Assembly (NCBI GenBank): GCA_913061365.1
Contig: CAJXUT010000008.1
Span: 1-35,318 of the forward strand
Direction of reading: 5' to 3'
DNA: 35,318 bases
DNA from: an uncultured Colwellia sp.
GTDB lineage: Bacteria; Pseudomonadota; Gammaproteobacteria; Enterobacterales; Alteromonadaceae
Position numbers and translations under genes: made by a program. Below, in pieces: positions 1 to 35,318 of this stretch; the stretch's first letter is position 1, and each line of letters starts with the position of its first letter. Under the pieces are notes generated by a model. That model searched no databases and was not told the DNA's origin. It worked only from the letters and a program-made list of their open reading frames with translations.

Positions 1-24
1 GCGTCAGATGTGTATAAGAGACAG
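1..24. other. Sequencing adapter remnant (Tn5/Nextera mosaic end)
   Basis: The first 24 bases end in AGATGTGTATAAGAGACAG, the 19-bp Tn5 mosaic end used in Nextera libraries, preceded by part of the read-1 adapter. This is library-preparation sequence, not genome. It should be trimmed; genomic sequence starts at about position 25. Confidence 0.95.
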
Positions 25-229
25 ATATAATATTATTTTGATAATTAGTGCCAAGCAAAAAAAGTAAAACATCAAAAAATAAATACGTAAAGCCAAACTG
101 TGTTGGAAAAATAAATATATTACGGTTTGATAATTTATGTTGAAATTTACTAGGGGCTCTTCGACTAAGCCAGCGCTCAAAACGTTGACTAATCACTCTT
201 TTAACGGTTTTATTAATTTTGCTAATCAT
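25..229 (-). CDS. DUF58-family protein, N-terminal fragment (cut by contig end)
   Basis: Not in the ORF track because it is open at the contig end. Reading the minus strand from an ATG at 229 gives about 68 residues beginning MISKINKTVKRVIS, then an arginine-rich cytoplasmic stretch and a hydrophobic segment containing IFPTQFGFTYLFFDVLLFLLG. That arrangement, with aromatic-rich membrane segments after a short basic N terminus, is typical of the start of DUF58 proteins. These are membrane-anchored partners of MoxR ATPases, often with a vWA-like domain. The ATG lies inside the last codons of moxR (8-base overlap), so the two are translationally coupled, and the moxR-DUF58 order is the classic one. 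The rest of the gene lies off the contig. The family assignment is inferred from a short fragment plus context. Confidence 0.7.
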
Positions 230-1181
230 TCAACGGGTTCAGCACGTTCACACTATCTAGAATTTGCGCGCTGATGCTAGTAGTATCATGCTGCTGACTT
301 TCCATAATATCTTGCTCTAATCTATGTTCACAAACATTATAAAAGACGGCTTTAATATCATCCGGTAGCACAAAGTCTCTACCATCAATAAAAGCCCATG
401 CTTTGGCTGCACTAAGTAAAGCTTTGCCTGCACGAGGTGACAATGGTTTACACACTATTTTAGTTTCTGTTTCTGCTATATATTGCCCTCTACTAATACG
501 ACATAGTGCAATAATGTATTCAATTATTTTGTCTGAAGCATGTATTTTTTGAATATTATTTTGCATGTCGCTCAAGGTTTCAGTATCAATAAGATCCGGT
601 AGCTCTTGAGTTTTTGTTGGTGCTAAACTGTCAGCAAGCAAAATATTTTTTTCTGCTTCAACACTAGGAAAGCCCAAAGAAATTTTCATCATAAAACGAT
701 CTAGCTGGGATTCTGGTAAGGGATATGTTCCCGCATGAAATAATGGGTTTTGTGTTGCTATGACAAAAAAGGGTTTGGGTAATGTATGAGTTATTCCATC
801 AATACTCACCTGATTTTCAGCCATTGCTTCTAATAGAGCACTTTGTGTTTTTGGACTAGCACGATTAATTTCATCCCCAAGAACCACTTGATTAAAGATA
901 GGTCCTTGGTGAAGTTCAAACTGTTTGTTATCACTATTAAATATAGAAATACCCACTATATCTGAAGGTAGTAAATCACTGGTAAATTGGGTACGTTGAT
1001 AGCTTAGGTTTAACGTATTAGCTAACGTTCGTGCAAGTGTTGTTTTACCCATGCCGGGTAAATCTTCAATCAATAAATGACCTTGAGCAAGTAAACAAGC
1101 AAGTGCTAAACGACATTCATGCGGTTTGCCTATAACACTAGATTCAATTCGGTTTAAAACGGCAAGAAGTGTTTTTTGCAT
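222..1181 (-). CDS. MoxR-family AAA+ ATPase
   Basis: This 319-residue cytoplasmic AAA+ ATPase has the usual MoxR length. The Walker A region is at about residues 40-50 (EDLPGMGKTTLARTLA), Walker B is VVLGDEINRASPKTQSALLEAM, and sensor 1 is FFVIATQNPLFHAGTYPLPESQLDRF, all hallmark MoxR motifs. MoxR proteins act as chaperone-like ATPases that help mature or insert metal cofactors or envelope complexes, working with DUF58/vWA partners; the start of a DUF58 gene overlaps its 3' end. The ATG at 1181 follows an AGGTAGG-type ribosome site that lies within the 3' arm of the aroG terminator hairpin just upstream. The specific client of this system cannot be told because the rest of the operon is missing. 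Confidence 0.92.
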   Translation of the reverse strand: MQKTLLAVLNRIESSVIGKPHECRLALACLLAQGHLLIEDLPGMGKTTLARTLANTLNLSYQRTQFTSDLLPSDIVGISIFNSDNKQFELHQGPIFNQVVLGDEINRASPKTQSALLEAMAENQVSIDGITHTLPKPFFVIATQNPLFHAGTYPLPESQLDRFMMKISLGFPSVEAEKNILLADSLAPTKTQELPDLIDTETLSDMQNNIQKIHASDKIIEYIIALCRISRGQYIAETETKIVCKPLSPRAGKALLSAAKAWAFIDGRDFVLPDDIKAVFYNVCEHRLEQDIMESQQHDTTSISAQILDSVNVLNPLND

Positions 1182-1182
1182 A

Positions 1183-1223
1183 AAAAAAGCCTACCTAAAT
1201 ACAGTTATTTAAGTAAGCTTTTT
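1183..1223 (-). terminator. Probable intrinsic terminator of the DAHP synthase gene
   Basis: On the minus strand an imperfect inverted repeat (AAAAAGCTTAC..TAAATA paired with TATTTAGGTAGGC) is followed by seven T residues that run directly into the moxR ATG. The 3' arm also carries the likely moxR ribosome-binding site (AGGTAGG), so any read-through RNA would fold that site into the hairpin. The structure was judged by eye. Confidence 0.55.
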
Positions 1224-1314
1224 AGCACGATTAGCTTATATTTGATAGATAAAGCGTCTTAAATATCAGTCACTAATACCTAGAATCTATCAATAATCCG
1301 ATGAAGTTTGCTTA

Positions 1315-2367
1315 TTAAGCACTTCTTCTTGCGATTACTGCATCAGATAACTGTGCTAATAAAGTTTCAGTATCATTCCAACCAATACAAGCGTCGGTAA
1401 TACTTTGACCATAAACTTCAGCTTTACCATTAACCAGTTTTTGATTGCCTTCAACTAAGTTACTTTCAACCATAACACCAAAAATATTTTGATCACCTTC
1501 ACTGATTTGATTACTCACATCAGTAGAAACTAACATTTGGTTTTCAAACTTTTTACTTGAATTAGCATGGCTAAAATCAATCATAATTTTAGTGTTTAAT
1601 TCGTTTTCAGCTAATTGCTCAGTTACCGCTTTAACACTTTCTTTATCAAAGTTTGTTGTCTTACCACCACGTAAAATAATATGACAATCAGTATTACCTG
1701 TGGTTTCAACAATGGCCGCATGACCAAACTTAGTTACTGATAAAAAGTGATGTGAAGCAGCAGCAGAACCAATTGCATCAATTGCAATTTTAAAGCCACC
1801 ATCCGTACCATTTTTAAAACCTACTGGGCAAGACAAGCCTGAAGCTAATTCACGGTGAACTTGTGATTCGGTAGTACGTGCACCAATGGCACCCCAACAC
1901 ATAAAATCAGCCATATATTGTGGCGTGATCATATCTAAAAACTCACCAGCTGTTGGCAAGCCTAGTTCGTTTAGTTGTAGTAATAATTCACGACCAATAC
2001 GTAAACCATCATTTAACTTAAAAGTGTTATCCATATACGGGTCATTTATAAGTCCTTTCCAACCAACGGTTGTACGAGGTTTCTCAAAGTAAACACGCAT
2101 AACAATTTCTAAATTATCTTTATATTTTTCACGTAATTTAACTAAACGCTCACCGTACTCTAGTGCGGCTTTAGGATCATGAATTGAACAAGGGCCAATA
2201 ATCACTAATACACGATCATCTTTATGATTAAAAATATTGTGAATTGCTGCTCTACCAGAAACAACCGATTTAGTTGCTTTTTCTGACGCTGGGAATCGTT
2301 CTAGTAATGCGATAGGAGGTAATAAGTCTTTAATTTTATTGATGCGCACATCGTCAGTTTGATACAT
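1315..2367 (-). CDS. aroG: 3-deoxy-7-phosphoheptulonate (DAHP) synthase, class I
   Basis: This enzyme condenses phosphoenolpyruvate with erythrose 4-phosphate to DAHP, the first step of aromatic amino-acid biosynthesis in the cytoplasm. At 350 residues it matches the AroF/AroG/AroH family. Diagnostic motifs are VLVIIGPCSIHDPKAALEYGERL (about residue 53 on), MRVYFEKPRTTVGWKGLINDP, GARTTESQVHRELASGLSCPVGFKNGT and the C-terminal metal-site region IDFSHANSSK. The N-terminal extension typical of feedback-regulated isoenzymes (DDVRINKIKDLLPP) is present, so allosteric inhibition by an aromatic amino acid is expected. Which of Phe, Tyr or Trp cannot be read safely; the symbol aroG is the nearest-looking isoenzyme, not a proof. 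The gene is monocistronic, with a terminator downstream and a 300-base leader/promoter region upstream. Confidence 0.93.
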   Translation of the reverse strand: MYQTDDVRINKIKDLLPPIALLERFPASEKATKSVVSGRAAIHNIFNHKDDRVLVIIGPCSIHDPKAALEYGERLVKLREKYKDNLEIVMRVYFEKPRTTVGWKGLINDPYMDNTFKLNDGLRIGRELLLQLNELGLPTAGEFLDMITPQYMADFMCWGAIGARTTESQVHRELASGLSCPVGFKNGTDGGFKIAIDAIGSAAASHHFLSVTKFGHAAIVETTGNTDCHIILRGGKTTNFDKESVKAVTEQLAENELNTKIMIDFSHANSSKKFENQMLVSTDVSNQISEGDQNIFGVMVESNLVEGNQKLVNGKAEVYGQSITDACIGWNDTETLLAQLSDAVIARRSA

Positions 2368-2691
2368 AATATTTCTCTTTTTTTACCTCTTCAGGAGGTA
2401 GCTTAAATATAGACGTCTAGATAGATACTTCAAGTAATAATTTATCAGTGTTGGCGCATTAATACTAGTGTATTCAAATGATAAGGATGAAAAAATAACA
2501 ATATTTTTGTTATCAATCTCGAACAATTTTCAATCTTATATACTTTAACAGCTACGCTGTATTATTTGACGTATAAATAATGTTCGATTGATAGTTTTCT
2601 TATTGTCCCCTCATATAAATTATATTCAAATACTGCACTTTACAATGTTAAGGGTATAATTATATACAGGTAAACACGCTAAGGAAAAATA
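2368..2691. promoter_or_regulatory. Divergent intergenic region between DAHP synthase and adenosine deaminase
   Basis: This 324-base AT-rich gap holds the promoters of both neighbours and no gene that I can see. A TACCTC/GAGGTA inverted repeat with a 5-base loop (2384-2400) lies just upstream of the aroG start on the minus strand. A hairpin ATAACAA/TTGTTAT (2495-2513) is followed, on the minus strand, by a T run, so it looks like an intrinsic terminator or attenuator in the aroG leader. A short ACAGC/GCTGT hairpin lies near 2549-2561. On the plus strand a perfect TATAAT at 2655-2660 is the likely -10 of add, without an obvious -35. No leader peptide was found for the hairpin at 2495. Confidence 0.45.
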
Positions 2692-3687
2692 ATGATTAAT
2701 GCTACATTGCCATTACTCGATCTACACCGACATCTTGACGGTAATATTCGCCCGACAACTATTTGGCAACTTGCTAATCAAAATGCCATCACTTTGCCAA
2801 CTAATAGTTTAGAAACCTTTATACCTTATGTACAAATACAAGAGAGTGAACCTAATTTATTAGCTTTTTTGAAAAAGCTCGACTGGGGCGTAGCGGTTCT
2901 AAAAAACCTTGATGATATAAAACGTGTTGCTTATGAAAATGTAGAAGATGCATTTAATGCAGGTTTAGCCTATGCCGAATTACGGTTTTCACCTTATTAC
3001 ATGGCGATGAATCACAATTTATTAATCGCTGATGTGGTTGCAGCCATTATTGATGGTGTGCAATTAGGTATGCAGTCATTCGATATAAAAATAAACTTGA
3101 TTGGTATATTAAGTCGTACCTTTGGTGTTAAACAATGCCAGCTTGAATTAGATGCATTGTTATTATACAAAGATAATCTGGTGGCGATTGATCTTGCTGG
3201 TGATGAATACAATTTTCCTGGGGCGTTATTTGTTGATCATTTTAAGCAAGTTCAAAACGCTGGATTACAAGTAACAGTTCATGCAGGTGAAGCCGGTAAT
3301 TCACAAAGTGTATGGCAAGCAATAACAGAATTAGGCGCAACACGCATTGGTCACGGTGTTGCGACTATTAATGACGAAAAACTAATGACTTATATGATAA
3401 ATAATAATATTGCCATCGAATCATGTTTAACCTCTAACTACCAAACAGGAACCGTGAAAGATTTAAGTCAGCATCCACTAAAAGGGTTTCTTGATTTTGG
3501 TATCAAAGCTTGTCTTAATACAGATGATCCTGCTGTGCAAGGGATTGAAATTAAAAATGAATTTGAGGTTGCTAGAAATACATTACAGTTTAGTCATAAC
3601 GAAATAAATCAATTACAAAAAAATGCTATCGAGGTTAGTTTTTTATCAGCTAATGAGAAAAAATCATTATTATCTATGGGTAATTAA
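2692..3687 (+). CDS. add: Adenosine deaminase
   Basis: This cytoplasmic zinc hydrolase converts adenosine and deoxyadenosine to inosine and deoxyinosine for purine salvage. At 331 residues it has the normal bacterial Add length. The metal-binding HxH is in LLDLHRHLDGNIRP (about residue 12). Further motifs are VTVHAGEAGN (third metal His plus catalytic Glu), ATRIGHGV, ESCLTSNYQTG and LNTDDPAVQG, the last with the Asp pair that closes the zinc site. The ATG is preceded by AAGGAAAAATA, a fair ribosome site. It leads a plus-strand group with the XapX-like gene and deoD, whose product would act on the inosine made here. Confidence 0.95.
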   Translation: MINATLPLLDLHRHLDGNIRPTTIWQLANQNAITLPTNSLETFIPYVQIQESEPNLLAFLKKLDWGVAVLKNLDDIKRVAYENVEDAFNAGLAYAELRFSPYYMAMNHNLLIADVVAAIIDGVQLGMQSFDIKINLIGILSRTFGVKQCQLELDALLLYKDNLVAIDLAGDEYNFPGALFVDHFKQVQNAGLQVTVHAGEAGNSQSVWQAITELGATRIGHGVATINDEKLMTYMINNNIAIESCLTSNYQTGTVKDLSQHPLKGFLDFGIKACLNTDDPAVQGIEIKNEFEVARNTLQFSHNEINQLQKNAIEVSFLSANEKKSLLSMGN

Positions 3688-3806
3688 TGAAAGTATCTTG
3701 ATTTTCATTTGTCTTTTTAGCTATAAATAATTTTGTGCAATTCAAGCTAAATTTTTTCACAATGCACTCAACAAAATAATAACACATTAAATTAAAAGGA
3801 AATTTT

Positions 3807-3977
3807 ATGGCAGAAGTCTTATTATCATTAGCCACTGGTGCATTTGTTGGCATTTTATTTTCAGTGTTAAAACTGCCCTTACCTGCCCCACCTGTTATTT
3901 CTGGAATAGCCGGTATCGCGGGAATTTATCTTGGAGGTATAGGCTATCAATGGTTAATGGAGCGTTTTTTTAGCTAA
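3807..3977 (+). CDS. XapX-domain small membrane protein
   Basis: This 56-residue ORF (too short for the track) starts MAEVLLSLATGAFVG after the ribosome site AAAAGGAA. It has two hydrophobic segments around a proline-rich turn (KLPLPAPPVISGIAGIAGIYLGG) and ends in QWLMERFF. This is the pattern of XapX-type proteins, short two-helix membrane proteins first noted near xanthosine/purine nucleoside genes. The family function is not established. Here it lies between adenosine deaminase and purine nucleoside phosphorylase, which agrees with a link to purine nucleosides. Gaps of 119 and 173 bases to its neighbours mean it may have its own promoter. Confidence 0.72.
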   Translation: MAEVLLSLATGAFVGILFSVLKLPLPAPPVISGIAGIAGIYLGGIGYQWLMERFFS

Positions 3978-4150
3978 GCCATTTAATAATAACTAAAACG
4001 TTTAATTTATTACGACAAATTGATAATATTTATCGCTAAGCATTAAATAAGTAAAACACCCTTGCTAGCAGCATCTACTGAAACAGTATGTAGATCTGGC
4101 TAAAAACTTACTTATATATAATTTCTAAACCAACAGACAAGGGACATTTC

Positions 4151-4855
4151 ATGGCCACTCCACATATATCTGCCAATATGGGCGACTTCGCTGAAACAGT
4201 TTTAATGCCAGGCGATCCTCTACGAGCAAAGTTTATAGCTGAAAATTTTCTAGACGATGCCAAATGTATCACTGAAGTACGTAACATGCTCGGTTATACT
4301 GGCACATATAAAGGACAGAAAGTATCCGTTATGGGTTCAGGTATGGGTATTCCATCCATATCAATTTACGCTACCGAGTTATATAAAGACTTTGGTGTAG
4401 AGAATATTATCCGCATTGGTTCTTGTGGCGCAGTTAGAGACGACATAAAAATTCGCGATATTATTATTGGTATGGCAGCAAGTACCGATTCAAATGTTAA
4501 TAGACAACGTCTTAATCAGTGGGACTTTGCTGCAACTGCAGATTTTTCATTATTACACCGTGTGGTTAATACCGCTGAACGTCTCAAACAGGAAATTCAT
4601 GTAGGTAATATTTTTACTGCTGATTTATTCTATACACCCCAACCAGAAATGTTTGCACAAATGGAAAAGTACGGTATTTTAGCCGTAGAAATGGAAGCTG
4701 CCGGATTATACGGCGTTGCAGCCGAGTACGGTAAAAAAGCCTTAACGGTATTAACGGTGTCCGATCACATTAAAACAGGTGAGCAAACCAGCTCTGACGA
4801 ACGTGAAAGTACATTTAAAGACATGATGGAATTAACACTAGAAAGCATTTTATAA
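4151..4855 (+). CDS. deoD: Purine nucleoside phosphorylase, DeoD type
   Basis: This cytoplasmic enzyme cleaves purine (deoxy)ribonucleosides with phosphate to the free base and (deoxy)ribose 1-phosphate. The product is 234 residues, typical for the hexameric low-molecular-mass class. Visible motifs are the phosphate-binding [41 protein letters not shown], the nucleoside-binding [16 protein letters not shown] and the catalytic-Asp segment LTVSDHI. The ATG at 4151 is preceded by AAGGGACATTTC. It supplies deoxyribose 1-phosphate to DeoB and DeoC encoded further along the window. A stable hairpin about 25 bases after the stop may end its transcript. Confidence 0.96.
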
Positions 4856-4880
4856 GTATCAGCAATTTCTCTTAATGACT

Positions 4881-4913
4881 ATTGAGTTTATGGCGAAAAA
4901 TCCTAAACTCAAT
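4881..4913 (+). terminator. Hairpin downstream of deoD
   Basis: Perfect 10-bp inverted repeat ATTGAGTTTA / TAAACTCAAT with two more G-C pairs in the loop. It lies 25 bases after the deoD stop. The downstream tract is A-rich rather than T-rich, so intrinsic termination on the plus strand is only possible, not clear. Confidence 0.45.
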
Positions 4914-5020
4914 AAAAATATAATAACATTTTATTTGATTGAGTATATACGGCACACATTTTCTTGTTATTCCCCTGATATGTTTCTGAACTGACAACTT
5001 TATTCTTTCAGTTGATATTA

Positions 5021-5049
5021 AGTTTGTGGAACAAAATGTTCCACAAACT
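5021..5049. repeat. 12-bp perfect palindrome with 5-base loop
   Basis: AGTTTGTGGAAC is followed after AAAAT by its exact reverse complement GTTCCACAAACT. It stands in the 348-base gap between deoD and the next small gene. A second inverted repeat (AACTGA/TCAGTT) lies 10-30 bases upstream. There is no T tract, so it does not look like a terminator. It could be an operator, an RNA stem in the leader of the 66-residue gene, or part of a small RNA. The rest of this gap shows no coding potential that I can support. Confidence 0.7.
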
Positions 5050-5203
5050 GGCAGTATTCTGTGGTCAGGTCTAAAATATAAGTAAGAAATATCAAAATAA
5101 ATTCCTTTTGGGGATCTTGTCTAAGATGTATATCGAAACTGTTTCCACGTCTTACGAGATCGATTCTAGTAAAAAGTATACCGGTTAAACGGGAGAAACT
5201 GTC

Positions 5204-5404
5204 ATGTACAAGACTATTACAGCAACATACGTAGATAAAACAGCGCTTATAAATATCGCTGATGAACTAATAAATAAGGATATTCCAAGGGAAAACTTTT
5301 TCATCGATGAAGAAAAATATCAGGTCAAGGTAATGATGCCTGAGTATACCGAACCAGAAATAATGGATATTCTCAATCGTCATAAACCGACTGAAGTTCA
5401 TTAG
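5204..5404 (+). CDS. Small conserved-looking soluble protein, unknown function
   Basis: A 66-residue protein with no signal peptide or membrane segment. Predicted elements read as strand (TITATYVD), helix (TALINIADELINK), then strand around a charged turn (NFFIDEEKYQVKVMMP), helix (EPEIMDILNRH) and a short tail PTEVH. That beta-alpha-beta-beta-alpha order suggests a small ferredoxin-like fold, but I do not recognise a named family. The ATG is preceded by GGGAGAAACTGTC, a strong ribosome site. It is followed 17 bases later by a strong hairpin terminator, so it is a stand-alone, probably well-expressed gene. Confidence 0.7.
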   Translation: MYKTITATYVDKTALINIADELINKDIPRENFFIDEEKYQVKVMMPEYTEPEIMDILNRHKPTEVH

Positions 5405-5421
5405 ACATGTAACCGTAACAA

Positions 5422-5449
5422 GCTGTCATGAGGCCTAACCTCTGACAGC
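5422..5449 (+). terminator. Intrinsic terminator after the 66-residue gene
   Basis: GCTGTCA-T-GAGG-CCTAA-CCTC-TGACAGC forms an 11-bp stem with one bulged base, 17 bases after the stop codon and followed by an AT-rich tail (GCATTATTTATTT). Confidence 0.75.
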
Positions 5450-5555
5450 GCATTATTTATTTAAAATAGATAGATGACTAAATAGTGCTAATCTATGTTT
5501 ACCGTGTAGAAGATTAAACTCCATCATTATGTAAGTTCTTAGAAGTAAAAGCGCT

Positions 5556-6449
5556 TTAATCTAACAGCATTCTCCCTTCTCGCATTATTTCTTGAGATAT
5601 TTCTTTATTAATTCCTTTTACTAATATCCAGCTATGCCAATAAAGTGTTTGTATTAATTGCTTTTGTGGACATAGTTTTACTAGCTCACCCGATGCTAGT
5701 TCAGTTTTTATTTGTAATTCAGGTAGTAAGCAGTAAGCAACACCTTGTTTTGCTAACTCAACAAATGCTTCTGAAGAACGTACACTATGGCAATAATATT
5801 CACTGGATGCTAAACCAAAATGTTTGCTTATAAAGCGATTATGGGTATCATCTTTATGATCGTAACTAATTGCAGGTGCCATTGTTAACGAAGATTTTGT
5901 GACACCTTGTTTAAAATATTTTTGCTGAAAGCTCTTAGAGCACACTAAGCAATAATTCATCTTACCTAATTCAAAAGAACGATAACCTTTTAATGGCTTT
6001 TTAATTACACTTACCGCACCCGTTGCTTCACCTGTACGTAATTTATCTAACGTATGCTTTTCGTGGGCTATAAGTAAATTTAGCTCAACCAAATGCTCTT
6101 TTAATACTGGAGTTACTGCCTTTAAAAACCACGTTGCCATACTATCAGCATTAAGTGCTAAAGAAATTTTCATCGGTTTGCTTGGTTTATCAGGTAACAG
6201 CTCAGGTAGTAGTTCATTTTCTAGCTGTTGAACTTTTTTAAAGTGCGTTAATAGTTGCTCACCAATTGCTGTTAACTCAATAGGTTGACTACGAATGAGA
6301 ATAGGATGGCCTATATTTTCTTCTAATAATTTAATACGTTGAGAAATAGCCGATTGTGAAATAAAGAGTTTATTAGCTGCAAGTTCAAAACTTTGCATTT
6401 CTATAATTGAAGATAACGCAGTTAACAATTTATAATCAAAAAATGACAT
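5556..6449 (-). CDS. argP: LysR-family transcriptional regulator ArgP
   Basis: This 297-residue LysR-type DNA-binding regulator is the right length for ArgP (IciA). Residues 1-60 form the winged helix-turn-helix (KLLTALSSIIEMQSFELAANKLFISQSAISQRIKLLEENIG), followed by the ligand-binding domain. In known systems ArgP senses arginine and lysine and activates the exporter gene argO. Here it is divergent from exactly such a gene, 114 bases away, which strongly supports the name. The gap is very AT-rich and should hold the shared operator. Some features of the usual E. coli sequence are diverged, so the effector is inferred from context. Confidence 0.88.
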   Translation of the reverse strand: MSFFDYKLLTALSSIIEMQSFELAANKLFISQSAISQRIKLLEENIGHPILIRSQPIELTAIGEQLLTHFKKVQQLENELLPELLPDKPSKPMKISLALNADSMATWFLKAVTPVLKEHLVELNLLIAHEKHTLDKLRTGEATGAVSVIKKPLKGYRSFELGKMNYCLVCSKSFQQKYFKQGVTKSSLTMAPAISYDHKDDTHNRFISKHFGLASSEYYCHSVRSSEAFVELAKQGVAYCLLPELQIKTELASGELVKLCPQKQLIQTLYWHSWILVKGINKEISQEIMREGRMLLD

Positions 6450-6563
6450 AAGAATAATTAATGTATATTAAATTTTATTAATTATATTAAATTAAAATCT
6501 GCACGTAAACTCTCCTTGTTTTCTGTTTAAACCATTTACGCATTCACAATTAAGGGAAGTTTT

Positions 6564-7184
6564 ATGATCATTATGGCAGCTGTTAAAGGCTTTATTCTAA
6601 CATTGAGCATGATCATGCCTATTGGCAGCCAAAATTCCATGTTATTAACACAAGGTATCAAAAAAGATCACCATCTGATAACCGCAGGGTTATTTATTGC
6701 TTATGACGCAATACTCATTTCTTTAGGCGTATTAGGCGGAGGAATAATTTTAGCCAGTAATGATGCACTTTTTTCTTTGCTGACGTGGGGTGGAATTCTA
6801 TTTTTGCTCGCTTACGGTACGATGTCGTTCAAAGCAGCGTTTATAGGCATTAAAAATGATAGTGATAAGGTAGTAAATAAAAAGTCGCTTAAAATTATTT
6901 TTCTAACTAGCTTAATCGTTACTTTTTTAAACCCGCATGCTTATATCGACACAGTCATGGTCATTGGGAGTGTGGGTGGCCAATATACTGGTGATGCCAG
7001 AATTTACTTTTTAATTGGCGCTATCACTGGATCAATTGTATGGTTTTCTACACTGGCATTCGGTGCTGCAAAATTGTCAGTGCAGCTTAGTAGACCAAGA
7101 ATTAAAAGTGCTATTGATGGGATTATTGGTTTAGTTATGTGGTTTATTGCTTGGTCACTATTTACCTCTTGGGCAGCAAGTTAA
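6564..7184 (+). CDS. argO: LysE-family basic amino-acid exporter ArgO
   Basis: A 206-residue inner-membrane protein with about six hydrophobic segments. It has the LysE-type N-terminal signature KGFILTLSMIMPIGSQNSMLLTQGI, with the conserved P-x-G-x-Q-N, and the mid-protein FLNPHAYIDTVMVIGSVGGQ typical of ArgO/LysE transporters. These proteins export arginine or lysine and toxic analogues such as canavanine. It starts after AAGGGAAGTTTT; a second in-frame ATG three codons later (MAAVKG) is possible. The divergent LysR gene is the expected activator. Confidence 0.92.
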   Translation: MIIMAAVKGFILTLSMIMPIGSQNSMLLTQGIKKDHHLITAGLFIAYDAILISLGVLGGGIILASNDALFSLLTWGGILFLLAYGTMSFKAAFIGIKNDSDKVVNKKSLKIIFLTSLIVTFLNPHAYIDTVMVIGSVGGQYTGDARIYFLIGAITGSIVWFSTLAFGAAKLSVQLSRPRIKSAIDGIIGLVMWFIAWSLFTSWAAS

Positions 7185-7211
7185 TCAGTAAAATTTGATT
7201 TTATTAATCGC

Positions 7212-8495
7212 TCATTCATTAAAGTTGAGTACAGGCAAAAAGCTTTTACCATAAGCCATTGCGTCTACTTTAAAAAGCTCGGCGAGTGTTTGCCCTAAGT
7301 CTGCAAATGTTGCTCGTTTTCCAAGATTAACAGAAGATAAGTTTTGGTGATAACAAAGCAAAGGAACAAACTCACGAGTGTGATCATTTCCTGGCCATGT
7401 TGGGTCACAACCATGATCTGCCGTTAAAAACAAAATATCATCTTCATTCATTTGAGCATAAATTTCAGGTAAACGTAGGTCAAAACTTTCCAATGCTTGA
7501 GCATAACCTACAGCGTCACGCCTGTGCCCGTAGTCTTGGTCAAAGTTAACTAAATTGGTAAAAATAAGACTATTATCTGGAGTTGATTTAAGTTGCGTTA
7601 AAGTTGCATCTACTAATGCATTAATACCTGTTGCTTTAATATTTTGAGAAATACCTTGATGAGCAAAAATATCCGCTATTTTCCCCACACTAACCACCAA
7701 CCCTCCAGCTTGTGTTATTTTATCTAATACGGTGGGGGCTGGCGGTAACACGGCATAATCTCGTCGATTACCTGTGCGAGAAAAAGCATTGTCCCCTTGA
7801 CTGTTTTGCTCAGTCCCAATAAATGGCCTAGCAATAACGCGTCCTATATTAAGGTCGCTTTCTGATAAAAGTTCTCTTACTTGCTCACAATACCGGTAAA
7901 GGTTATCCAGTCCAAAGTGTTCTTCATGAGCAGCAACTTGAAAAACACTATCAGCTGAGGTGTAGCAAATAGGTAAACCTGTTTGGATGTGTTCACAACC
8001 TAATCGGTTAATAACCTCAACACCTGATGCATGGCAATTACCTAAAAGACCGCTGTAACCTGTTTTATGATTAATAGCTGAAATAAGTGCGCTATTAAAA
8101 GAGTTTTGCTTCTTAGCAAAATAATCCCAATGAAATAATACGGGTACACCTGCCATTTCCCAATGCCCACTGGGAGTATCTTTACCGGTACTTAATTCGT
8201 TCATGTAGCCAAAAGCACCATGTTGAGGCCTTTTATAAAATTCAGTAAATTTTTTGCCTGAAGTTGTTATTTCCTCTTCCAACATTTGCCAAATTTGTGA
8301 GCTACTGGCTTGTTTACTTAATTCAAACAAGCCAAGGTTTCCTAAGTTGGGTAAATCGATAACTTTATTTTCTTTTCGTAAGTAATCCCTAGCAATGTTA
8401 ATTAAAGTATTTGCGCCAATATCACCAAAAGTTTCGGCATCCGTTGAATATCCAACACCAAAACTATCTAATACTATAATTACTGCTCTTGCCAT
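7212..8495 (-). CDS. deoB: Phosphopentomutase
   Basis: This cytoplasmic metalloenzyme interconverts (deoxy)ribose 1-phosphate and (deoxy)ribose 5-phosphate, linking nucleoside phosphorolysis to DeoC and the pentose pathway. It belongs to the alkaline phosphatase superfamily. The N-terminal metal/nucleophile region is AVIIVLDSFGVGYSTDAETFGDIGANTL and the C-terminal metal site is FLTADHGCDPTWPGNDHTREFVPLL. At 427 residues it is about 20 longer than typical E. coli-like DeoB, apparently through small insertions in the middle. The expected TGKDTPSGHWEMAG substrate segment is intact. It is divergent from udk across a 148-base gap that holds repeated GTTAAC/GTCAAC half-sites, a possible shared operator. 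Confidence 0.95.
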   Translation of the reverse strand: MARAVIIVLDSFGVGYSTDAETFGDIGANTLINIARDYLRKENKVIDLPNLGNLGLFELSKQASSSQIWQMLEEEITTSGKKFTEFYKRPQHGAFGYMNELSTGKDTPSGHWEMAGVPVLFHWDYFAKKQNSFNSALISAINHKTGYSGLLGNCHASGVEVINRLGCEHIQTGLPICYTSADSVFQVAAHEEHFGLDNLYRYCEQVRELLSESDLNIGRVIARPFIGTEQNSQGDNAFSRTGNRRDYAVLPPAPTVLDKITQAGGLVVSVGKIADIFAHQGISQNIKATGINALVDATLTQLKSTPDNSLIFTNLVNFDQDYGHRRDAVGYAQALESFDLRLPEIYAQMNEDDILFLTADHGCDPTWPGNDHTREFVPLLCYHQNLSSVNLGKRATFADLGQTLAELFKVDAMAYGKSFLPVLNFNE

Positions 8496-8643
8496 GACAT
8501 CACTCTTAATAAAATTGAGTTAACCAACTAGTCAACTTATGCTTATTTATGTTAACTTAATGTTTTTATCATGATTAGCCAAGCTATTTATATTATAAAT
8601 ACATGACTTCTCTTATTTAGCTCATATTTCACTGGATTCATCG

Positions 8644-9285
8644 ATGACCCACCCGAGTAAAACAACTGTAATTGCCATTGTGGGCGCTTCTGCTTCAGGA
8701 AAATCTCTCTTAGCGCAAACTATTTATGATGAATTACTGCCAGAGCTTGGTTGTGATGGAATTTCTATCATTAAAGAAGACGCTTATTATCGCGATCAAT
8801 CACATTTATTGATGGACGAAAGAGTTAACACTAATTATGACCATCCCAAAGCGTTTGAGCATGAGTTGCTTAGTTCACATTTAGCTTCACTCATTGCACA
8901 ACAACCTATTGAATGCCCAATATATTGTTATAAAACGCACACACGAACTACGCAAACCATTAACATTAAGCCAACAAAAATAATTTTAGTTGAAGGTATT
9001 TTATTACTTTCTAATCCACAATTACGCGATTGTTTTGATATTAAAGTTTACATGGATACGCCACTTGATATTTGTTTGATCAGAAGAATAGAGCGTGACA
9101 CCAAAGAGCGAGAACGTAGCTTAGAGTCGATAACTAATCAGTATTTAACAACCGTTCGACCTATGTATTATCAATTTATTGAACCATCAAAAGAATGGGC
9201 TGATATTCTGATTACTCGCGGCGGTAAAAATCGTATGGCAATACAAATGTTGAAAGCTGAAATTAGACAGCTACATAGCTCATAA
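8644..9285 (+). CDS. udk: Uridine kinase
   Basis: Phosphorylates uridine and cytidine to UMP and CMP in pyrimidine salvage. The 213-residue protein has an N-terminal P-loop (AIVGASASGKSLLAQTI, about residues 12-28), followed by IIKEDAYYRD, NYDHPKAFEHELL, ILVEGILLLSNPQLRD and the lid segment LIRRIERDTKERERS. All are expected for Udk. It opens a plus-strand run udk-nupC-deoC-tdk with gaps of 25, 32 and 15 bases, so it is probably the first gene of a nucleoside uptake and salvage operon. Confidence 0.95.
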   Translation: MTHPSKTTVIAIVGASASGKSLLAQTIYDELLPELGCDGISIIKEDAYYRDQSHLLMDERVNTNYDHPKAFEHELLSSHLASLIAQQPIECPIYCYKTHTRTTQTINIKPTKIILVEGILLLSNPQLRDCFDIKVYMDTPLDICLIRRIERDTKERERSLESITNQYLTTVRPMYYQFIEPSKEWADILITRGGKNRMAIQMLKAEIRQLHSS

Positions 9286-9310
9286 ATAATAAAAATAACA
9301 TGAGGTTTCG

Positions 9311-10555
9311 ATGGAACTAGCTACAATTAGAGGTTTATTAGGTATTGGCGTTTTACTTGCCATCGCAGTACTTTTATCTAAAAAAAGACAAGCCATTAAT
9401 TTTCGTACCGTTGGTTGGGCTTTTGTTATTCAAATCAGTTTAGGTGCCTTTGTTCTCTATACTTCCTTTGGTAAAGACGCATTAGCTTCAATTTCTAATG
9501 GTGTTCAAGAGGTTATTAATAGCGCTAACGTAGGTATTACTTTTTTATTTGGCGGTTTAGGTACTGATGCAATGTTTGATAACGGTGTAGGTTTTGTTTT
9601 TGCCGTTAGAGTTTTACCCGTTATTATCTTTTTCTCTTCATTAATTTCTGTGCTTTATTACCTTGGGATAATGCAATGGGTGGTTCGAATTATTGGTGGC
9701 GCTTTACAAAAACTACTTAAAACCAGTAAGCCTGAATCATTATCTGCTACAGCAAATATTTTTGTGGGTCAAACTGAGGCCCCTTTAGTTATTCGTCCTT
9801 ATATTGCCAAGATGACCCAATCTGAATTATTTGCCATTATGGTAGGCGGTTTAGCGTCTGTTGCCGGCTCAATTTTAGCGGGCTATGCTGGTTTGGGTAT
9901 TGATTTAAAATATTTAATCGCTGCTTCTTTTATGGCTGCTCCCGGCGGTTTGTTAATGGCAAAAATTATCATGCCGGAAACAGAACATGAAAAAATAGCT
10001 CAAGAAAAATTGCTTACTGAAGACATCGGTGAGCAACCGAGTAATGTTATCGATGCTGCAGCATCTGGTGCAGCATCTGGGTTGAAATTAGCCGTTAATG
10101 TAGGTGCCATGTTACTTGCCTTTATAGCACTCATTGCCCTATTGAATACATTGGTAGGTGGCACCTCAAGCTTACTTGGCTTTGAAGGTATTACTATCGA
10201 GTGGATATTAGGTTATTTATTCGCGCCTATTGCCTATCTCATCGGTGTACCAAGTGCTGAAATGTTACAAGCAGGTAGCTTTATTGGCCAAAAAATTGTA
10301 GTAAATGAATTTTTTGCTTATGTTAATTTTGTTGAAGTTAAAGACAGCCTTAGTGCTTCCACTCAAGCCATTGTTACCTTTGCATTATGTGGATTTGCCA
10401 ACTTATCTTCTATTGCTATTTTATTGGGTGGCATTGGCTCAATGGCTCCCAATAGACGTCATGATATTGCCAAGCTAGGTATGAAAGCCATGATTGCTGC
10501 CACATTAGCCAATTTAATGAGCGCGGCAATTGCTGGCGTGTTTCTATCCCTATAA
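9311..10555 (+). CDS. nupC: Concentrative nucleoside transporter (CNT family)
   Basis: A 414-residue polytopic inner-membrane transporter for nucleosides driven by a cation gradient. CNT signatures are [46 protein letters not shown] in the first half, and [29 protein letters not shown] with [24 protein letters not shown] in the second. Length and the two hairpin regions agree with NupC. The co-transcribed partners udk, deoC and tdk provide use of the imported nucleosides. Whether it uses protons or sodium cannot be read here; sodium coupling would be normal in a marine host. Confidence 0.93.
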
Positions 10556-10587
10556 TTTTTACTTACACCTTTTAAAAAGTACTCGCT

Positions 10588-11385
10588 ATGAAAGTCCAAA
10601 AAAACATTGAAAAAAAAGCAGCAACCTTAGCAATAAGCTTAATGGATTTAACCAGCTTAACTGATCAAGAAACCCCGCAAGAAATAGAGAAACTTTGCCA
10701 ACAAGCTAAATCTCAAGGGGGTGATACAGCTGCCATTTGTATTTTTCCACGCTTTATTCCTTTAGCTAAAAAAAAGTTACAGCAGCAAGGTACTCCTCAT
10801 ATTAAAATTGCCACAGTGGTTAACTTTCCCCATGGTAATGACGATGTTGCAATTGCTATAGCCGAAACTAAAGCTGCTGTTGCCTATGGCGCTGATGAAG
10901 TGGATGTGGTTTTTCCATATAAGGCACTAATTAGCGGTGATATTCATGTTGGATTAGAGCTTATTGAAGCATGTAAACAGGCTTGCCCAAAAAAAGTATT
11001 ACTAAAAGTTATTATAGAATCAGGTGAATTAAAAACACCTGAGTTAATAAAACTTGCCAGTGAGGTCGCCATTCGTGCTGGTGCAGACTTTATTAAAACG
11101 TCCACAGGAAAAGTTGCAATCAATGCAACACCCGATGCAGCAAAAATAATGCTTAATGTTATAAAGTCGACAAATAATGACACTATCGACACAGGCTTTA
11201 AAGCCGCAGGAGGAGTTAGAAATGTAGACGACGCTTTAGTTTATTTAACTTTAGCAAAAGACATATTAGGTGATAACTGGACTACTTCTAAACATTTCAG
11301 GTTTGGTGCTAGTAGCTTACTTGATAACTTACTTTCGACACTTAACTTCACTGATGAAAAAGCTAACTCATCAAACAACTACTAA
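10588..11385 (+). CDS. deoC: Deoxyribose-phosphate aldolase
   Basis: Cleaves 2-deoxyribose 5-phosphate to acetaldehyde and glyceraldehyde 3-phosphate, the last step of deoxynucleoside catabolism. It is a 265-residue class I (Schiff base) aldolase with TIM-barrel motifs [38 protein letters not shown], the active-site lysine segment [10 protein letters not shown] and the second lysine segment [14 protein letters not shown]. Length matches the E. coli-type DeoC. It lies between nupC and tdk in the same operon. Confidence 0.95.
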
Positions 11386-11400
11386 TAAATTGGCAACATT

Positions 11401-11982
11401 ATGGCGCAACTTTACTTTTATTATTCATCAATGAATGCAGGTAAATCTACCCATTTATTACAATCTTCATATAACTATAATGAGTGCGGACTACGCACCA
11501 TTTTATTTACAGCACAAATTGATGATCGGTATACAAAAGGTAAAGTATCTTCACGGTTAGGTATTGATGCTGATGCTAAGTTATTTGACTTGAAAACTGA
11601 TATTTACAATGAAGTTAAGCTCATACAAACAAAAGAAGCGATTGCTTGTGTCTTAATCGACGAAGCTCAATTTTTAACCAAAGAACAAGTAAGTCAGCTA
11701 ACCGAGGTTGTTGATGAATTAAATATACCTGTTTTAGCTTATGGTATTCGTACTGATTTTTTGGGGCAAACATTTAGCGGTAGTGCCGCTTTACTGGCAT
11801 GGGCTGATAAGTTAGTAGAGCTAAAAACAATTTGTCATTGTGGCAGAAAAGCCAACTTTGTTATTCGCTTAAATAGCGACGGTCAAGCCGCTACACATGG
11901 CGAACAAGTAGAAATTGGCGGTAACGAACGCTATCAAGCCTTATGTCGAAAGCATTTTAAAGAATATGTTAATTTACAATAA
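11401..11982 (+). CDS. tdk: Thymidine kinase
   Basis: Phosphorylates thymidine to dTMP for DNA precursor salvage. The 193-residue type II thymidine kinase shows the P-loop [20 protein letters not shown], a Walker B-like [14 protein letters not shown], the lasso-side segment [22 protein letters not shown] and the zinc site made by [13 protein letters not shown] and CRKHF near the C terminus. It is the last gene of the udk-nupC-deoC-tdk run and starts 15 bases after deoC. A convergent minus-strand gene follows 19 bases after its stop. Confidence 0.95.
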
Positions 11983-12001
11983 CTTAAAAAATAACTCAAC
12001 A

Positions 12002-12262
12002 TTACTTAAGTAACGCGTGACCTTCTGGAAGCTGTTTTGCAATCCATAAAGCAAGTTTATGTTTCATATGCGGCTGGTCTTCACTTTCTACGGCAAGAGG
12101 CTGAATTAACTTATCATTTACTAATAAACGATAAAGACTCTCTATCTTATCTTTTGCTGAGTTCGTTGCTGCAAAGCTTTTGTAACCTCTATTTACGGCA
12201 TACTTTTCACCAATAACCAGTGCTTTTTTTAATAACTCAGCTTCATTTTTTAATTTTTTCAT
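12002..12262 (-). CDS. DUF5062-type small cytoplasmic protein
   Basis: An 86-residue, lysine-rich, all-helical-looking protein without signal peptide. The segments NEAELLKKALVIGEKYAVNRGY, LYRLLVNDKLIQPL and MKHKLALWIAKQLPEGHALL resemble the small gammaproteobacterial family annotated as DUF5062, whose function is unknown. The name comes from memory of the family pattern, not from a search. It is monocistronic and convergent with tdk. Confidence 0.65.
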   Translation of the reverse strand: MKKLKNEAELLKKALVIGEKYAVNRGYKSFAATNSAKDKIESLYRLLVNDKLIQPLAVESEDQPHMKHKLALWIAKQLPEGHALLK

Positions 12263-12380
12263 TTTGATAACTTCTTAATATTCAAACTAAAGTTAAGATG
12301 CGTTAAAAGTTAATGCAAGTCAATCGACTATTGTCACTATTTGAGAATTCGATTAAAAACTATTCTTTATTCTATAAACT

Positions 12381-13109
12381 CTAAAATTCATATTCAATCG
12401 CCATACGAAGAATATGCCCCTTACTGCGGCTATCAACTCCTGTGATAAAGCCAGCTTCCCATTTAAGTTGCTTTTGACCATTAAAGCGTTGAATTCCCAT
12501 AAACGCGGGGCCAATACCTAAATAATTTTCACCTGAATATAGTTCGATAGCAGGCTGGAATTGTTCAAGATAACGATAACGATACTGTAAGCGAAACTCT
12601 GTCTCAAATTCACTTATGATAGTATTTCCCCATTCATAAATAATGAAGCCGTTAAGCGTAAGGCTTGTGCGACCAAACTCTTTTTCTATTAGAACACCTG
12701 ATGTAATTTCCCAATTTTTTTGTCTATGTTCTTTTTCAATTTCAAATAACAATCCCCAATCAGCCCAATATTCGCCCTGCTCAGTCAACATCCAACGAGC
12801 CTCAATCTCATATGAACTCAACTTAAAGTTATCATTAGCATCACGTTCACCAACCAAATAAAGTTCTAGCATAAGACTGTCTGTTAATGATTGACCATAA
12901 GCAAAACGTTGAGCAAACTTATTATCTTCACTGTCTTGAAGTGAAAATAGTCGCCACTCAACTTCACGCTCATTAGGTAATACATAAGGGTGATAGACTT
13001 TATCTACTACAACACCGTCGGCATGAACCATGGCACTAAAACTGAATAATAAAATGGCACTAATAAAGTTAAACCAACAAGACTGATTCATGAGTTGGAT
13101 GGCTTTCAT
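12381..13109 (-). CDS. Secreted, probable outer-membrane beta-barrel protein
   Basis: The track start is too early. The ATG at 13109 overlaps the preceding stop (ATGA) and gives 242 residues beginning with a clear signal peptide (MKAIQLMNQSCWFNFISAILLFSFSAMVHADG). The mature part is rich in alternating aromatic and charged strands (IEARWMLTEQGEYWADWGLLFEIE, YRYRYLEQFQPAIELYSGENY) and ends MAIEYEF. A terminal phenylalanine is typical for outer-membrane barrels. I do not recognise a named family. It is the last gene of the cluster, directly coupled to the FTR1-like permease, so it may provide outer-membrane passage or a scaffold for the same metal/redox process. The function is inference. Confidence 0.7.
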   Translation of the reverse strand: MKAIQLMNQSCWFNFISAILLFSFSAMVHADGVVVDKVYHPYVLPNEREVEWRLFSLQDSEDNKFAQRFAYGQSLTDSLMLELYLVGERDANDNFKLSSYEIEARWMLTEQGEYWADWGLLFEIEKEHRQKNWEITSGVLIEKEFGRTSLTLNGFIIYEWGNTIISEFETEFRLQYRYRYLEQFQPAIELYSGENYLGIGPAFMGIQRFNGQKQLKWEAGFITGVDSRSKGHILRMAIEYEF

Positions 13110-13918
13110 AGAGCTTCTCCAGAAGTAAAACGGACAAAGGATCGATTTGTGCTCAGGTATACAGGAATAATAAAGGCACATATATAGACAATAAGCTGCA
13201 TAAGTGAAGGGGTTGTTTCATAGCCAATAAGAACACGGAGTAATTGCCCAATTTCAGAGCTTTCAGTGATAAAGTTGCTACTATTCCACAGACTATAACT
13301 TAACGGTAAAACGTCCACTTGTTGTAAAAGTACAATCGACTGCATTAACTGAGCTAGAGCAAAAAATAGTAAAAAGTAGTTTGAAGTTTTCTTATGAAGA
13401 CTAGCATCACAATAGCGTAGGAAAAAGAAGAGTAGAATAGCAGCACTGATACAAATACCAACTGCTAAAATAATACCAACAAATAATGATTCAACCCCTG
13501 AATATTCTCCTGTCAACGATTGCGTCCAATAACTTGTTAAATACAGCATAAAGTTTGAGCTATTTAGCGTCAAAACTAATAATAAAATAACTAGAGATAA
13601 ACTTTTTTGAGCCCTGCTATAAAGGTGCTTATTACCCAACAAAAATACTAAGGCACAACATAAATAAATTAGAATAAAGCCCGCTGAAAAGACAAACTCA
13701 GTTCCTTTGCCATCAAAAAGTTGCGATATTTCTTCCATAAAGTAATTTAATAAAAGTACCAATATAATAACCAAAATATTTAGAGCAACGATTTTTTTAA
13801 TGGTAACAATCCTTTTAGAGCTTTCTAAATTCTCAGTTAAGCATAATAATAACAATGCAATCACAATAAACATGGGTAACGCACTTTGTAGAAAGATAAT
13901 AATTGTATTAATTAACAT
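13106..13918 (-). CDS. FTR1-like integral membrane permease, degenerate metal motifs
   Basis: The ATG at 13918 (after AAGAAGGGGAACAGC) gives 270 residues; the longer track ORF only runs back into the upstream gene. There are about seven hydrophobic helices, with the overall plan of the FTR1/EfeU iron permease family, and it directly follows a cupredoxin gene as in Ftr-type loci. The first helix reads FLQSALPMFIVIALLLL where classical FTR1 has a REGLE motif. The second candidate site, YSGVESLFVGIILAVG, keeps only the GxE part. So the iron-binding glutamates and arginine are mostly lost. It is probably a transporter paralogue with a changed substrate, or a redox/assembly membrane partner. The family call rests on topology and context. 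Confidence 0.6.
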   Translation of the reverse strand: MLINTIIIFLQSALPMFIVIALLLLCLTENLESSKRIVTIKKIVALNILVIILVLLLNYFMEEISQLFDGKGTEFVFSAGFILIYLCCALVFLLGNKHLYSRAQKSLSLVILLLVLTLNSSNFMLYLTSYWTQSLTGEYSGVESLFVGIILAVGICISAAILLFFFLRYCDASLHKKTSNYFLLFFALAQLMQSIVLLQQVDVLPLSYSLWNSSNFITESSEIGQLLRVLIGYETTPSLMQLIVYICAFIIPVYLSTNRSFVRFTSGEAL

Positions 13919-14336
13919 GCTGTTCCCCTTCTTTAAGTGCTGTTTCATCATCCAACTCTTTTTTAGGGATTTGTGTATCCACAACAATCACTTTTCCTCG
14001 TGCACTATTTGGATGGTATTCACCAAAAAACTGATATTCGCCTTCTGGCAACGGTCCAATAAAAATAATTGCTTCTTGCTTGGGAAAAAGAACTTTTTCT
14101 CGATTTAAATCAAAGCTGTCAAATTCTTCAACACTATGATCATGGTTCAAGATAACTAACTTAACTTTTTTATTTCTAGGGATAGTGATTTTCGCAGGAT
14201 AAAAAAGATGATTTTTTAAGGCTAGATGGAATTCAGGACGTTTCGCTTCAGCAGTTAAACTAAACAAACAAAGTAAGTTAATTAATACGGTCAGTGTATA
14301 GGCATTTAGGAATCCCTTAAGAAGCTTATCAATCAT
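13908..14336 (-). CDS. Periplasmic cupredoxin-domain protein
   Basis: ATG at 14336, eight bases after AGGAG and overlapping the sensor-kinase stop by eight bases, is a better start than the TTG of the track. It gives 142 residues. The signal peptide (LLKGFLNAYTLTVLINLLCLFSLTAEA) leads into a cupredoxin-like fold: ALKNHLFYPAKITIPRNKKVKLVILNHDHSVEEFDSF, then GPLPEGEYQFFGEYHPNSARGKVIV. The ligand positions resemble Cupredoxin_1 family members that partner FTR1-type permeases (histidines in NHDHSVEEF and GEYHPN). A Cys ligand of the blue-copper type is absent, as is usual in this subgroup. It probably binds copper or oxidises/hands over a metal ion in the periplasm. Confidence 0.75.
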   Translation of the reverse strand: MIDKLLKGFLNAYTLTVLINLLCLFSLTAEAKRPEFHLALKNHLFYPAKITIPRNKKVKLVILNHDHSVEEFDSFDLNREKVLFPKQEAIIFIGPLPEGEYQFFGEYHPNSARGKVIVVDTQIPKKELDDETALKEGEQHVN

Positions 14337-15780
14337 CTCCCTGCTCCTTTTCAAGTGCTATACCTTTAAAATATACAACAACACACAGCCCTTGCAGCAA
14401 AGTTGATTGAGATAGCTCTATATTGGCACCATGAACGTCAGCAATATGTTTAACAATAGTTAAACCTAATCCGCATCCTTGCACATCTGAATTATGTTGA
14501 TCGCCGCCTACGCGATAAAAACGGTCAAAAATTCGTTGATATTCCTTAGGGTCAATACCCGAGCCTGAATCTTCAACACACAATGCTATTTTTTTATTCC
14601 CTCTATTTTTTTCTTCATTAATTAACTTAACCGAAACGTAAATTTTTCCGCCTGTTGGTGTGTATTTGTTTGCATTAGAAATCAAGTTAATGGCTAGTAA
14701 ATGTATAGAAAACTCATGCGCAAATAAGAAAACATCATCACTTTCTAACACGATAGTTTGTTCTTTCATCGCGATATCATTATAAAGTTCAGCAACAACT
14801 TGTTGTAACAATGAGTTCAAATTGAAACGTGTGCTGTTTTGAATTATTTGCGAAGTATTAGTGCGATTTAAATTTAAAATTTGATCGATCACATGTCCCA
14901 TTCTATCAACACTATTGGTCAATTCTTTTACCGAATCAAAATGACGAATATCATTTGCCGTAACAGCTAAGTCTTTTGAAGATAAATGCGTGGAAAAATC
15001 CTGTGTGATGTTATGAACGTTAATTTTCAGCACACTAAGTGGTGTTTTTAACTCATGGGCAGCATCTTCTGCAAAATGCCTTTCCCGTTGAAATGCAGTA
15101 GCTAAACGGGAGAATAGCTGATTTAAGGTTATAACAATATCAGCCAATTCAGTGTTATTAACCGCTAAATTTAGGGGACTAAAATCATTGGTATTACGTT
15201 GCCCAAGCTCTGTACGTAGTTGATGTAACGGCTTTAAACCTTGCGTGATAATGAGATAAATTAGAAAAGATAGAATAACTATTGCAATAATCATAGGTGT
15301 TACTGCTGCTAGGATAAGATCTTGAGCTAAGGCAAATTGAGTTTGTAGCGGTTGTGCAACAATTACGCTGATAGATGGATAATTTTGATCATCTTGTTCA
15401 TTAGATAAAGTAACAACACGCCAACGATTATTTAAAAAATTTACCTCTGAAAAGAAAATAAACTCTTTATTTAAATGGTTATTAGATAATTCAGGGGCAA
15501 TAATAAGGTGATCGGGTGCATTATTACTTTTAATGATTAAAGTGTTATTTTTCCAAACTTGAAAAGCAAAACTACCTTGCTGCGCTACCTGTGTTACTTG
15601 CCCTATTTTGCTCGTTGTCGTTTGAACAGCCATTAACGTTTGAGCAATATCAATTAACTGTTGATCGAACTGCTTTTCAGCTCGTGACATACTCACTTTA
15701 TAGCCCTGAATAGCAGCAATAAAGGTAATTAATGTTAATACAGAAAAGAGGGTTAGAACCAAATAGCGGCGAATGCTCAA
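14329..15780 (-). CDS. Two-component sensor histidine kinase (QseC/PmrB-like)
   Basis: A 483-residue membrane kinase. The first membrane helix is at about residues 6-26, a periplasmic sensor region of about 130 residues follows, and the second helix is LILAAVTPMIIAIVILSFLIYLI. After a HAMP linker comes the H-box FAEDAAHELKTPLSVLK with the phospho-accepting His, then the ATPase boxes NLISNANKYTPTGG, VEDSGSGIDP and GCGLGLTIV. The start is a TTG 17 bases after the regulator stop; no in-frame ATG fits. It is paired with the OmpR-type regulator immediately upstream and lies between apbE and the cupredoxin, so the stimulus is likely periplasmic and linked to the cluster's metal or redox task. The signal itself is unknown. 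Confidence 0.9.
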   Translation of the reverse strand: MSIRRYLVLTLFSVLTLITFIAAIQGYKVSMSRAEKQFDQQLIDIAQTLMAVQTTTSKIGQVTQVAQQGSFAFQVWKNNTLIIKSNNAPDHLIIAPELSNNHLNKEFIFFSEVNFLNNRWRVVTLSNEQDDQNYPSISVIVAQPLQTQFALAQDLILAAVTPMIIAIVILSFLIYLIITQGLKPLHQLRTELGQRNTNDFSPLNLAVNNTELADIVITLNQLFSRLATAFQRERHFAEDAAHELKTPLSVLKINVHNITQDFSTHLSSKDLAVTANDIRHFDSVKELTNSVDRMGHVIDQILNLNRTNTSQIIQNSTRFNLNSLLQQVVAELYNDIAMKEQTIVLESDDVFLFAHEFSIHLLAINLISNANKYTPTGGKIYVSVKLINEEKNRGNKKIALCVEDSGSGIDPKEYQRIFDRFYRVGGDQHNSDVQGCGLGLTIVKHIADVHGANIELSQSTLLQGLCVVVYFKGIALEKEQGDD

Positions 15781-15797
15781 AGCTTAGTACTCATTAC

Positions 15798-16478
15798 TTA
15801 ATATGAATTATTAATAATGTAGCCAACACCACGTACATTTTGAATAAATTTATCAGGTAAATTTTTTCTTAATTTATGAATATGAACTTCAACAGCATTA
15901 CTCAATACTTCTTCACCCCAATGGTATAGCTTTGACTCAATTTGTTCCCGAGATAGTATACGGCCTGCATTTTCCATCAACGCTTTTAACACCATAAACT
16001 CCTTTTTAGAAAAATGGCATTCTATTTCAGTATCTGCGTTATCACCACCGACAAATACTTTATGAGCAAAGGTATCTAGCTTAACTTGTCCCACACAAAT
16101 AAGTGCAGAGCTAGCAGTGCCTAATCTACGTTCAATAACTCGTAATCTCGCCATCAATTCTTGTATCTCAAAAGGCTTAACTAGGTAATCATCAGCGCCA
16201 TAATCAAGCCCTTTAATTTTACTTTCAAGTGAGTCGCGTGCGGTTAAAATGATAACTGGCAATGATGATTTTTGCTTACGCAATTGATTTAACACCTCAA
16301 GCCCATCGATATCAGGTAAGCCTAAATCCAAAATAATCATATCTTGATCGGGTGCAGATAAGGCATTTAATGCGACTTTGCCTTGATTTACATGATTAAC
16401 TACAAACCCTTCACTTTTTAATGATACCTGCAAAGCGCTAGCCAGTGGTAAATCATCTTCAACTAATAATATTCTCAT
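15798..16478 (-). CDS. OmpR/PhoB-family response regulator
   Basis: A 226-residue regulator. The receiver domain at residues 1-115 has acidic pocket LLVEDDLPL, phospho-acceptor Asp in MIILDLGLPDIDGLEV and conserved Lys in VKPFEIQEL. The winged-helix DNA-binding domain follows at about 130-225 (LSREQIESKLYHWGEEVLSNAVEVHIHKLRKNL, NVRGVGYII). It is the partner of the kinase encoded 17 bases downstream. QseB/PmrA-like regulators bind CTTAA direct repeats in many proteobacteria, and three such repeats lie upstream of the first gene of this cluster, suggesting autoregulation. Confidence 0.93.
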   Translation of the reverse strand: MRILLVEDDLPLASALQVSLKSEGFVVNHVNQGKVALNALSAPDQDMIILDLGLPDIDGLEVLNQLRKQKSSLPVIILTARDSLESKIKGLDYGADDYLVKPFEIQELMARLRVIERRLGTASSALICVGQVKLDTFAHKVFVGGDNADTEIECHFSKKEFMVLKALMENAGRILSREQIESKLYHWGEEVLSNAVEVHIHKLRKNLPDKFIQNVRGVGYIINNSY

Positions 16479-16517
16479 ATCACTGCTACCTCTTGCTTAC
16501 TGTTTTCATGGGTATAC

Positions 16518-17432
16518 TTATCTTCTAGCCCAAAATTTAATGTCTTGTTGCTCTAAAAATTGCTCCGCATGAGCGCCTTGAAGTAAAGCAAGTGTTGCGA
16601 GTATTCCTGCTTGAATACATTGAGGTGCAACAACAGTAATTGATCGTGGTGCTTCATTAATTGGCCAGCCTGTTTTTGCATTCAAAATATGGCTATATCG
16701 TTTACCCTCATGAATAAGAAATCGACGAGCATCACCGCTAGTTGCCAGTGCACCTGAATTTAACGAAATAATCATATCTGTATGGTTGTTGTCGGTATTG
16801 TCTGGGTGTTCAATGGCTACTTGCCAAGGTTCGTTGTTGCCACGAGCACAAGTTACAGCTAAATCGCCACCTAAATTAACTAATACAGGACTATCAGTTA
16901 ACTGTTTTGCAAGGATAATAGCGCGGTCAACCGCATATTCTTTACCTATACCACCAAAATCAATTTCCATTCCTTTTGCTAAAGTTATTTGTTTTTGATC
17001 AAAGTGAATTTTTTGCCAACCAACACATGCTAAAGCATCATTAACTTGTTCTTCTATTGGAAAATCATCATATCGGCTTTTGTTACCATGAAAAGACCAG
17101 ACTTTTCTAAGTACACCAGAGCTGATATCAAACAAGCCATCACTTAATTGATAGCATTGTTCAGCAAAGTTTAGTAATAAATAGGTTTCTTCATCGATAG
17201 TAACTGGCTTTGTCGCATTGTTATTAATAGCACTGCAAATACTATGTTGATTATATCGGCTATATTTATCTTCAATACGCCAAACTTCTGTTGCAAGCGT
17301 ATTACCAAGCGTCGTTGCTAATTGCTTGTCAGAAGTTTGTATTATGACCTCACAAGGACTTGCCATGGCCGTAAATGTTATGCCATAGCTGTCTTTATTC
17401 TTTACTAGCTGTATTGATCTACCTGTATTCAA
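16518..17432 (-). CDS. apbE: FAD:protein FMN transferase (ApbE family)
   Basis: ApbE proteins transfer FMN from FAD to a Thr or Ser of a partner protein in the periplasm. The 304-residue sequence has the family motifs FTAMASPCEVII near the N terminus, SSGVLRKVWSFHG, MEIDFGGIGKEYAVDRA, SPVLVNLGGDLAV, and GALATSGDARRFLIHEGKRYSHILNAKTGWPI containing the metal-binding region. No signal peptide or lipobox is obvious at the proposed TTG start, so its location is unclear; a missed upstream start is possible. It follows the DUF3570 gene by 18 bases and shares the operon with DUF4266, an association seen in other genomes. No FMN-bind domain gene is near; the DUF3570 protein holds the only ApbE-target-like motif that I found. 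Confidence 0.9.
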   Translation of the reverse strand: MNTGRSIQLVKNKDSYGITFTAMASPCEVIIQTSDKQLATTLGNTLATEVWRIEDKYSRYNQHSICSAINNNATKPVTIDEETYLLLNFAEQCYQLSDGLFDISSGVLRKVWSFHGNKSRYDDFPIEEQVNDALACVGWQKIHFDQKQITLAKGMEIDFGGIGKEYAVDRAIILAKQLTDSPVLVNLGGDLAVTCARGNNEPWQVAIEHPDNTDNNHTDMIISLNSGALATSGDARRFLIHEGKRYSHILNAKTGWPINEAPRSITVVAPQCIQAGILATLALLQGAHAEQFLEQQDIKFWARR

Positions 17433-17450
17433 GTATTTCTCATCAGAAAA

Positions 17451-18776
17451 TTAGAAAGAGTATGTAACTTGGGCAATAATAGCATCAATAGTTGGGTAAA
17501 GATCTAATTCTTTGAGCGCGCCCGGTGCTTCAAAACCTGCATCCGTAGGAGCTTGACGATAATATTCCAATCTAAATGATAAGTCATGACCGTTATTAAC
17601 TAACAAACCGTATTTTAAGCCGACTGTAAACGTAGACATTTCACCTATACGATAATCTGCGCTAGCATAAGTGGGTAAAGCAGCACCATCAATTAAAAAT
17701 GGCTGATAAAACTCTGCCGCACTTTGTTGATAGAATCTAAAATGTGGTTGCAAATAACTTTGCGTACCAAATGCATCACCTAGTGGAATTCTAAAACGCG
17801 TATCAATAGTATGTGAATCAATTTTCCAGTCATCCCACATATAGCGATAAGAAACATCAAGAACTGTGCTATCAAAGTGATAAAGAGCTTGAGCATAAAG
17901 ACTTTGTTTAACTCTAGAATCAGGACGAGACTCATATATATTATCTTGAGTAAGACCACTCACACCGTCAACAACTGATATCACTTTAAATGGGTCAGTT
18001 AAATAGCCATCTACTGTTGCGTAAGAGTAATTAAACTGAGTAATCATTCTTCGATTAATAACTTGTGTAAAGCCTAATAAAACTTCGGTAGTGGTTTTAG
18101 TATCATCTGCTCCAATACGTGTATTAGCAAAATCATCATCCCAAGTTGCTGAATTACTATCACCAATTAACATAGAGCTTAACGCTTGAGGAAGACCTCC
18201 CTCAGGCGTAAAGGTATCTTGAAAGTAACTAAAGCCAGCTGAGATAGTTGAGTTTTTTCTATCAAAGTCAAAAGCTAAATTACCATTAACACCTAGCGAT
18301 AAATAATCATATTCTTTTGATATATGAACACCACCATTAGCAGTGTAATTTGGTGCTATTGCTTGAGTCCATTGGGCATTAAGTTGAACACGTGTATCTT
18401 GAAACGTATCATCAAGTGGCGTATCACCTGCAGTAACGGTGTATTGCCCGTTACCTGAAGGTCGAGTAAATGTTTGTACTGTAGGCTGTGCTACTGCGCC
18501 ATTAGCTGAAGCCCCTGTTAAGGCATCAATGGTTAATTTTAAATTAAGTACTTCATCACCAACAAAGGTTTTTTTAGCATTGAAAATAGCTTCCCCTGCA
18601 CTCACTCTATCGGCTTCGCTATAAAATAAGAATGCACTGTCAAATTCCCAAGTGTTTTCTTCTACTCCGCTATTAGAGTCTGTTTCTGCTTGAGATACAT
18701 TACTTGTACCAAGCAAAGCCGCAGTAGCAAGCGTTAATGCCGCTTTAATATTGGTATTTATATTTTTATGTTTCAT
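17451..18776 (-). CDS. DUF3570 outer-membrane beta-barrel protein
   Basis: A 441-residue protein with a clear signal peptide (cleavage near SQA|ETDS, residue 30) and a long series of amphipathic strands ending YPTIDAIIAQVTYSF, with a terminal Phe as in outer-membrane porins. Length, the N-terminal segment EFDSAFLFYSEADRVSAGEAIFNAKKTFVGDEVLNLKLTIDALTGASANGAV and the tail fit the DUF3570 family. Residues 84-90, DALTGAS, resemble the flavinylation target D-x-x-[ST]-G-A-[ST] of ApbE substrates, and the adjacent gene is apbE. If modified, Ser90 would carry FMN; this is inference. Family function is not established. It sits between the DUF4266 lipoprotein and apbE. Confidence 0.85.
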   Translation of the reverse strand: MKHKNINTNIKAALTLATAALLGTSNVSQAETDSNSGVEENTWEFDSAFLFYSEADRVSAGEAIFNAKKTFVGDEVLNLKLTIDALTGASANGAVAQPTVQTFTRPSGNGQYTVTAGDTPLDDTFQDTRVQLNAQWTQAIAPNYTANGGVHISKEYDYLSLGVNGNLAFDFDRKNSTISAGFSYFQDTFTPEGGLPQALSSMLIGDSNSATWDDDFANTRIGADDTKTTTEVLLGFTQVINRRMITQFNYSYATVDGYLTDPFKVISVVDGVSGLTQDNIYESRPDSRVKQSLYAQALYHFDSTVLDVSYRYMWDDWKIDSHTIDTRFRIPLGDAFGTQSYLQPHFRFYQQSAAEFYQPFLIDGAALPTYASADYRIGEMSTFTVGLKYGLLVNNGHDLSFRLEYYRQAPTDAGFEAPGALKELDLYPTIDAIIAQVTYSF

Positions 18777-18838
18777 AAATTACTGTCTATTTCGTGTTGT
18801 TTACTGTTGCATACCGAGATGTATAGTTAAAAGGTGTA

Positions 18839-19063
18839 TTAATTACAGCCACAACCACCGCCACCAAAGCCTTTACCACCACTTGATGCTTCCTTACTAA
18901 AATAAATATGATCATCAAGAGAAGAATCTATAGGAGTTGAATTTAACGACATTTCATCTCTGGCTAGCAAATCTCGCTCCCATGGCTCTACACCTAAACT
19001 TGCGCAACCAGTGGCAACAACAATAAGTGGAACAACTAATATTAATTTAATATTTTTTCTCAT
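18839..19063 (-). CDS. DUF4266 lipoprotein with Gly/Cys-rich tail
   Basis: Start ATG at 19063 follows AAGG at good spacing; the TTG of the track is less likely. The 74-residue product has a lipoprotein signal (MRKNIKLILVVPLIVVATGC, lipobox ATGC), then VEPWERDLLARDEMSLN, a short polar middle (DDHIYFSKEASSGGKGFGGGG) and a C terminus CGCN. This is the DUF4266 pattern. The two terminal cysteines in a glycine-rich tail could bind a metal or be oxidised by the TlpA-like thioredoxin encoded six bases upstream. Anchoring to a membrane by lipid is expected. Function is unknown; it is almost always found with DUF3570 proteins. Confidence 0.82.
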   Translation of the reverse strand: MRKNIKLILVVPLIVVATGCASLGVEPWERDLLARDEMSLNSTPIDSSLDDHIYFSKEASSGGKGFGGGGCGCN

Positions 19064-19074
19064 AATCAACGGCC

Positions 19075-19575
19075 TTATTTGATTGTTTCAATTGGGGTAA
19101 GTAAGTGCTCTATTTCTTGCTGGTATAACGAGATTTTATTGGTATAAAAACCGGTGTGACGAGATTTTATTTTGCCATCTCTTCCTATCAACATGCTGCT
19201 GGGCATTCCCTGTATTTTAAAGTGTTTTGCGATTTTTCCTTTAGGATCGTAGACAACGGTAAAATTAGCTGGCATTTCACTCAGGAATTTAGTCGCTAAC
19301 GCTTTGTTTGCGTCTAAATTAACGCTAATCACACTAAAACCTTGTTGCTTATATTTTGCTTCGATTTTATTCAGCCAAGGGAATGATTTTCTACATGGCC
19401 CACACCATGAGGCCCAAAAATCTAAATATATGACTTCTCCTGCATGTTCAGCTAACGCTTGTTCTAGAGCAACTTGACTGGTGACATTTTCTTGCTCATA
19501 ACTATGGCTCACAAAACTAATCACCATAAATAGAGAAAAAATAAAATATGAAAATTTCTTTAATAAATATTGCAA
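19075..19575 (-). CDS. TlpA/ResA-like periplasmic thiol-disulfide oxidoreductase
   Basis: A membrane-anchored or secreted thioredoxin. I favour the TTG at 19575, which follows AGGTATTCG and gives a tidy signal peptide (QYLLKKFSYFIFSLFMVISFVSHS), over the TTG at 19596, which has no ribosome site. The thioredoxin fold shows EVIYLDFWASWCGPCRKSFPWLNKIEAKY with the WCGPC redox centre, and FKIQGMPSSMLIGRDGKI with the cis-proline region. TlpA/ResA proteins keep cysteines reduced for metal loading, for example in haem or copper proteins. First gene of the cluster, probably serving the Cys-tail DUF4266 protein. Confidence 0.88.
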   Translation of the reverse strand: MQYLLKKFSYFIFSLFMVISFVSHSYEQENVTSQVALEQALAEHAGEVIYLDFWASWCGPCRKSFPWLNKIEAKYKQQGFSVISVNLDANKALATKFLSEMPANFTVVYDPKGKIAKHFKIQGMPSSMLIGRDGKIKSRHTGFYTNKISLYQQEIEHLLTPIETIK

Positions 19576-19680
19576 ACGAATACCTAATATAAACAATTGA
19601 TTGAATAATTAATTATACCCAAGCCATTTCAAGATGCGAGTTTCGGCTAAAGGTTAAAATTGATGATAACGATTACGATA

Positions 19681-19706
19681 CTTAAGTTTTCTTAACATAA
19701 TCTTAA
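19681..19706 (-). promoter_or_regulatory. Three CTTAA direct repeats upstream of the TlpA-DUF4266-ApbE-TCS cluster
   Basis: CTTAA occurs at 19681, 19691 and 19702, that is at 10- and 11-bp spacing, one helical turn each. PmrA/QseB/CusR-like OmpR-family regulators bind such repeats. The site is about 105-130 bases upstream of the first cluster gene. A perfect TATAAT (minus strand, 19612-19617) lacking a good -35 lies between, which would suit an activated promoter. Binding by the cluster's own regulator is inferred. Confidence 0.5.
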
Positions 19707-19776
19707 GAACAGTAAATATTCAGTTTTTAGTGTTCGTCAGCTGATAAAACAAGCTAATTACTTATTATTTTACTAA

Positions 19777-19850
19777 TTGTTAATATTATGGTTGATTTTT
19801 ATAGTAGAACTGGCAAAGTGTCGCTAACAATTAGTGTTGTTACACTAATT
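19777..19850 (+). promoter_or_regulatory. Probable asnB promoter and leader hairpin
   Basis: TTGTTA (19777-19782) and TATAGT (19800-19805) are separated by 17 bases, a good sigma-70 promoter. The leader then has a 9-bp perfect hairpin AATTAGTGT/ACACTAATT with a 4-base loop at 19829-19850, without a T tract, so it is more likely an operator or mRNA stem than a terminator. Confidence 0.5.
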
Positions 19851-19895
19851 AATCTCACAATTTGACTTACTATTAATTAAAGGAGTAGCGCTTCA

Positions 19896-21560
19896 ATGTG
19901 TTCGATCTTTGGTATACTAGATATAAAAACAGGTGCTCAAGCACTTCGTCCAACCGCTTTAGAATGTTCTCGCTTATTACGTCACCGTGGTCCTGATTGG
20001 TCAGGCATATACAATAGCGACAATGCAATACTAGTTCATGAACGTTTATCTATTGTAGATACAGAGCATGGTGCTCAACCTTTATATAATGAAGACAAAA
20101 CTCATGTACTTGCCGTAAACGGTGAAATATATAACCACAAAGCGTTAGAAGCAGAATTAACGGTAGATTTTGATTTCAAAACCGCTTCTGATTGTGAAGT
20201 TATACTTCCTTTATATAAAGAACATGGCGTTGACTTTGTAGATAAATTACAAGGCATGTTTGCTTTTATTGTATACAACGAAACAGATAATTCTTATTTA
20301 GTTGCTCGTGACCACATGGGTATTATTCCTCTTTACACAGGCTATGATGCTGACGGTAACTTTTATGTTGCCTCTGAAATGAAAGCACTTATGCCTATTT
20401 GTAAAACAGTAAGTGAATTTCCTCCAGGGCATATTCTAGATAGCCGTGTTGGTGAATTACAACGTTATTACAAACGTAACTGGCAAGATTACGCAGCGAT
20501 TAAGGATAACACCACCAGCACAACTAAAATTCGCGAAGCATTAGAAGAGTCAGTAAAAAGTCACTTAATGACTGATGTACCTTACGGTGTATTGTTGTCA
20601 GGTGGCTTAGATTCTTCATTAATCTCTGCAATCACACAAAAATTTGCTGCTCGTCGTATTGAAGAAAATGATTTATCAGAAGCTTGGTGGCCAAAAGTTC
20701 ACTCGTTTGCTTGTGGTTTAGAAGGCTCTCCAGATTTAGTTGCAGCGCAAACAGTTGCTGACAGTATTGGTACTATTCATCACAGTGTTATCTTCACCGA
20801 ACAAGAAGGTATTGATGCACTTAAAGAAGTTATCTATCACTTAGAGACATATGATGTAACGACTATTCGTGCATCTACCCCTATGTACTTAATGGCACGA
20901 AAAATTAAAGCCATGGGTATTAAAATGGTACTTTCAGGTGAAGGCGCAGATGAAATATTTGGTGGTTATTTATACTTCCATAAAGCACCTAACGCACAAG
21001 AATTTCATGAAGAGTTAAACCGTAAATTAGATCGCTTACACAAGTTTGATTGTTTACGCGCTAACAAATCAATGTCTGCTTGGGGTATTGAAGCCCGTGT
21101 CCCATTTTTAGATAAACACTTTATGGATGTTGCTATGCGCATCAATCCTGAAGATAAAATGTGTGGCAACGGCAAAATGGAAAAAGCAATTTTACGTGAT
21201 TCTTTTGAAGGTTATTTACCAAAAGAAATCCTTTGGCGTCAAAAAGAGCAATTTTCTGACGGTGTAGGTTATTCTTGGATTGATGGCTTAAGAGCTCATG
21301 TTGAATCACTGGTAACTGATCAACAGCTTGAAAACGCGCATATCAGGTTCCCAGTGAATACACCTGATAACAAAGAAGGTTATTACTACCGTACTATTTT
21401 TGAAGAGAAATACCCATTAGCAACTGCTGCTGATTGTGTTATAGGCGGTAAATCTGTTGCTTGTAGTACAGAAGAAGCACTTGCTTGGGATGAAAGCTTT
21501 AAAGATAATGCCGATCCATCAGGTCGTGCAGTATTAAGTGTACATAACGAAAGTTATTAA
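19896..21560 (+). CDS. asnB: Asparagine synthetase B (glutamine-hydrolysing)
   Basis: Cytoplasmic enzyme making asparagine from aspartate, ATP and glutamine amide nitrogen. The 554 residues match AsnB. The N-terminal glutaminase domain starts with the catalytic Cys directly after Met (MCSIFGILD) and has RHRGPDWSGIY and AVNGEIYNH. The synthetase domain has the PP-loop GVLLSGGLDSSLISAI and GEGADEIFGGYLYFHKAP. The ribosome site AAGGAG precedes the ATG. The last six codons and stop lie inside the 28-bp direct repeat used as attachment site by the adjacent prophage, and integration leaves the gene intact. The gene has no visible terminator of its own before the element. Confidence 0.97.
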   Translation: MCSIFGILDIKTGAQALRPTALECSRLLRHRGPDWSGIYNSDNAILVHERLSIVDTEHGAQPLYNEDKTHVLAVNGEIYNHKALEAELTVDFDFKTASDCEVILPLYKEHGVDFVDKLQGMFAFIVYNETDNSYLVARDHMGIIPLYTGYDADGNFYVASEMKALMPICKTVSEFPPGHILDSRVGELQRYYKRNWQDYAAIKDNTTSTTKIREALEESVKSHLMTDVPYGVLLSGGLDSSLISAITQKFAARRIEENDLSEAWWPKVHSFACGLEGSPDLVAAQTVADSIGTIHHSVIFTEQEGIDALKEVIYHLETYDVTTIRASTPMYLMARKIKAMGIKMVLSGEGADEIFGGYLYFHKAPNAQEFHEELNRKLDRLHKFDCLRANKSMSAWGIEARVPFLDKHFMDVAMRINPEDKMCGNGKMEKAILRDSFEGYLPKEILWRQKEQFSDGVGYSWIDGLRAHVESLVTDQQLENAHIRFPVNTPDNKEGYYYRTIFEEKYPLATAADCVIGGKSVACSTEEALAWDESFKDNADPSGRAVLSVHNESY

Positions 21561-21568
21561 CAGTTAAA
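21541..21568 (+). repeat. attL core (28-bp direct repeat, 3' end of asnB)
   Basis: Begins TACATAACGAAAGTTATTAA and includes the last six codons plus stop of asnB, then CAGTTAAA. It is identical to 34736-34763; flanks outside the 28 bp differ on the left side. Confidence 0.9.
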
Positions 21569-21580
21569 TTTGCTTTTATG

Positions 21581-21648
21581 GGTTTGGTGTGATTTTTCAT
21601 GCCAAACCACTAAAAGGCAAGGTTTTTGCTTTGTTGTTGTATCAACAA
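21581..21648 (+). promoter_or_regulatory. Structured leader between attL and integrase
   Basis: An 11-bp stem GGTTTGGTGTG/CATGCCAAACC with loop ATTTTT (21581-21608, two wobble pairs) is followed by the small inverted repeat TTGTTG-TAT-CAACAA (21634-21648) and two copies of AAGGCAA. The same plan recurs, with base changes that keep pairing, before the second integrase (34777-34845). It may include integrase arm sites, a terminator for asnB read-through, and an operator controlling int. Confidence 0.55.
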
Positions 21649-21663
21649 AATAAGGCAAAATAA

Positions 21664-22569
21664 ATGGAACTTTTTTTAAATAACTGTCAAAACAACCCTG
21701 TAAACTCTTTTTTATTGACGTTAGAGTCAAAATTTAGCGCCAATACTTACCTTTCCCGTATCTCAATTTTTTGTGATTTCTTCTTTAAAACACGCGATTT
21801 TGATGAGTGCAAATGGTCAGAATTAAACCACATAGCAATACTTCAGTACATGCGCTATGAAACAAACAATGATAAAGCTCACACCACAATCAATTTAACT
21901 ATCTCTGCACTGAAAAGTGTTGCTTATGAGTGTTGGCAACAGAAAATCATTGATATTGAATGTTACACCCGTATAAAGATGATTAAAAAGCTAAAAGGCA
22001 CTCGTGCTGCCGCAGGGCGTGTATTGCAAGCCAGTGAAATAGAAAAAATTAAATGTTACTTTAAGAATCATAGCGACATAAGGAATACAAGAAACTACGC
22101 CCTTTTTGCCCTTGCTTGTGGTGCAGGACTTAGGCGGCGTGAAATTATATTGCTTAACATTGCCAACATTAAAAACGGCACTGTATTAGTTCATGGCAAA
22201 GGGAATAAGTCGCGAACTATATTTTTATCAGGCTTTGTTATTGATGCGGTAAATAGTTGGCTTAACGCTTTAAACAGGAAGAGCGGCGCGTTATTCTCAA
22301 GCATTAATAAAAATAACGAGGTATCGACAACCCGCATCTCGTCAATGGGTGTTGGCGTTGTTATTAATCAGATAATAGATGAGGTTGGAATTGAGCATTT
22401 TACACCGCACGACCTAAGAAGAACGTTTGCCACAACACTACTAGAAGTTGGCGCGGATAAAATAGCCGTGCAACGGTTAATGGGACATTCATCACTTAAT
22501 ACAACGATTGTTTACGATAGGCGCGGAGAGAAAACCCAAAGAACAGCGATTGAAATGCTACCTTTTTAA
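21664..22569 (+). CDS. int: Tyrosine recombinase (prophage integrase)
   Basis: A 301-residue site-specific recombinase of XerC/D-like size. The N-terminal SAM-like core-binding domain is at about residues 8-100 (NTYLSRISIFCDFFFKTRDF). The catalytic domain has the first Arg in ALACGAGLRRREIILLN, the Lys in VLVHGKGNKSRTIFLS, the HxxR box TPHDLRRTFATTLLEVGADKIAVQRLMGHSS and the nucleophile Tyr in TTIVYDRRG. All pentad residues are present. It starts 95 bases after attL and reads away from asnB, as expected for a phage integrase acting on the adjacent site. Its last codons run to a bidirectional terminator. A second diverged copy is at 34862. Confidence 0.94.
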   Translation: MELFLNNCQNNPVNSFLLTLESKFSANTYLSRISIFCDFFFKTRDFDECKWSELNHIAILQYMRYETNNDKAHTTINLTISALKSVAYECWQQKIIDIECYTRIKMIKKLKGTRAAAGRVLQASEIEKIKCYFKNHSDIRNTRNYALFALACGAGLRRREIILLNIANIKNGTVLVHGKGNKSRTIFLSGFVIDAVNSWLNALNRKSGALFSSINKNNEVSTTRISSMGVGVVINQIIDEVGIEHFTPHDLRRTFATTLLEVGADKIAVQRLMGHSSLNTTIVYDRRGEKTQRTAIEMLPF

Positions 22570-22599
22570 ACTTAATTAACCTGGTAACGTCACACATAA

Positions 22600-22624
22600 A
22601 AAAACCGCCTAGATAGCGGTTTTT
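22600..22624. terminator. Bidirectional terminator between int and the lysis end of the late operon
   Basis: AAAAACCGC/GCGGTTTTT with loop CTAGATA: a 9-bp stem whose A and T arms serve both strands, sitting between the convergent int and the last minus-strand prophage gene. Confidence 0.85.
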
Positions 22625-22637
22625 GTTATTGGCTTAT

Positions 22638-22799
22638 TTAATCGTCTTTTCTTCTTAACTGCACCGACTCAACAACCGATAACCGAACATCAAAATGATT
22701 AAACTTTTTGTTAATTTGGTGAAGAATACCAAGCCCCACCACAGCGGGTGCTGTCAACCCAATACTAGAGGCTGATTCCAAAAGTGTAAATATATCCAT
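22638..22799 (-). CDS. 53-residue holin-like small membrane protein
   Basis: Too short for the track. The ATG at 22799 shares its A with the upstream TAA stop (TAATG). The product MDIFTLLESASSIGLTAPAVVGLGILHQINKKFN has one hydrophobic helix (about residues 12-30) followed by a charged, coiled-coil-prone tail (FDVRLSVVESVQLRRKDD). Small size, one helix, charged tail and its place last in the late operon next to a hydrolase suggest a holin-like lysis protein. No family recognised; function inferred from position. Confidence 0.6.
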   Translation of the reverse strand: MDIFTLLESASSIGLTAPAVVGLGILHQINKKFNHFDVRLSVVESVQLRRKDD

Positions 22800-23038
22800 T
22801 ACCTGACCACCATTAAAGCATCAACTAAATTATACGTGGCACAATAATCAACACCCACATCAACACCGCGATTTTTAAGCGTGGTTTTTATTACTTTTCT
22901 AAACTCTTTATCCGTTGAATTACAATAAACTTTACTTACATCACCGACTTTGTAAGTACCAGAGCAACTCTGCAATCCACTCAGTAACAACCCTATCAAT
23001 AAAAATACTGTTGTCATAATCTTAGTGCGTAATGTCAT
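22799..23038 (-). CDS. Small lipoprotein-like prophage protein
   Basis: The 79-residue product starts at an ATG with a strong ribosome site (GGGGGTGGATTT). It has a hydrophobic signal (TTVFLLIGLLLSGLQSC) whose end resembles a lipobox (L-Q-S-C), then a short periplasmic part with two further cysteines (VYCNSTDKEF, DYCATYNLVDALMVVR). The lipid-modified Cys and location in the lysis end of the operon fit an outer-membrane spanin subunit or a virion-associated lipoprotein, but no proline-rich spanin pattern is seen. Coupled to the next gene by TAATG. Confidence 0.6.
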   Translation of the reverse strand: MTLRTKIMTTVFLLIGLLLSGLQSCSGTYKVGDVSKVYCNSTDKEFRKVIKTTLKNRGVDVGVDYCATYNLVDALMVVR

Positions 23039-23264
23039 AAATCCACCCCCCTAATGTTTGATTTTCTTTACCTGTTAATGTTTGCACAACCGAGTTAACG
23101 CCACGGTTGAAAATATTGGTTTGGCTGACTGGGTTTAGTGCATCGCCGACCGTTTCAACGGCTTTTGCCGCTTGTCGCTTGGTGTACCAAATACCAACAA
23201 CACCCAAAACACCGACCGCAGCCACGGCCCCCACTTTCGAGTTCAATAGCTTTTCTTTATTCAT
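23022..23264 (-). CDS. 80-residue single-helix membrane protein
   Basis: The ATG at 23264 (ribosome site AAAGGAATTG) is preferred to the TTG of the track. Sequence: basic start MNKEKLLNSKVG, hydrophobic helix AVAAVGVLGVVGIWYTKRQAAK, then a soluble tail (TVGDALNPVSQTNIFNRGVNSVVQTLTGKENQTLGGWIYDITH). It overlaps the upstream 35-residue gene by eight bases and the downstream lipoprotein gene by 17. The tail suggests a virion membrane protein reaching towards the capsid. Function unknown. Confidence 0.65.
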   Translation of the reverse strand: MNKEKLLNSKVGAVAAVGVLGVVGIWYTKRQAAKAVETVGDALNPVSQTNIFNRGVNSVVQTLTGKENQTLGGWIYDITH

Positions 23265-23364
23265 TATCAACAATTCCTTTGGTATGCGCTTTTAATTGAT
23301 AAATAGCCGTTGCACACATTGAAGCAATAACGATTGCCCCAAGTGCGGTTTTTAAATATTTCAT
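23257..23364 (-). CDS. 35-residue single-helix membrane peptide
   Basis: Not in the track. Reading MKYLKTALGAIVIASMCATAIYQLKAHTKGIVDNE, it is one hydrophobic helix with a short polar tail. The ATG shares its A with the stop of the hydrolase gene (TAATG) and its end overlaps the next start, so it fits exactly into the coupled operon. A small internal-membrane virion protein or lysis accessory is likely, as inference. Confidence 0.6.
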   Translation of the reverse strand: MKYLKTALGAIVIASMCATAIYQLKAHTKGIVDNE

Positions 23365-23891
23365 TATGTGAACATCTCCGAAGTTTCACCCATACGATGT
23401 AGACGAGCAATAACAAAGCTTTCTTGTTTTGCCAGTCGCTCACCTTCTCGCGCTTGCTCAATGGTAAACGCACCCTTTGAACCTTCAAACACTGACATGT
23501 GCAACATTAATTCAGGTAGCATTGCAGGGCTAACATATTCATTCGGTGATAATTGCAAGCGGTCAGGATGCGACACGTAATCAATATAAGCTTGTGTGTG
23601 GTTATTTTCTTCCGTTCCACTTGGAGCCCATTTATTGATAATTGCATTTAACGTATTATCGCCACGTTCTAAATATTGCAGCAAAATAATATACCCTGCA
23701 CGAAAGCCGTATTCAGGGCTTTGAAATTCTTCAAAAATTGGGTCGAGATTTAGCGCGCGTTCGCCCGTCCAATCTGCCGACTCTTTAATATTTAGCGGAT
23801 TGTTATTGCGAACGTTTTTAGGTTTTTTAGTCATAAAAAAATATCCTATTGGTAAAATTAATAATGTGACTGTATAAAGACTAGGTTTCAT
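23364..23891 (-). CDS. Membrane-anchored peptidoglycan hydrolase-like virion protein
   Basis: Start ATG at 23891 (TAATG junction with the spike gene) gives 175 residues. An N-terminal hydrophobic anchor (SLYTVTLLILPIGYFF) precedes a domain opening VRNNNPLNIKESADWTGERALNLDPIFEEFQSPEYGFRAGYIILLQYLERG, followed by INKWAPSGTEENNHTQAYIDYVS. The R-N-N-N-P-x-N-I...W-x-G...F...G-x-R-A pattern is that of phage structural and lytic proteins with a transglycosylase-like domain, common in viruses that must breach the cell wall. It likely locally digests murein during entry or exit. Exact bond specificity is not known. Confidence 0.7.
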   Translation of the reverse strand: MKPSLYTVTLLILPIGYFFMTKKPKNVRNNNPLNIKESADWTGERALNLDPIFEEFQSPEYGFRAGYIILLQYLERGDNTLNAIINKWAPSGTEENNHTQAYIDYVSHPDRLQLSPNEYVSPAMLPELMLHMSVFEGSKGAFTIEQAREGERLAKQESFVIARLHRMGETSEMFT

Positions 23892-25354
23892 TACCACCCC
23901 CAAACCTCACAATAACAAACATAATCGCCGCTTTGGTTGCGGTACACATTCACAGTACCTAAAGTTTTATTTACTACGCGCAACTCATATTCATCATTTT
24001 CCCGCTTTATCTTTGCATCAAAGCGATACACGTTTACATAAACGCCCGACCCATTATCTGACTGCCTAGACAAGAACCCTTTAGCAACAACACCGCGAAT
24101 GGCCGAATACAACTCAACACTAATATCATCATCTAAAAGATATGAACCTGCCCTTGCAACGTTAACCTCACCTGTAAAATGTATTAGTGAACCGTCGACC
24201 CTTGTTTTCTTTGTCCCGTCAAACTTTTTTGAGGCACTAGAAAAAAAACCCTGCCAAGCAAAGGCTGGGTTTCCTGATATAGCATTCTGCTTGGCTGTAT
24301 CAAGCACGTTCACCGCTGACCCTGCCGCAATATTCAACATGTTATTTTCAAGCGTGGCAAGCGAATACGAACCCTCAGGAAAAAACACAGGTCTTTTCAT
24401 ATTTACATCATTGTAAATATTACTATTATGATAATAGACCTCTGAAAATGTCCCGTTGTAATTTGGCGAAACTGTTACAGAACTAACAAAATGACAACTG
24501 GCAAAATGACAGTATCTTGCATTTTCCTCTTTGATTTCAACTATTGACAGCTCGCAACCCGTAAACGTCACGCCATTAGAATTTAAAAGATGTATATCAC
24601 CTGCATAAACCTCACAGCCTGAAAAATTAAAAGCTGAAACCGTTATATTGTCTGTAAAAATATTTACTGTATTGTGATTAATTGTTAAACCAGAACAAAC
24701 ACCGTGCGCATCATTGGCACCGCCAACCAAATGCACCCCCGTTAAGTTATCGGTAACGGTTACGGCTGAATAATTATTATTACCCCCTTTAATCCGCAAA
24801 CCTGTATCATTGCCAAAAATAGAGCCTATCGCGGTTTTATTGTATTCTGAGCGCGTACCCTCATTTATACCCGTTACATTGTCTTTAATGACAAAATTAC
24901 TTAAATGATTTCCTTGGTGCCTATCAACACATTCATTACGCTGATAAGCATCACCCTTAAAATCTTTAATGGTTACGTTTTGGGTTTTTGTTTCAACCTT
25001 ACCTAACGCACTAACACCAATAACATTCGTACCTATGTCAGTTTTTCCATTACCAGTGTAATTTATCCCATCAGAAACAGACCTATTTCCATGCTTTAAC
25101 GCGATAACTGTTGCAGGTCTAACCTCTGCACCATAACCAAATATTGTTTGGTCATCTTGCAGCGTAATATCGGCTTTGTAATAATTACCGTCCTTTGGCT
25201 TAGGAACAAAGACCGATAAACCAGTCGCCACCGCCCTTGCGAATGCGGCAGTATTATCCTTTGAATTCCCGCTTGCTTTTGCGCCAAAATTAACAACATT
25301 AACGATGCTGTGCCTTGCATCTATTGCGGAAAGTGAAACCGAAGAGCTACTCAT
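23891..25354 (-). CDS. Pectate-lyase-like beta-helix spike (receptor-binding/depolymerase candidate)
   Basis: A 487-residue protein. Residues about 10-110 hold the start of a pectate-lyase-3/tailspike fold (IVNVVNFGAKASGNSKDNTAAFARAVATG, then YYKADITLQDDQTIFGYGAEVRP). A long repetitive right-handed beta-helix follows to about residue 340 (NNYSAVTVTDNLTGVHLVGG, NTVNIFTDNITVSAFNFSGCEVYAGDIHLLNSNGVTFTGCELS). The C-terminal part is beta-rich (VYRFDAKIKRENDEYELRVVNKTLGTVNVYRNQSG). In tailed phages such proteins are tailspikes that bind or cut surface polysaccharide. Here, in a tailless-virus operon and next to a probable vertex protein, it is most likely the vertex spike. Catalytic residues are not identifiable by eye. 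Confidence 0.75.
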   Translation of the reverse strand: MSSSSVSLSAIDARHSIVNVVNFGAKASGNSKDNTAAFARAVATGLSVFVPKPKDGNYYKADITLQDDQTIFGYGAEVRPATVIALKHGNRSVSDGINYTGNGKTDIGTNVIGVSALGKVETKTQNVTIKDFKGDAYQRNECVDRHQGNHLSNFVIKDNVTGINEGTRSEYNKTAIGSIFGNDTGLRIKGGNNNYSAVTVTDNLTGVHLVGGANDAHGVCSGLTINHNTVNIFTDNITVSAFNFSGCEVYAGDIHLLNSNGVTFTGCELSIVEIKEENARYCHFASCHFVSSVTVSPNYNGTFSEVYYHNSNIYNDVNMKRPVFFPEGSYSLATLENNMLNIAAGSAVNVLDTAKQNAISGNPAFAWQGFFSSASKKFDGTKKTRVDGSLIHFTGEVNVARAGSYLLDDDISVELYSAIRGVVAKGFLSRQSDNGSGVYVNVYRFDAKIKRENDEYELRVVNKTLGTVNVYRNQSGDYVCYCEVWGW

Positions 25355-25977
25355 TAAATTAACTCCAAAACATCGACAAAAACACTTGAGCCGCCCGCAT
25401 TAAACGCCCAAAGTTCTCCAGACGTGTCCATGTAATCCACCACTCCAACATCAAGATAACCACCACTTGAATCACTAACGGTATTATCACCACCCAATGA
25501 AACACCATTGAATTGGTCGCTTCGAATATTGATGCGGTTACTTTTGCGTGTACCTGCATCAAATAACTTAGTAGCAACATCAGGAAGGCATTCAACACGT
25601 GGTTTATGGGTGTTTGTTATTGCTGATAAAGTAGCAACCGTCCAAGCGCCTTGTTGCGCAACTGCACCAATCGTAAATGCTTCATCAAAATGCACTTCGA
25701 TAGGTGACGTATTAATTATTTCAGTGCGTGTTACTTGTGCTTTTTTACCGATAGCTGTACTTGTAATAACAAAATCAATAACGACCTGCTCATTAGTCAT
25801 GTTTTGCAATGTTATTTTAGGTCTATCACCAATGTTGATTTGGTCGCTCGTTTCCAGTGGTATATCTTCAAGCCCTTTAGCTGAAAGCTCAACAGAGCCG
25901 CTAAGACTTATTACCGTAAAAATACCACCGCTAGAATTTATGGTTTTCTTTTCATAGCCCGCTAATGTTAATTTCAT
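25354..25977 (-). CDS. Probable vertex (penton-like) protein
   Basis: A 207-residue, beta-rich protein without signal or membrane segment. The N-terminal half (TINSSGGIFTVISLSGSVELSAKG, KITLQNMTNEQVVIDFVIT) and the C-terminal half (RINIRSDQFNGVSLGGDNTVSDSSGGYLDVGVVDYMDTSGELWAFNAGGSSVFVDVLELI) look like two small beta-sandwich units. Proteins of this size next to the spike gene form five-fold vertices in tailless viruses with double jelly-roll capsids. It is coupled to both neighbours by TAATG junctions. I cannot name a family; the role is inferred from composition and place. Confidence 0.5.
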   Translation of the reverse strand: MKLTLAGYEKKTINSSGGIFTVISLSGSVELSAKGLEDIPLETSDQINIGDRPKITLQNMTNEQVVIDFVITSTAIGKKAQVTRTEIINTSPIEVHFDEAFTIGAVAQQGAWTVATLSAITNTHKPRVECLPDVATKLFDAGTRKSNRINIRSDQFNGVSLGGDNTVSDSSGGYLDVGVVDYMDTSGELWAFNAGGSSVFVDVLELI

Positions 25978-26363
25978 TATTTAGCTGCCTTTTTTTTATC
26001 GTTCGACATATTTGAGGAAACAACGACCGCAAGCACTATCGCGCCCACAATACTAATACCCGCTAAATAGATTGTTTTAGTTGTTTTTAAATCACCCGTT
26101 TTAATTTCTGTCGCTAAATCTTGGACTGAATCAATCGCCTTATTACTAATCGTTGAGACTCGCTCATTTGCATTACCTGCAAACTCTAGCGCGTCCGAGC
26201 TGATTTCTTCTATTGCGCCAAAACTTAACGCGATTGCGTCATGGTCAGTTAATACAAGTGAATTTCCATCACTCGCCGTTATCTGTACACCCGATTCATT
26301 ACTGGCGTTATTGGTTTCCGTTAACGTTTGATTGGTTGTTGCGCTTTTTGAACTGCCGCCCAT
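25977..26363 (-). CDS. Virion membrane protein candidate with C-terminal helix
   Basis: A 128-residue protein. The Gly/Ser/Thr/Asn-rich N terminus (MGGSSKSATTNQTLTETNNASNESG) precedes a middle alpha-helical part (LSFGAIEEISSDALEFAGNANERVSTISNKAIDSVQDLATEIK). The C-terminal membrane helix is TIYLAGISIVGAIVLAVVVSS, followed by a lysine-rich end. The MGG start recurs in two other genes of the element (26910 and 30701). The design, soluble part first and anchor last, suits a protein that sits in the internal membrane and contacts the capsid shell. Function unknown. Confidence 0.65.
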   Translation of the reverse strand: MGGSSKSATTNQTLTETNNASNESGVQITASDGNSLVLTDHDAIALSFGAIEEISSDALEFAGNANERVSTISNKAIDSVQDLATEIKTGDLKTTKTIYLAGISIVGAIVLAVVVSSNMSNDKKKAAK

Positions 26364-26716
26364 TAGAGGGTTCTCCTAAAAATACTCTCGACAAACTCAA
26401 AGTCTTGTCTGATTAATTTTAATATTGCGGGTCGTTTTGTATGAAAACGAATTGAAGAAAAGCCGCTATTTTTAACGGCTTGAATAACACCTGTAATAAT
26501 TTCGCCCAAGTTTTCACCCTCAAAACAACACACAACAAGCTCTTTGTTTTCGGCGCGGGTTAGCATATAAGCCTGACCCTTTTGCAATCTCCAACATTGA
26601 GCTATACCGCTATCGCATTGCTTTTTAAGTGCCACACCATCATCACCAACCGATTTTGATAAATATGGCGCAGCTTGGGCGAATGTTATTTTTTCAGCTA
26701 TTACTTTTTCTTCCAC
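26363..26716 (-). CDS. Small GNAT-like-fold protein, unknown function
   Basis: GTG at 26716, eight bases after GGTGGA, is the most likely start; the track ORF runs back over the preceding gene. The 117 residues (VEEKVIAEKITFAQAAPYLSKSVG on) have an alternating alpha/beta pattern with ELVVCCFEGENLGEIITGVIQAVKNSGFSSIRFHTKRPAILKLIRQDFEFVESIFRR, like the strand-helix-strand end of an acetyltransferase fold. No acetyl-CoA loop is obvious, so enzymatic activity is doubtful. Soluble, no membrane helix, embedded between virion membrane protein genes. Confidence 0.55.
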   Translation of the reverse strand: MEEKVIAEKITFAQAAPYLSKSVGDDGVALKKQCDSGIAQCWRLQKGQAYMLTRAENKELVVCCFEGENLGEIITGVIQAVKNSGFSSIRFHTKRPAILKLIRQDFEFVESIFRRTL

Positions 26717-26910
26717 ACGTAAATTCCACCAATAACCGCGATTGAGATAACAGAAAGCCCCGTGACCCACGGCGGCATTGATATGCCTTTGTTGATATTT
26801 AACCCGCCTTGCGTTGCATTGGTGGTTGAGTAAACATCGCCCGAAGTGGCAGAGCTACCCATATCGGCAGATAAACCACCGCCACCCGTAAGGCTTGCCA
26901 TGCCGCCCAT
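26701..26910 (-). CDS. Gly/Ser-rich single-helix virion membrane protein candidate
   Basis: 69 residues: MGGMASLTGGGGLSADMGSSATSGDVYSTTN, a flexible glycine- and serine-rich half, then the membrane helix PWVTGLSVISIAVIGGIYVW and a KKK end. TAATG junction with the upstream gene and a 16-base overlap with the downstream one. Similar in plan to small internal-membrane proteins of PM2-like viruses, but no specific homologue is claimed. Confidence 0.65.
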   Translation of the reverse strand: MGGMASLTGGGGLSADMGSSATSGDVYSTTNATQGGLNINKGISMPPWVTGLSVISIAVIGGIYVWKKK

Positions 26911-27215
26911 TATTTGACAGCCTTATAAACAACACCCGCAACCAACAATCCACCAAAACCAATCGCTGAATACAAGCCGATTTTTTTATAATTGATATTT
27001 ATTGAGTCGTTAACAACAATTGTCTCCCCTGCTTGCGTTTCACCGCGTTCAGGTTGGTAGATTGTGTCAGTATTGCCATTGGCATAATTGACGGGCTTTA
27101 TCGTTTCACGACTAGATTCGCTAAACTTGGCATTTACATAAGTATTAGCCAAGCCCACGAACGCATCAAAATAGCCGCCGTTATCTTCTTGTGATTTCTC
27201 AACAATAGATTCCAT
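26910..27215 (-). CDS. Membrane-anchored virion protein candidate
   Basis: 101 residues starting MESIVEKSQEDNGGYFDAFVGLANTYVNAKF, a polar, glycine-poor middle (NYANGNTDTIYQPERGETQAGETIVVNDSININYK) and a C-terminal helix IGLYSAIGFGGLLVAGVVYKAVK. It begins 10 bases after the capsid gene, with the ribosome site AAGGGG, and ends in a TAATG junction. Its place directly behind the capsid gene suggests a structural role between shell and membrane. Function unknown. Confidence 0.65.
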   Translation of the reverse strand: MESIVEKSQEDNGGYFDAFVGLANTYVNAKFSESSRETIKPVNYANGNTDTIYQPERGETQAGETIVVNDSININYKKIGLYSAIGFGGLLVAGVVYKAVK

Positions 27216-27225
27216 GCGTTACCCC

Positions 27226-28035
27226 TTAAGCAGCTTCAAGCACTTCAAATAACACAGGAATGTTACCCGCAGCACTAACTGTTGGCTTTATCTCGAAAGA
27301 CTTACCCGCCGTTTGTAATGAATCCATCAAGTTAAAGCCAGACGCGATAGCATCAAAGTGCATGTAGCCCGCTTGCTTGTTTCGCTTAAAACGACTTAAC
27401 ATCAAATCATTTTGTGCTGTACTCATATTCCAACGTTCTAAGCGGTTATGCTTAATCGTTAAGTTGGTAATATTGGCTGTTTTCATGTGCATACGCTGAA
27501 TGCGTGGACCGCGTGAAAAAGTACTAAAGTTATTTAAACCCGTGGCGCTTGCATCAATATCAAGTACATATTTACGCGGGACATAAACGCGTTGCTCTAA
27601 AGCGCCACCGATTTCTAATCGACCACGTTGACGAATAAAGCCCGCGATTTCTGGCGAATCACCATCGTTGGTTTGCTGTGCAGTAGCGGCAGCAATTTTT
27701 AAGGTAAGCGTTAATTTATCTTGTGCAGTAGTTACAAGACCCGTTAGATTTTGACCGTCTTCTGTGCGACCTGTTAAATCATCAAATGGCACAATGAAAA
27801 TACCCGCCGCGATTGCATCAGGGTTTTTGTACGCTTCAATCATGCGTAAATCTTCACCCGTTAAATCGTAAATTACATCGCCATTAAGCTTTAATTGTGC
27901 TTGTAATAATTGGTCATTATCCATATTGGTCATTAAGACGATATCAGATAAGACCGCGCCCGTTTCGATGTGCATAGTGGTTTTACCCGCCCATACAATA
28001 GAAACATTATCGAGTTGTTGATTAGTATGGCGCAT
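27226..28035 (-). CDS. Major capsid protein, P2-type double jelly-roll
   Basis: ATG at 28035, eight bases after AGGTGG, gives 269 residues, the same length I recall for the P2 capsid protein of phage PM2. The N-terminal jelly-roll reads IETGAVLSDIVLMTNMDNDQLLQAQLKLNGDVIYDLTGEDLRMIE with PFDDLTGRTEDGQNLTGLVTTAQDKLTLTLKIA. The second half is YVLDIDASATGLNNFSTFSRGPRIQRMHMKTANITNLTIKHNRLERWNMSTAQNDLML, with the end HFDAIASGFNLMDSLQTAGKSFEIKPTVSAAGNIPVLFEVLE. This order of motifs is that of the viral coat protein P2 family. No HK97-type features are seen. It would form the trimeric capsomers of an icosahedral tailless capsid. The start of the coupled late gene order is here. Confidence 0.85.
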   Translation of the reverse strand: MRHTNQQLDNVSIVWAGKTTMHIETGAVLSDIVLMTNMDNDQLLQAQLKLNGDVIYDLTGEDLRMIEAYKNPDAIAAGIFIVPFDDLTGRTEDGQNLTGLVTTAQDKLTLTLKIAAATAQQTNDGDSPEIAGFIRQRGRLEIGGALEQRVYVPRKYVLDIDASATGLNNFSTFSRGPRIQRMHMKTANITNLTIKHNRLERWNMSTAQNDLMLSRFKRNKQAGYMHFDAIASGFNLMDSLQTAGKSFEIKPTVSAAGNIPVLFEVLEAA

Positions 28036-28036
28036 A

Positions 28037-28147
28037 TTATTTACCACCTAAGAATTTAACAGCGTCAACGTTATTTGATGCGTAAACAACCGCACCAGAT
28101 ACCGCAACGGCAATAAGGGCAGATAGCCCAATAGTTTTGTAGTTCAT
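28037..28147 (-). CDS. 36-residue single-helix peptide upstream of the capsid gene
   Basis: Not in the track. MNYKTIGLSALIAVAVSGAVVYASNNVDAVKFLGGK: one hydrophobic helix with a short tail. The ATG lies after AAGGGTTCGACT and the stop falls one base before the capsid ATG, so both are read as a unit. It is the first gene of the late operon. A virion membrane peptide is likely. Confidence 0.6.
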   Translation of the reverse strand: MNYKTIGLSALIAVAVSGAVVYASNNVDAVKFLGGK

Positions 28148-28268
28148 AGTCGAACCCTTATTAAAAATGAATGTATAAATCGGTTTTGAGTAGAACAAAT
28201 GATTCCAAATTGATTCAACAAGTATTCGGAAACGATTCGGAATTGCATTTTTAAAATCAAGGCAATAA
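28148..28268 (-). promoter_or_regulatory. Candidate late-operon promoter with ATTCGGAA repeats
   Basis: A TATACA box (minus strand, 28172-28177) is the best -10, with no convincing -35. Two copies of ATTCGGAA lie at 28224 and 28235, 11 bp apart, about 50-65 bases upstream of it. A third copy is at 28301, beyond the terminator. Spacing by one helical turn suggests a regulator binding site that activates capsid gene expression. Confidence 0.4.
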
Positions 28269-28292
28269 AAAACCGCGCAATTGCGCGGTTTT
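28269..28292 (-). terminator. Terminator after the packaging ATPase gene
   Basis: Perfect 24-base palindrome AAAACCGCGCAATTGCGCGGTTTT followed on the minus strand by more T residues. It separates the early/replication transcript from the capsid operon. Confidence 0.9.
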
Positions 28293-28311
28293 AAAGGGTT
28301 ATTCGGAAATA

Positions 28312-29130
28312 CTAACTTACTACTTTATAGCTGCCATTTTTATCAATTTCTTTTTGCTCAACACTCCAGTTTTTAGTTAAATAATTAGATTGTGGTACAT
28401 AAGCGGCCATTTTTTCAAACGTGCCACCCGCCTCACTGTAAAGATAATGTACTTTTGTTCTGACTATTTCGTCTAACTGTTCGGCAAACATTGAAAGCTT
28501 GACGTTTCTATGACCTAAATCAATGACATCAACAGCACGACAACCTAACTCTTTAATAACGCGGTTTTGGTCATTTAAGCCGCCTTGAGCACCTATCACT
28601 TTAATAGGTGAATTATTCCAAATAGTTTTTGGCACTTCTGCACTACGCTGAAAAATAGCAATAGCTCGTAGGCCAAATTTACGGCCACCCGTCCAAATTT
28701 TACCAATGATACTTTCATCTTTTTGGTTGCTTTCTGAGTACTCGCCGAACTCTTCAAAAACAGTGTATAAAATACGATTACCATCAGCCGCAGCCCACGC
28801 AAGCGAACCAAACCAATGTGCCTCTTTAATCAATGATTTTTTACGCTCTTTTTCACTGTTACCCGTTAACTTTGGCGTATAAGCCAAAATAAACGGCTTA
28901 CCCGTAGCCCATGCTTTTTGAAATATTTTTGCAAAGTTCATGCGAGTTTTATATTGATAAACCTTGCGACCTGCTAGTTTTTTATATTCACCATGCGGGT
29001 CAAAAATAATAACGGGATATTTTGCAGGGATAATGCCTAGCGCATTCATGGCAACACCTTTGCCGCCACCCGTCATACAACAAACACTTGTGTGTTTTGC
29101 ATTTCTCGCAGTGTTAGCATTTATCGCCAC
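28312..29130 (-). CDS. FtsK/HerA-like genome-packaging ATPase
   Basis: A 272-residue ATPase starting at a GTG after AGGTGA. The P-loop region SVCCMTGGGKGVAMNALG (Lys24) precedes VIIFDPHGEYKKLAGRKVYQY, a DPxGE signature of the HerA/FtsK superfamily. The Walker B-like strand is RILYTVFEEFGEYS, followed by GRKFGLRAIAIFQRSAEVPKTIWNNSPIKVIGAQ, with an arginine-finger-like region. The P-loop is unusual: Gly in place of the normal Ser/Thr after Lys24, and Cys where the first Gly is expected. In tailless membrane-containing viruses, enzymes of this class pump DNA into the preformed capsid. It is the last gene before the terminator at 28269. Confidence 0.8.
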   Translation of the reverse strand: MAINANTARNAKHTSVCCMTGGGKGVAMNALGIIPAKYPVIIFDPHGEYKKLAGRKVYQYKTRMNFAKIFQKAWATGKPFILAYTPKLTGNSEKERKKSLIKEAHWFGSLAWAAADGNRILYTVFEEFGEYSESNQKDESIIGKIWTGGRKFGLRAIAIFQRSAEVPKTIWNNSPIKVIGAQGGLNDQNRVIKELGCRAVDVIDLGHRNVKLSMFAEQLDEIVRTKVHYLYSEAGGTFEKMAAYVPQSNYLTKNWSVEQKEIDKNGSYKVVS

Positions 29131-29659
29131 TAGTCATCACCTCGCTTGTTTTCTCATTATTGACTTGTAACCAAATAGGTAAACCCGCAACACCAACACC
29201 GACCGCAGCCATTACTTCAGGAATCCAAGAATCCAAATCGACACCATCAGGGTTTACATTTATTTTAGGCTTGTATTTTTGAATAAGCGGCGCAGTTAAC
29301 ACAGCAAAAATAGTGGTCGGCATTTCACCAATCACAATTTCCTTACCTGTTAACTCACTGGCTATTTTTGTTATTTGACCGAGGCCCGCAATAGCAATAC
29401 CCATTGCTTGCTCAGCACTAACTTTTGTTTGTGCTTGCTCTTCATTGCTCGAATGCTCGCTTTTTTCTTTCTGCTCGCTTTCTGCTTGCGTGGCGGTTGC
29501 CTCGCCTAGAATATCGTCTAATTCGGAATTATCCACGCTATACATGGGAATACTGTCATTATTGCTTTCGGAATTTTCCAAAATCATATTCGAAACTTCT
29601 TCGGACCTTTTCAAACGCAAAACGCCACGGCTTTGATTATTTTCACTGGCTTGTTCCAA
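29114..29659 (-). CDS. Acidic protein with a C-terminal membrane segment
   Basis: 181 residues, TTG start after GGGGTAG. The N-terminal half is acidic and low-complexity (ENSESNNDSIPMYSVDNSELDDILGEATATQAESEQKEKSEHSSNEEQ), the middle is helical (AEQAMGIAIAGLGQITKIASELTGKEIVIGEMPTTIFAVLTAPLIQKY), and a hydrophobic segment follows near the end (PEVMAAVGVGVAGLPIWLQV). It overlaps the ATPase start by 17 bases, so they may function together, for instance as membrane anchor of the packaging enzyme. That is inference; no family recognised. Confidence 0.65.
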   Translation of the reverse strand: MEQASENNQSRGVLRLKRSEEVSNMILENSESNNDSIPMYSVDNSELDDILGEATATQAESEQKEKSEHSSNEEQAQTKVSAEQAMGIAIAGLGQITKIASELTGKEIVIGEMPTTIFAVLTAPLIQKYKPKINVNPDGVDLDSWIPEVMAAVGVGVAGLPIWLQVNNEKTSEVMTSGDKC

Positions 29660-29662
29660 AAT

Positions 29663-30070
29663 CTACCCCTTTAATTTACTTAACTGATAAACGCCACCAC
29701 CAAAAACAGCAGCACCAAAAACACCTAGTGCTATTTTTAAAAAACCACCTCGCTTTGGTGATTCTGTCTCGAATTCTTCACTTTCAACCTTAATGCCTGA
29801 TTCCAAATTTTCAGGTAAATCGTTTTGCTCAGGCTTAAAATCACCCGCTTGCTTGTCTTGCGTGTTTTTACTGGAATTATTCGGAATTGATTTAAAGAAT
29901 TCACCCTTAACGCCAATATCTTCTTTTGCTTGCGCCTGAATCTCATTGGCTACATCTGTATTAACAAGACTGCCGCATTTATTAACGCAATGGATATACG
30001 CTAATTTCTTGCCGTTTTTTCTATGCCGAACTTCGGCAATTCGCCCACAACTACATATAGTTTGTAACAT
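29663..30070 (-). CDS. Zinc-ribbon protein with C-terminal membrane helix
   Basis: 135 residues. A small zinc ribbon at the N terminus (MLQTICSCGRIAEVRHRKNGKKLAYIHCVNKCGSLVN: C-x-C, then C-x3-C) is followed by a long polar linker (QAKEDIGVKGEFFKSIPNNSSKNTQDK to EETESPKRGG region) and a C-terminal helix IALGVFGAAVFGGGVYQL. A nucleic-acid-binding head tethered to the membrane would suit a DNA-packaging or genome-anchoring role. Three bases separate it from the 61-residue gene upstream. Function unknown. Confidence 0.65.
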   Translation of the reverse strand: MLQTICSCGRIAEVRHRKNGKKLAYIHCVNKCGSLVNTDVANEIQAQAKEDIGVKGEFFKSIPNNSSKNTQDKQAGDFKPEQNDLPENLESGIKVESEEFETESPKRGGFLKIALGVFGAAVFGGGVYQLSKLKG

Positions 30071-30073
30071 GGT

Positions 30074-30259
30074 TTAAGTCTCCTTATTCGACTTTTGGAA
30101 TTTTGCGACCATTGGTGGTATTTTTGCCATAAAAGCAATAAACCCAAAAACAGCCATAATAAAAATATAACTTTGAAATAATATAAAGAAAGCACCGCCC
30201 ACTATTACACCAAGCGCAAATACAAAGGCGAAAGCATAAAGTAGATTAGTGTTTTTCAT
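30074..30259 (-). CDS. 61-residue two-helix membrane protein
   Basis: MKNTNLLYAFAFVFALGVIVGGAFFILFQSYIFIMAVFGFIAFMAKIPPMVAKFQKSNKET: two adjacent hydrophobic helices and a basic tail. It follows the 62-residue gene with no gap. Could be a virion membrane protein; no family recognised. Confidence 0.62.
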   Translation of the reverse strand: MKNTNLLYAFAFVFALGVIVGGAFFILFQSYIFIMAVFGFIAFMAKIPPMVAKFQKSNKET

Positions 30260-30448
30260 TTAGTTTATTTCAACTTTTACTTCGGCTTTTTCGCCATTTT
30301 CATCAACTAAGTTTTGACCAATATCAATACCGACTGCCAACCCTTCGGCAACACCTTCTTTTTGACCATCTTCACGACCTGTTACATAAATTATTGCGCC
30401 ACTGATAGCACCCATTGCTGTCGCCCATAAAACATTTATATTTTTCAT
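30260..30448 (-). CDS. 62-residue small membrane protein
   Basis: MKNINVLWATAMGAISGAIIYVTGREDGQKEGVAEGLAVGIDIGQNLVDENGEKAEVKVEIN: one N-terminal helix followed by an acidic soluble tail. It starts MKN like the next gene, MKNTNLLYA, which may reflect an old duplication or only shared start context. Start is four bases after the previous stop. Function unknown. Confidence 0.62.
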   Translation of the reverse strand: MKNINVLWATAMGAISGAIIYVTGREDGQKEGVAEGLAVGIDIGQNLVDENGEKAEVKVEIN

Positions 30449-30452
30449 TTTT

Positions 30453-30701
30453 TCACCTTTTATTTTTTAACTTTAAGATTATTTTTCCGTTCTTTTTCCG
30501 GGCTTTTGATGTGAAGCCGTTTTTAATTAATTGCACCTGATAATTATCAATCGTCTGGTTTTTATCAAGCTCATTCAATGCCATTTCAAAGTCATTTTTT
30601 GGCTTGTTATATGGCTTTTCTTCCATATCAAAAGATAGTGATACTTCTTTTTTATTTGTACTATTATCAACTGTCGTTGACCTAGAAGAACAACCACCCA
30701 T
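30453..30701 (-). CDS. 82-residue protein with MGG start, unknown function
   Basis: The correct start is the ATG at 30701, which shares its A with the Rep stop (TAATG); the track start lies within rep. MGGCSSRSTTVDNSTNKKEVSLSFDMEEKPYNKPKNDF, then a helix (FEMALNELDKNQTIDNYQVQLIKNGF) and a basic end (KARKKNGKIILKLKNKR). No membrane helix. The MGG-Ser/Thr-rich start is shared with two virion protein candidates. The charged helix-basic tail may bind nucleic acid. Confidence 0.6.
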   Translation of the reverse strand: MGGCSSRSTTVDNSTNKKEVSLSFDMEEKPYNKPKNDFEMALNELDKNQTIDNYQVQLIKNGFTSKARKKNGKIILKLKNKR

Positions 30702-32830
30702 TACGCCACCTGCTCCCATTGCCTACCAAATTCATCAATCATAATATTATCGTTTGCGCTAACCATTTCGTACTGGTTGCGTTGTTCAGCCCATACCCAC
30801 GTAATTTCACTTGTCTCCAGTAATTCAGCATAGTTATACCAATATCGGCGATTTTCCTTTACTGCTTCAATGGTTGCGGCTTTTAATTCCGACCATTGAT
30901 TGTATTGATTGGTTTTTACATCACCCGACCAAAAGCGCGAACGCATCGCCCACCCTATAAAATCAGTTGCTTGTTTTTCATTTAAATTACTAATGGCAAA
31001 TTCGTTAATAAAAGGTAATTCGTGCAATTGCTCATTGCTTGATTTGATAGCTTTGTCACCATCAACTAAACGTGCTTTTAATTTTTCAATATAACCGGCA
31101 CGTTTATCAGTAAACTTTTCTTTGATTTTATTAACGTTAGTCATTTTAACGACCAAGCCTTTTTCCTTGGCTCGCTGCTGAGTACAAGCAATTGTTTCTG
31201 CATTTATTGTTGCTTTTTTACGATGAAGTTTTTCGCGTAATTCGCCCAAAATAGCCAAGAAATTATCGGCGTAAAATTCACCGATACATTCCCATTTAGG
31301 CGCGCGAGCACTTGAAGAAATATTATAACGATTACCGCGTATTTCACCTTGGTCGCTTGCGTTGCCTTTTGCTAAATAACCAACGGCTTTTAGTAAATAA
31401 TTACTTGCTGCTTCTGGCGTTTTGATTCTTTCAAGCTTGGCGAACCCATGCCCCCAGATACTTTCTAAACGTTCAGCCCACGCACGAAAAACAGGTTTTT
31501 CAACATTCCATCGCATCATTACATGCACATGCGGGTTTTTTTCTCCTTTGTCATTTTCTGGCATTTCAGCAACCCACATGTAATCAAGTGGGGCGGCTTT
31601 TTCACATTCACCATAGATATTTTCTAAGAATTCACTTGAACCATGTTTACGGGGATTAAACCTAACTAATTCGTCTAACTCGCTATCAACATTAAATGTT
31701 TCACCATCACTATAAAACGGGTCCACGTATTCAGGGCAAATCATAGGTAAAGAAGAGTTTATTTTTTGAGTGTTATTTGAGTAAACAACGTCAACACAAG
31801 AATTTTCAGGCGCAGGAATTTCGATAAATCGCGGCTTCCATCCGTTTTGGTATCTTTTTTGGCTTGCATCAAAAAAACGACTGACTTCTTTACCAATGGT
31901 TGATACTGGCTCAAACTCAACGCTTGACCAAGGGCCACTAGCAGCAACACCATTTAAATACGCTTTGCATTTTTCAGCTTTTTCTATATCTAATTCGTTA
32001 TTTGTTTGACCGTAATCACCATGAATTCCATCAATACAACGAACAACACCCCATTTATATTTTCGTGTTTTGCCTTTAGGTATCGCGGCTATTTCTAATA
32101 CTCTTTTTCTCGCTTCACTATCAAACGTCAACGTTAAAAACGTTGTATAACCACCACGACACGCTGACAAATAAGCACCACTCTCTAAAATGCTTTTAAC
32201 AGCCCTTTTTGTAAGGTTTTCAGTGAACCTTGTACCAACGGACGATGGTGGCGCACTTTTTGAGCCTAATGCACCCGTTTCAAGCCCTAAACGATAATTG
32301 CCCGACCACTCTTGATGATACATGCGGACACAAGTTTTTGTTTCTTTGCTAATGGTGCGCACAAAATCACCGCTCGCAACGTTATATACATTTGTTTTTG
32401 TCTCATCACCTATAGCACCAACTTTCGGCAATGATGAGAAATACTGAGCTTGTGAAATTGTTTTTCTACTTGGCAATGACAATGGCTCAGGACAAGTATG
32501 CAAGCGAGCGTTAAAACTTTCTTTTTCGATTCTAGCGAGTTCCAAATTACTAGTTTTTCTTTTTCTTAATGCCTTGCCTTGCTTAAGGCGTTTTTCTTGA
32601 TTCAAACTAGCAAAAAAGTCTGTCGGACTTTTGGACCTCTTGACTAGGCTATTACTAACAAGCTTCAAAGCTTCGCTTTTTGCTTCCGCTGCGCGGGGCT
32701 TTCCTGCCTCAATAATTTCTAATGCTGCCGTCATTGCTTGAGCTTTTTGCAATGCCGCTTTTGCTGGAACTAAAAAAAGCGGCTTTAGTAGCCGCTCGTT
32801 ATTGGTGATTTTATTATTTAATTTACTCAT
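30701..32830 (-). CDS. HUH-type rolling-circle replication initiator
   Basis: A 709-residue replication protein. The metal-binding HUH motif is in GEKNPHVHVMMRWNV (about residue 430), preceded by YMWVAEMPEND. The nucleophile region is EAASNYLLKAVGYLAKGNASDQGEIRGNRYNISSSARAPKWECIGEF (about 475-520), where Y-x2-K supplies the Tyr and Lys; a second Tyr is seven residues on rather than the usual four. An upstream motif 1 candidate is GGYTTFLTLTFDSE. Such Reps nick one strand at the double-strand origin. The length exceeds the about 635 residues that I recall for PM2 P12; there is an extra N-terminal basic region. The start overlaps the methyltransferase stop (ATGA). Confidence 0.85.
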   Translation of the reverse strand: MSKLNNKITNNERLLKPLFLVPAKAALQKAQAMTAALEIIEAGKPRAAEAKSEALKLVSNSLVKRSKSPTDFFASLNQEKRLKQGKALRKRKTSNLELARIEKESFNARLHTCPEPLSLPSRKTISQAQYFSSLPKVGAIGDETKTNVYNVASGDFVRTISKETKTCVRMYHQEWSGNYRLGLETGALGSKSAPPSSVGTRFTENLTKRAVKSILESGAYLSACRGGYTTFLTLTFDSEARKRVLEIAAIPKGKTRKYKWGVVRCIDGIHGDYGQTNNELDIEKAEKCKAYLNGVAASGPWSSVEFEPVSTIGKEVSRFFDASQKRYQNGWKPRFIEIPAPENSCVDVVYSNNTQKINSSLPMICPEYVDPFYSDGETFNVDSELDELVRFNPRKHGSSEFLENIYGECEKAAPLDYMWVAEMPENDKGEKNPHVHVMMRWNVEKPVFRAWAERLESIWGHGFAKLERIKTPEAASNYLLKAVGYLAKGNASDQGEIRGNRYNISSSARAPKWECIGEFYADNFLAILGELREKLHRKKATINAETIACTQQRAKEKGLVVKMTNVNKIKEKFTDKRAGYIEKLKARLVDGDKAIKSSNEQLHELPFINEFAISNLNEKQATDFIGWAMRSRFWSGDVKTNQYNQWSELKAATIEAVKENRRYWYNYAELLETSEITWVWAEQRNQYEMVSANDNIMIDEFGRQWEQVA

Positions 32831-33600
32831 ACCGGTGTGTCACATTTCAACGCCGCACGACTGGCTTTTTTTCTGCAATTTTGATGGGCATGTTTTGCCT
32901 TACCTTTAACGATTCGACCGCAGCCACAATTACACTTTTCACCTGGTGTTGTCACACTTTGGTAAATCGCTAAATCTATAATTTCAGCCAAGTACTGACT
33001 CATAACCAATGGCACAGCGTTACCAATAACGGTTTTTTTTCCTTTAACGGAAAAGTGCTCAAGCTCACCAACAAAATCACAACCTTGTATTTGTGCCATT
33101 TCTTTTAAAGATAAACTATCCTGGCAAGTCACAGCACGATGAGTTGTGGGCGGGTTGTTTTTGATGATTGGATTTAATAAATATTCACCTGGCGCGTCAC
33201 ACTTAAAACCAAAAGTAAAAATTCTTCTACGACTTGCTATAGGATTAAACCAAGAAAGGTCTAATTCAAAACGCTGTATACGATAACCATCAACCACGAA
33301 CTCAGGCACACCAACAACGTTCTCATGCAAAAACCAAAGCGGCTTAACATTGGTAACAACTCGAATAAATTGATTTAGCATCTCAAGACTGTAATCTTTA
33401 GGGTTACGATTTAGGCGGCTAAAATCCTGACAAGGAGAGCCACCGATTACACCATCACAAAAACCTTGTGGCGGTTTGAAATCTCTAATATCTGAGCCTA
33501 AAAACTTATCACCCGCACTAACAACGCAAAAGTTATTATTAACAAACCCTTTACCGAATAGGTCAATACCTGAAAATAAAGACAACACAAGGCGATTCAC
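32827..33600 (-). CDS. DNA cytosine-5 methyltransferase with C-terminal zinc knuckle
   Basis: A 257-residue C5 methyltransferase. Motif I is LVLSLFSGIDLFGKGF, motif IV is VIGGSPCQDFSRLN with catalytic Cys57, motif VI is FLHENVVGVP, motif VIII is ASRRRIFTFGF and motif X is KTVIGNAVPLVMSQYLAEII. It is much shorter than usual restriction-linked enzymes, with hardly any target-recognition domain. It carries an extra tail with a cysteine/histidine cluster (EKCNCGCGRIVKGKAKHAHQNC). No restriction endonuclease gene is near, so it is a solitary enzyme, perhaps protecting phage DNA from host restriction or marking the origin. GTG start coupled to the upstream stop. Confidence 0.88.
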   Translation of the reverse strand: MNRLVLSLFSGIDLFGKGFVNNNFCVVSAGDKFLGSDIRDFKPPQGFCDGVIGGSPCQDFSRLNRNPKDYSLEMLNQFIRVVTNVKPLWFLHENVVGVPEFVVDGYRIQRFELDLSWFNPIASRRRIFTFGFKCDAPGEYLLNPIIKNNPPTTHRAVTCQDSLSLKEMAQIQGCDFVGELEHFSVKGKKTVIGNAVPLVMSQYLAEIIDLAIYQSVTTPGEKCNCGCGRIVKGKAKHAHQNCRKKASRAALKCDTPV

Positions 33601-33818
33601 GGCAAAACCCTCCTTTCTGAAAGGCTAATTTTTTCACCTAATTCAAGTAATCTTTCTGAAATTGGATTATTCCACCCTACAACAACCGAAAACGAAACAG
33701 AAAAGCCACGGGCCAACCCCATAGGATAATCAGTTATACTCTCTGGTTTTTTGGATTCTTTCATCCAATACAATGATTGTTGTAAAAGGTATTTTTCTGC
33801 CTCACCTAAAATAGCCAC
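33597..33818 (-). CDS. 73-residue protein of the early operon, unknown function
   Basis: GTG at 33818, eight bases after AGGGG and directly after the previous stop, is a better start than the TTG at 33845. VAILGEAEKYLLQQSLYWMKESKKPESITDYPMGLARGFSVSFSVVVGWNNPISERLLELGEKISLSERR looks soluble and helical with one beta-rich stretch. No family recognised. It is translationally coupled to the methyltransferase (GTGA). Confidence 0.6.
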   Translation of the reverse strand: MAILGEAEKYLLQQSLYWMKESKKPESITDYPMGLARGFSVSFSVVVGWNNPISERLLELGEKISLSERRVLP

Positions 33819-33820
33819 GA

Positions 33821-34078
33821 TTAAACCCCTGCCACAGTTGCACAATGACGAGCCAAAGCGGTTAATCCATCTAGTTTACGACGAGTTTTTTTGAATTGGT
33901 TTTGCTCGATTTTATGAGCTTTTAATTTTTGCTTGAATGATGAAACGTAAAGGTTAACGGTTTCTTGATTTGACTTGTTACTTTCGATTACTTGTGCAGC
34001 CATACGACGAATCATATTGTCGTGCGCTATTGCGTCAAAGTTTTTGATTTTATGAGGTTGTTCGATTTGTTCAGTCAT
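33821..34078 (-). CDS. 85-residue basic helical protein, first gene of the leftward operon
   Basis: ATG preceded by AAGGAATCTGAACA. The sequence is helical and basic: MTEQIEQPHKIKNFDAIAHDNMIRRMAAQVIESNKSNQETVNLYVSSFKQKLKAHKIEQNQFKKTRRKLDGLTALARHC. It may be a DNA-binding accessory or regulator produced early, opposite to the HTH gene. No family recognised. Confidence 0.62.
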   Translation of the reverse strand: MTEQIEQPHKIKNFDAIAHDNMIRRMAAQVIESNKSNQETVNLYVSSFKQKLKAHKIEQNQFKKTRRKLDGLTALARHCATVAGV

Positions 34079-34352
34079 TGTTCAGATTCCTTAAAGTATT
34101 ATTACCTTGTTTAGAAATACTCGGTGGTTTGTTGCAACGCCCCACCGAGCCAAGGAACTAATTTTTGCTTTCGGGCAATAGACTGAAATGAACTAAAGAG
34201 CGTCAACAACATCAGGCAAAACGGCTTGTACCGCGAAAGCAGTAATACGTTACAGCCCCTTACAACACTTTGTCAACACACCCTTACACATGTTGCAAAA
34301 GGTGTCACATGGGACTAAACTTAAATAGTCAACAACAATCAGGTAAAACAAA
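34079..34352. promoter_or_regulatory. Prophage control region with direct repeats and hairpin
   Basis: The 274 bases between the divergent early genes hold no ORF. A perfect 8-bp hairpin CTCGGTGG/CCACCGAG with a 14-base loop that includes GTTGCAAC lies at 34120-34149. Two near-identical direct repeats beginning GTCAACAAC (34202-34222 and 34328-34349, one-base insertion, one substitution) lie on either side of candidate promoters. Rightward: TTGCAA (34293) - 17 bases - TAAACT (34316). Leftward: TTGACA (minus strand, 34271-34276) with a weak -10. Likely a lysogeny switch; the hairpin could be the replication origin. Both are inference. Confidence 0.5.
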
Positions 34353-34601
34353 ATGAACCTACAAGACGTATTGAATAAGGTCTGCAACGGAGTTTCAGAT
34401 AATAAGACTTCTCAAAAACTTGGTATAACAAGAACTTCGTTCAGTAGATATAGAAACGGGCATACAATACCTGATGATTCTATCTTAGATAAAATGGCTG
34501 AAATTAGCGGCTTAGACCCTACAGAAGTTTACCTCGCCGCATACGCTGAAAAAGTACACAACCCCAAGGTTGCAGAGGCTTTCCGTCATTTGGCAGCATA
34601 A
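34353..34601 (+). CDS. Small helix-turn-helix repressor-like protein
   Basis: 82 residues. An HTH domain in the first 50 (NLQDVLNKVCNGVSDNKTSQKLGITRTSFSRYRNGHTIPDDSILDKMAEISGLDP) of Cro/CI-like pattern, with a helix VSDNKTSQKLGI and recognition helix RTSFSRYRNG, then a short tail EVYLAAYAEKVHNPKVAEAFRHLAA that resembles the small phage-related DUF3693 proteins. It is the only plus-strand gene near attR and divergent from the replication operon, so it is the best candidate for the lysogeny repressor or Cro-like switch protein. Operators are probably the repeats in the control region. Confidence 0.8.
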   Translation: MNLQDVLNKVCNGVSDNKTSQKLGITRTSFSRYRNGHTIPDDSILDKMAEISGLDPTEVYLAAYAEKVHNPKVAEAFRHLAA

Positions 34602-34603
34602 AA

Positions 34604-34628
34604 AAAGGCCGCATATTTTGCGACCTTT
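34604..34628. terminator. Hairpin terminator after the HTH gene
   Basis: AAAGGCCGCA/TGCGACCTTT with one mismatch and loop TATTT, directly after the stop of the HTH gene; the T tract is better on the minus strand, where it would stop transcription entering the element from attR. Confidence 0.7.
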
Positions 34629-34735
34629 AATACCTAGTTTTACCCTATTCGTAAATTTTACGTAAATAATATTTAACAAAAAAACAGATAAAAATAAACT
34701 CTATTTAAACAATGACTTACGAAAAAGTTAACTTT

Positions 34736-34763
34736 TACATAACGAAAGTTATTAACAGTTAAA
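34736..34763 (+). repeat. attR core (28-bp direct repeat)
   Basis: Identical to the attL core at 21541-21568; the last six codons and stop of asnB are repeated here as non-coding DNA. Just upstream (about 34715-34735) a related imperfect copy, ACGAAAAAGTTAAC against ACGAAAGTTATTAAC in the core, may be an integrase arm site. Confidence 0.9.
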
Positions 34764-34776
34764 ATTATACTTTTAG

Positions 34777-34845
34777 CGGTTTGGTCCATTTATTGGCACC
34801 AAATCGTTAAAAGGCAAGTTTTTTGCTTTATTGTTGATTCAACAA
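34777..34845 (+). promoter_or_regulatory. Second structured integrase leader
   Basis: Same plan as 21581-21648: stem CGGTTTGGT/ACCAAATCG (34777-34806), then TTGTTG-ATT-CAACAA (34831-34845) and AAGGCAA. Several bases differ from the first copy but pairing is kept, so the structure is under selection. Confidence 0.55.
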
Positions 34846-34861
34846 AAATAAGGCAAAATAA

Positions 34862-35286
34862 ATGGAACTTTTTTCTAAAACTCACCTAAATAACCCAGTA
34901 AATTCATTTCTGTTGACCCTAGAGTCAAAATTCAGCGTAAACACATACCATTCAAGAATATCAATTTTTTGTGCTTTTTATTTTAAAACACGCGATTTTG
35001 ACAAATGTCAGTGGTCAGAATTAAACCATATAGCAATACTTCAATATATGCGTTTTGAGACTAATAACAACAAAGCTCATACTACAATAAATCTTTCCCT
35101 TTCAGCGCTTAAGAGCGTTGCATGTGAATGTTGGCAACAAAAAATCATTGATATTGAATGTTATACACGCATTAAAATGATTAAAAAGTTAAAAGGTACA
35201 CGAGCCGTTGCTGGACGAGTACTAAAGAAAAGTGAAATAGAAAAGATAAAAAAGCACTTTAAAACCCGGAATGATAATAGAAATAT
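34862..35286 (+). CDS. Second prophage tyrosine integrase, N-terminal fragment cut by contig end
   Basis: Open at the contig end, so not in the track. About 141 residues (MELFSKTHLNNPVNSFLLTLESKFSVNTYHSRISIFCAFYFKTRDF on) align without gaps to the integrase at 21664, at roughly 80% identity by eye. It covers the core-binding domain; the catalytic part is missing. The same start context (GGCAAAATAAATGGAAC) is kept. The divergence means this is a different, related element and not a duplicated assembly of the first. The last codons of the raw window are adapter. Confidence 0.88.
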
Positions 35287-35318
35287 CTGTCTCTTATACA
35301 CATCTCCGAGCCCACGAG
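35287..35318. other. Sequencing adapter remnant (Tn5/Nextera mosaic end)
   Basis: CTGTCTCTTATACACATCT followed by the start of the read-2 adapter (CCGAGCCCACGAG). Library sequence; trim before use. Confidence 0.96.

Follow-up and report, generated by a model that had tools for sequence, protein, structure and literature searches.

The question raised by this locus is whether a DUF3570 protein from an uncultured Colwellia sp. carries covalent FMN and, if so, where the cofactor would be attached and what it would do. In the 35,318-nucleotide stretch of DNA that we analyzed (the window), the gene for this protein occupies positions 17451..18776 of the minus strand, and the initial annotation suggested a flavinylated outer-membrane protein that might serve as an electron exit path. 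Flavinylation of the family is not a new idea: a DUF3570 protein from Chlorobium luteolum acquires its flavin from the cognate ApbE upon co-expression of the two in E. coli, and the modification is abolished only when both of its [ST]GA[ST] serines are changed (Meheust et al., 2021; PMC8238504). The same study described a gene cluster for ApbE, DUF3570, a thioredoxin-like protein and DUF4266, with or without DsbD (PMC8238504), so both the flavinylated substrate family and the cluster are already published. The co-expression experiment cannot tell in which compartment DUF3570 is natively modified (PMC8238504).

The Colwellia gene encodes a 441-residue precursor that matches PF12094 over its full length (509 bits against a Pfam cut-off of 25; profile positions 2-427 of 427), with a signal peptide at approximately residues 1-30, as judged by inspection, and no cysteine in the mature protein. 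The sequence DALTGAS (D84 to S90; 18507..18527, minus strand), which had been described only as close to the ApbE target motif, fits D-x-x-[ST]-G-A-[ST] exactly, and an exact motif arose in 0.76% of 20,000 shuffles of the protein's own residues. The numbering 84-90, previously taken to be that of the mature protein, is that of the precursor and corresponds to approximately residues 54-60 of the mature one. The predicted FMN site is Ser90 (18507-18509, minus strand). A second look-alike, DGVSGLT (residues 270-276, with GL for GA), is not conserved in relatives, and we regard it as a chance occurrence. As the initial annotation stated, apbE is the next gene (16518..17432, minus strand; PF02424, 228 bits), 18 bases past the DUF3570 stop codon on the same strand, and no FMN_bind protein is encoded in the cluster: PF04205 has no match in DUF3570 itself or anywhere else on the contig, and its six matches in the genome all lie off this contig.

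We followed the motif in two samples, one comprising 143 distinct DUF3570 proteins drawn from related genomes and one comprising 80 named loci. It is present in all 80 of the latter (79 canonical and one DSLTGSS, with GS for GA), a figure that is biased somewhat upward because, of the two sequence patterns used to pick these loci, one includes the motif. In the 143-protein sample, which is free of that bias, the glycine is kept in 72 of the 75 proteins whose gene adjoins an apbE; the three exceptions belong to a separate clade, and the ApbE beside them is of another, exported kind. A tree built without the motif columns divides the family at a long, fully supported branch into two clades, A and B. 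The motif glycine is found in 86 of the 87 clade A proteins, and the sole exception (L163) retains another, intact site later in the same loop, which we call L2. In clade B the glycine has been lost from 47 of 56 proteins (SSAS, TSAS or SNAS in its place), L2 is trimmed to a median length of 11 residues versus 36 in clade A, and the type of ApbE found next to the Colwellia gene is lacking. The association of motif with apbE gives a Fisher p of 3e-16, but the value misleads, for in essence it records a single division, that between the two clades; as evidence for independent evolution the association was rejected, the independent-pairs test being non-significant.

Within clade A the number of candidate sites varies: by the relaxed pattern [ST]G[AGS][ST], which may slightly overcount, 71 proteins have a single site in L2, 12 have two and 4 have three. 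Clear tandem pairs occur in L076 (DTVSGGTPIWVDTVSGAS), L091 and L073, and three tandem sites in L089, L090 and L098. The pair of sites described in the Chlorobium protein is in keeping with this range of one to three. We know of no single-site DUF3570 protein in which flavin has been measured. Downstream, the loci with three tandem sites also encode a DsbD-like protein and an ApbE that, like the Colwellia enzyme, is of a leaderless type, the latter 4-5 kb away.

Several further arrangements are found within the family. In clade B loci (most of L093-L142, and L249), DUF3570 is followed by a conserved protein of ~190 residues and two TPR proteins; the L249 cluster also encodes CxxCH proteins and, ~11 kb upstream, an exported ApbE. 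In L119, L125 and L129 a glycine-less (SSAS) DUF3570 adjoins an exported ApbE. These three proteins may still be modified, because a Gly-to-Ala change in another ApbE substrate leaves approximately half of the flavinylation (PMC12052999). Finally, three loci encode DUF3570 proteins of ~900 residues (L153:5866-8625, L154:5890-8625 and L155:4930-7641) with a His/Met-rich C-terminal extension that is possibly a second, metal-related barrel; in two of the three, the gene adjoins a leaderless apbE.

AlphaFold2, run with 49 relatives, predicts a 16-stranded barrel for the Colwellia protein (pLDDT 87.5, pTM 0.83). The signal peptide, the even number of strands and the C-terminal phenylalanine (the protein ends in YSF) are all features of outer-membrane barrels, and the top PDB matches found by Foldseek are all such barrels, among them OmpG, a siderophore receptor, OccD, FadL and AlgE. 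None of them is a close solved structure (query TM-scores no higher than 0.45), and a sequence search of the PDB found no relative. DUF3570 is thus almost certainly an outer-membrane barrel, and its outer-membrane location is strongly supported.

In the model, the motif takes up the last residues of strand 3 (residues 76-88) and runs into the following connection, L2 (residues 89-124; 18405..18512, minus strand), of which Ser90 is the second residue; the serine is thus outside the strands that make up the barrel wall. The motif itself is modeled at a pLDDT of ~90. The long connections L2, L4, L5, L7 and L8 are all at the end of the barrel away from the two termini. Within clade A their lengths vary widely (15-98 residues for L2), whereas turns T1-T4 are near constant, T5 and T6 vary little and T7 has one outlier. 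In barrels generally, the side with long loops of variable length is the outside. L2 should therefore face outward, which we consider likely. Unlike the usual variable surface loop, L2 is well conserved: it is the best conserved of the long loops, with 12 of 36 positions invariant. Conservation is also higher for residues facing the lumen (0.80) than for those facing lipid (0.63). Taken together, the conserved motif, the barrel model and the Chlorobium precedent (PMC8238504) support the earlier suggestion of a flavinylated outer-membrane protein, and Ser90 very likely carries FMN. Two checks proposed with the initial annotation, the conservation of the motif among apbE-linked DUF3570 proteins and its position relative to the barrel wall, both failed to refute that suggestion.

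Where that FMN would be attached is suggested by the ApbE itself. The window's apbE has a TTG start, an in-frame stop six codons upstream and a hydrophilic N-terminus, and its product has neither the signal peptide nor the lipobox of a classical periplasmic ApbE, while retaining the DFGG, TSGD and YxHI motifs and, in the alignment, a GKEY signature. We examined 150 DUF3570-linked ApbEs. Three linked to clade B (those of L119, L125 and L129) have signals; a conserved signal peptide was found in none of the 147 linked to clade A, which include some genomes present in both samples and so are not all independent. Five of the 147 passed a crude signal filter, in each case through an out-of-frame reading across the end of DUF3570. 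Of 24 further ApbEs encoded in the sampled genomes, 20 passed the same filter and 23 have a signal or lipobox by eye; of the 143 DUF3570 proteins, 107 passed it. Most of the linked ApbEs share GKEY; the exported ApbEs examined have GKG or GKH at that place. Among 100 related genomes, the leaderless type, defined by an E value of 1e-60 or lower, is present in 49 of the 50 with a clade A DUF3570 and in none of the 50 without, and in the single miss (G094) a more distant apbE adjoins the DUF3570 gene (L085).

We therefore consider it probable that DUF3570 is modified in the cytosol. The leaderless ApbE would modify Ser90 with FMN while the precursor is still unfolded. The flavinylated precursor would then pass through Sec and be folded into the outer membrane by BAM, and its FMN would come to lie either at the outer face or within the outer half of the lumen, held by the conserved L2, L5 and L7. 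This reading is the simplest. The enzyme would work in the compartment that produces FAD, and the final position of the site on the outer side would pose no obstacle to its modification. Cytosolic ApbE has a precedent in the enzyme that serves a soluble fumarate reductase (PMC12052999); we found no report in the open-licence literature of a leaderless ApbE that serves an exported substrate.

Alternatively, an exported ApbE could flavinylate unfolded DUF3570 in the periplasm, with the leaderless enzyme serving a cytosolic protein or being a spare. ApbE is classically described as a lipoprotein of the periplasm (PMC12052999), and the genome does encode an exported ApbE near an FMN_bind gene (L246) that could act there. 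This arrangement is nevertheless unlikely, given that it is the leaderless enzyme that adjoins DUF3570 and accompanies the clade A type in all but one of the genomes that have it, and that the cognate ApbE flavinylates DUF3570 in the Chlorobium case (PMC8238504).

The neighboring genes bear on what the flavin might do. The cluster begins with an exported TlpA/ResA-like thioredoxin (WCGPC; 19075..19596, minus strand; Redoxin/Thioredoxin_8 matches), followed by a gene absent from the initial annotation, which lies between those for the thioredoxin and DUF3570 and encodes a 76-residue DUF4266 lipoprotein with a lipobox and the C-terminal sequence GGGGCGCN (18839..19069, minus strand; PF14086, 81 bits). 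The CGC tail of this lipoprotein is present in all 165 homologues. These two genes, DUF3570 and apbE are all adjacent on one strand. The cluster contains no DsbD, and we saw no heme protein in it; the one DsbD of the genome is encoded elsewhere.

Downstream of apbE, the row continues on the minus strand with an OmpR-type response regulator (15798..16478; PF00072, PF00486), a sensor histidine kinase with a 2CSK_N domain (14329..15780; PF02518, PF00512, PF08521), a periplasmic cupredoxin-like protein (13908..14354; PF13473, 95 bits), a multi-span membrane protein that weakly resembles EfeU/FTR1 (13106..13987; NCBIfam EfeU, E 4.6e-5, with a score far below the NCBIfam cut-off and no Pfam match) and a putative exported beta-rich protein with no Pfam or NCBIfam match (12381..13181). 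Matches near DUF3570 were found in 31 of the 80 named loci for the regulator, 29 for the kinase, 19 for the cupredoxin and 22 for the beta-rich protein, which accompanies the cupredoxin/FTR1-like pair. The module as a whole (12381-16478) is found near DUF3570 in ~19 of the 80 loci, in varying position and orientation, sometimes inverted or upstream. A candidate Fur box upstream of the cluster (19661-19680, three mismatches) was rejected: in 67 relatives there was no enrichment upstream of the thioredoxin gene (mean 4.66 mismatches, versus 4.86 in shuffles and 4.40 inside DUF3570).

The same window also contains a likely tailless prophage related to the corticovirus PM2 (21664-33600), with an integrase, a P2-type double jelly-roll coat protein (27226-28047; PF18628, PF25513), a HerA-like packaging ATPase (28312-29130), a replication protein (30701-32830) and a cytosine methylase (32827-33600).

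The thioredoxin and the CGC tail of DUF4266 suggest a thiol relay from the single DsbD to the flavin. In this scheme DsbD would reduce the TlpA-like thioredoxin, which would hand electrons to the DUF4266 tail; the tail would pass them to FMN, and FMN to an acceptor on the outside, for which ferric iron is one possibility. Iron is plausible in this role because the cupredoxin and the EfeU/FTR1-like protein follow in 19 of the 80 loci, although the resemblance to EfeU is weak and the candidate Fur site found no support. Electron exit through DUF3570 can be put forward only tentatively, at slightly under an even chance. The difficulty is that a periplasmic donor must reach a site predicted to lie near the outer face, and entry of the DUF4266 tail into the barrel lumen is one possible solution.

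Flow in the opposite direction also deserves consideration: FMN could oxidize the CGC dithiol of DUF4266 and pass electrons to oxygen or another acceptor, so that disulfides would be made at the outer membrane. Oxidases that pair a flavin with a Cys-x-Cys dithiol are known, and the invariance of the CGC tail and the presence of a thioredoxin partner are consistent with such a pairing. We nevertheless judge this direction improbable: the thioredoxin of the cluster is ResA/TlpA-like, a typically reductive type, and DsbD, a supplier of reductant, is encoded in some clusters of the family (PMC8238504). Least probable by far is that DALTGAS is a structural element or relic that carries no flavin in Colwellia, for although clade B conserves the loop as [ST]-x-A-S without the glycine, as if part of the pattern were kept for another reason, and some glycine-less proteins also have an exported ApbE nearby, the near-universal glycine of clade A, the adjacent apbE and the flavinylation demonstrated in one family member (PMC8238504) all argue against it.

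Overall, we favor as the probable explanation a flavinylated 16-strand barrel that receives FMN in the cytosol and is then exported, and that may provide a route for electrons to the outside. The most detailed version, which combines cytosolic flavinylation, Sec export with FMN in place, a surface loop bearing one to three FMNs and a cytochrome-free conduit fed by a CGC lipoprotein, is more speculative and, in our estimate, less likely than not to hold in full.

The known electron routes across the outer membrane are mostly heme-based. If our reading is correct, a widespread barrel family with a covalent flavin on the outside would constitute a heme-free route, of relevance to iron reduction and marine respiration. 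The missing signal peptide of ApbE leads to a sharp claim, namely that modification precedes passage across the inner membrane, so that an outer-membrane protein makes this crossing with its cofactor already attached; it also means that genome surveys restricted to exported ApbEs would overlook the DUF3570-linked enzyme. In our view, the interest of the system lies in the dedicated, signal-less ApbE, the outward flavin loop, in which the number of sites varies, and the sister clade from which these sites have been lost. In the open-licence literature we have not met a conserved outward L2 with one to three sites, a signal-less dedicated ApbE, or a sister clade with a trimmed L2 and lost glycine. 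The 2021 study is the only paper that we found to name DUF3570; the words barrel and porin are absent from its text, which mentions the outer membrane for siderophore receptors only (PMC8238504), and DUF3570 was not modeled in a 2024 follow-up.

The closest known systems are the clusters of Meheust et al. (PMC8238504), which share with ours the same four genes, a DUF3570 with [ST]GA[ST] and a DUF4266 with a CxC end; many of them also resemble the Colwellia cluster in having no local DsbD. The Chlorobium DUF3570 has two sites, whereas the Colwellia protein has one, as do 71 of the 87 clade A proteins, and the Colwellia row continues with the two-component system, the cupredoxin and the FTR1-like protein. 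The searched text of that study is silent on an outer-membrane barrel fold for DUF3570, on its sidedness and on any signal-less ApbE. The leaderless cytosolic ApbE of Klebsiella pneumoniae (PMC12052999) similarly has no signal peptide, but its substrate is a soluble cytoplasmic fumarate reductase, whereas that of the Colwellia enzyme would be the signal-peptide-bearing precursor of an outer-membrane barrel. With respect to inferred function, the nearest parallel is with MtrAB-type porin-cytochrome conduits, in which a barrel likewise passes electrons across the outer membrane; in contrast to these, no heme protein was seen in the Colwellia cluster, its periplasmic partner would be a CGC-tailed lipoprotein and its cofactor would be a covalent FMN.
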